Positions 1-64,000 of a stretch of DNA of 64,000 nucleotides are shown here, piece after piece. Every line of letters starts with the position of its first letter. The first letter of the stretch is position 1. Under the pieces are notes generated by a model. It saw nothing but the letters and a program-made list of their open reading frames with translations. It ran no database searches and was not told the origin of the DNA. The stretch lies in NCBI GenBank assembly GCA_963691705.1, contig OY829542.1, positions 62,706,427 through 62,770,426 on the forward strand, written 5' to 3'. The position numbers were made by a program, and so were the translations under genes. The stretch comes from Viola odorata (lineage: Eukaryota; Streptophyta; Magnoliopsida; Malpighiales; Violaceae).

Positions 1-1005
1 ATAAGCTTTCACCAATTCATTATCCTTCTTCTCCATGTTCTGCAAATCGGAACGGTCAGGCGCCACTTCTGTATTAAACTTGTATTGCTTTAGGAAAGCA
101 TCAGATAAATCTCTCCAAGTCCGAATCTTGATTCTATCCAAACCCATGTACCAAGTCAAAGCATGTCTGGCCAAACTTTCTCTAAATAGGTGAATCAACA
201 GAGGCTCATTATGTATCACTTCAGACATTTTGTTACAGTAGACCCTGAGATGAGTCTTGGGGCATTCAATTCCAGTATACTTCTCAAATTCTGGAATCTT
301 GAAGTTCAGGGGCATCGTGATCCCTGGTACCATGCACATATCAGCGGGACCCATAGGATCAAAGGGGTCCGCTCCTTCCACTGCCCTTAGTCTTTCCTCT
401 AGCAGGCTCAACCTATCATGACTTGGCCCTTCTGCTTTAACGGGAACAAAACCAACGGTTTGTGGATGCTCAAAAGAACCCTGTGGTTGGGTCCGATTCC
501 CACTAGGGAATAGAACTCTTGAAAGTTCAGGTACTGCAAATTGAGTAGGGTGGCTCTGAGTTGGTTGGACATACTGGAATTTAGAGTGATCCTGATTTTT
601 ACCAGAACCGAGAGTGAGATCAGCAAGAGAAGGATTAAGAGGTGGAACGTCTTGTCCAAACGTACTAATAACAGTACTTGTGACGGCTGGCGTAGTGAGT
701 GAGTTGAAACCAAGGAAAGGACTTTGCCATTTCCACTGGACCCCTTGACCGGAAAATGGTTGAGAAATGGACGAACCCGCAGCAACAGATGAAGAGATAG
801 GTCCTGTCGCATGACTGGAAGAGGGATAAAAACCAAGAGGATAGTCAAGAGTTGGCCCTTCAGGATCTTTCCGGGTTTTAGCATGCATTATCTCATCCCG
901 CTCTTTTTCGGCTTGGAGGGCCCGTTCTCTAGTAGTTCGAAGTTGTTCCTCCAATTCCGCTATCCTTGTTTCAAATGCCTTATCCGTCACCACTTGTTCC
1001 GTCAT
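1..1005 (-). CDS. Retrotransposon gag protein of the Tat/Ogre element (3'-partial)
   Basis: Structural capsid-like protein of the retroelement. The minus-strand frame from the ATG at 1005 stays open to the window edge. The N-terminal part is a short coiled-coil-like stretch (IAELEEQLRTTRERALQAEK), followed by a Ser/Pro/Gln-rich linker. The conserved gag core begins near position 400 with EERLRAVEG, then FKIPEFEKY, PKTHLRVYCNKM, LLIHLFRESL, ALTWYMGL and DAFLKQYKFN. These blocks are characteristic of Tat/Ogre gag and match the Retrotrans_gag family pattern. The frame is also open for some distance upstream of this ATG, so the start could be further right or could follow a splice. No stop is seen in the visible part. 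The downstream pro-pol is outside the window. Confidence 0.8.
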   Translation of the reverse strand, partial: MTEQVVTDKAFETRIAELEEQLRTTRERALQAEKERDEIMHAKTRKDPEGPTLDYPLGFYPSSSHATGPISSSVAAGSSISQPFSGQGVQWKWQSPFLGFNSLTTPAVTSTVISTFGQDVPPLNPSLADLTLGSGKNQDHSKFQYVQPTQSHPTQFAVPELSRVLFPSGNRTQPQGSFEHPQTVGFVPVKAEGPSHDRLSLLEERLRAVEGADPFDPMGPADMCMVPGITMPLNFKIPEFEKYTGIECPKTHLRVYCNKMSEVIHNEPLLIHLFRESLARHALTWYMGLDRIKIRTWRDLSDAFLKQYKFNTEVAPDRSDLQNMEKKDNELVKAY

Positions 1006-1764
1006 TTTCCGTGTTTGAAGTCTGGTAGCGTGGAGCTTTTGAGGAATAGTTCTTTTCTTATGAGCTATCTTTTTCTGAAAACAAAGAGAAAAGGTAGGTG
1101 TAAATTCTTAGGAATAATAATAATAACAGACAGAAATGCTACCTTGAGGACTCCACTCCGCTTATTCAAATCTCCGGCTCCTCTTCGATCTTTCACTTGA
1201 TACTTTTGAGATTCGGAAGGAAAGGAACATGAAACAATCTTCAAATCATCACACTGACGAAGGTTACTAGGGAAGCTTCTATTCATTCCCGAAATCCAAA
1301 AGGGAAGCTTCTATTCATTTCCGATAACATATATTGATGGTTCCTTGATCAAGATGGAAGATGGAGGATCCCGTAAGTGACAGCCTTTCCTAGCCTTTAA
1401 CAAGACTAGGGTCCCCGCCCCTTACGTTTCTTTTCCAAAATCCAAATTCAATCTTGGATCATGAATAATCTTCTTTATCTATCTCTAGCTGTCAAATCTA
1501 ATTTGCAAGAGAAGAGCTCCAATTCATTCTCGAAATCACAAAGGGAACTTTTTACTCATTCCCGAAAATACGAAGGGAAATAAAAAAAAAGCATCGAAGC
1601 AAGGTAGGGTCAAGCAATCGCAAATGGTAACCATACATGAAGAAGAAATAGTCATCATTCATATGAATGTGACTAATCATTTGAAAAAGGTACACCCAAA
1701 GTAAAACACCACCAAGTACTTGCTCCCATTAAAAAAATACAACCATTCGAATCACAAAAATAAA

Positions 1765-3555
1765 TCAACATCTTGAGGCTTGACTGCTGGTGGAATTTTC
1801 TCCTATCTGCTCCATCAAGGCAACCTTCTTCTTCTGCACCTTCACTTCAGCTTCTAAAACGGCCACTCGGGCTTGCAATACTTGATTCTCTCCATCCATG
1901 CTGGTTGTCTCTTTGATGCGATCAGTCAAAATCTCAATCATTGCATCTTTCTCTCGGACCAAAGTGCTTGAAATCTCCCTTTTATTGACTTCTCCCTTCA
2001 ACCTCCTTCTAAAGTTTTCTTGGGCTATCCTTTGGTTCACACGGTTTACCCGCACGTGCTCCTTATGACGCCTTTCCCATCCGTGTAGCTGAAGCTCTAA
2101 ATCCATCTTTTCAGTCAACCAAATATCTTTTTCTGTCAACAACTGATCTCGCTCTTCTCTTGTCATCCGCAACTGCTCCATCAACAGGGCGTGGGTCACA
2201 TAGTTAACCCCCGCATTGGCATGGCGTTCACCTTCTTCTTCCATAGGCTTCCTATTTTCTGGGAGGGGCAAAACATTTCCATTAATCCTGTTCCTCCTCC
2301 ATTCTGAGTATTCCTTTGTCGGCTGAGTAGGGATAGTATGTCCCTCAAGGCAAAATGGAGTGCGCCATTCGTTCACATACTGGCGTAGAGTGTCAGTTTC
2401 TCCTGAGTGCGGAAGACTTGAGATTGACATACCGAAAGTGGCGGGGATAATTTGCATGATGCAAAATTGACCAAGGACTAGAGCTGGGCAATAGGGCACG
2501 CATCCCCTTGCTCCGATCAATGGGACCCATAATAAGTCCCCGCAACTTACAATAGGATTAGCGGCTCGCAACCATTTGGCGTGTCTGTCGATATTTTCTT
2601 CAGAAAGATTCAGGAATCTGTCGACCCAGGTTTCTTTATCTTCCATTTTTCATTTATCCACGGCTACTTCTTGGCCCACTCCCATAATGACCTTCACCAA
2701 GGGATCCGTACCTAGATAGCTTGGAGAGAACAGAGACTGGTTTGGTGCCTGCTTGAAGTGACTGACCAACCATACTGTTAAAAGTTGAGTGCAACAAGTG
2801 AGTTTTCCTTTCCCAGTTCGCCTGCAACAGTCTAAGGAGCGGAATGTCTCTGCCAGAATAGCCGTTGTAGGGTTGATTTTATTCCTTTCCATCTCATGAA
2901 ACACATTAGCCGCCTCAAAATCGACACAATCCTTCATCTTAGGAAGTAAGACTAAACCCATTATGGCAAAGGCTAGGATCTTTAATCGCTGCTCCCCTTG
3001 AGACAAATGAAATTGTCTGACGATATCCGACCAACCCCACGCATAATTCTCATTCCTCCAACGAGTTGGGATTCCCACCAATTTGTCCAAACTCGATTTG
3101 ATACTATCAGACTTAACAAGGACATTCTGATAAATGCATGATACTGGGGGAACAAAGCATAATAATGCGGCGTACTCCTCTAGAGTAGGAGTCAAATCTA
3201 TTCCTTTGTCGAAAGAAAAGCATCGGTAGCATGGGTCCCAGAATTGCAGAGCCGCTCGGATGCAACTTAGGTCAACCTTCACATCTATTAGCATTAACAG
3301 TTTCCCATACTTGCATTGGAATTGCACTTTCTCATCAACAGTAAGCTCATTTCTCAATTCTTTGATCTTTGTAGCATCAAAATCTACCTTCTCCGCGCTA
3401 ACCTTGGTCATGACATCCGAAACAAAACCCGGTTCTAACATGTTCCCGTGCATCAACTGGTCATTGTAACTCTTTTTCCCAAAAGTATCAAGTGAAAGCA
3501 TAGTGGGTACAGCCATCGAATGAATAAGCAAGGTGGGTCCTGTCACAAGTACCAA
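1765..3555 (-). pseudogene. DUF7745-like ORF1 of the Tat/Ogre element, split by one nonsense codon
   Basis: A protein of about 595 residues whose role is unknown. The N-terminal half (3555-2650) has the blocks YGKLLMLIDVKVD, FWDPCYRCFSF, TPTLEEYAALL and the second half (2646-1765) has GDLLWVPLIGARGCVPYCPALV, QFIPAT-like QIIPATFG and WRRNR. These resemble the plant DUF7745 family often found in retroelement proteins. The C-terminal 130 residues are strongly charged with long heptad-like stretches, so a coiled coil is likely. The two halves are in the same frame, separated only by a TGA at 2650-2652 followed by an AAA codon. The surrounding family pattern suggests a Trp codon there, so a single TGG to TGA change. 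It lies upstream of gag, where Ogre elements carry ORF1. The ORF1 role is inferred from position. Confidence 0.75.
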
Positions 3556-4052
3556 ACATGTATTAGCAAATCGAATATCATAAACATGTTAATACGCAAA
3601 ATAAAATAATAACAAGGATGGAAATAAATTAATGGATACATAAAAAAAAGAGAATCATGGCAATAAGGAATCACTTTGAACAATACACACGCGATTGTGA
3701 TGCACATGCTTGGGTAACTCCAACTACTTCTAACTGGCTGAAAGGCTCCCGGACGATACCAAGAAGTGGTCCCTCAGTAAATGGATACGTGATTGCTGAC
3801 CGAAACACAAAAGAATCGGGGCGTTCACCCATTTAGGGGTTCTAGTCCGAGTTAGGGTTCATGAAAGCTGACTGGGACCCAAGTCCTCAGGGCTTCACTA
3901 ATACCAATCTAATCCTATTTGGGAAGGCCCGGCGAAAGGGCATTATGCGTGAAATGCACGTGAGAATACAACAGTTGATATCAAAGCGAATGAACAAATA
4001 AATAATAACAATAAACACCTCAAGCAAATAATTCCGGCTTCGACCCTCTAGT
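3556..4052 (-). other. Leader of the Tat/Ogre element
   Basis: Non-coding stretch of about 500 bp between the primer-binding site and ORF1. I see no recognisable ORF or structure beyond the primer-site edge. Confidence 0.6.
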
Positions 4053-4069
4053 CCCCAGTGAAGTCGCCA
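4053..4069 (-). promoter_or_regulatory. Primer-binding site, tRNA-Arg type
   Basis: The plus strand reads CCCCAGTGAAGTCGCCA. This matches the 3' end of plant tRNA-Arg(ACG), CCCCAGCGGAGTCGCCA, at 15 of 17 positions including the terminal CCA. It sits 3 bp inside the inferred LTR end. tRNA-Arg priming is a known feature of Ogre/Tat elements. The tRNA sequence is quoted from memory. Confidence 0.8.
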
Positions 4070-4072
4070 AAC

Positions 4073-6825
4073 TGTCGCACCGTCGCGAGCGAAATTCGGG
4101 ACGCAAAGAAATTCACATAACAATGAAGTCGCCACCCTATTTCTCTAAGGTTTAGGGAAACCTAAAAGTCTGAAAAAGAAGAAGAAAATAAAACAAAAAC
4201 TAAGGCACAAATAAAAGGGTCTAAACCCGAGAACTACGGTTCGGGGTCGATTTATGGACTTGGGAAGGTGCGAGGCACCCAAGTCTCATCCTAAAAAGGT
4301 TACCGGTTCTAAAAAGAGGTGTTTTAAAGTCATGTTAAAAACAAGTAATTTGGGGCCCTCAGGGGGGATCGTCGCTTTAATTCTTTAGTTGGTTCGGTTG
4401 ATTTTATCCTAATTATCGTCGAGTTGTTAAAAAGAAAATAAACATTTTATCCTCTAAAAAATAAAAAGGCCGGTTTGCATACCTATTCCGGTTATACTTA
4501 ATCGAGTTCAAAAATTAGTCAGATTACATGCAAGATTGATTAAGTGAAATTACTATCATTTTATTATTAATCTTTACTAAAGCGACGACCCTAGTAAATC
4601 ATAGACGAATCACGGCGATCGAAATCACTATCATCACGGATGAGTTACTACATCATCGGGCAAATGCATATGATTAATCCTATTTACTAGGTGATTCTAA
4701 GCATGCATAGACTAGCAAAGTATCATTTATATGAATGCGAGAAAACACGTTGAAAAGAGAAAAAACTGGGAAGTGGGGTTGAAGCCGCGCACATAACACA
4801 TTCATCAAGATAACATTAATACATCCATGAGCATAAAGTAAATATCAAGGGATTACTAAATTTAAACAATCACGCAACATTAAAGATTTAAATCTCATTT
4901 TAAAAGGTAACTCTAATGATAAGGGGGATTAAATATGGAGGTATTTTCTACGAGTTGGGCTTAAGGCCCATTTACTATCTTTCCACTTTCAAATGATTTG
5001 TATTTCCGGTGATTTACTATCCTAAAAATTTAGAGGAGCTTAAGTTATTGGAAAAGATTAATCCTACGTTTATTTACTACTTTGTTTAGTTTTCTTTGAT
5101 TGATTTTATTCGTTTTGATTTGTGGGGATTATTGAAGATTTGAGGATTTTAATAATTAATAATCATGCAATTAAATTAAAGCGTGATGTTTAATAATAAT
5201 CCTATTTTATTTCATGCATTTAACAAAATAAAATGTTGAGTAATTACTAAGCCTAATTCGTTCAAGCAAGGGTCGATTTGAGTGAAATTATTAAAGGGAG
5301 TTATAGATATAAATTAATTCTCATGCAAAAAAGTTTATTTTAATCTAGCAATCATAAATAATCATGCATTCGATCATACAATAAATAGAATAAATAACAA
5401 AAATCTCCTCGAGCGGGTACCTGCATCACAGATCGGTTAGTAGCACAGAATGAAAATAAATAAATATTACAAGCCTTTCTAACGGGCCGACCCACTACTA
5501 AAACTAGCATCAAATAAATCTCTTCTCTTCCTACCTTGGGCCGGCCCAAGCCCTAAATAAATTAAACACACTTTCTCATTTATTTCCTAACCAGCCCAAG
5601 CCCGTACACAAACCATAAGAACAAATAAACATAAACCTAATCCCAAACTCCCTTCTCATTCTCTGCTGATGCCGCCGGCGGCAACAACCCATTCCTTCTC
5701 CTTCCCTTCTGCCGCCAGCGGCGGCTACTCCCTTCCCTTCTCCTCAACCCGAAAATCCCTGCAAAACAAACACAAGCACAACAGCAAGGCACACAAAAAC
5801 CAACAAGCTAACTAGAGAAAAAGAAGCAAGAAATTACAGAGGTACTGGTCCGGGAAAGCGAGAGAGAACGACGGCGTACAGGGCGTGGTTGAGCAGTGGC
5901 GGTGATGGAGCAACAGAGGGTGAGAGGGGGCTATTTTAATTCTGTGTTAAAAGTGGTTTTGGGATGGATTTCGGATGAGGATTTGGGGGATTTGGGTATT
6001 GATTTCGGTTGGTTTTGGGGCTGATTCTAGGACTGATTTGGGCTGATTTTGAATGGTTTTTTTGGGACTGATTTTGGGGTTGATTTGTTACTGATTTTGG
6101 GGTGGTTTTGGGTCGATTTTAGGGGGCTGATTTGGGGTGATTTTAGGGGCTGATTTGGGTGCAGTTTTGGGGCTGATTTGGGTGGTTTTAGGGGCTGTTT
6201 TGGGTGCAGTTTAGGGGCTGATTTGGGGTGCTGTTTTGGGTGCAGTTTAGGGGCTGATTTGTGGTTTTAGGGGCTGATTTGGGTGCAGTGAGGGTGACGG
6301 GTTTGAATGAGGGATTGGAATTGAGATTAGTTGATTTCTTGCAGGTACTGAAATTGGCTGATTTGTGCCCGGGGGTTGAAACTGGCAGAGGGTTTTGATT
6401 TATAGAGGGTGAGGAGATCGGTGCATTAATTCAATTCCTGGACACGAGGTAACGGGTAGGAGCGGGACGATCTTTGAATGTCAGAGAGATCTTTGAAAAA
6501 CGAAGGGTATCTGATTCTGTTTGAAAAATGGGAGATGTGAGCAGAGTGTGTCTGATTTCGTTTGAAAAATAAGGAGGAAGAGGTGGTTCGGCGATTATGG
6601 GTAATTAGTTCGAGCTAATGGTCCGATAAACTGATAAAAGCTCGAATAAAAATACGAACAAAAACATAAAACAAAATACCAGGATAAATAATGGTAATAA
6701 TGATAATGATAATAATAATAATAATACTTAATAATAATCAACAATAATCATGGACGATAAAAATAAAAATGTGGGTATGTTATGATATGGTAATGATGAC
6801 TTATGTCAAAAATCGGGTAGCAACA
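4073..6825 (-). repeat. 5' LTR of the Tat/Ogre element (about 2.75 kb)
   Basis: Inferred from the primer site on one side and the minus-strand TGTTGCTACCCG start on the other, giving TG...CA termini. The plus-strand face contains a short AG-rich area, a (TAA)n run near 6703-6725 and a striking G/T-rich minisatellite at about 5950-6295. The partner LTR is outside the window, so the ends are not confirmed by comparison. No protein-coding region is convincing inside it. Confidence 0.7.
5950..6295 (+). repeat. G/T-rich minisatellite inside the LTR
   Basis: Imperfect repeats of units such as GGGGCTGATTTGGGTG and GGTTTTAGGGGCTG recur about every 17-35 bases for roughly 300 bp, with dense GGG and GGGG runs on the plus strand (antisense to the retroelement transcript). 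The spacing of G-runs is compatible with several G-quadruplexes. This is seen directly; the folding is inference. Confidence 0.8.
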
Positions 6826-6830
6826 CCCGG

Positions 6831-7062
6831 CCCATCAATTTTTTTTTTTAAAAAAAAAAACCAAACCAAAACGGCGTCGTTTTGGTTTGGCTCATCAAAC
6901 CGGCCGGTTCAACCCGGTTCGCCGGTTATGTAAAAACCGGCCGGTTTGACCGGTTGAACCCGGTTCACTTGCTTATCCGGTTCGATAGCTGAATCGAACC
7001 GAAAACTTGAAAAACACCGGTTGAACCAGACGGACCGGCCAGTCCGGTCCGGTTCTGATAAC
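6831..7062. repeat. CCGGTT-rich repeat with a 30-bp hairpin
   Basis: About 230 bp dense in CCGGTT/AACCGG on both strands. It starts with a T/A run and a perfect hairpin at 6861-6890 (13-bp arms CCAAACCAAAACG around GCGT) and ends in CCGGTTCTGATAACTATG. This resembles plant hAT-type or MITE-like repeats with CCGG-rich subterminal sequence. It joins the Tat LTR on its left and the truncated Athila protease on its right. No target duplication could be established. Confidence 0.5.
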
Positions 7063-7063
7063 T

Positions 7064-10000
7064 ATGGATCTAGGGGCTGGCATTAATGTCATGCCCGTGA
7101 CGATTTTCAACCGTCTTGGTCTAGGGCCCCTCGAGCCAACCCCGCTTGTTATCCAACTAGCCGATCGCTTCGTAATTCACCCCGAAGGAGTAATCAAGGA
7201 CGTCTTGGTCCAAGTAGGAGACTTCCTATTTCTCGCAGACTTCTATGTCATCGCCATGGAGAATGAAGAATCCGCTAGAGCCACAGATGTTCTTCTAGGG
7301 CGACCGTTTTTGGCTACAGCCAGGGCCAAGATAGATGTTCATGATGCAACTATCTCTCTAGAGTTTGATGAGGAAATCATCAAGTTCAAAATGATGGATG
7401 CCATGTGATACCCTTCCGATTTAGACTCTGATCTCTCTTGTGTGAATTTTGTTGATTTGATTGACCCTTTAGTCGATAAAGTTGCTGACTTAAATTCTTT
7501 TGAGCCCTTGCAGGTTGCCCTAGACAGGAGTATCACGCCAGCATCATTGGACGTCTTGGCCTCGACGATCAATATTTCTCCGGAGTTGTATATCATCGTT
7601 GCAGCCTTAGAGGAAAAGCCTCTTGTTGACCCCACTCAACTTGCTATCTCTCCTTATTACGAGGAACACACCAAACTTCCTCCATCCCTTGTGCAAGCAC
7701 CCACTCTCGAGTTGAAAGATCTTCCAGTGCATCTCAAATATGCCTATCTAGGTGCAGACGACTCGCTTCCAGTTATTATCTCCAATCGTCTAGACCATGC
7801 CGAAGAAGCTGAGTTGATTTCTTTGCTCAAAGAGTTCAAGTCAGCCATGGGGTGGACTATTGCTGATATCAAAGGTTTATCCCCAGACCTATGCACCCAT
7901 TGGATCCATCTTGAGGACGCAAGCAAAACGGTCCGCCAGCCACAGAGACGCCTGAATGATGGAGGTTGTGAAAAAAGAGATATTGAAACTTTTAGATGCT
8001 GGAGTGATCTACCCCATTTCAGACAACCCTTGGGTAAGTCCCGTCCAGGTCGTGCCGAAGAAATCCGGAATCACCATTATAACTGGCCAAGACGGAGAGC
8101 TGATTCCAACCCGAATCCAGAATGGTTGGAGAGTGTGTATTGATTATCGGCGTCTAAATGCGGCTACCCAGAAAGATCATTTCCCCCTCCCATTTATTGA
8201 TCAGATGCTGGAGCGCCTCGCGGGAAAGACCCATTATTGCTGTCTAGATGGATATTCCAATTTTCACCAGATCCCAGTTGCCCTAGATGACCAGGAGAAG
8301 ACTACCTTCACCTGCCCCTTTGGCACTTTTGCATATCGAAGAATGCCGTTTGGTTTTTGCAACGCCCCAGCCACTTTTCAGCGATGCATGATCAGTATCT
8401 TCTCCAAATTCGTCGAAGAATGCATCGAAGTCTTCATGAACGATTTCACCATCTATGGCAATTCCTTCTCTGAATGCTTGTCTAGCCTGTGAAAAATTCT
8501 TCAACGTTGCGTCGAGACCAATCTAGTTCTGAATTTTGAGAAATGTCACTTTATGGTGGATCAAGGCCTCATCTTAGGCCACATAGTCTCTATCAAGGGC
8601 ATTGAGGTCGACAAAGCAAAGATTGAAGTAATTGAGTCATTGCCCTATCCTACTTGTGTCCGGGACATCCGTTCCTTTCTAGGGCATGCAGGCTTTTATA
8701 GGAGGTTCATTAAAGATTTCTCGAAAATTACTCAGCCAATGTGTCATCTATTGCAAAAGGATGCTGATTTTGTATTCGATGACAAATGCAAGTCAGCATT
8801 TGATACTCTCAAAGCAAAACTGATGTCTGCACCTATTATTAGAGCCCCAGACTGGTCCCTCCCCTTTGAAATTATGTGCGACGCCAACAATCATGCACTT
8901 GGAGCCGTCTTGGGGCAGACGAAAGACAAAGAACACTATGTGATTTATTATGCTTCCAAATTACTTGATCCTACCCAGCAAACCTACACGGTAACAGAAA
9001 GAGAACTCCTGGCTGTCGTTTATGCCCTAGATAAATTTCGTCAGTACCTCTTGGGCACCCATGTCATCATCTACACCGACCATTCTGCCCTTTGGTGCCT
9101 CCTGACGAAGGTAGATGCTAAACCACGCCTTATCCATTGGATCTTGCTTCTCCAAGAGTTCCATCTTCTCATCAAGGACAAGAAAGGAGCAGAGAATGTG
9201 GTCGCAGACCATTTGAGTAGACTTCCTGCCCAAGATGATAATTCACTGATGCCAATCAGGGATGTCTTCCCTGATGAGCATCTTTGTCTAGCCCAAGCCG
9301 TCTACTCTCCATGGTTTTCAGACATAGCAAATTTTTGTGCTACAGGCTCTTTCCCCGCGGATGCATCACCTAGCGAACGCACCAGAATTCGGAAGCAAGC
9401 AAAATACTACATCTGGGACAGCCTCTACCTATGGAAGCATTGTTCCGACCAAGTGGTTAGGCTTTGCGTGAATCTTGAGGAGGTACCATCAATCTTAAAG
9501 TTTTGTCACTCCTCCGTTGAAGGAGGTCATTTTGGTACCAAGAAGACCGCAATGAAAGTTCTTGAAGCCGGATTCTATTGGCCATCACTATTCCATGATT
9601 GTTATATGTATTGTGCATCTTGCCCTAGATGCCAAAGTATAGGAAATATTGGAGCACGCAATCAGATGCCCTTGATATGTATCATCTCTTGTGAGATCTT
9701 CGATATCTGGGGCATTGACTTTATGGGGTCATTCCCAAATTCTTTTGGCAACACCTATATCCTCCTCACCGTCGACTACGTTTCCAAGTGGGTCGAGGCC
9801 AAGACAACCAAGACGGATGATTCAAAGGTAGTTGTCGAATTTCTACACTCCAATATCTTTAATCGATTTGGTACACCACGCGCCCTAATCAGTGACTGGG
9901 GCACCCATTTTTGCAACCGAATCATCTACTCTCTCCTCCATAAGTACGGAGTGACTCATCGCGTCTCCACCGCTTATCACCCCCAGACGAATGGGCAAGC

Positions 10001-10607
10001 TGAAATCTCCAACCGAGAAATCAAAGCAATTCTTGAAAAGACAGTCAATCCGTCACGAAAGGATTGGAGCACTAAACTTGGAGATGCTCTTTGGGCCTAT
10101 CGGACCTCCTTCAAAACCCCAATCGGGATGACTCCTTATCGACCTGTCTATGGCAAGCCATGTCATTTGCCGGTGGAGATTGAGCATAAAGCCTTCTGGG
10201 CCATCAAGCAAGTCAATATAGATCTAGATCAAGCCGGCCAAAACCATCGCTTACAAATCCAAGAATTGGAGGAATTGAGAGATGATGCCTATGAGAATGC
10301 CCTCATCTACAAAAACAAGACAAAAGTTCAACACGATAAGCTTCTTGTTCCCAAATCATTTGTTGTTGGACAGAAAGTCCTATTATACAACTCTCGTTTG
10401 CGTCTGTTTGCAGAAAAACTAAAATCCAAGTGGACAGGTCCCTATCTAGTAACCATGGTTTATGACCATGGAGCTGTCGAGATCCAGAGCCTAAACACGG
10501 GCGTCGCTTTCAAAGTAAACGGTCATCGCTTGAAGCCATTCTATGAAGGGTTCAAGCCATTCACGACCGATGAAATGAGGGTGGCAGACCCACCAATCTT
10601 GCCCTAA
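7064..10607 (+). pseudogene. Athila pol: aspartic protease, reverse transcriptase, RNase H, integrase (degenerate)
   Basis: Protease: DLGAGINVMP at 7067 and LLGRPFLATARAKID near 7290. RT begins about 7956 (VVKKEILKLLDAGVIYPISD, WVSPVQVVPKKSG, WRVCIDYRRLNA, MPFGFCNAPATFQRCM). RNase H spans about 8860-9230 ([48 protein letters not shown]). Integrase spans about 9500-10590, with a zinc-binding H-H-C-C region, the catalytic Asp residues in WGIDFMG and [10 protein letters not shown], Glu in [12 protein letters not shown], and a C-terminal GPY-like WTGPYLV segment. Breaks: TGA at 7406-7408 and TGA at 8490-8492, both where CGA is expected, plus a frameshift near 7940-7960. The RT catalytic box reads FMNDF, so the first Asp is replaced by Asn. 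Not functional as it stands. Confidence 0.9.
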
Positions 10608-10976
10608 ACGCCTACCATCGTCTAGGCCTGGACGGAAAATTTGGCCAGTCAAGGAGGCATTTCACGCGCCTCATTTACTTTTTCCTCGTATCCTTTTCCT
10701 TTAATTATTTCCATTATTCCTTTCTATTTACTTTTTCCTCGTATCCCTTTCCTTTAATACGTTTTATTATTTCTTTCTCATCATCACAAACCCACACTCC
10801 ACTCATCTTTCTCTTTAATACTTTTTGTTATTCCTTTCTCATCATCACCAACCCACGCTCCACATCTTTATTATTTACCCATCTTTCTTTTTAATTAGTT
10901 TTTATTATTTCCTTAACATCTTTTGCTTGGTTTTAATTCCTTTCGTGTGGATTTGTTTAAAAACTATATATATATA
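10608..10976 (+). other. Athila spacer after pol
   Basis: T/C-rich non-coding sequence between integrase and the Mutator-like insertion. A CTTTTTCCTCGTATCC-type phrase occurs twice near 10680 and 10735, and a (TA)n run (10965-10980) forms the insertion site. No gene is seen. Confidence 0.6.
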
Positions 10977-10986
10977 TATATAAAAT

Positions 10987-12275
10987 GGCAAAAAGGCATT
11001 TGGGAACCCTGAACTCTGGAGTTTTATTTTGTGGGAACCCTCAACTATTTTTTTATTTAATCACCCCCCCGACTTCTTTACATTTTGTTTAATCACAACC
11101 CTACCGTCACGTTTTGCTGATGTGTCACCGTTATGTGCCTCGTCATGTACTTATTGGATGCCACGTCATCAAGACACGTCAGCAACTTGCCACATCATCC
11201 CAGCCACATCAAGAAGCAAGCCACGTCATCAAACCAGGGGGGGTAATTAAATAAATAAAAAAGTTAAGGGTTGCAATTAATCAAAACATTAAAGTTCAAG
11301 GTTGTTTTTTGTCATTTTCCTTAATTTCATTCAATAACCCAAATTCCTCTTTTCCTTTCTTTTTCTATACAACAGTATAATGATAATAATAATAATAATA
11401 AAAATAAAATTGAAATTAATGCTTTATTGCTAGAATTAGAGGTAATTATGATTAATCTAAAATAAGGTTGCCTACAAAATAACTTAACAATTAGAGGTAA
11501 TTATGATTAATCTGATTAATTATGATTATTAATGGATTTTTTTGCATGAAGCCCCCCGTACTAAAAAAAAAACAGACTCCTTCTTGAACTATTGGTCAAT
11601 TGCAAACGCACGTCCCTCTGTTAGTCAAACTAACAGACTGTTAGTTTTGACCTTGAATAGCAGGTTACCCAAAAAAAACCTGTTGTTCCCTTTTTTTTTT
11701 CCTTTTCTTTTTTTTTCTTTAAAAATTCAGAAAAATAATGTAATTAATTTTAAAAATTCAAAAATATAATGTAATTAATTTAAAAAATCCAAAAAAATAT
11801 TGTAATTGATTTTAAAAATTCAGAAAAATAATTATTACCCCTTAATTGTATTTATTTTTCGTAACCTTATCTTCTTCTTTCTATTACATAGTTATAACCT
11901 TATAACTTCTGTCTTCCTCCGCCATTTCCATCCAAAGAAAAAATAAAAAAGAAACAAAAAAAGAAAGCATAATAAAATAAATATGACAAAAAGACATAAA
12001 ACAACCCTGAACTTTATATTTTTATTTAATTACCCCCCTGGTTTGATGGTGTGGCTTGCTTCTTGATGTGGCTGGGATGATGTGGCAAGTTGCTGACGTG
12101 GCATCCAGTAAGCACATGACGAGGCACATAACGGTGACACATCAGCAAAACGTGACGGTAGGGTTGTGATTAAACAAAATGTAAAGAAGTCGGGGGGGTG
12201 ATTAAATAAATAAATAGTTGAGGGTTCCCACAAAATAAAACTCCAGAGTTCAGGGTTCCCAAATGCCTTTTTGCC
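10987..12275. mobile_element. Mutator-like foldback element (non-autonomous) with long inverted repeats
   Basis: Left arm about 10987-11320 and right arm about 11980-12275 are inverted copies. Both outer ends read GGCAAAAAGGCATTTGGG, and the arms share many further blocks (CCCTGAACTCTGGAG, AAGCAAGCCAC, AGTTGCTGACGTGG or its complement). The element is bracketed by a perfect 10-bp direct repeat TATATAAAAT (10977-10986 and 12276-12285). Long TIRs with a 9-11-bp target duplication are the hallmark of Mutator-like elements. The centre is AT-rich with GTAATTAATTTTAAAAATTCAG-type phrases and no transposase, so it depends on another source. The small ORFs in the arms are antisense copies of each other and I do not call them genes. 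Confidence 0.85.
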
Positions 12276-12285
12276 TATATAAAAT

Positions 12286-13273
12286 AAATAATAATTATTA
12301 AATTATTATTATTATTATTATTCTTTCTATTATTCCTTTCTTTTGTTTTATTTAGTTTTTATTAATTCCTTTATTTCCTTTTTCTTTCCTCCCGTTGTTT
12401 TATTTTCCCTCCTCCCCCTCATCCCTTTCAAATTTTGAAATTGCAGATGGGAATCCGCGCTCTCTCTTGGCGATCCGCGTCTCACCACGCCGTCCAACCA
12501 GAGAGCGCTACGCGTCCCCGCACGCCCAATGCCTGCGCGCCATGTGGCATCTTATCCAGAATCCGAGTAGGGCAATGAAGAGTCGCCACGCGACCCGCAA
12601 TCCGCTTCAGCGAATCCGCGCGCGCCACGCGTCTTCAACGCGTCATCCACCCGGTCAAGGCGTCATCGTGATCCGTAATCCACCTCAGCCAATGAAACGG
12701 TGCCACGTGTCACGCAATCCGCGACAACAACCAGAGAGCGCCACATCATGTTCAATGCGTCAGCCTTATCCAGTCAACGCAATCCGCGACAACCAACCAG
12801 AGGGTGACACGTGTCATGCAATCCGCGTCCACTAATAAAAAGTGGCCACATGTCCCTCATATCCTAGTCGCGCTATCGCCTTCAACGCGTCATCCAAGAG
12901 TTGACCGGCGAACTAGACCCCGCCACGTGGCTTACGACGAATCTGAGAGCGCCACGTGTCACGCAAGCCGCGTCCTGCGTTGGCAATCCGCGTCCCACCG
13001 CGGCAGCGAACCAACGAGTGCCACGCGTCCAAACGCGCTCCCGTGGCAATCCGCGTCTCATTTCTACGCCGAATCACAACCCGTCACATGTCACCGAGCT
13101 CCCCTCAGGTCACTTACTCATTTTTTTTCCTTCTTCGTTCGTTTTAATTTTTTTCTTTTTTGCCTCCATCTCTTCCAACGTTCATCTGTCCCTTTCCTTC
13201 CCTCACTTCATCTTCTTCCCTAAACACACACTCCCCCCTCACAATGTCCTAAAAAAGACCGACCTGAATTAAA
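12286..13273 (+). repeat. Athila spacer with GC-rich dispersed repeats (CCACGTGTCA / GCAATCCGCG)
   Basis: After an (ATT)n run (about 12298-12322), the stretch from 12450 to 13110 is unusually GC-rich. The short phrases GCAATCCGCG, CCAGAGAGCGCCAC and GCCACGTGTCA recur at irregular spacing, at least ten times in total. Several include the CACGTG G-box core. Open frames here are a by-product of base composition and show no protein signature. The remainder to 13273 is C/T-rich leader of the env-like ORF. Confidence 0.65.
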
Positions 13274-14918
13274 ATGGTGGCCCACAAACATAGCCGCCCC
13301 TTTCCCGGACAAAATAACCCATCATCATCCCACTCACGCCGTTCCGATCTTAGGCCGGATAATGAAGAAACCACCAACTCCAGCGAGTCCTTTCACTCCC
13401 AACCGCCGTCTGATGAAGACCTAGAAGTCACCAGATCTACTCCAGCGACCCACACCATCCATTCATCCGGCCGGTCGGTCCAAAAGAACCCGGACCCCAA
13501 CATCTACCATTCGTTGGCGCCAACCACTGAACCAGCATCCACCGTTGATGAAGAAGCATTGGGAAAAGAAGCAGAAGAAATAACCTTGGTAAAGGGAAAG
13601 CCTAAACCGCCGCTACCCGTCAGAGTTGAAGAGGTCTCCACCAACGCCGGCAAGCAGACTGCTCCGGCGAGCAAGAAAAGAAAGGCCGCCGACGAGCAGA
13701 AAGGAAAAGCAAAGGCCACTAGCCCTAGAAAATCAAAACGAAAAGCTGAATAGTCACCCACGCATGCTCTAAATCAGGTGACATCTGAACTCGCCAACCT
13801 TAAAGGTTGGTTCACTTTTGATGATAAGCCCTCTCTTGATAGACTTGCTGTTTTTCATTCAAAAGGAGTTAGCTCCTGTGCTCGCCTTGATTTTTCATTT
13901 TTGGACCGAATGGGTATAGGCTCTCGAGTTAGAGATCTTGTAAAAGGTATTAGGTGGGAAGCTTTGTTCTTTACAGAACACCCAACTTTTTTCCACATTT
14001 TGGCTTGCTTCGGACCAATTCAAACCTAAAGGCAAGATTGGTCCGTGCCTTTCAGCCCCCAACGTTGTTAATTTTAGGCTGATGGGAAAATGGTCTCACT
14101 TGTCTGTCAATGAGCTAAATTGTGTGTTGGGTGCTGTGAGTGTTGATAATTTGGAGTCTTTTGCTTATAAATCTGCCCATACTGTGTACCCTAGTGATTT
14201 TGATGCTGATACTGCTTTTCAAGAGCTGACCGGCGATGAAAACGCCGAGTTCAACCCTAAAACTGCCAAGAGGCACGAAACTTCTGACCCTGCACTAAGG
14301 ATTTTGTATAGATTTCTGGCATTTACCTTTTCAGGCAAGCCCCACTCATCCGGCCAGTTATCGATGCAAGAGCTGTTTTTCTTGTGGTGTATGAGGCATG
14401 AGGTTAAGCTTAATCTTGGATTTTGGTTTGCTACTGTTGTTACAACTGCCCAAGCCATATCTCGTAGTCCTGTTATAGGGTCTTTAATCACGTGTATTGC
14501 TATAAACCAGTATAATTTGGTTTTACCTTTAAGCAATCTGTCTGCACCACTTGATTTTAAAATGCTATGCCCCAAAACCCTTGACGGGATGGGGCATTTG
14601 TGTGTCTCACAGTAGCGTGTCTTGAGGTTTAGTGCAGGTTTAACACTAGTGAATGAGCAAGCTTTCGGTACAAAACATGGAGGAAACTTCACTTATCCGA
14701 CTGCTGCCCAGATCAAGCATCCAGGCCAAACCAGTTCTGCCCCAGACGATCCAACCCATCCTGGCCAACACGAGCCACCTCCTGCTCCAGCTGTCCAGGA
14801 TGTTCATCCTGACCTCCTTGCTGCCACAGCAGAGACCAATATCCTCCTTCGATCCATTCTGAAGCAACTACAAGATCTGACGACGGAAGTTGCAAGGAGA
14901 AACCTTCCACCTTTTTAG
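13274..14918 (+). pseudogene. Athila env-like ORF (Athila ORF-1 type), broken
   Basis: Position downstream of integrase and upstream of the GTGTGGGGGA region matches the third ORF of Athila elements, sometimes called env-like. The N-terminal part (13274-13753) is hydrophilic: Ser/Asp/Glu-rich, then a Lys/Arg-rich end (KKRKAADEQKGKAKA). A middle part (13778-14029) has LKGWFTFDDKPSLDRLAVFHSKG. The C-terminal part (14082-14918) has YPSDFDADTAFQELTG, RILYRFLAFTFSGK and GLRDMAW-like conserved Athila ORF-1 features. The breaks are TAG at 13751-13753, a frameshift between about 14000 and 14080, and TAG at 14613-14615. The role of the family is unproven. I infer loss of function here. Confidence 0.75.
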
Positions 14919-16455
14919 TGGCCCAGACTCAACAACATTCTCCTCTCCCTTCCCTCTTCTCTTTTATCTAAACTCCCTTGTTTGTTTTGTGCACCTCTCT
15001 CGCATTGAGGACAATGCGAAGCCTCAGTGTGGGGGAGGATTTATGTATATGTGTGATATTGTAGTATATATGTTGATTGTGATATTTTAGTATATATGTC
15101 GATTGCATGTTTTTGTGAAAAATAATTTTTTTCCAGATTTTTGGATTTTGCATGCCCGGTTTTTAAACCCCCTTGTATGGACACACTTTTGACTTATGAG
15201 CACATAGAAATTAACTACCTTCCATGTTGGTCTTGCCCTAGATCTTGCATGCTTTGTCTGCTAGCTCGTATAACCTACATCTTGCCCTGGATATCAGCAA
15301 TCATTTATAGCACCTTGTGAGCATTTGAGCTAAACAGTTATATTTTTCATGTGTGATTCAATGCTTAGCTAGGCACTCAACTTGGTTTGCATGAGACCCC
15401 TGGGTATGAACGCCATCAGTATTAGGAAAGCAACAAAAAGACGAAAAAAAACTTTGCATCTATGTTTTCTTTCTTTTTCTTTCTACCCTCCACACCCTAT
15501 TTTGTTTAGGCCCCGACATCTCCTCTTTTTGTTCTCATTTTTCCCTTCCAATTGTTCTCACTTTCCCTTGATTTCTTTTCCTTGGCAGGTGAGTAGTATT
15601 TGTTAGAGGTGGAGGGCTAGATGAGCAGCAAAGCCTAAGTGTGGGGGAGACCGACAAGAAGGCGTAGATGACAAAGAAGAGCTAGGGCAAAATCATCAAG
15701 CCTTAGCTGAAGTAAGTTGGCAAAAACCTCAAGTTAATTCATTCTTCATCCGTTGAAGTTTGTCAAATTCGTTTTCATCTTTGTAAAAAATAAATAAATA
15801 AAAATGAAAAAAAAAGAAAAAAAATATATTCAAAACTAGAAAAAAGAAAAGAAAGTGTTATCTTGTTTCAAAATAAAAATAGAGAAGGCAAAAGCAATAA
15901 CATGAAGAATGAAGTATTATCAGCATGGTCTCCAAGAGAACAACTCTCCCCCCCCCCCCAGACGAAGAAATTCGTCTAGCCCTCGATTGTCTGCCCTTGA
16001 CAGATACTGCCTCACCGCTTCATCTCCATCTGGGTTTTTCGTTCTACTCTCCTCTTTCTCTTTCCTTTCACTCTTTTTTTATGATGCAAAGTTCATTTCT
16101 GATTTCTGATTGTTGATTGCCTAAGCATGTGGATTTTACCTCGGGTTGATGTACAAACTTTGTTGTGTGTTTTGTTAATTTGCATACTTGAGTGATTAAA
16201 CATCGAACCTAGTTGAGTGTGAGTGCAAACACTTTCTCCGTTAAGGATTGCTGATACCTAGGTCTGATGTGGTAAAGTTTCATCGTTAGGGTCGTTATCC
16301 TAATAATTTAATGCAGGGTTATCTAGGCAGAGTATGTCTTGCCATGGTCAGGACTGATTGTTTGGTTTGGTAATTCTTATGCTATGGTTGGTTGTGCTTG
16401 TCTACGTCTTGGGGTGTGTTTTCCGTTTTGATTGCTCGAGGGCGAGCAATGGGTA
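14919..16455 (+). other. Athila 3' non-coding region with repeated GTGTGGGGGA motifs
   Basis: About 1.5 kb without a gene. It contains a phrase CATTGAGGACAATGCG followed by CAGTGTGGGGGAGG (15003-15040), a second AGTGTGGGGGAGAC near 15637, and a third that acts as the polypurine tract. Similar text appears on the minus strand at 53.8-55.4 kb in another Athila. There is a C10 run at 15950. Confidence 0.7.
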
Positions 16456-16468
16456 GTGTGGGGGAATT
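16456..16468 (+). promoter_or_regulatory. Polypurine tract of the Athila element
   Basis: GTGTGGGGGAATT directly precedes the TG of the 3' LTR (TGTTATAGTACCC). It is placed as the primer for plus-strand synthesis. Confidence 0.75.
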
Positions 16469-18092
16469 TGTTATAGTACCCTTTTAAGCATGTTTTCCCT
16501 TCCTTTCAAGTCCAATTTCATGCTTGATACTACTAATTTGGCTTGTTTTCCAACTACTTTGCAGATTTGGACTTAAGAGAGAAACTTACTGAAAATAGCG
16601 CCATTTGAATGCATTTCTCCAGCTTTGTCGTCTTGGCCTAAACGCTACTTTGTCGTCTTGGCCTAAACGTTGTTTTGTCGTCTACGCCTATCCATGCTTA
16701 TTCCGTCGGGATCTAGACGAGATCTTATGCCCAAGCCTAGACGCCGAATGACGTTTGAACAAAGATGCTAAAAAGATTCTAGCGGGATTCCATGCAAGGA
16801 TCATCCAGCTCAGCAGAGGACATTCTCGTCTAGGGCAAACCAGTTACTTCCTTCCCAGCCAGCTAGCCCGTTTTATCCCCTAGTGGGGTTGTTTGGACTA
16901 TATATAGACCCTTAACTCTTAGGGTTAAAGAGAGCTTGTTTTGAGTGTATTTTCCATATTTTAGGGTTTGGAGTGATTGTAGTCGCCCCTTGAATATTGA
17001 GATTTTTTCTTCCTCTATTTTCTAGAAATTTGAGCCCCAAGCTCCAATTGGTTTTAATATAGATTTTCATTTTCATCTGCACCTCTTTTATTTTTATGTT
17101 GCTCTTTCCATCTGTCTTGTGCATGATTTCTAACATGATTGGCTAAATCCCTTAGTCTTGGCAGGGGTGTTTTAAGGATTGCAAGAGGATAGTTGGGAGG
17201 TCAAAGTGTTCTTAAAACGTTTTCATTGTTGTATCCGCTTTCTTGCCATCTTATTGTCATTTTGTGTGAGTTTTGTTGGTAGTTTGATCACCTATTTGCT
17301 TGTTTCTCATGAATATTGTCATTTCTAGGGTAATAACTAACGTGAGGCCATGGAATAGAGTAGGCACCTAGCCCAGAGTCACCATGTCATTTGGTCCAAT
17401 CTGTCTAGGGCAAGAAATCAGTTAGGGCAGACTTCTCAGTGTCTAGCCCTAGACGTGTCTTCTCTCCACTTCACGGGCCTGCGTGTTTGACCCATAAGCG
17501 TACCTTGGGCGCAGTGTCACGGCCACTCCCATAAGCATACCTTGGGAGTGACTTTTCTTAAGAAGAGAAGTAGGGGATCCACGTGAAAACAGGATTCCTA
17601 TAGCACGTCTATGACGTGAAAACAGTCTATCCCTGCACCAATGACCGACTAGGTATCGACGCAATCCACCGTCTACCCCTGCTAAGATTTCCCCTTTACT
17701 TGATTTATTGTCTCTACCTATTTCGTTATTTCCTTCTTATTTGATATTCTATCTCTGCTTGTTTTAATTTCGTCTTTGCTATATCCATTTGTCTGCACCG
17801 TTTATTTATTCATCTGCACCGCTTCTATTATTGTTCTTCTATTTATTATTTTATTTCTCTTATTATTTGTTATTTGCAATTTCATATTTTGTCTCAACAT
17901 CAACTGCCATCGTTGGCTAGATTCGTCTAGGCCAACCAAACCCCCCCCCCCCCCTTTGTGTTACTTTTCTGTTTAGGGTATTTTTTATCCTCGTCATACA
18001 TCTAGGCCAAGATTAAATCTTGTCCTTCACTTTCCCTGTGGTTCGACCCTGACTTGCCGCTATATACATTAATTTGTGCATCTAGCCCATCA
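16469..18092 (+). repeat. 3' LTR of the Athila element (about 1.62 kb)
   Basis: It begins TGTTATAGTACCC after the polypurine tract and ends in CCCATCA where the GT47 coding sequence resumes. A strong TATA box (TATATATA, 16899-16906) lies in the middle, with the text downstream resembling the R/U5 of Athila elements (TTCGACCCTGACTTGCCGC near 18042). The motif CGTCTAGGGC/CGTCTTGGCC recurs many times inside. A C15 run lies at about 17940-17954. The partner LTR is not in the window. Confidence 0.75.
16899..16906 (+). promoter_or_regulatory. TATA box of the Athila LTR
   Basis: TATATATA in the context GGACTATATATAGACCC, centrally in the LTR, as expected for the retroelement promoter. Confidence 0.6.
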
Positions 18093-19653
18093 GGATTATA
18101 TAAATACTACATTTGATGCGCGTTTCGACGGCGCATCAGAGAGCATCGTCAATGCTGTTAGTTTGAGAACTGCCAGCGTTGGCGACAACACCAAAGAGAG
18201 TGTCAAAGAGGTTAGTCATGAAACTGATGGCCCTATCAAAGAGAGCTTCGTCAATGGTGTTAGTTCTGGCGATGACAACATCAAAGAGATTGAGTACGCT
18301 GCAGGACGGGGATCAGGTTTGACGGTTATGGACATGATAAGTGAAGACAGTGATGAGATTGCCGTTGCTAATAAGGCGGTCGAAGAGCAACTGCAAATGC
18401 ATCGGTCATGGATATCGAACACGAAGCATGACAATTGTGATGGGAGGGGGGTATATGTCTATGATCTGCCATCGAAGTTCAACAAGGACCTGGTGGGTCA
18501 ATGCGGCGACATGATTCCATGGGAAGATATCTGTGTTCATTTCAAGAACGATGGTTTAGGTGTGCCTATAGACAAACTTGGCAAAGGCTGGTTTCACACT
18601 CATCAGTACTCACTGGAGCCGATATTCCATGGAAGGATTCTGAAGTATCCTTGCAGGGTTTATAATGAAAACGAAGCGAAGCTCTTCTACGTCCCGTACT
18701 ATAGTGGCTTAGACATCTTGAGATGGCATTTCAAGAATGTATCCAATGATGTTAAAGACACTGTTGAGAGGATGTTGAGTATTAAAAATACCACATCAAA
18801 AAAATAGCCATGATGGCCCATTGGCCTAGTGATAATCCTGGAGGATGTTGAGTATTAAAAATACCACATCGAAAAGAAACATCAATTAATAACTAAGTAT
18901 ATGGTTGAGGGAGGACAACCTTCCATAAGGCTTGAGTCTTTTGTGATTGGCCCAACCTCAACCTATCAATTTCTAACAGACACTTTGTCACTGGATCTTT
19001 TGAAATGGCTGGTGTGGGAAGTGAATGATATTGGCATCCCACATCCTACCTTCTTCAATCCCCATTCTGATGATGACATTATCTCCTGGCAGCTGAAGAT
19101 TATCCGAGCACCTCGAAAGAACCTAGTGAGTTTCGCAGGGGCTCCGCGGCCTGATCATCCTTCGAACATAAGGTCAGCTTTGATCAACCAATGTACTTCA
19201 AGAAGTGACAAATGCAAGCTGCTGAACTGTAAATCAGGTGAATGTGATCAACCCGAGTAGGTAATCGAGGTGTTCATGGATTTTGAATTCTGTTTACAGC
19301 CTCCTAGTGATAGTCCAACAAGAAAATCAATATTCGATTCACTTGTCTCGGGCTGCATACCTGTACTGTTCGATCCCTTCACCGTGTACTACCAATATCC
19401 ATGGCATTTTCCTGAGGACCATGATCAGTATTCGGTGTTTATCAATCAAGAAGAAGTGAGGAAGATGAAGGTGAATGTGGTGGAGAAGCTGATGAATGTT
19501 TCAACAAGGGCAAGACAGGATATGAGAAGGTATATAGTGTTTGAATTACTGCCTGGGTTAGTTTATGGAGATTCGAATTCTCAGCTTGACAAGTTTCAGG
19601 ATGCATTCTCCATAACTGTAAACAATCTTCTTGAGAGAGTTAACAAATTGTAG
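18093..19653 (+). pseudogene. GT47 exostosin-type xyloglucan galactosyltransferase-like pseudogene (MUR3/XLT2/GT19 clade)
   Basis: The intact family are Golgi type II membrane enzymes that add galactose to xyloglucan. Visible here: a stem region, then VYVYDLPSKFN, MIPWEDIC, GWFHTHQYSLEPIFHGRIL, KYPCRVY, LFYVPYYSGLDILRWHFKNVSNDVKD, VNDIGIPHPTFF, DDDIISWQ, RAPRKNLVSFAGAPRPDHP, NCKSGECDQPE, FCLQPPSDSPTRKSIFDSLVSGCIPVLFDPF and LVYGDSNSQLDKFQDAF. The N-terminal membrane anchor is missing because the Athila LTR ends exactly at the first codon seen (DYINTTF). A 222-bp insertion (18763-18984) brings in stops, a stretch expected after DLLKWL (about 45-55 codons) is deleted, and a TAG at 19258-19260 sits where the family has Ser. 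There are no introns. It is clearly a dead copy. Confidence 0.88.
18763..18984. mobile_element. 222-bp insertion within the GT47 coding sequence
   Basis: It is flanked by the 7-bp direct repeat AGACACT (18756-18762 and 18978-18984). Inside, a 30-bp block starting GAGGATGTTGAGTATTAAAA occurs twice (18768 and 18841). The segment from about 18846 to 18978 has LTR-like TG...CA ends on the minus strand (TGTTAGAAATTGATAGG to TACTCAACA). It may be a decayed miniature LTR element (TRIM) or SINE-related piece. The family assignment is unsure. Confidence 0.5.
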
Positions 19654-20906
19654 TGAAATGTATAGTTGGGTTGTACTTTTTTTTTTCCTTTCAACTTTCG
19701 GTTTTTGTTTCTTTGCTTTTACTCTGTTTATTTCTTTACTAACTAAAATGGTTTGCTATATTCTTGAAACTCCAATTCAAACCTAATCATTTCATAGGTT
19801 TAACTTAGAAATTTAGAATTACAAGAAGAGAATAGTCTCAAATAGAATTTCAAGAAAATGATTCTCCCAACATTATTTGCTCTATCCTTAAAATTTTAAT
19901 TTAAATCTCACTCCCGTCTATTAAAAAAAAACCGAGAAAGTTGATCAAATTTATACTTCATTTATAATCTTAAAAAAAAAAACCTTAATAAGTGATTAAT
20001 AGTAGGAGTGTTCATCATTCGGTATCATGATATTTTTGTAGATTTTGTTTCATATTTGGTATAGATACCGTACCATTTTAACTATTAAAATGTACCGTTA
20101 TAGATTTACCTAAATAATTTTGGTACGGAATTTGATAATTCAGTAATATTGAATTCAAAATCAATTTGAACAACAATCTTAAAATACACGAATAATAAAA
20201 AAAATGAACATTATATAAAAACACTTAAAAACATCAATTTAAATGCGACTTTCTTTTAACTTCTTTAATAAAGATTATTAAATTAAATATATAATAGGAA
20301 TTACAAATGTTCGGTATTACTAAACCTCCAAAATTAATTGCCATATTATACCAAAAAAATCGGGTCGGTATTTAATAATGATATAATAGAAATTATCGAA
20401 TTAATCGGTTATTTCGGTATGGTGATCAAACAAAATGTTTTACCAACCCAACCTAACAATGCAATTTGACCCGAAAAGAAAAAAAATCTTAACAATGGAC
20501 AAAATAAATGTAAGACTAACAAAAAAAAAGTGAGGATTACAAAATTGTTAGAAGGATTAACAAAAATGTTCTAGACACCCAATCCGGAACAATTGAAGAT
20601 TCCTCTTTCCTTTACCCGGGCAGCAAGCCAGCAACAATCGAAGCAGCCAAATTCTACAATGCAACAACTGATGTCACTCCTTTCGTTTTCATCTATTAGG
20701 TCCTGCTCAGCTGCAAAAATCGCCGTTCATATCTGACACTGCTTTGTCTGTCATTAAACAATCCTGACCGTCCAATCATTTCGTTCTCTAGGCAGACACA
20801 TGGTCCAATCTCATCCACGTGTAGTCTTCAGGAATAGCCACGTAAACCTTAGCGCCTTCCCTTCAGCACAATACGAAATTTGACCAATTTCTTCCCTGCA
20901 TACTAC
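19654..20906. other. Intergenic, AT-rich; no gene recognised, with original promoter-proximal sequence of the GPX gene at the right end
   Basis: 19654-20580 is AT-rich with T and A runs. A block near 20005-20460 rich in TTCGGTAT/ATACCG could be a decayed hAT-type repeat but has no matched ends. From about 20590 to 20906 the base composition is more mixed. It includes CCAAT-like ATCCAAT/GTCCAAT words and a CACGTG G-box at 20816-20821, plausibly the displaced upstream promoter of the glutathione peroxidase gene at 28033. Confidence 0.5.
20816..20821. promoter_or_regulatory. G-box (CACGTG) in displaced GPX upstream region
   Basis: CACGTG in the context TCCACGTGTAG, about 86 bp left of the transposon insertion site. 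Without the 7-kb insertion it would lie roughly 160 bp upstream of the GPX start codon, a common place for bZIP/bHLH sites. Regulatory use is inferred. Confidence 0.35.
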
Positions 20907-21130
20907 ATACACACTAGGGGTGTACACGGTCCGGTTCGGATCGGTTTTAGGCCTAGAACAGATCCGAACCGTAATTTACGGTTTTCATTTTTATGGAACC
21001 GGACCGCACCGGATCAATACGGTCCGGATCGGATCGGTTCCATTTTTCCCGGTTCGGATCGGTGCGGTTCCGGTTCCAATCCGGATTTTTTTTTTGTTTG
21101 GCCAAATTCATTATTTTCCAATGGGCCGGC

Positions 21131-21300
21131 CCATTAACCATTCCGCCAAGCCCACCAGCCCTTCCACTTTGCAAAATGAAATCTGCCTAGGAAAGGATTC
21201 GAACTCCTTCCCCTTTGCAAGTTTAGCCAATGCCTTGCCACTGGAGCAAAGTGTCTTATAGATATCTTTTGCAGATAAATATATTTATATATATATTTCC
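21131..21300. repeat. Left tRNA-like/SINE-like module, direct repeat with 27590-27800
   Basis: Shares long blocks with the right-hand module in the same orientation: CCAGCCCTTCCACTTTGCAAAA, GGATTCGAACTCCTTCCCC, TTTAGCCAATGCCTTGCCAC and TGGAGCAAAGTGTCTTA. Read on the minus strand it gives a B-box-like GAGTTCGAATCC and an A-box-like CAGTGGCAAGGCATTGG, as in tRNA-derived SINE heads. It does not fold as a complete tRNA in any obvious way. Confidence 0.6.
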
Positions 21301-21327
21301 GGTTTTAAATTTCTTTTGCCACTTGAA

Positions 21328-24300
21328 CAATTTCAAACTTTTAGTCATCTATAATATATTTATAAATGTAAGTTAATTGAATCATTTGTTTTGTTTTATT
21401 ATCATCTTAAATACTAGAAAGAGTAACTTTGAATTCTTCTTTTTAATTGTAAAACAATTTCAAACTTTTATTCATCTATACTCTATTTATAAATGTAAGT
21501 TAATTGAATCATTTGTTTTGTTTTATTATCATCTTAAATACTAGAAAGAGTAACTTTGAATTCTTATTTTTAATTGTAAAACAATTTCAAACTTTTAGTC
21601 ATCTATAATATATTTATAAATGTAAGTTAATTGAATCATTTGTTTTGTTTTATTATCATCTTAAATACTAGAAAGAGTAACTTTGAATTCTTCTTTTTAA
21701 TTGTAAAACAATTTCAAACTTTTATTCATCTATACTCTATTTATAAATGTAAGTTAATTGAATCATTTGTTTTGTTTTATTATCATCTTAAATACTAAAA
21801 AGAGTAACTTTGAATTCTTATTTTTAATTGTAAAACAATTTCAAACTTTTAGTCATCTATAATATATTTATAAATGTAAGTTAATTGAATCATTTGTTTT
21901 GTTTTATTATCATCTTAAATACTAGAAAGAGTAACTTTGAATTCTTCTTTTTAATTGTAAAACAATTTCAAACTTTTATTCATCTATACTCTATTTATAA
22001 ATGTAAGTTAATTGAATCATTTGTTTTGTTTTATTATCATCTTAAATACTAGAAAGAGTAACTTTGAATTCTTCTTTTTAATTGTAAAACAATTTTAAAC
22101 TTTTAGTCATCTATAATATATTTATAAATGTAAGTTAATTGAATCATTTGTTTTGTTTTATTATCATCTTAAATACTAGAAAGAGTAACTTTGAATTCTT
22201 CTTTTTAATTGTAAAACAATTTCAAACTTTTATTCATCTATACTCTATTTATAAATGTAAGTTAATTGAATCATTTGTTTTGTTTTATTATCATCTTAAA
22301 TACTAGAAAGAGTAACTTTGAATTCTTCTTTTTAATTGTAAAACAATTTCAAACTTTTAGTCATCTATAATATATTTATAAATGTAAGTTAATTGAATCA
22401 TTTGTTTTGTTTTATTATCATCTTAAATACTAGAAATAGTAACTTTGAATTCTTCTTTTTAATTGTAAAACAATTTCAAACTTTTATTCATCTATACTCT
22501 ATTTATAAATGTAAGTTAATTGAATCATTTGTTTTGTTTTATTATCATCTTAAATACTAGAAAGAGTAACTTTGAATTCTTCTTTTTAATTGTAAAACAA
22601 TTTCAAACTTTTAGTCATCTATAATATATTTATAAATGTAAGTTAATTGAATCATTTGTTTTGTTTTATTATCATCTTAAATACTAGAAAGAGTAACTTT
22701 GAATTCTTCTTTTTAATTGTAAAACAATTTCAAACTTTTATTCATCTATACTCTATTTATAAATGTAAGTTAATTGAATCATTTGTTTTGTTTTATTATC
22801 ATCTTAAATACTAGAAAGAGTAACTTTGAATTCTTCTTTTTAATTGTAAAATAATTTCAAACTTTTAGTCATCTATAATATATTTATAAATGTAAGTTAA
22901 TTGAATCATTTGTTTTGTTTTATTATCATCTTAAATACTAGAAAGAGTAACTTTGAATTCTTCTTTTTAATTGTAAAACAATTTCAAACTTTTATTCATC
23001 TATACTCTATTTATAAATGTAAGTTAATTGAATCATTTGTTTTGTTTTATTATCATCTTAAATACTAGAAAGAGTAACTTTGAATTCTTATTTTTAATTG
23101 TAAAACAATTTCAAACTTTTAGTCATCTATAATATATTTATAAATGTAAGTTAATTGAATCATTTGTTTTGTTTTATTATCATCTTAAATACTAGAAAGA
23201 GTAACTTTGAATTCTTCTTTTTAATTGTAAAACAATTTCAAACTTTTATTCATCTATACTCTATTTATAAATGTAAGTTAATTGAATCATTTGTTTTGTT
23301 TTATTATCATCTTAAATACTAAAAAGAGTAACTTTGAATTCTTATTTTTAATTGTAAAACAATTTCAAACTTTTAGTCATCTATAATATATTTATAAATG
23401 TAAGTTAATTGAATCATTTGTTTTGTTTTATTATCATCTTAAATACTAGAAAGAGTAACTTTGAATTCTTCTTTTTAATTGTAAAACAATTTCAAACTTT
23501 TAGTCATCTATAATATATTTATAAATGTAAGTTAATTGAATCATTTGTTTTGTTTTATTATCATCTTAAATACTAGAAAGAGTAACTTTGAATTCTTCTT
23601 TTTAATTGTAAAACAATTTCAAACTTTTATTCATCTATACTCTATTTATAAATGTAAGTTAATTGAATCATTTGTTTTGTTTTATTATCATCTTAAATAC
23701 TAAAAAGAGTAACTTTGAATTCTTATTTTTAATTGTAAAACAATTTCAAACTTTTAGTCATCTATAATATATTTATAAATGTAAGTTAATTGAATCATTT
23801 GTTTTGTTTTATTATCATCTTAAATACTAGAAAGAGTAACTTTGAATTCTTCTTTTTAATTGTAAAACAATTTCAAACTTTTATTCATCTATACTCTATT
23901 TATAAATGTAAGTTAATTGAATCATTTGTTTTGTTTTATTATCATCTTAAATACTAGAAAGAGTAACTTTGAATTCTTCTTTTTAATTGTAAAACAATTT
24001 TAAACTTTTAGTCATCTATAATATATTTATAAATGTAAGTTAATTGAATCATTTGTTTTGTTTTATTATCATCTTAAATACTAGAAAGAGTAACTTTGAA
24101 TTCTTCTTTTTAATTGTAAAACAATTTCAAACTTTTATTCATCTATACTCTATTTATAAATGTAAGTTAATTGAATCATTTGTTTTGTTTTATTATCATC
24201 TTAAATACTAGAAAGAGTAACTTTGAATTCTTCTTTTTAATTGTAAAACAATTTCAAACTTTTAGTCATCTATAATATATTTATAAATGTAAGTTAATTG

Positions 24301-27300
24301 AATCATTTGTTTTGTTTTATTATCATCTTAAATACTAGAAATAGTAACTTTGAATTCTTCTTTTTAATTGTAAAACAATTTCAAACTTTTATTCATCTAT
24401 ACTCTATTTATAAATGTAAGTTAATTGAATCATTTGTTTTGTTTTATTATCATCTTAAATACTAGAAAGAGTAACTTTGAATTCTTCTTTTTAATTGTAA
24501 AACAATTTCAAACTTTTATTCATCTATACTCTATTTATAAATGTAAGTTAATTGAATCATTTGTTTTGTTTTATTATCATCTTAAATACTAAAAAGAGTA
24601 ACTTTGAATTCTTATTTTTAATTGTAAAACAATTTCAAACTTTTAGTCATCTATAATATATTTATAAATGTAAGTTAATTGAATCATTTGTTTTGTTTTA
24701 TTATCATCTTAAATACTAGAAAGAGTAACTTTGAATTCTTCTTTTTAATTGTAAAACAATTTCAAACTTTTATTCATCTATACTCTATTTATAAATGTAA
24801 GTTAATTGAATCATTTGTTTTGTTTTATTATCATCTTAAATACTAGAAAGAGTAACTTTGAATTCTTCTTTTTAATTGTAAAACAATTTTAAACTTTTAG
24901 TCATCTATAATATATTTATAAATGTAAGTTAATTGAATCATTTGTTTTGTTTTATTATCATCTTAAATACTAGAAAGAGTAACTTTGAATTCTTCTTTTT
25001 AATTGTAAAACAATTTCAAACTTTTATTCATCTATACTCTATTTATAAATGTAAGTTAATTGAATCATTTGTTTTGTTTTATTATCATCTTAAATACTAA
25101 AAAGAGTAACTTTGAATTCTTATTTTTAATTGTAAAACAATTTCAAACTTTTATTCATCTATACTCTATTTATAAATGTAAGTTAATTGAATCATTTGTT
25201 TTGTTTTATTATCATCTTAAATACTAGAAAGAGTAACTTTGAATTCTTCTTTTTAATTGTAAAACAATTTCAAACTTTTATTCATCTATACTCTATTTAT
25301 AAATGTAAGTTAATTGAATCATTTGTTTTGTTTTATTATCATCTTAAATACTAGAAATAGTAACTTTGAATTCTTCTTTTTAATTGTAAAACAATTTCAA
25401 ACTTTTATTCATCTATACTCTATTTATAAATGTTAGTTAATTGAATCATTTGTTTTGTTTTATTATCATCTTAAATACTAGAAAGAGTAACTTTGAATTC
25501 TTCTTTTTAATTGTAAAACAATTTCAAACTTTTAGTCATCTATAATATATTTATAAATGTAAGTTAATTGAATCATTTGTTTTGTTTTATTATCATCTTA
25601 AATACTAGAAAGAGTAACTTTGAATTCTTCTTTTTAATTGTAAAATAATTTCAAACTTTTAGTCATCTATAATATATTTATAAATGTAAGTTAATTGAAT
25701 CATTTGTTTTGTTTTATTATCATCTTAAATACTAGAAAGAGTAACTTTGAATTCTTCTTTTTAATTGTAAAACAATTTCAAACTTTTATTCATCTATACT
25801 CTATTTATAAATGTAAGTTAATTGAATCATTTGTTTTGTTTTATTATCATCTTAAATACTAAAAAGAGTAACTTTGAATTCTTATTTTTAATTGTAAAAC
25901 AATTTCAAACTTTTAGTCATCTATAATATATTTATAAATGTAAGTTAATTGAATCATTTGTTTTGTTTTATTATCATCTTAAATACTAGAAAGAGTAACT
26001 TTGAATTCTTCTTTTTAATTGTAAAACAATTTCAAACTTTTATTCATCTATACTCTATTTATAAATGTAAGTTAATTGAATCATTTGTTTTGTTTTATTA
26101 TCATCTTAAATACTAGAAAGAGTAACTTTGAATTCTTCTTTTTAATTGTAAAACAATTTTAAACTTTTAGTCATCTATAATATATTTATAAATGTAAGTT
26201 AATTGAATCATTTGTTTTGTTTTATTATCATCTTAAATACTAGAAAGAGTAACTTTGAATTCTTCTTTTTAATTGTAAAACAATTTCAAACTTTTATTCA
26301 TCTATACTCTATTTATAAATGTAAGTTAATTGAATCATTTGTTTTGTTTTATTATCATCTTAAATACTAGAAAGAGTAACTTTGAATTCTTCTTTTTAAT
26401 TGTAAAACAATTTCAAACTTTTAGTCATCTATAATATATTTATAAATGTAAGTTAATTGAATCATTTGTTTTGTTTTATTATCATCTTAAATACTAGAAA
26501 TAGTAACTTTGAATTCTTCTTTTTAATTGTAAAACAATTTCAAACTTTTATTCATCTATACTCTATTTATAAATGTAAGTTAATTGAATCATTTGTTTTG
26601 TTTTATTATCATCTTAAATACTAGAAAGAGTAACTTTGAATTCTTCTTTTTAATTGTAAAACAATTTCAAACTTTTAGTCATCTATAATATATTTATAAA
26701 TGTAAGTTAATTGAATCATTTGTTTTGTTTTATTATCATCTTAAATACTAGAAAGAGTAACTTTGAATTCTTCTTTTTAATTGTAAAACAATTTCAAACT
26801 TTTATTCATCTATACTCTATTTATAAATGTAAGTTAATTGAATCATTTGTTTTGTTTTATTATCATCTTAAATACTAGAAAGAGTAACTTTGAATTCTTC
26901 TTTTTAATTGTAAAATAATTTCAAACTTTTAGTCATCTATAATATATTTATAAATGTAAGTTAATTGAATCATTTGTTTTGTTTTATTATCATCTTAAAT
27001 ACTAGAAAGAGTAACTTTGAATTCTTCTTTTTAATTGTAAAATAATTTCAAACTTTTAGTCATCTATAATATATTTATAAATGTAAGTTAATTGAATCAT
27101 TTGTTTTGTTTTATTATCATCTTAAATACTAGAAAGAGTAACTTTGAATTCTTCTTTTTAATTGTAAAACAATTTCAAACTTTTAGTCATCTATAATATA
27201 TTTATAAATGTAAGTTAATTGAATCATTTGTTTTGTTTTATTATCATCTTAAATACTAGAAAGAGTAACTTTGAATTCTTCTTTTTAATTGTAAAACAAT

Positions 27301-27503
27301 TTCAAACTTTTATTCATCTATACTCTATTTATAAATGTAAGTTAATTGAATCATTTGTTTTGTTTTATTATCATCTTAAATACTAGAAAGAGTAACTTTG
27401 AATTCTTCTTTTTAATAGTAAAACAATTTCAAACTTTTATTCATCTATACTCTATTTATAAATGTAAGTTAATTGAATCATTTGTTTTGTTTTATTATCA
27501 TCT
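21328..27503. repeat. 127-bp satellite array, 48.6 units, two alternating monomer types
   Basis: The phrase CAATTTCAAACTTTTA recurs at exactly 127-bp steps from 21328 to 27424 (48 steps, no net indel). Two monomer types differ at three linked positions: type A has AGTCATCTATAATATAT and type B has ATTCATCTATACTCTAT. I count 24 A and 25 B units, mostly in strict A-B alternation (254-bp dimers), with breaks at units 17-18 (AA), 25-26 (BB), 30-33 (BBBB), 34-35, 45-47 and 48-49. Further private variants (ACTAAAAAG, GAAATAG, AATTTTAAAC, AATAATTTC, TTCTTATTT) mark longer higher-order blocks. It is AT-rich and has no coding potential. Confidence 0.95.
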
Positions 27504-27589
27504 AATTTTAAAAACTATAAATTCAGTAATTATAGCTAAAAATTAAAATTTACATTTCTACAAATTAAACATATTAATTAATAATAGCC

Positions 27590-27800
27590 CTCCAAGCCCA
27601 CCAGCCCGCCAAGCCCACCAAGCCCACCAGGCACCAGCCCTTCCACTTTGCAAAATAAAATTTGCCTAGGAAGGGATTCGAACTCCTTCCCCTTTGCAAG
27701 TTTAGCCAATGCCTTGCCACTGGAGCAAAGTGTCTTATTGATATGTTTTGTAGATATATATATTTTTATATATAAATATATATATATATTTCCGGTTCTA
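27590..27800. repeat. Right tRNA-like/SINE-like module, direct repeat with 21131-21300
   Basis: Same text and orientation as the left module, through TGTCTTATTGATATGTTTTGTAGATATATA and on to TTTCCGGTT. It is preceded by a small AAGCCCACC repeat (27595-27635). The shared extent is roughly 170-180 bp, so the satellite array lies between two direct repeats inside the hAT-like element. Confidence 0.6.
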
Positions 27801-27984
27801 ACGGTTCTACGGTTCGGATCGGATTTTTTAGAGCCGAAGAACCGGACCGAACCGGAACAATACGGTTCGGACCGGTTCGATTTTTTTTTCAAAAAAAAAA
27901 AAAAAAACCACCGGATCGGTCCAATTCGGGCCGGTTCCGGATCGGGCCGGTTCTTGTACACCCCTAATACACACGGTACGCACG

Positions 27985-27990
27985 TATAAA
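27985..27990 (+). promoter_or_regulatory. TATA box of the glutathione peroxidase gene
   Basis: TATAAA in the context CACGTATAAATTGG, 48 bp upstream of the first ATG and 18 bp downstream of the hAT-like element's end. A second TATAAAA lies at 28019-28025, too close to the ATG to be the likely promoter. Confidence 0.5.
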
Positions 27991-28032
27991 TTGGACCCAC
28001 TGATCTATACGTTTCCCTTATAAAACGCGCAA

Positions 28033-30436
28033 ATGTTCTCTTCTTCAACTCGCGTCATCACTCCAAAAAATCTACTCTTGGTATCCGTATCTGCTTCTCA
28101 AGCTTTGTCAAAGCAATCATCTTTCACTTACGCGCAAATCTTTCTTCCATCTCTGCAGAAATCACCAGTTTCTGTGGTTTCTGGATCTAACAAGTCAGGG
28201 GTTTTAAGACCTGTACTAACTCCTTTCCGATTAAACTCTACCATGGCTAGCCAATCTCAATCAGTTCACGACTTCACTGTAAAGGTAGTTTCATTTGTTT
28301 GTTTGCTTTTTTTAGTGCTTTGGGCATCTGGGTTTTGTTTAATTTGAGTTATGTAGAAGAAAGGGTGCTTTGAGGTTGGTGGAGATTGGTGTGTTTTCAT
28401 TTGCCACTGTTATTTAGCGGTTGAAATTCATGAAGTGGGATTTGTATCGAGTCTAAAAATTTATTCTAGACTTGTATTGAGTCTAAAAACTGATGCTTTA
28501 ATGGTTAGTCTATTTGCTGCTTCTTTAATCATCAAACCTACACAGGGTTTTCAATTCAAGTTATTTGTCTTATTTGTTTGGATGCATATGCAATGAATTC
28601 ATTGGAGATTTTCTTTCACATGTGAGCTGTGTTGGATTTTGGACAACAGGACTAGTGCGTTAGTACCGGTTGTACACATTAGGGACATATGGACGCATAT
28701 GTTATTTGTGTACCGTCATATGATATATTGTTAACATAAGGTTAATTGGACCAATTTGATGATCTAATAAAGTTAAGGGGTCCAATCGTCTAATTGAAAT
28801 AGTGTGTAGGGGGTTAATACGGTTATTGTGCAGATTCCGAATTAATTCCGAATTGTTGATGGACCGATTCGGAATTAAAGAAAAACTCTAAGGACGGAAT
28901 TGATCCCTGGTGGAATTGTTTTATATAAATAAAGCACTCTCCATTGTTTCTCATTAAGGAAAAACTAAGGAAAGAAACGTAGAAACTGTGAGGGAGAGTG
29001 TGTTGGGAGATCCATTGAACCCCAAAGCAATCATCCATCAGAAGATCAACACTCCGGGTTTTCTACATCAGATCATGGCATCATCATCAGGTACGCTTCC
29101 GCTGCTCCGGATCTAATTCATGCAATTAACTGAGATTGATTCGTTCCTTGGGATGTTATCTCCCATACGGTTCCAACAAGCTGTTGATACTCTCTTGGTC
29201 TACTAATAGGAATTTGACTAATGATTTTAAGCTGATTGCTTGCAGGATGCTAGGGGAAATGATGTGGATCTTAGCATTTACAAGGGGAAGGTCCTTCTGA
29301 TTGTTAATGTTGCTTCACAATGGTATTACTTTGCTTCTGTTCTTCTTGTGCGTGAAGGGGAAATATAAAATATGTTTTCTGGCTAGGATATAGGGATTAG
29401 ACATATGAGGAAGAATTCCCATCTTCATTAGTAATATTTTGCCATTAAATTTTCTTGGTGCTGATCAAATCATCTTTAACATCCTATTGCATTTTCATTT
29501 TGATGGAAAACCTAAGCAAGACTAAGCTCTTCATTCAAGTTATTCGATTTTTCTTTTCCATATACCATTGCCATTAAGCTTATGTTTTGTTTTTTCTGCA
29601 GTGGTTTGACCAACGCTAACTACACTGAACTGGCTCAGTTATACCAGAAGTACAAGGATCAAGGTTTGTTATTAATACTTCTTTTGGTTTGGTTTTATTG
29701 GAACTTTAGAGGACGAATACGAGTGCAATATTTATCTGATACTAACTCCAGCAGTGGAAGCATATATAGCTGAACTCGTATCGCATTTACTTTCCCTCCT
29801 TGTGATTATTATGTCTGCTTTCTATTACATGTGTTTCACTCCGTTACAAGTTACTTAACATACATCTTGCGTATCACTTGTGAAGACCGTTAGGGATAGA
29901 CCTCCTTGAGCATGATCAATCATTTTGAGAAATTGTGACTTTGCTGGAGTGTTATTTCTTTTATTTTATACTTCTTTTTGTGTTGATGCAGGTTTGGAGA
30001 TCCTGGCTTTTCCATGCAATCAGTTTGGAAATCAGGAGCCAGGTAGCAACGAGGAGATCATGGAGTTTGCTTGTACTCGCTTTAAGGCTGAGTATCCCAT
30101 CTTTGATAAGGTAGGCGCTGCAGTTGCTTTTGTGGTGCTTTCAACATTTTCTGCGAAAATTTGTGTCTGATGCTGCTCTTATACCACCTAATTGTCTCGT
30201 GATCTCAAACCTAAAGATGATGTAATGATGTTATGCTATGTCGATCTTTACTTAGTTTGGTTGTTCTCTTGGTATAGGTTGATGTGAATGGTTCAAACGC
30301 TGCTCCGATTTACAAGTTCTTGAAGTCCAGCAAAGGTGGCCTCTTCGGTGATGGTATTAAGTGGAATTTCTCCAAGTTCCTGGTAGACAAAGATGGGCAT
30401 GTTGTGGAGCGTTATGCTCCCACCACTTCCCCTTGA
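28033..30436 (+). CDS. GPX: Plant glutathione peroxidase (GPX6-like, thioredoxin-dependent type), five coding exons
   Basis: Reduces hydrogen peroxide and lipid hydroperoxides; plant GPXs mainly use thioredoxin. Coding exons: 28033-28284, 29246-29322, 29602-29663, 29992-30110, 30278-30436, all with GT-AG borders. About 70 N-terminal residues, rich in Ser/Arg/Leu, look like a mitochondrial or plastid transit peptide, before [14 protein letters not shown]. The catalytic Cys codon is split across exons 2/3 (NVASQ-C-GLTN). The Gln is in [12 protein letters not shown] and the Trp in [15 protein letters not shown]. The family usually ends SPLSIEKD-KKLL; here TGA (30434-30436) follows TTSP. The final exon encoding NIKKLLGVE is still present at 30527-30559 but is out of reach, costing about a dozen C-terminal residues away from the active site. 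Intron 1 holds a solo LTR. A polyadenylation signal AATAAA lies near 30617. Confidence 0.85.
28243..28245 (+). promoter_or_regulatory. Second in-frame ATG of GPX, strong context
   Basis: The context CTACCATGGC is near-optimal for plants, while the first ATG at 28033 has a weak GCAAATGTTC context. Initiation here would give a protein beginning MASQSQ, the usual cytosolic GPX start, without the transit peptide. Confidence 0.45.
28630..29178 (+). mobile_element. Solo LTR (549 bp) in GPX intron 1
   Basis: It starts TGTTGGA and ends TCCAACA, with the 5-bp target duplication AGCTG on both sides (28625-28629 and 29179-29183). A TATA-like TTTATATAAATAAAGC near 28920 sits mid-LTR. There is no internal domain, so it is a recombination-derived solo LTR, probably of a Ty1-copia element by its TGTTGG start. 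It contains an ATGG...CATCATCAGGTAC stretch with a possible splice donor at its 3' part. Confidence 0.85.
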
Positions 30437-30526
30437 GGTATATAAACCTTTCTGGTCTCAACACACATTCCTTTTAGACACTAGCAACCACATCTGAACT
30501 CGAATGTCTGATCTCATTCTATGCAG

Positions 30527-30559
30527 AAAAACATCAAGAAACTACTCGGGGTCGAGTGA
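30527..30559 (+). pseudogene. Orphaned last exon of GPX
   Basis: It follows an ATGCAG acceptor and would encode KNIKKLLGVE plus a stop, the standard C-terminus of plant GPX. The upstream exon now ends in TGA, so this piece is probably transcribed as 3' UTR, whether spliced or not. Confidence 0.6.
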
Positions 30560-30639
30560 ATGCAAAAGGAAGAAGGGTTAATGGAGCAGCTACCAGCTGC
30601 TGGAATAATGAAGCTCAATAAAGTGTAATAATAAAACCT

Positions 30640-32160
30640 TTCTATAACTTTTGTTATGAATATGCGTAGTCATGTTAAAATGGATAATGTATGTCCAGTT
30701 CAGTAGTTGTACGTGTGAAGTTTACTAAAATAATCCTGTTTTCAACTACTGTCTTGCAGCTTATTCTACAACATTAAATCCTAATCTTGCGCCAAAGAAT
30801 AAAAATAATCTTCCTGAATGAATTAGTTGCTGTTTTGTATGTATGAACACTAATTAAGATAATGATTGGTTAAAGTCTAAAGAAATACTCCATTTTTTTT
30901 AATAAACAGTAGATTTACAAGTACGGTTATTAAGATTAGCTGTTGAACGCAGGAGCCAGTTTAACTAACGGCTGAACGCAAACCCAACCCAATCCATTGT
31001 CAGCAGACATGAACTCTCATATCTGTTTAATCACTTGCATAACGTGTAATCCAAGTCGAATGATACGTAATTTGAAAGACAATTTTAAAAGAAAAAAAGA
31101 GGAAATGTCAGTTAATTGTGATTCACGTTACGGACGGAGTACTATTTTCTATTCAAATCACTGTATGCCTCCCTCCTCCTCTTTTTTCCTTTCCTTTCTA
31201 GATCCAATTTCCAGAAAGCAACCTCCATCAACACTGTAAAAGAACCTACACATAACCACTTTAACTTGGATTTTGCACCTTTGAATTTGTTCTTAAAAGC
31301 TAATCAACTATGGCTTCCTCCCTCCCTCCCATCTCTTTTCCTCCCAATCCACACTTCATGTGAACTCCCATCTCTTTTCCTCCCAATCCACACTTCATGT
31401 GAAGAGTAAGAAGGTCTTTTGTATAAATATCCAGAAATTTCAACCAAAAAAGCATGAAAAATGGACAGACGGAAAATAAAGGTTTGACCTTTGTGCTTTC
31501 TTTTAACAGAGTTGTATTGGAATCTTAATAAACAATAATATTTATAATGCTATTCGGGAGGAATAGGCAAAAGGAATAGACAATAATTACAAGCTATTGG
31601 TGCAAATTTATGAAACTGACCCGTGTCTCCTTCTTCATATCCTCTCTTCCTCTTCCCGATCTAGGATTTTTTTTCCTCTTCTCCTCTTCCCGCGAACTCG
31701 ATACCTACAAGAGAAAATGAAGTCGAGTTAGTCCAAGATTTAATTAAAAACCCATTGATTCATATTTCTGTCCCAAATATTCGAATCCATTAGTAAAAAA
31801 TTAGTAAAAATATTAATATTTTTAACATTACTCTTTAGAAAAAATACCATTAGTACGTGATTTTTTATTTCCTGAAATTCAAGATTGGTTTTAATTACTC
31901 TTTAGGATGTGATTTTTTTTTTGAAATTCAAGATTTGGCATGATATGGAATTAATTCCAGGAAGGATATACTCTTTGTATATATTTGTATTTCTGGTGGA
32001 ATAGAAAATCAAGCCAGGATATACTCTTTGCCTTATGAATAGTATACTGGAATTAATTCCATATCAATCTAATTAATTCCCGTCTATAAGTAAATGAATT
32101 TCAAATCAATCTAATTGATTTCATATCAATCTAATTAATTCCAATAGCTTTAATTACGTC
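30640..32160. other. Intergenic between GPX and neprosin gene 1
   Basis: AT-rich, no gene. It contains a local 40-bp tandem duplication at about 31342-31402 (TCCCATCTCTTTTCCTCCCA) absent from copy 2, and the unoccupied insertion site TCCAT (31224-31228) of the element present in copy 2. Confidence 0.7.
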
Positions 32161-32168
32161 TATATATA
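32161..32168 (+). promoter_or_regulatory. TATA box, neprosin gene 1
   Basis: TATATATA about 200 bp upstream of the ATG; a 5' UTR intron (donor GTGAGT at 32248, acceptor CTTTCAG ending 32353) lies between. The same layout is kept in copy 2. Confidence 0.5.
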
Positions 32169-32362
32169 TTTCATAATAGAGCGTATACACGATCATATTT
32201 TCTTTCAGCAGCAAAGTTTCAATTTTGCAAAGAAAAGCAAAGCATTGGTGAGTTTTTTGTTGTTTCTTATAATTAGTAGTGTGTATTCTTATAAATATAC
32301 CATATATGTAGTCTCGATTAATTTACTGACGTGGGCATGTTTTGCTCTTTCAGGGTTTGATC

Positions 32363-33981
32363 ATGGCTTTAAGGGATGCTTTACTTCTTGTGTTGGTATG
32401 GATGCTGGTTACCCAAATTGGAGTTGGAGCCCGGAATTGGAATTGGTCTACCAATCAAGAGTTGGAAGTAGAGAAAGAGAGTAAACTTATGACCAAGCCA
32501 CCAATATTTCAAACTCAATCCAACAGCAAACCTAGCAAACCTGGCTATCATGTGGGTATAATTATGTAATTTGCTTCGTTAATTAGTGTTGTTATACACA
32601 CTTAGCTTCAATTATTTAGTATGTTAATTAAGCCATAAATGATTATCATGTATTAATCAGTGGGCGATACTTCGGACAAATAATCTAAATAAAAAATACA
32701 CTGGGGCTAGTATGTCCACGAGCGTGTACAACCCACAAGTGAGTGGTGAGCAATATAGTGCTTGTCGAGTGAAGGTCCAAAATGGTGAAGAATATATCGA
32801 GGCTGGATGGATGGTAAGTTATCGTTTAATTAACATAATTCTTGTTAAAATTGCTAGATGCATATAATGTATACTAGTATTTTCTTTGTAAGAAATTAAT
32901 TATAGCTATGTATATATGTATATTGGATGTTGATTTTTAAAATAAATCGAAATTAGGGATGATTCTTGCAAATTCAATATCACTTTTGTTAGCTCGAAAT
33001 TTTATTTCCATCCTGTGAGATTAACACTACTACCCTAAATGGCATAGATATTCAAAAGTTTAGACGCTATTTAATTAGTTTCTTTTACTTAGCAGATTAT
33101 ATAGTGTCATACATATCACATATTTTTAGTTTTTTTATGTTTTTTCCCTTCTTCCTAATTACAGGTGAACCAAGCTCTGTTTAATGACACCCGAACTTAT
33201 TTCTATATATACACAAAGGTAAGTAATTAATTTGTAACATTTTATTGATAAAAAAGTAATAATAATTTGTAACATTTTGATATCATCATACTATCCACTA
33301 TGGTTTTAATTTGATTGTGACAATTGCTTGCACTAATATTTAATTCATGTAAATTACTAGACAAAGACGGTGGAGTGTTTCAATAATTTATGTTCTGGGT
33401 TTGTACTCGTACGAGAAGATATCATACCAGGTTCTGTCTACCATAACATTTCAGTATCAGGGCGGTCTACTTGTGAAGATTCATTCTCAATTGAAAAGGT
33501 ATTTTATTTTATAGTTATAATATGAAATTGTTATTACATAATTTATTTACTTTTAGGATTGGAAATAACATAATGTTGTTACAAAATCCAGGATCAATCA
33601 AATGGGAATTGGTATCTTATATCGGGAGCGAGCAAAGACATTATTGGATGGTGGCCGAAGAATATATTTTCCGGCGGGTTAGCAGACGCAGCAAATTATA
33701 TTGATTGGGGAGGAGAAGTTTATAGTCCTTTAAATCAGCCAAGTCCGGCGATGGGGGCCGGTCTAAAGTTTTTCTTCAGAGATACCGCCATAGATGCATA
33801 TTGTAGGATAATTGCCGTCTCCAATGAAAACTATGTGATTGAGAATGCTGCTGTTGCCGGTACCGAAGTATTTAGAGACACACCTAGGAACTTTTATGAT
33901 GTCCGCGACATGGGTATTGTCGATGCTATTTCTTTCCGTACGATTTTGTTTGGAGGTCCCGGTCAATTTACTGAAAAATGA
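32363..33981 (+). CDS. Neprosin (DUF239) domain protein, gene 1, five exons
   Basis: Neprosins are secreted plant glutamic peptidases that cut after proline; most family members are uncharacterised. Exons: 32363-32551, 32661-32813, 33165-33218, 33361-33498, 33592-33981, all in phase 0, giving 307 residues. Residues 1-23 (MALRDALLLVLVWMLVTQIG) are a signal peptide. Then comes a short EL-EKESKLMTKPP segment typical of the start of the activation peptide. The catalytic domain follows: VYNPQVSGEQYSA, IEAGWMV, LCSGFVLV, GNWYLISG, IGWWPKNIFSG, WGGEVYSPLNQPSPAMG and FGGPG at the C-terminus. IEAGWMV and WGGEVYSP contain the Glu residues most likely to be catalytic. The protein is shorter than the usual 400 or so because most of the activation peptide exon(s) is missing: exon 1 passes directly from GYH to WAILRT. 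Expression is untested. Confidence 0.8.
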
Positions 33982-34435
33982 TGTAATAATCATCCTTAAT
34001 TTTGTTCTTTTTGGAAATGAATAACTTCAAAAAGTACTTTAAACTAACGAGGATTACCTTTTTACCTACTACTATATTTTCTATTACAAGTCGAACAAGT
34101 GAATTAAAAGAATTTATTTGCGAAAAATAGAAAAATAAAATAGAAAAAATTTACTTACGAGCTGAATTTTCCTACACAAGTTTGGCTCATGAAAAACTTT
34201 TATCGAAACGAAATAAGGATTGAGGTTTCTAGCAATTAATTAGTTGATCATGCGATTCAATTTAAAGGGCGATGTTTAATTACTATCCTATTCCAATTCA
34301 TGCATTTAATAAAAAAAGTGGATTAAGTGAATTTATTAAAGTGAGTTATTTATTTAATTTAAGTTCGAACTAAATTAATTATTAATCTAAATTATTTCTC
34401 ATGCAAACGGATTAATTTGAATCCTACCACTTATA
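33982..34435. other. Intergenic, AT-rich, no gene seen
   Basis: Downstream flank of neprosin gene 1. It is present almost unchanged after gene 2 (42743-43200). Confidence 0.6.
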
Positions 34436-34544
34436 AATAATCATGCATATTTCTGTAGCTTTGTCATGTACGCCATGACTGCTTCATCAATAAAATTGTC
34501 TGCTTATTAAAAAAAAAAAAAATAAAAAAAAATAATCATGCATA
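34436..34544 (+). mobile_element. Short poly(A) retroposon insertion with 14-bp target duplications
   Basis: AATAATCATGCATA occurs at 34436-34449 and 34531-34544. Between them is an 81-bp insert ending in an A-rich tail, with an AATAAA signal about 20 bases before the tail. The other duplication copy has the word once and no insert. This is the signature of L1-type target-primed insertion, of a severely 5'-truncated LINE, SINE or cellular mRNA 3' end. Confidence 0.8.
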
Positions 34545-34693
34545 TAATAAATATGATAAATAAAACAACTAAAGAATGCATCTCCTCAAATGGATACCTA
34601 CATCACAAATTGATTAGTAGCAACAAATAATAATAAGAAAAATAAATACTGCAAATAATTATTACAAATAAATTACAAATCTCCAAATAAATA

Positions 34694-34953
34694 CTCCCTC
34701 CGGTCTTTAAAGAATGTCTTCCTCGCATCCCAATATTCAGTAGGGAACGCATATTGAGGAAGCCGGATGACTCACTATTTGACCCCAAAAAAATCCGTAC
34801 TTTTTTTCTAACGTACGTTAATCCTTAACGTACTTCCCAGAAAAAATTAGGGGCAAAATTGTCCCAAATAATAGGTCTGTCGGCCGTTTTAAGATACGTG
34901 TCGAAACAGTAAAAGCAAAAGCTAAAGCGACGTTCTTTCGAGACCGGAGGGAG
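34694..34953. mobile_element. Stowaway-type MITE (260 bp)
   Basis: Ends CTCCCTCCGGTC and GACCGGAGGGAG with a TA on each side (34692-34693 and 34954-34955), the Tc1/mariner signature. The corresponding site in copy 2 (about 43360) reads AATAAATATAAAC without the element. It shares internal text GATGACTCACTATTTGACCC with the MITE at 57734. Confidence 0.9.
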
Positions 34954-34959
34954 TATAAA

Positions 34960-35600
34960 CTAACAAGAAGATGATCAAAGCCCTCATTCGAGCTCCGCAA
35001 TCGAGAGTAGCATATCTAACTCCTCGTCGAACTCCATCAAATTTGTCGAGTATTATTACGACGAACATGCAAATAAAACATATGAGTAAGCGTTGATAAG
35101 AAACACACGAATAAATTTCAAATGATCAAATATTAACAGCAAAATGGAATCACCTTACCTATTAAAATTCATGTTTTGGTCTTGCCATTACTGCTTTTCT
35201 TTTACTCTCGTTCCAATCAAATAAGCCGCTCCAATTTTTAATTAATTGTGATATTCAACAAATCAACACAGCAGCCTCGACCTTTCCATTCCCTTTACTT
35301 CTCTTTTTTGTTCTCTTTCTTTTTTCTTTGTTTCTCTTTTCGTTTTTTTTTAATTAGTAACAATAATAATAAATAAATAAATATTACAAATAAATAAAAA
35401 TAGGCCTAGATGATTTATTCCCGTGCAAGCAAATTAATTCTAACAATTCTAAATAAGAACGCATACAAATAGATAATAAATTAACAATTCTAATAAATGA
35501 GGAGTAAGTTTTAAAGCTCGAGTTTAGAAAATTGTCACCAATATCGAAGTTGGCGAAACATTTAATAGGGTCAGTAATCGCGAACTCATGTCTTAATTAG
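34960..35600. other. Intergenic, no gene seen
   Basis: AT-rich flank upstream of the neprosin 3 fragments. The stretch 35411-35600 recurs at 37327-37517 and 43818-44005. Confidence 0.6.
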
Positions 35601-35731
35601 TGGGCGATACTTCGGTTACTAGGGTTGCCATGGTCATGAGCGTGTACAACCCACAAGTGAGTGGTGACCAATATAGTGCTTGTCAAGTGAAGGTCCAAAA
35701 TGGTCAAAAATATATCGAGGCCGGATGCATG
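35601..35731 (+). pseudogene. Neprosin exon-2 fragment (neprosin 3, first partial copy)
   Basis: Bounded by TTAATTAG and a GTAAG donor. In one frame it encodes SVYNPQVSGDQYSACQVKVQ and IEAGCM; the usual Trp of AGWM is Cys. The 5' part is out of frame relative to genes 1 and 2. No exon 1 is present, and the intron after it is cut by the foldback element after about 30 bases. Confidence 0.7.
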
Positions 35732-35765
35732 GTAAGTTATCGTTTAATTAACATAATTCTTGTTA

Positions 35766-37326
35766 AGTACCATTATTTTATTATTATTTCTGAAAAATAA
35801 TATAATTAATTTTTAATTTTTAATTTTTTTATCTAATTAATTTTTAAAAAATTCAGAAAATAATTCAAACTTTTTATTAAAAAATATAATTAATTTAAAA
35901 ATTCATAAAATAAATATAATTAATTAAATAAACTCAAAAAAACAATGTAATTAATTTAAAAATTAAGAAAAATAATATAATCAATTTTTAATTTTTTTAT
36001 CTAATTAATTTTTAAAAAATTCAGAAAATAATTTAATTTTTTTATTAAAAAATATAATTAATTTAAAAATTCAGAAAATAAATATAATTAATTAAATAAA
36101 CTATAAAAAATGTAATTAATTTAAAAATTCAAAAAAATAATATAATTAAATATAATGTAATTAATTTATAAAAAATAATGTAATTAATTTAAAATTTTAG
36201 AAAAATAATATAATTAATTTATATTTTTTATTTAATTATCTAATTAATTTTTAAAAAATTCAGAAAATAATTTAATTTTTTTAGCTAATTTAGAAATTCA
36301 GAAAATAAATATAATTAAATAAATAAACTCAAAAAAATAATGTAATTAATTTATACAAAATAATGTAATTAATTTAAAATTTTAGAAAATTAATATAATT
36401 AATTTTTTAATTTTTAATTTTATTATCTCTTATTTACTTTATTTTCACTTCTCCTCCTCTTTTCAAAAATATCTCAAAAATAGTTTTATTAATTATTTCA
36501 AAAAATAACATAAATTAAGATTTCTTTTTGCAGCATAGGAGAGATGATGAAGAGAGGGCAACGGTGTTGGGTTTGGTTGGCGATCTGGGCAGTGGAGTGT
36601 GGCAGGCGAGATGAGTGGCCATGTAAAGGTGGCTCATTTTTTTGTGTATGGACATGAAATAAAATTAATTACACTGTTTACATTATTTACATTTGACTGG
36701 GGAAAGAAAGAAAGAAAAAAAGAAGAAATAAAAGAAAGAAAGAAATAGAAAGAAGAAAAGAAAAAAGGAGGAGAAGTGAAAATAAATGAAATAAGAGATA
36801 ATAAAAGAAAAAAAATAATTATATTATTTTTCTGAATTTTTAAATTAATTACATTGCATTTTATGAATTTGTTGACTAATTATATTTTTTTCTGAAATTT
36901 TAAATTAATTACATTACTTTTTATAAATTAATTATATATTTTTTCTAATTTTTTAATTAATTATATTTTTTCTGAATTTTTAAATTAATTACACTATTTT
37001 TTATAAATTAATTACATTATTTTCTGAATTTTTAAAAATAATTATATTATTTTCTGAAGTTTTAAAATTAATTAGAAATAAAACTGATTTTTTAAAAATT
37101 AATTAGATAAAAAAATAAAAAAATAAAAAATTAATTATATTATTTTTCAGAAATAATAATAAAATAATGGTACTTAACGGTCGTCTAACGCCGTTAGGGT
37201 CGATTTAGACGACGGGACCTGGGGTGGATAACGGCGCTAACGGTTAGGACCCAATTGAACCAAATTCGAAAAGTGGGACTGACTAAAATGAAAATAATAA
37301 CGACAGGGACCCCGGGGTGCCTTTTC
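35766..37326. mobile_element. AT-rich foldback element (Mutator-like), left end truncated
   Basis: 35766-36500 and about 36700-37171 are imperfect inverted copies (GTACCATTATTTTATTATTA at one end, its complement at the other), folding around a centre near 36600. The right side continues with a GC-richer terminus ending GGGGTGCCTTTTCCCG; the matching left terminus is absent. Interior phrases such as ATAATGTAATTAATTTAAAA are shared with the Mutator-like element at 10987-12275, so the two are probably related. No ORF is credible. Confidence 0.65.
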
Positions 37327-37517
37327 CCGATTTATTCCCGTGCAAGCAAATTAATTCTAACAATTCTAAATAAGAACGCATACAAATAGATAATAAATTA
37401 ACAATTCTAATAAATGAGGAGTAAGTTTTAAAGCTCGAGTTTAGAAAATTGTCACCAATATCGAAGTTGGCGAAACATTTAATCGGGACGGTAATCGCGA
37501 ACTCATGTCTTAATCAG

Positions 37518-37648
37518 TGGGCGATACTTCGGTTACTAGGGCTGCCATGGTCACGAGCGTGTACAACCCACAAGTGAGTGGTGACCAATATAGTGCTTGT
37601 CGAGTGAAGGTCCAAAATGGTCAAGAATATATCGAGGCCGGATGGATG
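37518..37648 (+). pseudogene. Neprosin exon-2 fragment (neprosin 3, second partial copy)
   Basis: Same as 35601-35731 but with the standard IEAGWM end. It is followed by about 290 bp of neprosin intron 2, which switches at 37936-37940 into GPX intron 2. The flanks 37327-37690 repeat 35411-35765, so the foldback element is bracketed by a duplicated exon segment. Confidence 0.75.
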
Positions 37649-38040
37649 GTAAGTTATCGTTTAATTAACATAATTCTTGTTAAAATTCCTACTTGATGAT
37701 TATAATGTATACTTTTTTCTTTGTAAGAAATTAATTATAGTTACGTTTTGAGTAACTTATATATGTATATTGGATGTTGATTTTTAAAATAAATCCAAAT
37801 TAGGGATGATTCTTGCAAATTCAGTATCACTTTTGTTAGCTCAAATCAGAAATTTTATTTCCATCGTGTGAGAATAAACGCTATTTAATTAGTTTCTTTT
37901 ACTTTATAGATTATATAGTGTCATACATATCACATATTTTGATGGAAAACCTAAGCAAGACTAAGCTCTTCATTCAAGTTATTCGATTTTTCTTTTCCAT
38001 ATACCATTGCCATTAAGCTTATGTTTTGGTTTTTCTGCAG

Positions 38041-38998
38041 TGGTTTGACCAACGCTAACTACACTGAACTGGCTCAGTTATACCAGAAGTACAAGGATCA
38101 AGGTTTGTTATTAATACTTCTTTTGGTTTGGTTTTATTGGAACTTTAGAGGACGAATACGAGTGCAATATTTATCTGACACTAACTCCAGCAGTGGAAGC
38201 ATATATAGCTGAACTCGTATCGCATTTACTTTCCCTCCTTGTGATTATTATGTATGCTTTCTATTACATGTGTTTCACTCCGTTACAAGTTACTTAACAT
38301 ACATCTTGCGTATCACTTGTGAAGACCGTTAGGGATAGACCTCCTTGAGCATGATCAATCATTTTGAGAAATTGTGACTTTGCTGGAGTGTTATTTCTTT
38401 TATTTTATACTTCTTTTTGTGTTGATGCAGGTTTGGAGATCCTGGCTTTTCCATGCAATCAGTTTGGAAATCAGGAGCCAGGTAGCAACGAGGAGATCAT
38501 GGAGTTTGCTTGTACTCGCTTTAAGGCTGAGTATCCCATCTTTGATAAGGTAGGCGCTGCAGTTGCTTTTGTGGTGCTTTCAACATTTTCTGCGAAAATT
38601 TGTGTCTGATGCTGCTCTTATACCACCTAATTGTCTCGTTATCTCAAACCTAAAGATGATGTAATGATGTTATGCTATGTCGATCTTTACTTAGTTTGGT
38701 TGTTCTCTTGGTATAGGTTGATGTGAATGGTTCAAACGCTGCTCCGATTTACAAGTTCTTGAAGTCCAGCAAAGGTGGCCTCTTCGGTGATGGTATTAAG
38801 TGGAATTTCTCCAAGTTCCTGGTAGACAAAGATGGGCATGTTGTGGAGCGTTATGCTCCCACCACTTCCCCTTGAGGTATATAAACCTTTCTGGTCTCAA
38901 CACACATTCCTTTTAGACACTAGCAACCACATCTGAACTCGAATGTCTGATCTCATTCTATGCAGAAAAACATCAAGAAACTACTCGGGGTCGAGTGA
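38041..38998 (+). pseudogene. 5'-truncated glutathione peroxidase copy
   Basis: Contains only exons 3-5 (38041-38102, 38431-38549, 38717-38875) and the orphan last exon (38966-38998), almost identical to copy 1. Exons 1 and 2, the start codon and most of the catalytic Cys codon (TG of TGT) are absent because the duplication began in intron 2. It carries the same TGA after TTSP (38873-38875), so that stop predates the duplication. It has no promoter of its own. Confidence 0.9.
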
Positions 38999-39656
38999 AT
39001 GCAAAAGGAAGAAGGGTTAATGGAGCAGCTACCAGCTGCTGGAATAATGAAGCTCAATAAAGTGTAATAATAAAACCTTTCTATAACTTTTGTTATGAAT
39101 ATGCGTAGTCATGTTAAAATGGATAATGTATGTCCAGTTCAGTAGTTGTACGTGTGAAGTTTACTAAAATAATCCTGTTTTCAACTACTGTCTTGCAACT
39201 TATTCTACAACATTGCGCCAAAGAAAATAAAAATAATCTTCCTGAATGAATTAGTTGCTGTTTTGTATGTATGAACACTAATTAAGATAATGATTGGTTA
39301 AAGTCTAAAGAAATACTCCATTTTTTTTAATAAACAGTAGATTTACAAGTACGGTTATTAAGATTAGTTGTTGAACGCAGGAGCCAGTTTAACTAACGGC
39401 TGAACGCAAACCCAACCCAATCCATTGTCAGCAGACATGAACTCTCATTTCTGTTTAATCACTTGCATAACGTGTAATCCAAGTCGAATGATACGTAATT
39501 TGAAAGACAATTTTAAAAGAAAAAAAGAGGAAATGTCAGTTAATTGTGATTCACGTTACGGACGGAGTACTATTTTCTATTCAAATCACTGTATGCCTCC
39601 CTCCTCCTCTTTTTTCCTTTCCTTTCTAGATCCAATTTCCAGAAAGCAACCTCCAT

Positions 39657-40010
39657 TATAGAAACTACCAGAAGAGATTGAATAGGATAATATATTTATG
39701 AATAGGAAAGATACAAGAAGGCTTGGCTTGAGAGCCAAGCTTGAGAGACTACATTGAAGATGATTAGATGAGTGATGTTTGAATGGATTGCTTATTTGAT
39801 TACATTCAGAAGCTATCTATTTATACATAATAAACCTTACTATTCTAACATATTTACAGCTAATGGATCTTGACGAATTGGTGAAGATATGGTGGAGATA
39901 TGTTTGGTGCCATATCTCCACAATGGCTGCGAGCATGCTACTGCTTTTCTTCACGTGGTGGTACTGTGCATGGCTGACTAATGTGCATGATGGGCTTGAT
40001 AGCCTTAATA
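39657..40010 (-). mobile_element. 354-bp solo-LTR-like insertion in copy 2
   Basis: Flanked by the 5-bp duplication TCCAT (39652-39656 and 40011-40015); copy 1 has a single TCCAT and no insert (31224-31228). On the minus strand it starts TATTAAGGCTATCAAGCCC, has a TATAAATAGATAGC TATA-like site, and ends TAGTTTCTATA. That is the layout of a small LTR, but with TA...TA rather than TG...CA termini. Confidence 0.7.
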
Positions 40011-41158
40011 TCCATCAACACTGTAAAAGAACCTACACATAACCACTTTAACTTGGATTTTGCACCTTTGAATTTGTTCTTAAAAGCTAATCAACTATGG
40101 CTTCCTCCCTCCCTCCCATCTCTTTTCCTCCCAATCCACACTTCATGTGAAGAGTAAGAAGGTCTTTTGTATAAATATCCAGAAATTTCAACCAAAAAAG
40201 CATGAAAAATGGACAGACGGAAAATAAAGGTTTGACCTTTGTGCTTTCTTTTAACAGAGTTGTATTGGAATCTTAATAAACAATAATAGTTATAATGCTA
40301 TTCGGGAGGAATAGGCAAAAGGAATAGACAATAATTACAAGCTATTGGTGCAAATTTATGAAACTGACCCGTGTTTCCTTCTTCATATCCTCTCTTCCTT
40401 TTCCCGATCTAGGGTTTTTCTTCCTCTTCTCCTCTTCCCGCGAACTCGATACCTACAAAAAAAAAATGAAGTCGAGTTAGTCCAAGATTTAATTAAAAAC
40501 CCATTGATTCATATTTCTGTCCCAAATATTCGAATCCATTAGTAAAAAATTAGTAAAAATATTAATATTTTTAACATTACTCTTTAGAAAAAATACCATA
40601 GTACGTGATTTTTTATTTCCTGAAATTCAAGATTGGTTTTAATTACTTGTAGTATGTGATTTTTTTTTTTTGAAATTCAAGATTTGACTTTTATTGGAAT
40701 TAATTAGATTGATATGAAATCAATTAGATTGATTTGGCATGATATGGAATTAATTCAAGTATCCTATTTAAGGATATACTCTTTGTATATATTTGTATTT
40801 CTGGTGGAATAGAAAATCAAGCCAGGATATACATATACTCTTTGCCTTATGAATAGTATACTGGAATTAATTCCATATCAATCTAATTAATTCCCGTCTA
40901 TAAGTAAATGAATTTCAAATCAATCTAATTAATTCCAATAGCTTTAATTACGTCTATATATATATTTCATAATAGAGCGTATACACGATCATATTTTCTT
41001 TCAGCAGCAAGGTTTCAATTTTGCAAAGAAAAGCAAAGCATTGGTGAGTTTTTTGTTGTTTCTTATAATTAGTAGTGTGTATTCTTATAAATATACCATA
41101 TATGTAGTCTCGATTAATTTACTGACGTGGGCATGCTTTGCTCTTTCAGGGTTTGATC

Positions 41159-42742
41159 ATGGCTTTAAGGGATGCTTTACTTCTTGTGTTGGTATGGATG
41201 CTGGTTACCCAAATTGGAGTTGGAGCCCGGAATTGGAATTGGTCTACCAATCAAGAGTTGGAAGAGAAAGAGCGTAAACTTATGACCAAGCCACCAATAT
41301 TTCAAACTCAATCCAACAGCAAACCTAGCAAACCTGGCTATCATGTGGGTATAATTATGTAATTTGCTTCGTTAATTAGTGTTGTTATACACACTTAGCT
41401 TCAATTATTTAGTATGTTAATTAAGCCATAAATGATTATCATGTATTAATCAGTGGGCGATACTTCGGACAAATAATCTAAATAAAAAATACACTGGGGC
41501 TAGCATGTCCACGAGCGTGTACAACCCACAAGTAAGTGGTGAGCAATATAGTGCTTGTCGAGTGAAGGTCCAAAATGGTGAAGAATATATCGAGGTTGGA
41601 TGGATGGTAAGTTATCGTTTAATTAACATAATTCTTGTTAAAATTGCTAGATGCATATAATGTATACTATTTTCTTTGTAAGAAATTAATTATAGCTATG
41701 TATAAATGTATATTGGATGTTTCTTGCAAATTCAATATCACTTTTGTTAGCTCGAAATTTTATTTCCATCCTGTGAGAATAACACTACTACCCTAAATGG
41801 CATAGATATTCAAAAGTTTAGACGCTATTTAATTAGTTTCTTTTACTTTGCAGATTATATAGTGTCATACATATCACATATTTTTAGTTTTTTTTTAATG
41901 TTTTTTCCCTTCTTCCTAATTACAGGTGAACCAAGCTCTGTTTAATGACACCCTAACTTATTTCTATATATACACAAAGGTAAGTAATTAATTTGTAACA
42001 TTTTATTGATAAAAAAGTAATAATAATTTGTAACATTTTGATATCATCATACTATCCACTATGGTTTTAATTTGATTGTGACAATTGCTTGCACTAATAT
42101 TTAATTCATGTAAATTACTAGACAAAGACGGTGGAGTGTTTCAATAATTTATGTTCTGGGTTTGTACTCGTACGAGAAGATATCATACCAGGTTCTGTCT
42201 ACAATAGCATTTCAGTATCAGGGCGGTCTATTATTGAAGATTCATTCTCAATTGAAAAGGTATTTTATTTTATAGTTATAATATGAAATTGTTATTACAT
42301 AATTTATTTACTTTTAGGATTGGAAATAACATAATGTTGTTACAAAATCCAGGATCAATCAAATGGGAATTGGTATCTTATATCGGGAGCGAGCAAAGAC
42401 ATTATTGGATGGTGGCCGAAGAATATATTTTCCGGCGGGTTAGCAGACGCAGCAAATTATATTGATTGGGGAGGAGAAGTTTATAGTCCTTTAAATCAGC
42501 CAAGTCCGGCGATGGGGGCCGGTCTAAAGTTTTTCTTCAGCGATTTCGCCATAGATGCATATTGTAGGATGATTACCGTCTCCAATGAAAACTATGTGAT
42601 TGAGAATGCTGCTGTTGCTGGTACCGAAGTATTTAGAGACACACCTAGGAACTTTTATGATGTCCGCGATATGGGTATTGTCGAAGCTATTTTTTCCCGT
42701 ACGATTTTGTTTGGAGGTCCCGGTCAATTTACTGAAAAATAA
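41159..42742 (+). CDS. Neprosin (DUF239) domain protein, gene 2, five exons
   Basis: Recent paralogue of gene 1 with the same architecture: exons 41159-41344, 41454-41606, 41926-41979, 42122-42259, 42353-42742, giving 306 residues. It has the same signal peptide and the same missing activation-peptide segment. Differences include loss of one codon in the ELE-EKE region, IEVGWMV in place of IEAGWMV, and several substitutions in the last 60 residues (FSDFAIDAYCRMITV). The frame is intact to TAA. TATA (from 40955) and the 5' UTR intron (41044-41149) are kept. Substitutions without frame loss are compatible with both copies being functional, but expression is unknown. Confidence 0.8.
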
Positions 42743-44005
42743 TGTAATAATCATCCTTAATTTTGTTCTTTTTGGACATGAATAACTTCAAAAAGTACTT
42801 TAAACTAACGAGGATGACCTTTTTACCTACTACTATATTTTCTATTATAAGTCGAACAAGTGAATCAAAAGAATTTATTTGCGAAAAATAGAAAAATAAA
42901 ATAGAAAAAATTTACTTACGAGCTGAATTTTCCTACACAAGTTTGGCTCATGAAAAACTTTTATCGAAACGAAATAAGGATTGAGGTTTCTAGCAATTAA
43001 TTAGTTGATCATGCGATTCAATTTAAAGGGCGATGTTTAATTACTATCCTATTCCAATTTATGCATTTAATAAAAAAAGTGGATTAAGTGAATTTATTAA
43101 AGTGAGTTATTTATTTAATTTAAGTTCGAACTAAATTAATTAGAGTGAATTATTAATCTAAATTATTTCTCATGCAAACGGATTAATTTGAATCCTAACA
43201 CTTATAAATAATCATGCATATGATAAATAAAACAACTAAAGAATGCATCTCCTCAAATGGATACCTGCATCACAGATTGATTAGTAGCAACAAATAATAA
43301 TAAGAAAAATAAATACTGCAAATAATTATTACAAATAAATTACAAATCTCCAAATAAATATAAACTAACAAGAAGATGATCAAAGCCCTCATTCGAGCTC
43401 CGCAATCGAGAGTAGCACATCTAACTCCTCGTCGAACTCTATCAAATTTGTCGATCATTATTGTGACGAACATGCAAATAAAACATACGAGTAAACGTTG
43501 ATAAGGAACACACGAATAAATTTCAAATGATCAAATATTAACAGCAAAATGGAATCACCTTAGCCATTAAAGTTCATGTTTTGGTCTTGCCATTACTGCT
43601 TTTCTTTTACTCTCGTTCCAATCAAATAAGCCGCTCCAATTTTTAATTAATTGTGATATTCAACAAATCAACACAGCAGCCTCGACCTTTCCATTCCCTT
43701 TACTTCTCTTTTTTATTCTCTTTCTTTTTTCTTTGTTTCTCTTTTCGTTTTTTTTTAATTAGTAACAATAATAATAAATAAATAAATATTACAAATAAAT
43801 AAAAATAGGCCTAGATGATTTATTCCCGTGCAAGCAAATTAATTCTAACAATTCTAAATAAGAACGCATACAAATAGATAATAAATTAACAATTCTAATA
43901 AATGAGGAGTAAATTTTAAAGCTCAAGTTTAGAAAATTATCACCAATATCGAAGTTGGCGAAACATTTAATCGGGACGGTAATCGCGAACTCATGTCTTA
44001 ATCAG
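42743..44005. other. Intergenic, no gene seen
   Basis: Equivalent of 33982-35600 without the MITE and the retroposon. The unoccupied MITE site is at about 43360 and the unoccupied retroposon site at about 43207. Confidence 0.65.
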
Positions 44006-44707
44006 TGGGCGATACTTCGGTTACTAGGGCTGCCATGGTCACGAGTGTGTACAACCCACAAGTGAGTGGTGACCAATATAGTGCTTGTCGAGTGAAGGTC
44101 CAAAATGGTCAAGAATATATCGAGGCCGGATGGATGGTAAGTTATCGTTTAATTAACATAATTCTTGTTAAAATTCCTACTTGATGATTATAATGTATTC
44201 TTTTTTCTTTGTAAGAAATTAATTATAGTTACGTTTTGAGTAACTTATATATGTATATTGGATGTTGATTTTTAAAATAAATCCAAATTAGGGATGATTC
44301 TTGCAAATTCAGTATCACTTTTGTTAGCTCAAATCAGAAATTTTATTTCCATCGTGTGAGAATAAACGCTATTTAATTAGTTTCTTTTACTTTACAGATT
44401 ATATAGTGTCATACATATCACATATTTTTAGTTTTTTTTTATGTTTTTTCCCTTCTTCCTAATTACAGGTGAACCAAGCTTTGTTTAATGACACCCTAAC
44501 TCATCTCTATATATACACAAAGGTAAGTAATTAATTTGTAACATTTTCTTGATAAAAAAGGAATAATAATTTGTAACATTTTGATATTATCATACTATCC
44601 ACTATGGTTTTAATTTGATTGTGACAATTTCTTGCACTAATATTTAATTCATGTAAATTACTAGATAAAGACGGTGGAGTGTTTCAATAATTTATGCTCT
44701 GGGTTTG
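44006..44707 (+). pseudogene. Neprosin 3, broken (exons 2-4 only)
   Basis: Exons 44006-44136, 44469-44522 and 44665-44707. The last stops inside LCSGF where an LTR-like sequence (TGTTGGGAATATT) begins. No exon 1 or terminal exon is present, and the 5' part of exon 2 is out of frame with the rest. Confidence 0.8.
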
Positions 44708-44882
44708 TGTTGGGAATATTATGTTAAATGGAAAGAATAATAATCTGGTTTTGAGTCACGAGAAATATTGTTTTCCTTAAGACAATATTTGCCCCCACTC
44801 GTATCGAGTTTGCTAATAGGTTCCCAGCAAATTGCTTCCCAGGAGATAACTGATCGTCAATCAAATGCAGATTTATAGTGCC
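44708..44882 (+). mobile_element. LTR fragment (probably Ty1-copia) cut by an Athila insertion
   Basis: Begins TGTTGGGAATATTATG directly within neprosin 3 exon 4 and contains ATATTTGCCCCCACTCG and GGTTCCCAGCAAATTGC, phrases like those of copia LTRs. It stops where an Athila LTR starts. No target duplication can be shown because the right end is not recognisable. Confidence 0.45.
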
Positions 44883-45685
44883 TGAAAATGCGTACACAAT
44901 GGATAATGTGTACAGTGGTAGTCAGGGTCGAACACAGGGATTGTGAGAGACTGATTCAAGGTCCTGGTTGGAGGCACAAGATAAAAGCACAAAAAAGTAA
45001 CAAACAGGGGGGTTTTGCTTGACTAAACAAGTTAATCAACAGAGATTGAGAGCTAACAATTCTATCTAAGAAAGCAGTAGTTCGGGACCTTGAGTTGTCA
45101 TTTCGGGATCCCGAATGGTAATATAAAGCAAATCAGTGAATAAAATCAGAATAATAAAACAGAGAGTTAAGTAAGCACAAATAATCAGATAGAGAAAGAT
45201 CTTAGCAAAAGGTGTTCTTGGGTTGCATTCGGGGTCCCGATCGTCATCAGCACAGAAATATTCTATTCATGCATACATAGATGTGACATAGGGACCAGGT
45301 TTCTCGGATATCCCCTACTTTCCTCTTAAGAGAAACTACCCCCCGTTTCCACATATGAGGTAGTTTTGACGGTTTGTCATCCCTCCAGGCACGAATGCGG
45401 GATGACAATACTCAAACTGCCCATGAAGATAAGAAAAGACACAACTGGACCTAAAGGTCCCTCAGTTTGTCAGGCTTGTGACCCCGATCCAATCAACTAC
45501 TTACCCTATCAATTCGATACCACTTCAGCGCAGCCAAGACTAAATAGATGCCTACTTGTTCTATGCAACTTTCCTTCCGTATTTATCACAAAGATGGCAG
45601 CATTCACACAAAATAATAATCAGTTGATCAAGCCTCTAATTACTTCATGCGAAATTGTAATTAAAATGATAAGCAATTGAATATG

Positions 45686-47231
45686 TGATCGCGCATCGAA
45701 CACGTCAAATATAAGAGTGAAATATGTATGGAAAAGGGGGTAGAAATACAACTTATCACTGTCCACAAGAATTTGTAGATTGTGGTAAGAGGATCGTCCA
45801 TAGAGACCTCTAGGAAATGTAGTTCTTGGTTGACTTTCTCGTCACTGAATTTGGTTGGTTGAATCTGAAAATAAAGACAAAAATAGAAAGAAATAAAATA
45901 ATTCAAAACAGTCTTGGGCAGAGTCTAGGCCAAGACACGGGTCAAGACAGTGAAATATCAGAAAAGAAAGAATTCCCGGTAAGGGCGATATGAGAGCTTC
46001 TGTTCTTATGCTTCGATCATTGACTCAAGGATGTTCATCTCTTCGTTCATAGCACTGCTATAGAGTGGAGGTACTCCTTTTCACTCCTGTCTTCCCTCCT
46101 CTTCAAATTACCTGGCGGGTACTCCCTCTCCTGATAATCCTAGCCAAGGGACACCTTGCTGGTTAAAGGGTTTATCCGTTTGACTGCTGTCTTGAATGGT
46201 TGCTCACCTCTTCAATGGTACAGGGGAAGACAGTACCTAGGTCAAGGTGTTTCCCCACGGAAACCCTAGGTTGTCAATCTGGTCTTGACCTAGATTACTT
46301 ATTTCTTCTAGTCTGGCGCGAGACTAGTCACCTACTTCGCCTAGCCGACGGGTACTCCCTCTCTTTCTAGGCTGGTTGCAACTCTTCTCTACTAGGGTAC
46401 AAGAATGGCCAACTCTTATCTCTAGTGAGCAAGCGATAGATTAAGTTCAAGAAATAAATAAATACGAATAAAGAGATTATTAAGCATGGTTTGATCTCAC
46501 GAATGCATAAGAACTAAGCTCATCAACCCCTACCAAGAATGGGTGTTTAGCTACTCATACTCATGAATGAATAATAAGAATACTTGATTGCATAAATAAA
46601 TTAAATCCGAGATTCAAAGAATTAAATCCGGAGCAAATAGTATAAAAGTGGCGGAAGAAGAAGAAGAGCGTCTGAGCCTGTTGAAGGGGAGGACAAGTTC
46701 AGCTATAAGTAAGCTAAAACTCCTCTATCCTTCTCCAACTCAATCTCCTAAATAATCTCCTAAATAATCTCCTAAATAATCTCCTAAAAGATTATTACAA
46801 TTAATTGTTCTTAAAAAAGGAAACTAAATCGCAATTTAAATAAAGAGGGAGATCCCATGCGGGATTCTACATAAGATTGTCTTCAGATCCCTCTAAAATT
46901 GCAGGACAGCTGCTACGTGCCAGCTGTAAGAGTCCAACTCTGAAAGTGGTTCAAACGCTTCAAACTACTGTCTGATCGCGAAGGAGTCTTGGCCGAAGTC
47001 TAGGCCAAGACGATTCTGGTATGTGCACTGCGTCAGATACGAACATGTCTAGGCCAAGACCCAGGCCTAGACTCGAGTAGTCAGCTCCAGCTCTCTTCTG
47101 CACAAATTCCTCAATGCTGCCTCTAAACCAGACCTGATAAGATGTGGGAAATAAAGGGATACATCAGTAGATTTACTGTCCAAAATAACTAGTAAATGGA
47201 CAATAAAACATGATGAAATGCAATGTAATCA
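45686..47231 (-). repeat. 3' LTR of the gag-only element
   Basis: Minus strand TGATTACATTGC to GCGCGATCA. Carries several GTCTTGGCC/GGCCAAGAC clusters (about 45911, 46985, 47046). Confidence 0.9.
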
Positions 47232-47245
47232 AACTCCCCACACTT
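47232..47245 (-). promoter_or_regulatory. Polypurine tract of the gag-only element
   Basis: Minus strand AAGTGTGGGGAGTT immediately before the 3' LTR. Confidence 0.8.
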
Positions 47246-48475
47246 AAACTATGCTTGCCCCCAAGCATACAGACTCAAAGACTCACAAATAAAAATAAAA
47301 ACACAACAAACAAAACAGACATCATGAACCCCCCGGACTTTCTCAATTTCAGATTGCTTACCCCTTCACTGGATCTGCCAAGACACTTCACTAGGATACC
47401 CAATGCTAGAATAACAAGGAATAGTCAATACCCTAAACATACCCCTTCCACATGGTATCAAGACACCCTACTAGATTAGATTGATAAAGTATAGGGCAAT
47501 AGAGTTCACCAAAGATTTGAGTCCCACCAAGTGTCGTCTATCCAAAAGTGCCTAAAGACTGGTGCCATTTAAATCACTTTGACAGATATTTTTTTTTTCT
47601 TTTTATTTTCTTTTATGTCCTAGCATTTTTTTTTTCTCTTTTCTTTTGACATGTCAAGTGTCCTTTGTATTTTTACAAACACGGCACATAGACAGAGCTT
47701 GTCCTTTTCAGCGGGGACTTCCACCTTTGCTATGTCTGTCCTATGACATTCCAGCACCTTTATTTGTCTCACACTACAAACAGATAAAACAACACACTCA
47801 AATCCAGGCAGCAAACCCCATCATCCTAATAAGAGTTAAGGTCCTAGCTAAGTGTCCTTACGACCATATGGATGGCTAACGTTTGGGAAACATTAGAGTA
47901 TATGCCCCTTAGGCATTGATCATTTACGCTCATTCGCTTCCCTGTTACTAAAGCATTGTATCCCCTAGAAAAGTATTTAAATGCAATCCCACCGAAAGAC
48001 TAAACAATCTAAGCAAGAAAACAGGGATTCGGATGTGTACTCACAAAACAGACTCCAAACATGCATAAAAATACCAATAAAAATCATGCAATTGTCAGAC
48101 TCTATACTGGACAAACTGACTTAAAATAAAAAATTTAAAACACACAAAATTGACTCAATGTTCACAAAAAATAATCAATATTCACAAAAAATACAAGACA
48201 TACTAACACCCTCCCCACACTTAAAAGACACAATGTCCTCATTGTGGAGAGACAAAAATAAAAGACACAATGGAAAATAAAATAAAATAAAATAAAATAA
48301 AAGAAAGGACAGAAACGACCTGGGGGCAGAAGCAACTCATGTTGCTGGGGGTCTGGGGATCTTGGCCAGAAGCTTGGCCTAGATCAGGGGCAGGAGGGTC
48401 TTTCGGTTTCGGATCTCTTGAAACAGGAGGTTCTTAGCCTGGCGGTTGCCCAGGATGTTCCAGGATGGACTGTTG
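47246..48475 (-). other. 3' untranslated interior of the gag-only element
   Basis: About 1.2 kb with no credible ORF. A second CCCCACACTTAAAAG phrase lies near 48212, like the repeated GTGTGGGG words downstream of Athila genes. There is a (TAAAA)n run at 48279-48302. Confidence 0.65.
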
Positions 48476-51090
48476 TTATTGAGCGAGTGGAGTGCTGCTG
48501 AAGTCCATTTTCTGGTGGAGACTGGATAAGGGATCTTGGCCGCAGTCTTGGCCTGTGTCTTGGCCAAGATCAGCTGCTGCTGGATCTGTAATGGGTGGGT
48601 CTTGCAGAGCCTTCAACTCCATTTGTGGTGTCTGCACAACAGAAGGTAGGAATTTAGGAACCGTAGACTGCACGAATTGGCAACTTACTGTTTTCTTCTT
48701 CGGTTTGGCAGTCTTGGCCTGTGTCTTGGCCAAGCTCGAGGCCAAGATCGAGTTTGTTTTTTCTGGATCGGCCAAACTGGCCAAAACTTCTGGGAGTTCC
48801 TTCTGATCTCCTGTTCTGTCCTCCAATCCTGCTGGAGTCTTTGTTCCCCTGCTCAACACATACTCAAAGGGATCGTTAACAAAAATATTAGCCATTTTAT
48901 CACTAATTGGATCTAAAACATCAAGAAAATTCACACAATGTAAATCATCAGGGTGCTGTAATGCTTCGGTAATGCTGAATTTTATAGTCCTTCCACAGAA
49001 TTCTAAAATTATGCTCCCTTCAAAGCAGTCAATCTTAGCCTTCGATGTCCTTAGAAATGGTCTTCCTAATAAGATGTCAGTGGTGCAAGAAGGCAATTGA
49101 ACATTCATTTCAACAATGTAAAAGTCCACTGGATATATAAAATCATTTACAATTACCAAGACATCTGTCACGACTCCCTTGGGTCGGATGAACGATCTGT
49201 CAGCCAGCTGAATCACCAAGTCAGTTTTCTTCATCGTTCCTATCTTCAGGGTCTCAAACTCGCTCAAAGACATCACATTGATGCCGGCTCCCAGGTCACA
49301 AAGGGCTTTCTCTATCGTCTTGTTTCCTATTCGGCATGGAATGGTGAAAGTTCCCTGATCTTTGCACTTCTCTGGAAGTTGCTGCACTGCAGAAACATTA
49401 TGAGCTAAATGCACTCTCTCTATACCTGCAACTTTCTTTTTGTTAGTGCAAAATTCTTTAAGAAATTTAGCATAAGAGGGAACTTTGGCAATTAAGTCTA
49501 ACATAGGCATATTAACAGCTATCTTTCCAAAAAAATTCATAAAGTCCCTTGCTTCATCTTGCTTTTTCTCTTTTGAGGATCTAGGAGGAAACGGTGGAGG
49601 AATTTCTATGATTTCCTCTGGCTGGTCAGGCTTGGCATGCGTCTTGGCCTGCGTCTTGGCCAAGACAGGTTCTGCCTTCTCTGTTTCCGTAGAAACTGCT
49701 GGTTTGGCCTGAGGTTTGGCCAAGACTGCTTCTGTTTCAGCCTCTTCTTCCTCATCTTCATCCATCTCTTGCGACTGGATTTTTTTCAATTCCTTGTCTG
49801 TTTTCGCACCTTCCCTCTCTGGTAATACAACTCCACTCCTTAAACTCATGGCGCTGACATTGTGCGCTGGGTTGTTCACCGTGGTAGGAGGTAATCTGCC
49901 TTGGTTAGCCATCTGATTGATTTGCCTCTGCAGTTCTGCCAAACCAGATTGGGTCTATTTTTGCACTTCTGCCAAAGTATATTGGGTTGTTTGCATAAAA
50001 CTCTTTTGCATCTCAACCAAACTCTTGAGCGTGTCCTCCATAGAGGGGCCAGCAATCTGCAAAGGTTGAGGCGCCGGTGGCAGCTGAGGTACTGGGCTTG
50101 GCCAGGAGCTTGGCCTAGATTCTGTTGTGGAGGGACTGGATCTCTCCATCTGAAGTTTGGGTGGCCTCTCCATGAGTACTCGTTACTTCCCTGAGGGTAG
50201 TTCTGCATGCTCCCTTGATTGTGTGTGTATGCTACGTTAACCTGAGTCATATCATCCGGAGGGTGTTGCACCATATAACAATTGTTGGTTTGATGATCCT
50301 GCTGCTGGCATATTCCACACACTGAAGCTACCTGCTTTTGATTCTGAATTCCTGTGGGCATTGCACCTGAAATGTTAATAGAAAGATTTTTAACCATATC
50401 AGTTAAGTCATTAAGCTTTTGTTCAACAGAAATAGCATTAAGACTTTGAGGAATAGGAATAGAATTTCTGTCTGAAGTGATATTATTCTGGCAATTGTTT
50501 GCCATGGTCTGAAGTAGCATCTTAGCTCTTGTAACTGTTAAGTCTTGCAACGCTCCACCAGCGGCTGAATCAACTTTTTCTTTGGTGGCTGGAAGCATCC
50601 CGTCATAAAAATACTGGATCATTGTCTGATCCGCAACTCCATGTGTAGGGCAAACTTCTTGCAACTCTCTGAACCGTTGATGATACTCACTTAGACCCTC
50701 ATTGTTTCTTTGCTGGATGGCAGCCATGTTCTTTCTAGCTACCCCTGCTTTCATCGCATTCTAGTATTTGTTCAGGAACAAAGTGGACATCTCGGCCCAT
50801 GTGTTGACCGTGTTGTGAGGTAGGCTGTAGAACCAATTTTGGGCAGCCCCATCAAGAGAGCATGGAAAAGCTTTCAACTTTGCTCTTTCCATATTCACAG
50901 CAGCTGGTTTCATCATGTCACATTGAACGTGTAGGTTCCTCAGATGCTTGAATGGGTTTTCATTTGAATGGCCAAAGAACTTAGGAAGGTTGGCCACCAT
51001 ATTGGTCTTTATAGACCAGTCATTTGCCACTGTTGGCAAAGCGATACAGGAGAAGGTTTCCTGCTCTGCTGTCTTGTTTAGCTCCCTCAT
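48476..51090 (-). pseudogene. Gag and aspartic protease of the gag-only Athila-like element (interrupted)
   Basis: Gag N-terminal part (51090-50761) has NPFKHLRNLHVQCD, AKLKAFPCSLDGAAQNWFYSL and WAEMSTLFLNKY, the Retrotrans_gag pattern. A TAG (50761-50763) interrupts it and the same frame continues (50754 on) with YHQRFRELQEVCPTHG and VCGICQQQDHQTNNCY, a CCHC-like knuckle (CxxCxxxxHxxxxC). A frameshift near 50130-50180 and a TAG at 49955-49957 follow. The longest piece (49942-48476, 488 residues) carries MSLRSGVVLPER, the protease motif DLGAGINVMSLSEFETL and DILLGRPFLRTSKAKID. Low-complexity repeats of AKTQAKT are encoded by a recurrent DNA motif. Whether stops are read through or the copy is dead is not known. 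Confidence 0.85.
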
Positions 51091-51371
51091 CGTCGGTTCT
51101 TATCAATTTCCTGCCATAGCTGGGCCAAAGAAATCGTCTTGGCCGGAGTCTGGGCCAAGACTGTGGTCTAGACTAAAATCTGTTCGGAATTAGAGGTTTC
51201 TGATTCACTTTCTTCTGGGATTTTTCTCTTCTGAGCTATCTTTCTGAGTTGTGCTTCGGCCTTAGTGAGATTCGGGTTGTATGGTAGCAAATCTTTTTCT
51301 CTACAAGAGGACCTGGTCATCAACTATCAAAAACAAAAAATAAAACAAAAACTACAAATACCGTTAGAGAT

Positions 51372-51388
51372 CCCCGGCAACGGCGCCA
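51372..51388 (-). promoter_or_regulatory. Primer-binding site, tRNA-Asp type
   Basis: Minus strand TGGCGCCGTTGCCGGGG, complementary to the 3' end of tRNA-Asp, five bases inside the 5' LTR end. tRNA-Asp priming is standard for Athila. Confidence 0.85.
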
Positions 51389-51393
51389 AAATT

Positions 51394-52927
51394 TAATCGC
51401 GCGTCGAACACGTCAAATATAAGAGTGAAATATGTATGGAAAAGGGGGTAGAAATACAACTTATCACTGTCCACAAGAATTTGTAGATTGTGGTAAGAGG
51501 ATCGTCCACAGAGACCTCTAGGAAATGTAGTTCTTGGTTGACTTCCTCGTCACTGAATTTGGTTGGTTGAATCTGAAAATAAAGACAAAAATAGAAAGAA
51601 ATAAAATAATTCAAAACAGTCTTGGCCAGAGTCTAGGCCAAGACACGGGTCAAGACAGTGAAATATCAGAAAAGAAAGAATTCCCGGTAAGGGCGATATG
51701 AGAGCTTCTGTTCTTATGCTTCGATCATTGACTCAAGGATGTTCATCTCTTCGTTCATAGCACTGCTATAGAGTGGAGGTACTCCTTTTCACTCCTGTCT
51801 TCCCTCCTCTTCAAATTACCTGGCGGGTACTCCCTCTCCTGATAATCCTAGCCAAGGGACACCTTGCTGGTTAAAGGGTTTATCCGTTTGACTGCTGTCT
51901 TGAATGGTTGCTCACCTCTTAAATGGTACAGGGGAAGACAGTACCTAGGTCAAGGTGTTTCCCCATGGAAACCCTAGGTTGTCAATCTGGTCTTGACCTA
52001 GATTATTTATTTCTTCTAGTCTGGCGCGAGACTAGTCACCTACTTCACCTAGCCGACGGGTACTCCCTCTCCTTCTAGGTTGGTTGCAACTCTTCTCTAC
52101 TAGGGTACAAGAATGGCCAACTCTTATCTCTAGTGAGCAAGCGATAGATTAAGTTCAAGAAATAAATAAATACGAATAAAGAGATTATTAAGCATGGTTT
52201 GATCTCATGAATGCATAAGAACTAAGCTCATCAACCCCTACCAAGAATGGGTGTTTAGCTACTCATACTCATGAATGAATAATAAGAATACTTGATTGCA
52301 TAAATAAATTAAATCCGAGATTCAAAGAATTAAATCCGGAGCAAATAGTATAAAAGTGGCGGAAGAAGAAGAAGAGCGTCTGAGCCTGTTGAAGGGGACG
52401 ACAAGTTCAGCTATAAGTAAGCTAAAACTCCTCTGTCCTTCTCCAACTCAATCTCCTAAATAATCTCCTAAATAATCTCCTAAAAGATTATTACAATTAA
52501 TTGTTCTTAAAAAAGGAAACTAAATCGCAATTTAAATAAAGAGGGAGATCCCATGCGGGATTCTACATAAGATTGTCTTCAGATCCCTCTAAAATTGCAG
52601 GACAGCTGCTACGTGCCAGCTGTAAGAGTCCAACTCTGAAAGTGGTTCAAACGCTTCAAACTACTGTCTGATCGCGAAGGAGTCTTGGCCGAAGTCTAGG
52701 CCAAGACGATTCTGGTATGTGCACTGCGTCAGATACGAACATGTCTAGGCCAAGACCCAGGCCTAGACTCGAGTAGTTAGCTCCAGCTCTCTTCTGCACA
52801 AATTCCTCAATGCTGCCTCCAAACCAGACCTGATAAGATGTGGGAAATAAAGGGATACATCAGTAGATTTACTGTCCAAAATAACTAGTAAATGGACAAT
52901 AAAACATGATGAAATGCAATGTAATCA
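51394..52927 (-). repeat. 5' LTR of the gag-only element
   Basis: Pair of 45686-47231, differing by a modest number of single-base changes and the 12-bp repeat unit. This suggests recent insertion. Confidence 0.9.
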
Positions 52928-53781
52928 ATATGGTAGCAAAAATATATTAAGCACGTTTTGGCCTCGAATCTGCCCTTGCAACCCTTGAATCACCCTTGCT
53001 AAGAATTAAAGATTTAGCTACTCATGCTTGAACGAAAATAAATAACGATTAAAGAAAGCATAATAATTAAATAAATAAATTAAGGGAAGAAAACTTGTTT
53101 ACTAAACCAAACGTTTCAAGCCCGGCGGCAAATAGTGAAGATGCTAACAAGAACTAGAGAGAGAAACTAGAGAGAAGTCTAAGAAATTAAGTCTAAGAAT
53201 TATCTAAAAATAAAGTAAGATAGGATCCGATGCCTAAACTATTCCTTGGATGTCCTTTATAAGCTAGAACTCCAAGCACAAAAATATCTACAGTCCAAAC
53301 TAGGGACAAAATGCATTTAAGGAAAGCCTATAATAGTGGATCCATGCTCCTTAAAGCAAAAAGCTGAAAAAAGAAAAAAACTATTTTTTCTTGGTTCTTG
53401 ACAGCTTTTGTAGGTCTGGAATTGGGCTCAAGGTCTGGAGCGGTCAGAAAGTAGGTATTTTGTGATCAGTGCAGAGTGTTCAGGCGATGTCAGAGGGGTC
53501 ACATGGGAGTTCTGGCAAGAGGACAATGCCGCTCTTCGTCCTTCGGGAGCCCGAACGGAGATTCCGATTCGGGACCCTGAACCCTGCTTTGGAGTCTGGA
53601 CCTCAACTTTGGTCTTGAAGCTTGAATTCGCACAAAATGCACCAAAAATGCGTATTTTTGCATAAACTCCTTTTTTAGGCCTAGATCTGCAATAGTAGTA
53701 AAAACAAGGGTAATTTAGCAGAATCACGCCATAAATCAACAGAATAGTGGAGGGAAAATCATGCATAAATACACGCTATCA

Positions 53782-55990
53782 AATATCCCCACACTGCCTA
53801 ATGCTCGCCCTTGAGCATTCACAAAATTTAAAACAGTCCCCAAAACAGAACAAACACACCAAACCATAGCACGGAGAATAAGTATGTTTTTCAATATTCG
53901 GGACCCCGAATGAAAGCAGACTCTACCTAGATGAACCTGCATCAGATCAGAAGGATAACGACCCTTAAGAAAAGACTTTTCTACATCAGCCTATTCACCA
54001 GTAGTCCTCACATGAATCGGTGTTTGCACTCACACTCGTAAGGCTAGGTGTTTAAACACTCAAAATGCAGAAAACCCAGCACAAAACCAAGTTTGCATAT
54101 CAATCCGAGTACATTAGACACACGCATAGGCAATATAGCAATCAAAAGACTCCGCACCGAGGGCAAGAAGGGGAAACAAGGAAAATAATTGATAAGAGGA
54201 TTTAGAAAGAGTGGAAGAATGGAACAAAAGGAGAAGAAAAAGTGGAGAAGAGGGAGAGTAAGGAAGTGAAATGAGGAGGTGGTTGAACCAACTCAAACCT
54301 GGAACGCTCCCTTGGCAGAAGGAATCGAGATGGTGAGACAATGTTGAGGGCGAGAGCTAGATTAGATTTTTCTTCTTCGAGGGGGATCTTTGCGTACTTC
54401 GCTCGGGACCTTGAATGGACGCTGGCTGTTGATTTTCCTCTTCTTCTTTTTCATGATTCGAGCTTCCTCTCTTCTCTCTCTCTTTTATTTTTATTATGTT
54501 TTTCTATATTTATTTTTTTTGAATCCGAGAGAGGGAGAGGCCTGGATTGTTTGAGGATGGAGACCTTGTTCTTCGAGGGCTGGGTATTCTGATTTCACTT
54601 CCCCACACTTGTGTTTTGCTGCGGATGGGAAGTGATTTTTCGTTCTGTTCTGCCCTTGATTTCATCGTTTGGCTTCGAGGTTTTGAATTCGCGTCAGCCT
54701 TCGGGATCTTGAATTTGGGGGATCCCCACACTTCGCCTTTGCTGCTTCGTTTGTCTAGTCTAGCCCTCGATAGTGCTCCCAACAATATCGCTCACCTGCC
54801 AAGAGAAATATCAAAGGAAATTCAATTGGTTAGAATAGAGGAAAAAGAGGGGTATCGGGGTCAAGAAAGAGAGAAACAGAACAGAAAAAAAATGAGAGAA
54901 CAATTTGATGCGAAGACTTAATCTTTTTGCTACTTTCCTATGTCTAATCGTGTCTACACCCATGGATATCATGCAAACCCAGCCAGTACCTAGTCATGCA
55001 TTCACTCAAACAATAAATATAGGCATGAAGGCTCAAATGCTCACAAGGTGCAATTTAGTGACTACTAGTGTCAAGGTCTTGAACCAGATATAAGGCACAA
55101 CAGGTAAAGAATGAAACATTCAGGATCTTGACTACAGACAAGATTTTTATTCTATGTGCACAAGTCAGGTGTGTGTCCATCATTGGGGGAGTTTTAAAAA
55201 CTGAAGGAGAAAATTTGAAAAATTTAAATACTAAATAAACGAAGAAAATAATTAAACACTAAATAAACTAAGAAAATACTTAAGGCATGCATAAAACTGA
55301 GAAATACTAGTAGTTCAAACTCTTCCCCACACTTAGGCTTCGCATTGTCCTCAATGCGAGAAAGAGACAAAAGGATAACAGTTCAAAATAAAACATAAAG
55401 CGAATTGTTTCAACAGGGGCGAAGAGAGATTTTTTGAGGTCTCGAATCGAGGATGGGGGAAGATTGCGCCGATGTTGGCTTCAGGGTCCCGAATCGGAAA
55501 CAGGTGTCGGGGTCTCGACGGGTTCCACATGGCGTGCTAGGAGAGGACGGGAAGTTCCTGAGAAAGCTGACACCCGACATCTGCACAAATCAGAGAAAAA
55601 TGTGAGTTACTTTTTCTTTTTCTTTTTTTGATTTTTTTTTTTTTGAATTTGAAAAAGGGGGGGGGGAAAGAAGGAAAAATAAAAGGAATTAATGGGGTTT
55701 GAAAAATGAAGGGACAAGAGAATTAAATGAGGATGGAAGGAGACAAAAGTGATTAAAGCTACCATAGGGAACATAAAAAACTGAATTAAATGGGGCATTA
55801 ATGGGGTTTGAAAAAGGAGGGGACAAGGGAATTAAATGAGGAGGGAAGGAGACAAAGCTAATTAAAACTACATAGGGAACATAAGAAGTGTGCATAAAGA
55901 ATAAAAAAGCTAAGTTTGACTTGGAATTTGAAAATTTTGAAAAATTAAAAGGAAAGGAAGAAAGAGGGTCAGAAAACCGTGGGATTTTGA
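53782..55990 (-). mobile_element. Athila-type 3' region remnant (minus strand)
   Basis: The polypurine tract (53782-53798) is followed rightwards by sequence that mirrors the 3' region of the plus-strand Athila at 14.9-16.5 kb, including CCCCACACTTAGGCTTCGCATTG (55324-55346) and GCTCACAAGGTGC (near 55036). No env-like protein is recognisable further right; the ORFs here are by-products. Motif TTCGGGA(C/T)CCCGAA recurs (for example 53897-53911). Two 109-bp tandem copies starting TAATGGGGTTTGAAAAA lie at 55690 and 55799. The rest of this element (pol, gag, 5' LTR) is not identifiable. Confidence 0.65.
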
Positions 55991-56900
55991 CAGGGCAGTC
56001 GCATGCCCTGCATAAAGTAATAAAAATACAACTCAATGCTGGCTACGAAATGTAATGTAGATAGTGGTGAGAGGATCGATCCACAGAGACAAGCTAGTCC
56101 AATGTTTTATTGCTCCTGAAAACAACCAAATCCAAAGTACGGTCTTGAAATGAGATTACAAATTAGAGAATTAAACATGAACAGTAATAGAGCAGGTGAA
56201 TATTGCATGTAATTAAACGATTGTAATTTAGAGAAAATCAGAGTGGAGAAATAATCCCGGGTAGAGATCATAACGAGATGGCAAAGTCATGTTGTTGATC
56301 ATTGACAAAAATGTTTTCAAAATGGTTTCATAGAAAAAGTTGCGGGAACCAGTTGCACTGCAATTCTCGGAAGTGATTTAAAAGAAACCTTCTATTTAAA
56401 ACACCCTAATCTTCCCAAACATCTCCTAAGATTCTAATCTGCCACTTTGCTTGACAAAGGAATCCGAATGCTTAAGGAAAGGCCTAGGGGATTGATAAAA
56501 TCAGTGAGGTCCTTCCTCTAGACATCGGGAGTTGTTCGTCATCTCAAGGTCTGGTATAGTCTGGTAACATTCCCGGCTGTCACCCAGGAAGGCCCTTCTC
56601 AAGGCCTTGGGATGGGAGGGTAGTCTAATTCTTTTCCTTCTATTAGCATAGACCAAGTTAATGCCCTTTAACCCTACTGATATGTTGTCTACTTTTGTTC
56701 CCTAAGATCATAATTTTAGAAGAGAACTGACTATACTTATTCAAGTTAAATCCAAGTTGATCAAGTTTAAAAATAACAAAAACAAGTTGGCGTTAAAACA
56801 AGAAGGAAAGAAATACGAAATCCATTTCTAATTAAAGATTAACAAAGTCTCACAACAAACATAGCTTACCAATCTCTCGATGGTTTGAATTGGCCATAGG
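55991..56900 (-). repeat. Probable Athila-type LTR remnant
   Basis: Contains GTGGTGAGAGGATCGATCCACAGAGACAAG (about 56062), close to the corresponding phrase of the gag-only element's LTRs (GAGGATCGTCCACAGAGACC), and similar downstream layout. The ends are not defined. Confidence 0.45.
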
Positions 56901-57317
56901 GTGTAGACTATTAGCTACTGTTTTAAAAGTAAGAGCCTTGCTTTAAGATGTTCTTTGGCATTACTTTTGATGCTTTGGATCCCATAAAACTAGTGTTCCT
57001 TTACATTTCAATGGCTAGTTTGAATCAAGTGCTTAAGCTAGTTTTGCACTTTTAGATTAGATGTTTTTGGATGGGAATTTGTTGCTAGAGGTCTTTCTTA
57101 AGTGCATAGTTTTCCTTGGTTTTTCTAGAAGATGGTTTATTTTCTCTGTTTTTTTTATGAAGATAGTTTCCTTGCTTTGATTTTTCGTGTTGGCTTGGCC
57201 TACATGATTCGTTGACATGTAGTGAAGACTGGTTGCTTCCGCTTTTGGGAAACTAACTTTTTCCCTTACCAAACTTCTGGATGTTTAAGGGGGTCCCCCA
57301 TTTAATTGCTTTAGGTA
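56901..57317. other. Unassigned sequence
   Basis: AT-rich, no gene, repeat end or structure that I can support. Confidence 0.4.
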
Positions 57318-57718
57318 TAGTATGGGATGAAGGATTAGGAGGGGAAGGAAAGGAAGGGAAAGGAAATTTTTAAACTTTCCCTTGTATGGGAAAAAATTGC
57401 TCAAGGGAATCAAAGGGAAAGGAAGAGAATAGGGAGTAAATAAATTTAAAAAAACTTCCCCCCTGGCTCACAAAAAAGTTCCTCCTAAAAATGGGAGGAA
57501 AATGAGGGAAATTAGAAACTGAGCTTAAATTAGAAAAGAAAGTTATGGGCTTGGGCTTGGGTCATGAGATTTAAAGAAAATTTCCTTCATTTTCCCTTGT
57601 GTATAAAAAATACAGCCATATAAGGGAATTTCTCTACAAGTTCCCTTCCTCTCCTTTCCTTTCCTTTCCCTAGTTAAACTTTCCCTCTTTTCCTTCGTGC
57701 ACTTTAGTTCCCATACTA
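57318..57718. mobile_element. 401-bp inverted-repeat (MITE-like) element, purine/pyrimidine-rich
   Basis: Ends TAGTATGGGA and TCCCATACTA are exact complements. The left half is rich in GGAAAGGAAGGGAAAGG and the right half in CCTTTCCTTTCCTTTCCC, so the element can fold back. No clear target duplication is visible, so its superfamily is open. Confidence 0.5.
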
Positions 57719-57733
57719 GCAACGGTTTAAATA

Positions 57734-57944
57734 CTCCCTCCGGTTTTTATTAAACGATTTCACGCAAAATGAGGTGGCTCGGATGACTCACTATTTGACC
57801 CCAAAAAAATTCGTACTTTTTTTTGAACGTACGTTAAGGATTAACGAACGTCTGAGAAAAAATTCGGGGCAAAATTGTTTCAAATAGTGAGTCATCCGGA
57901 CCACCACGTTTTGCGTGAAGTCGTTTAATAAAAACCGGAGGGAG
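57734..57944. mobile_element. Stowaway-type MITE (211 bp)
   Basis: Ends CTCCCTCCGGTTTTTATTAAAC and its complement, with TA on both sides (57732-57733, 57945-57946). Extended complementarity continues inward (GTGGTGG...). Same family as 34694-34953. Confidence 0.9.
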
Positions 57945-58669
57945 TAGTTTAGAAGGATGGAAACTAATTAACTATTTCTCACTTTGTATGGTTTCAACCA
58001 TTAGCCTAATTTTATTCGCACAGACTTAGTTCATTGTAAGAGTAAAGTGTACACAAGGAATTGAACCGACAACGCCTTGTTTAAGTAGCACTTCTTTCTT
58101 GCGTGCTTTGAGAATGTCTTGGTACTTTCGCTCATATGAATGATGGGATTCGTTACTAAATTGGAGTCCATTTATGCGAGTGAGGGACTAAAATTGACAT
58201 GACATTGTAGGAGGGGTAGAAATTCTTCTGTTTTTTTGTTTTTTCTACTCTCTTTTTTAGAGAGATAGTTTTTTGATTTTATATACTAGGGAAATGTGGA
58301 TAGTGGACACATTTGAATTATTTTATTTCCAGTAGACCAGCTAAAGCAGTGATGCAAAGTACTCAAATTAGATATGTTGATAAAAAATCATAAAGTGGAA
58401 AGAAAATTAAGAGAGAAATTTTAATTAAATAAAATTACAAAGAAGAAGGAAAGAAGAGCCACACGTGTCAAAGTCGTGTTAATAAATACATAGGCATTAT
58501 TATATTACATCCTTCGTCGTCTCTCGTCGGATTCTGGTTTGCCCTACTGCCTTCTACTCCTGGAAAACAATCCAAGAACAACACAAAAACAGAATTCAAT
58601 AGCCCAAATCAAAACGTATACATAGTTTAAACATTTTCAGAACACAAAAACCAATCCAAAATCAAAAGA
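57945..58669. other. Sequence upstream of the XPB fragment
   Basis: No gene. It includes an ACACGTGTCA G-box-like word at about 58461, and the last 170 bp look like XPB promoter/5' UTR carried along with the fragment. Confidence 0.45.
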
Positions 58670-60425
58670 ATGGGGCACGGCGGTAATCCTTAATCCCCAG
58701 CTATCCATGTTTTTGAATAAAGGGAAACCGAGCTTTTAGCTGCTAGTATTTTGTTAATTTTGTTATGATTTTTTTCTTCTGATTTTCAGGTGAAAAAGGC
58801 CGTCCGAGCAAGAAATTCAAATCCTCAAAGGTCACTCAATCCCTAGAAATCTTCAGTATTTGAAAATAGATAAATAAAAACACTCTGATTGTTGCTTAAT
58901 TATTCATGTGATTGAAATCCTCTTGATGCGCAGGATGATCACAAGCCCGCTGACCACGAAGCGTTTTACCCCGAAGACGCTGATGAAGATTTACGCGATG
59001 GTATTGCAGTTTCAAATTACGATTGATAGTTGGTTTTTCCATTCCTTGATTTGCTGTAATTTCATTGCTGTTATATTTTCTTTTTGTTGGAGATACAGAA
59101 GGGAAGAAGAAGGATTTCACTAAATTGGAATTAAAATCCGATCATGCTAATCGACCGCTATGGGCTTGCGCTGATGGTCGCATATTCTTGGAAACTTTCT
59201 CTCCTTTGTACAAACAAGCCTACGATTTCCTCATTGCCATTGCCGAGCCCGTTTGCAGGTATTGTTTCTAGCCTAATCAACTTATCATTCTGAGTATTGG
59301 GTTCTTAGTTTTTCATTCAGGAGTTGGCATTCTTAGGCCGGAGTCTATGCACGAGTACAACTTAACGCCACATTCACTGTATGCGGCTGTTTCAGTGGGG
59401 GTAGAGACAGTGTTGAATAAGTTGTCGAAGACCAAGTTGCCGAAAGAAATGGTTGATTTTATTTATGCCTCTACTGCTAATTATGGTAAAGTGAAGCTTG
59501 TGCTTAAGAAGAATAAGTACTTCATTGAATCCCCATTTCCCGAGGCAAGTTGGCTTCTGTTTTGCTATTCTTATTATAATTTTGCATTTGTCTTTTGAGT
59601 GTTTGATGCTGATGGTATTGTTATTTTGTCGGGATTTGTAGGTATTAAAGACATTGCTTAAAGACGAAGTTATAGCTAAAGCAAGGACTACATCCGAGGT
59701 TTGTTTTACTAATGTGATATTGAGACTTCCATTGTTCTTGTTCTATCATGTGCTTGTGTTCTCCTATTTCTATGACGTATTGATGTGTTCTTGCTTGCAT
59801 TGCCTAGTTATCCATCCATTCAGTATAGGATTGCTATGTCGTGAGCAATAACTATTTCTGCTTCTAATGGCAATAAGGCAACATTAAACGTTGTAATTTA
59901 GACCATTATATCTTCTTGGTTGTCTGTTATCGTGTTTTATTATTAAATTTTGCTTGCATTAGTATCTATGGGGCATTTTAATGGGTTAAGATATCTAGTT
60001 TCTTGTTTATTACTTTGTGTGTTTTCTCTCAAAATTCTATATAGCATTCGGTTCATTTGTGTCTTGTAACATTTGTGTCAGTGTCTTTGTGTCTTTATGT
60101 ATGTGGAATGTTCATCATTTAGTATCCATATATGGCTTTTCCTTGTGAGTTAGTTCCAATGGATAATGTAGCTCACACAGTTTTATATGTGTGAATTCAT
60201 TGATATTCTACTTGCATTTAGTGGTTTAGTTCTTCTATTTCTTTCCATGTTTCTTAGAACATATAATTCTTAAACCATTTTCATTGTTGTGATCTATGAG
60301 ATGAATTTTTAAATAATTTATAATTCTAGAACTCTGTAGAGTTCGAATGGACATGATGGGTTTACAATTAGCAAAGCAGCTGAGGAAATCTCTTATGCCG
60401 CTTGTTATATTGGTATTGTTACCAT
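58670..60425 (+). pseudogene. XPB1: XPB (TFIIH DNA helicase) N-terminal fragment, seven exons
   Basis: XPB is the 3'-5' helicase/translocase of TFIIH in transcription and nucleotide excision repair, normally about 760 residues. Exons here: 58670-58682, 58790-58830, 58934-59000, 59099-59258, 59337-59544, 59642-59698 and 60340-about 60425. They encode MGHG, EKGRPSKKFK, an acidic DEDL stretch, [90 protein letters not shown] and SNGHDGFTISKAAEEI. The frame is clean, apart from a small in-frame loss after SVGVET, until exon 7, where the match ends abruptly. None of the helicase motifs are present before other gene fragments begin. Intron 5 has a GC donor (CCGAG/GCAAGT). It is therefore a captured or truncated 5' fragment, not a working XPB. 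Confidence 0.85.
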
Positions 60426-62000
60426 GTAAGTTAACTGAATGGTTCTTGGTTTATTGAGGAGTTTAAGATGTAATCTTTTCCATGAGTGATTGATGAGTAA
60501 CTATTTATTTAAAGTGGTTCTCTTTGTTTGAACTTTTCCCTTGCTTATTTGCAATTATTGTTGGAAATTCTCTGTAGTATCAGGCATTGCCATATTCATA
60601 AATGCAAAATGTGTTCGAATAAGCATGCTGACTAATGTTCATGCACTGTAAACAATTTCCTCTTTGTTGAGTGTATATAGTTCAATAATACATGACAGAA
60701 AAGTCCGTCTTATGGAATTACGTCCTTGGGCCAGCTTGTGCACGCCAAGACTTAGTCTTGTTTCTGGTGCACGCAGCACTGGGATTAGGGGATTCAGAAC
60801 AAATTGCCTCCTTATGGCAAGGAATGATATTTTTATCAAGTAAGTTAACTTTCTACAAGCAATTGATGAACTAAAGTAAATTAAATTGGTTCAATTGATT
60901 GCACTTTTGGATTTATCTTGCATTTCTGTTTCTGGGTTTCCCCTATAGGAAAAATTCTCTGTTACTGATTTGCTTAGGGTGGAACTTTTGTTAATTGTTA
61001 AAGTAGAGGGAGTGTGAGTAGACAATTGCAAATGCTAGTAGCCCCACTCATTTGCTTGTCGCAAATTCATGAATTAAGGGAATAATTCAAAATATGTATT
61101 CTCAGTTATTTCCATGTATGGGATAAATCTTTCTTCATAAGCGTTGTTTATCCATCGCAGTCATGGAAGCTATATCTAGAGCTTCTTTTTCTATTTTCCA
61201 GTGTAATCCAACATTGGTGACTCTGAAAGCTTCTGTATATTCGCTCCTCACTTTCAGTCAAATCAGTTTAGCGTTGATGTTCATTGTGGTTGATGTGAAA
61301 GCATAACCTGTTTTCTACAGTTTAATGTACAACTCAGTTCTTATCATGTTGTATCTAATGACTATTTTTTGTTTCAAAATATCAAAGAAATCTTCTTAAT
61401 AGTTTCATTTGTTTGTCATGGTATGGTATACAATGAGAATATGGTCTGACGGAATACTCTAAGGTGTCATCAACTGCTCCACTCAGAAAGAATGAAATTA
61501 GTATTTCCTCTTCACGCTATCTTCATTTCAGAATTTAACATTACGTGCGTAAATCACCTTATACAAAAGGTGAAAGTCTAAAAATATTCCTCACTCACCA
61601 CAATTATATACATACACCTCTGTGCACTCCCTATAAGTAGTATAAGTCCTCTGTAGTGGAAAGACTGAACATTTATAACTTAAGACACCGCATCACTCAA
61701 CAGGTTCTGATTCTGCATCGAATGCAACCAAGTGTGGCACTCATCCGACTCCGTTGGCAGAGAAACCCTCTTGCGTACCAACGTTTCATTCGTGTCATTT
61801 AAGCCCGCAGTGTTTATGGCTTTCTTTTGTACTAATAATGTTGAAACTTTTATTAGCTAGTTATACAAGAATCATGAGCGGAATTATTCCACCTATGCTC
61901 CGCTGATTGTTTAACTGTTTAAGTAAAAGACTTAGTAGCTTGTGTTATTGAATTGTTTATGGGCTTACGGTTCATTGATTGTTTCCCTGGATGTGTCCAG
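60426..62000. other. No recognisable gene
   Basis: Intron-like T-rich sequence. A 60-codon frame at 60692-60874 has no family resemblance that I recognise. Position 60700-60840 is less AT-rich and could be an unrecognised captured exon. A similar more mixed-composition patch lies at about 61710-61800. Confidence 0.4.
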
Positions 62001-62722
62001 GAGTCCTGATGAGCGGTTCAATGCTTCCAATCCTGGGAATAACTTGTATGTAGCTGGCTTGTCTACTAGGGTTACATCTACTGATCTTGAAAAGTATTTT
62101 GGCAAAGAAGGAAAGGTCGAGTTTTTCTTTTGAGATCCTTTATTTTTTATGATTGAGTTGTTTTCATGCATGCCACAGGCCCACGGTTATAAATGCTGTC
62201 ACTTGATGCTCCACTAGCTTTTTGGTTCGTGTGTTCTGTTTGGGACATTTTGTTAAAGGTGGAAAGCATTTTAGTTTAATGCCTTTTGGTTTACCTCAAA
62301 GTATTGCAGAAGACTTAACCTTATTGCTGTTTATCAATGGCATGAAAGTTCACTGTAGCACCAGCAATGTGAAACCGTTTATAGAGAATTAGGTATCCAC
62401 ATTTAGATGCTGTGGTACTGATGTAAAATAACTTTCTTTTGATGTTTAGTGTCTCATTCATATATTCCACATAATTTAGAGTGTTTGCATCTGATTCTCT
62501 CTTTCCTTTGAAGTTGCTGTTTTCATAGTTGACTAACTGTTCTTCCTGTCTTCACCGTACTTTCCTTCAATGGATGATCTTTTTAGGTTATGGAGTGCCA
62601 TCTGGTTACAGATCCTAGGACCAGGGAATTTCATTACTATGGAAACCATTGAGGACGCTGAGCGTTGTATCAAGTATTTGAATCGTTCAGTGCTGGAAGG
62701 ACGACTAATAACTGTGGAAAAG
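62001..62722 (+). pseudogene. SR45a: SR45a-like RRM splicing-factor fragment, two exons, RNP1 deleted
   Basis: Exons 62001-62115 and 62587-62722. The first encodes SPDERFNASNPGNNLYVAGL (RNP2 is NLYVAGL) and TRVTSTDLEKYFGKEGKV. The second encodes MECHLVTDPRTREF and, after a frame change, TMETIEDAERCIKYLNRSVLEG, ending at ITVEK. The order and wording match the RRM of plant SR45a/TRA2-like splicing factors. At GAATTTCATTACTATGG the residues expected for RNP1 (RGFGFV) are missing and the frame shifts, so the RNA-binding fold is broken. RS-rich N- and C-terminal exons are absent. Confidence 0.8.
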
Positions 62723-62909
62723 GTACTGGTTGCATCAAAGGATTTAGAAATGTTTACACACTTATGGGAAGAGCAAGTTGTTTACACACTGTTATTGTTT
62801 TGGACATTCTTTGGAAATGTTTTGGCAGCAGGTCTGGTTTGTGTGTAACTCCATCGAATTCACAATCTAACAGCACTTAACAGCTGAACCTATCTCTTCA
62901 AAACTCAGG

Positions 62910-64000
62910 CATGAGTTCTGCATCGACGTTTCAAACTCATCGATTCAAATCCAACTGCCTCCTTACAGGATCAATAATGCTGGTGTTCAAAGACCGATTA
63001 ATAACGAAACCATTCCGGCAACGAGCTTACATTTTGGTGACGTTTTAGAATATGATGTCCATAACCTTTATGGCCTTCTGGAATCCAAAGCCACAAATGC
63101 AGGTCTAATCAATGCAACTGCTAAAAGGCCTTTTGTACTTTCTAGATCAACTTTTGTTGGCTCCGGAAAGTACACAGCACATTGGACTGGAGACAACGCG
63201 GCCAGATGGGATGATTTGGCATACACTATTCCTGCTATATTGAATTCTGGACTGTTTGGAATTCCAATGGTTGGTGCTGACATATGTGGTTTTTCTGAAG
63301 ACACAACAGAGGAGCTATGTCGGCGATGGATTCAGGTAAAAACAGAACATGTTTTCTGTCATTTTTGTTGTTGACCTTCTTAAAAACCAGAATCGTATAA
63401 CGTACATTATAGAAACCATTGATGTTTCATCCACACATAGTGTTATTGCGATATCCATCTTCTGATGTTTTAGCCATAATTTTAAGCTTTTAGAGTGCAA
63501 CAGTCCTTTGATACTGTGATTTACGTAACACTGAAGCTTGTCATGGTGCAGCTAGGTGCTTTTTATCCTTTTTCCAGAGACCACTCCGACAAAAACTCTA
63601 TACGTCAAGAGTGCAACAGTCCTTTGATACTGTGATTTACGTAACACTGAAGCTTGTCATGGTGCAGCTAGGTGCTTTTTATCCTTTTTCCAGAGACCAC
63701 TCCGACAAAAACTCTATACGTCAAGAGCTTTATCTGTGGGATTCTGTTGCTGCAACAGCAAAGAAGGTGCTTGGTCTTCGCTACCAGTTGCTTCCTTACT
63801 TTTATACGTTGATGTATGAGGCGCACACCAAAGGAACCCCCATAGCAAGGCCTTTGTTTTTCTCATTCCCTCAAGACACTGCCACCTACGAAATCAAATC
63901 TCAGTTTCTAATTGGCAGAGATGTGATGGTTTCGCCTGCACTAATGCCAGGGGCAGTTTCAGTAGACGCATACTTCCCCGCAGGAAACTGGTTCGACCTT
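62910..64000 (+). pseudogene. GH31 alpha-glucosidase fragment, running off the right edge
   Basis: GH31 alpha-glucosidases of plants hydrolyse maltose or related alpha-glucosides in the vacuole or wall. The first recognisable exon (about 62910-63335) encodes [84 protein letters not shown] and EELCRRWIQ, followed by a GTAAAA donor. The Asp of HWTGDN is the expected general acid. The next exon (63668 onward, or the duplicate acceptor at 63552) gives [61 protein letters not shown] and PAGNWFDL. The nucleophile region (DMNE) and everything upstream are missing, and the text before PPYRINN is already out of register. A 116-bp tandem duplication (63493-63724) covers the second exon's start. It is probably a fragment; the right side cannot be judged. 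Confidence 0.8.
63493..63724 (+). repeat. Perfect 116-bp tandem duplication across a splice acceptor and exon start
   Basis: 63493-63608 and 63609-63724 look identical on reading (GAGTGCAACAGTCC through TACGTCAA). Each copy includes the GGTGCAG acceptor and the start of the GH31 exon. 116 is not a multiple of three, so using the first acceptor would shift the frame. Confidence 0.9.

Follow-up and report, generated by a model that had tools for sequence, protein, structure and literature searches.

Does a cut-and-paste transposon carry satellite DNA to new places, or does the satellite grow where the transposon has landed? The question is raised by a 7,052-bp hAT element at positions 20915-27966 of the window, the whole 64-kb stretch of Viola odorata DNA that was analysed, which lies on contig C6 of a 699-Mb, 26-contig assembly. 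The original prediction left two possibilities side by side, a small element expanded in place or an element that moved with its array. The analysis makes it likely that the element, itself non-autonomous and with an internal tandem array, belongs to a hAT family that was active recently, and that arrays arrive with the element, after which some grow and some are lost.

Structure and surroundings of the window element

The element is flanked by a perfect 8-bp target site duplication, ATACACAC, at 20907-20914 and 27967-27974. Exact motif search placed the 12-bp terminal inverted repeat TAGGGGTGTACA at 20915-20926 on the plus strand and at 27955-27966 on the minus strand, and there are no further exact matches in the 64-kb window. 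Subterminal zones with CCGGTTCGG-like repeats occupy 20915-21130, a stretch that related copies have also, and 27790-27966. A direct repeat, termed D and absent from the original prediction, lies at 21143-21308 (left copy) and 27615-27801 (right copy); 157 of 166 aligned bases are identical, with 21 gap positions. The 127-bp tandem array extends over 21326-27503 (48.6 copies, 97% matches) and consists chiefly of two alternating unit types; blocks of as many as 10 units are duplicated in it. It is followed by a right spacer (27504-27590), which adjoins the array in most related copies and is absent from copy L055. The subterminal zones, both D copies, the array and the spacer are annotated on the plus strand. 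The termini, target duplication, motif-rich subterminal zones and 127-bp repeats named in the original prediction were thus all recovered.

The array has the long head-to-tail series of near-identical units that characterizes a satellite (48.6 here; 74.8 and more than 140 in other copies). With 7,052 bp the window copy exceeds the size of a MITE, an element that is small, usually a few hundred bp, and non-coding; array-less relatives of 470-590 bp would fit that size. No transposase was found within the window element. Both D copies hold a tRNA-like stretch recognized by eye, GGATTCGAACTCC, and D is possibly SINE-derived; a tRNA gene in D was considered and rejected, as ARAGORN finds none in the window.

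The insertion ends 59 bp before an ATG at 28033 of an open frame. A frame at 29925-30170 matches glutathione peroxidase (PF00255, 1e-14), and three other short frames tested there gave no match. The interval 28033-30436 is a probable glutathione peroxidase gene with 28033 as its inferred start, so that the large array adjoins a probable gene and may sit in its promoter region. Three other features of the window were recorded. A direct duplication in several pieces (29497-35766 and 37936-44171, 94.9-98.7% identity) takes in the 3' portion of this probable gene. A pair of 1.5-kb direct repeats at 45688-47232 and 51396-52928, 98.3% identical, encloses long open frames and resembles by eye a young LTR retrotransposon. 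A 116-bp unit occurs twice in perfect tandem at 63492-63727.

The genome-wide family and its transposase-bearing members

The TAGGGGTGTACA terminus has 831 and 785 occurrences in the genome, against 17 and 32 for the reversed pattern. Together with the identical 8-bp flanks described below, this count shows that the structure seen in the window is more than chance. Further copies were sought with a 254-bp array probe, which gave 229 matches; 39 of 44 candidates were scored, and counts are taken from the matches listed. Grouping these matches by eye yielded 31 places including the window, and the other 30 were retrieved as 31 stretches. A search with the right arm, in which the best 40 of 1160 candidates were scored, added 8 copies with an array and 3 without one, and also reached the far end of one large copy. 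The array-bearing copies were selected by similarity to the window copy and the candidates were scored in part, so the 39 array-bearing copies examined are the best-scoring ones rather than a census.

Both ends were read in 35 of these copies, and L064, L065, L068 and L074 were read at one terminus. The 8-bp duplication is perfect in 32 of the 35 and has one mismatch in two (L051 and the copy on contig C4); in L062 a GTAGGGG-like flank pair is offset by one base, without a clean duplication. All 35 insertion sites are different. The commonest layout is left end, D, array, spacer, D, right end; L063, L069, L076 and L078 have other sequence to the left of the array. The count of internal units in copies sharing the termini, proposed as a check in the original prediction, gave approximately 2 to 75 units in the array-bearing copies (maximum 74.8, median 5.8), apart from one, on contig C8, with at least 140 units, this being the number in its read part.

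Arm divergence was determined in 21 of the 39 copies, with left-arm lengths of 440-470 bp and without L061, L062 and L080. Mean pairwise divergence among these young copies is 1.9% in the left arm and 2.9% in the right arm; L059 (25/465 in the left arm) and L055 (45/392 in the right arm) are outliers. With a plant substitution rate near 7e-9 per site per year, these values suggest, as a rough guide, that the family was active within about 1-2 million years. The array-less L002, L003 and L007 have the same or nearly the same termini, perfect 8-bp duplications and main subterminal matches of about 67-77% similarity, and represent a wider set of related hAT elements.

In L069 and L076 a short first exon on the minus strand (MSTNDEGLN, followed by GTAAGT) was recognized by eye between the left end and the array, and in L069 a second exon as well. 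A search with the L069 interior identified two array-bearing loci, on contigs C7 and C4, with about 2.2 kb more in between. The C7 copy (45697551-45702802; 5,252 bp, of which 459 are unread) is flanked by the duplication CTTCCAAC and contains 10.0 array units, together with a frame that runs without interruption for 696 aa in the stretch retrieved and for 724 aa in the genome search. Domains above the cut-offs in this frame are of the hAT dimerisation (PF05699, 8.4e-30), hAT RNase-H-like (PF14372, 1.4e-24) and BED finger (zf-BED, 1.6e-05) types, and the frame matches Hermes chains at about 1e-13. The C4 copy, 4,952 bp long and read in part, carries 8.1 units, the duplication ACAATCTG/ACAATTTG with one mismatch, and a stop-free transposase frame with 98% identity to that of C7. 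Genome-wide, five stop-free frames including that of C7 are at least 98% identical; two of them belong to the array-bearing C7 and C4 copies, and the other three are at C6:23.41, C6:23.42 and C1:37.36 Mb. The region C6:23409135-23423282 contains two stop-free transposase frames, 99% identical to that of C7, about 10 kb apart in opposite orientation.

The assignment to the hAT superfamily, predicted from the window, holds: the 8-bp target duplication and the short, exact 12-bp inverted termini are joined by a hAT transposase in the C7 relative, which has identical termini and an 8-bp duplication of its own. The transposase of such intact relatives would recognize the termini and subterminal repeats and move the whole unit; the empty sites described below attest past insertion only.

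The position of the C7 array also bears on where the satellite came from. One alternative is that a satellite already present in the genome was captured several times, by one element after another; capture is the explanation proposed for miDNA4 (PMC12628747) and a quinoa CACTA element (PMC8978399). For the present family repeated capture is hardly credible: most copies have identical junctions on both sides, and in the C7 copy, with its transposase, the array occupies the equivalent position. Neither termini from different elements nor a free-standing array without a family terminus, either of which would have contradicted the original prediction, was seen in the 39 best-scoring loci, four of which were read at one end. 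The array of C7 begins upstream of the start codon predicted for the transposase, at a distance of about 250-290 bp and on the promoter side, the exons and promoter being by-eye predictions. The array may have existed first beside the transposase promoter of the full-length element, and the D-array-D form may have arisen by joining such an array to a left end that already had D. A bolder reading is possible though doubtful, namely that the 127-bp array is a native promoter-side module of the transposase gene in a currently competent hAT, and that the family seeds satellites by setting down a few units between D repeats at each jump, which then grow to tens of kb even beside genes or are erased by D x D recombination.

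Transport of the array and its probable growth and loss

Joined flanks with one target duplication kept were prepared for the 35 copies, and those of three (L050, L059 and L066), picked as repetitive-looking by eye, were used to search for empty sites. Among the 40 matches listed, element-free matches across the join numbered 34 for L050, 4 for L059 and 2 for L066. Those of L050 are mostly 200 of 200 bases and up to 95%, those of L059 reach 97%, and those of L066 are weaker (85-86%, gapped). The presence of empty sites elsewhere indicates that these three copies were inserted with their arrays, and the dispersal of 39 copies, 35 of them at demonstrably distinct sites, indicates transport of the array by the element. 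The array travels with the element, and the empty sites confirm insertion. The element is therefore a vehicle for satellite DNA, as had been suspected, on the strength of the 39 dispersed array-bearing copies and of the empty sites for three of them, one weaker. The two possibilities posed at the outset resolve into one account: copies arrive with an array, and some then appear to grow. The first stage of the proposed course of events is observed directly: short-array copies are scattered over many positions, every one of them marked by a separate 8-bp duplication, and empty sites were found for copies that had landed in other repeats.

Two further copies carry very large arrays. The C6 neighbour (L043/L044; C6:62657883-62668243) comprises 10,361 bp with 74.8 units and the duplication ATTGTATA, and lies about 59 kb from the window copy in opposite orientation. 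Two of the largest arrays are thus about 59 kb apart on C6, though they are not closest kin by their arms; the neighbour was rejected as closest relative, the window arms being nearer to L048, L047 and L056. From terminus to terminus the C8 copy (C8:32583739-32631451) measures 47,713 bp; it is flanked on either side by ATCCTTGA, and its left terminus has one change. The part read amounts to 20,065 bp, of which the array takes up 17,802 bp (140 units), interrupted by a foreign fragment of about 1.4 kb that is LINE-like by eye. In the otherwise unread middle a 501-bp probe proved to be array, and the remaining 27.6 kb may hold further insertions. Were C8:32584601-32612749 array throughout, the copy would by extrapolation contain up to about 360 units.

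Unit variants were compared in 31 of the 39 elements, without L074-L081. Private variants, defined as used more than once and absent from the other 30, make up 12 of 48 units in the window copy, 9 of 74 in the C6 neighbour, 52 of 131 in the examined part of C8 and 10 of 29 in L060. Repeated blocks were compared with 200 shuffles each in four large arrays (window, C6 neighbour, C8 and L060, without L054). The longest exactly repeated block is 10 units in the window against a shuffle maximum of 8, 24 against 8 in the C6 neighbour and 14 against 6 in C8; in L060 it is 5 against 7 and thus not above the shuffles. This is the pattern to be expected if no fewer than three arrays (window, C6 neighbour and C8) had grown independently of one another by duplicating blocks. 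In view of their private variants and duplicated blocks the biggest arrays, that of the window included, probably grew after insertion; the few private variants of the C6 neighbour count against this in its case. A few arrays would have lengthened, blocks being duplicated through unequal exchange or slippage during replication, until they reached sizes of about 30, 49, 75 and over 140 units; other copies would lose the array through D x D recombination.

For the window copy, growth in place is the reading we infer. Cut-and-paste movement leaves no donor, and private variants would also be expected had the array grown elsewhere and then moved, so growth at this site is probable rather than proved. 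That the element reached about 7 kb elsewhere and moved here long, transposition of long arrays explaining the large copies, we regard as unlikely. With the donor removed, no copy with the same variants need persist, and the long copies have intact or almost intact termini and target duplications. Against this reading, most copies are short, the five largest arrays have just 2-5 variants in common pairwise, the neighbour 59 kb away is not the closest by arms, and no two copies with an identical long array were found among those examined.

Tandem arrays are a known source of assembly errors. Nevertheless, it is very improbable that the long arrays are such errors: every one of them has its own variants, the C8 array contains the foreign fragment, and short arrays are widespread with clean duplications.

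Loss of the array is indicated by L071 (590 bp) and L072 (585 bp), which are array-less and have a single D and perfect 8-bp duplications. The 5' part of this single D has the young left-type state and the 3' part young right-type states, whereas older copies have neither. Both elements look like deletions by recombination between the two D copies flanking an array. A third array-less copy, L073 (470 bp), lacks part of D too. Short non-autonomous hAT elements are common, and array-less copies of about 590 bp into which the array was inserted later would be the simplest ancestor. That order of events is improbable in view of the chimeric D of L071 and L072, and a single-D copy with ancestral states throughout was not found among the three array-less copies examined. 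Array-less copies were accordingly disfavoured as ancestors, and deletion from array-bearing copies is preferred.

Comparison with known transposon-borne satellites

Satellites riding on transposons are already known, and the feeding of satellites by transposon-borne arrays is an accepted kind of origin (PMC9659126, PMC12628747). In Tetris, a foldback transposon of Drosophila virilis, internal tandem repeats expand into TIR-220 arrays of up to 66 copies (PMC4079207). Like the window element, Tetris is a non-autonomous DNA transposon whose internal repeats expand to arrays. Its repeats lie inside the terminal inverted repeats of a foldback element, whereas the present element is a hAT with a central array between two D copies, and its large arrays are in beta-heterochromatin (PMC4079207), whereas one large array here is beside a probable gene.

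The Tc1/mariner MITE miDNA4 of Xenopus tropicalis holds its satellite as a single monomer or in variable copies, alongside short direct repeats thought to promote change (PMC9659126, PMC12628747). It shares with the present family an element-borne satellite of variable copy number and flanking direct repeats. These are of 5 bp or more in miDNA4, whereas D is about 167 bp long and seems to have given rise to deletion products; the superfamily differs, and in the hAT family a transposase-bearing relative also has the array. A CACTA element of Chenopodium quinoa contains a 171-bp satellite array of 32.5 monomers (5,550 bp), dispersed on chromosomes (PMC8978399), and is likewise a plant cut-and-paste transposon with a satellite array within one element. 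There the array is near the 3' end and four scaffolds are named; here the element is a hAT whose array adjoins the transposase gene at its promoter end, with 39 copies examined and a size series. The central tandem repeats of Helitron/DINE elements are also transposon-borne arrays feeding satellites. Helitrons are rolling-circle elements, and their amplification models do not apply to hAT.

No description of a hAT element with an internal satellite array was found among titles and abstract openings, in which subscription journals are thinly covered, and the word hAT does not occur in the text of PMC12628747. As far as the literature was searched, four features are new: that the carrier is a hAT, that the array is placed next to the transposase gene, that D is paired and seems to have produced deletions, and that the copies form a size series.

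The birth and scattering of satellites have often been argued from worn remnants. In the present case one genome and one apparently young family show a full-length element with a short array, composites with a short array or with one of 19-75 units, a copy of 47.7 kb and products of deletion that have no array, and most of these stages have legible insertion sites. By comparing accessions one could measure how arrays grow, how D mediates their loss and how they affect the genes nearby, and the window copy, just upstream of a probable glutathione peroxidase gene, is a natural test of the effect of a promoter-region satellite on expression.
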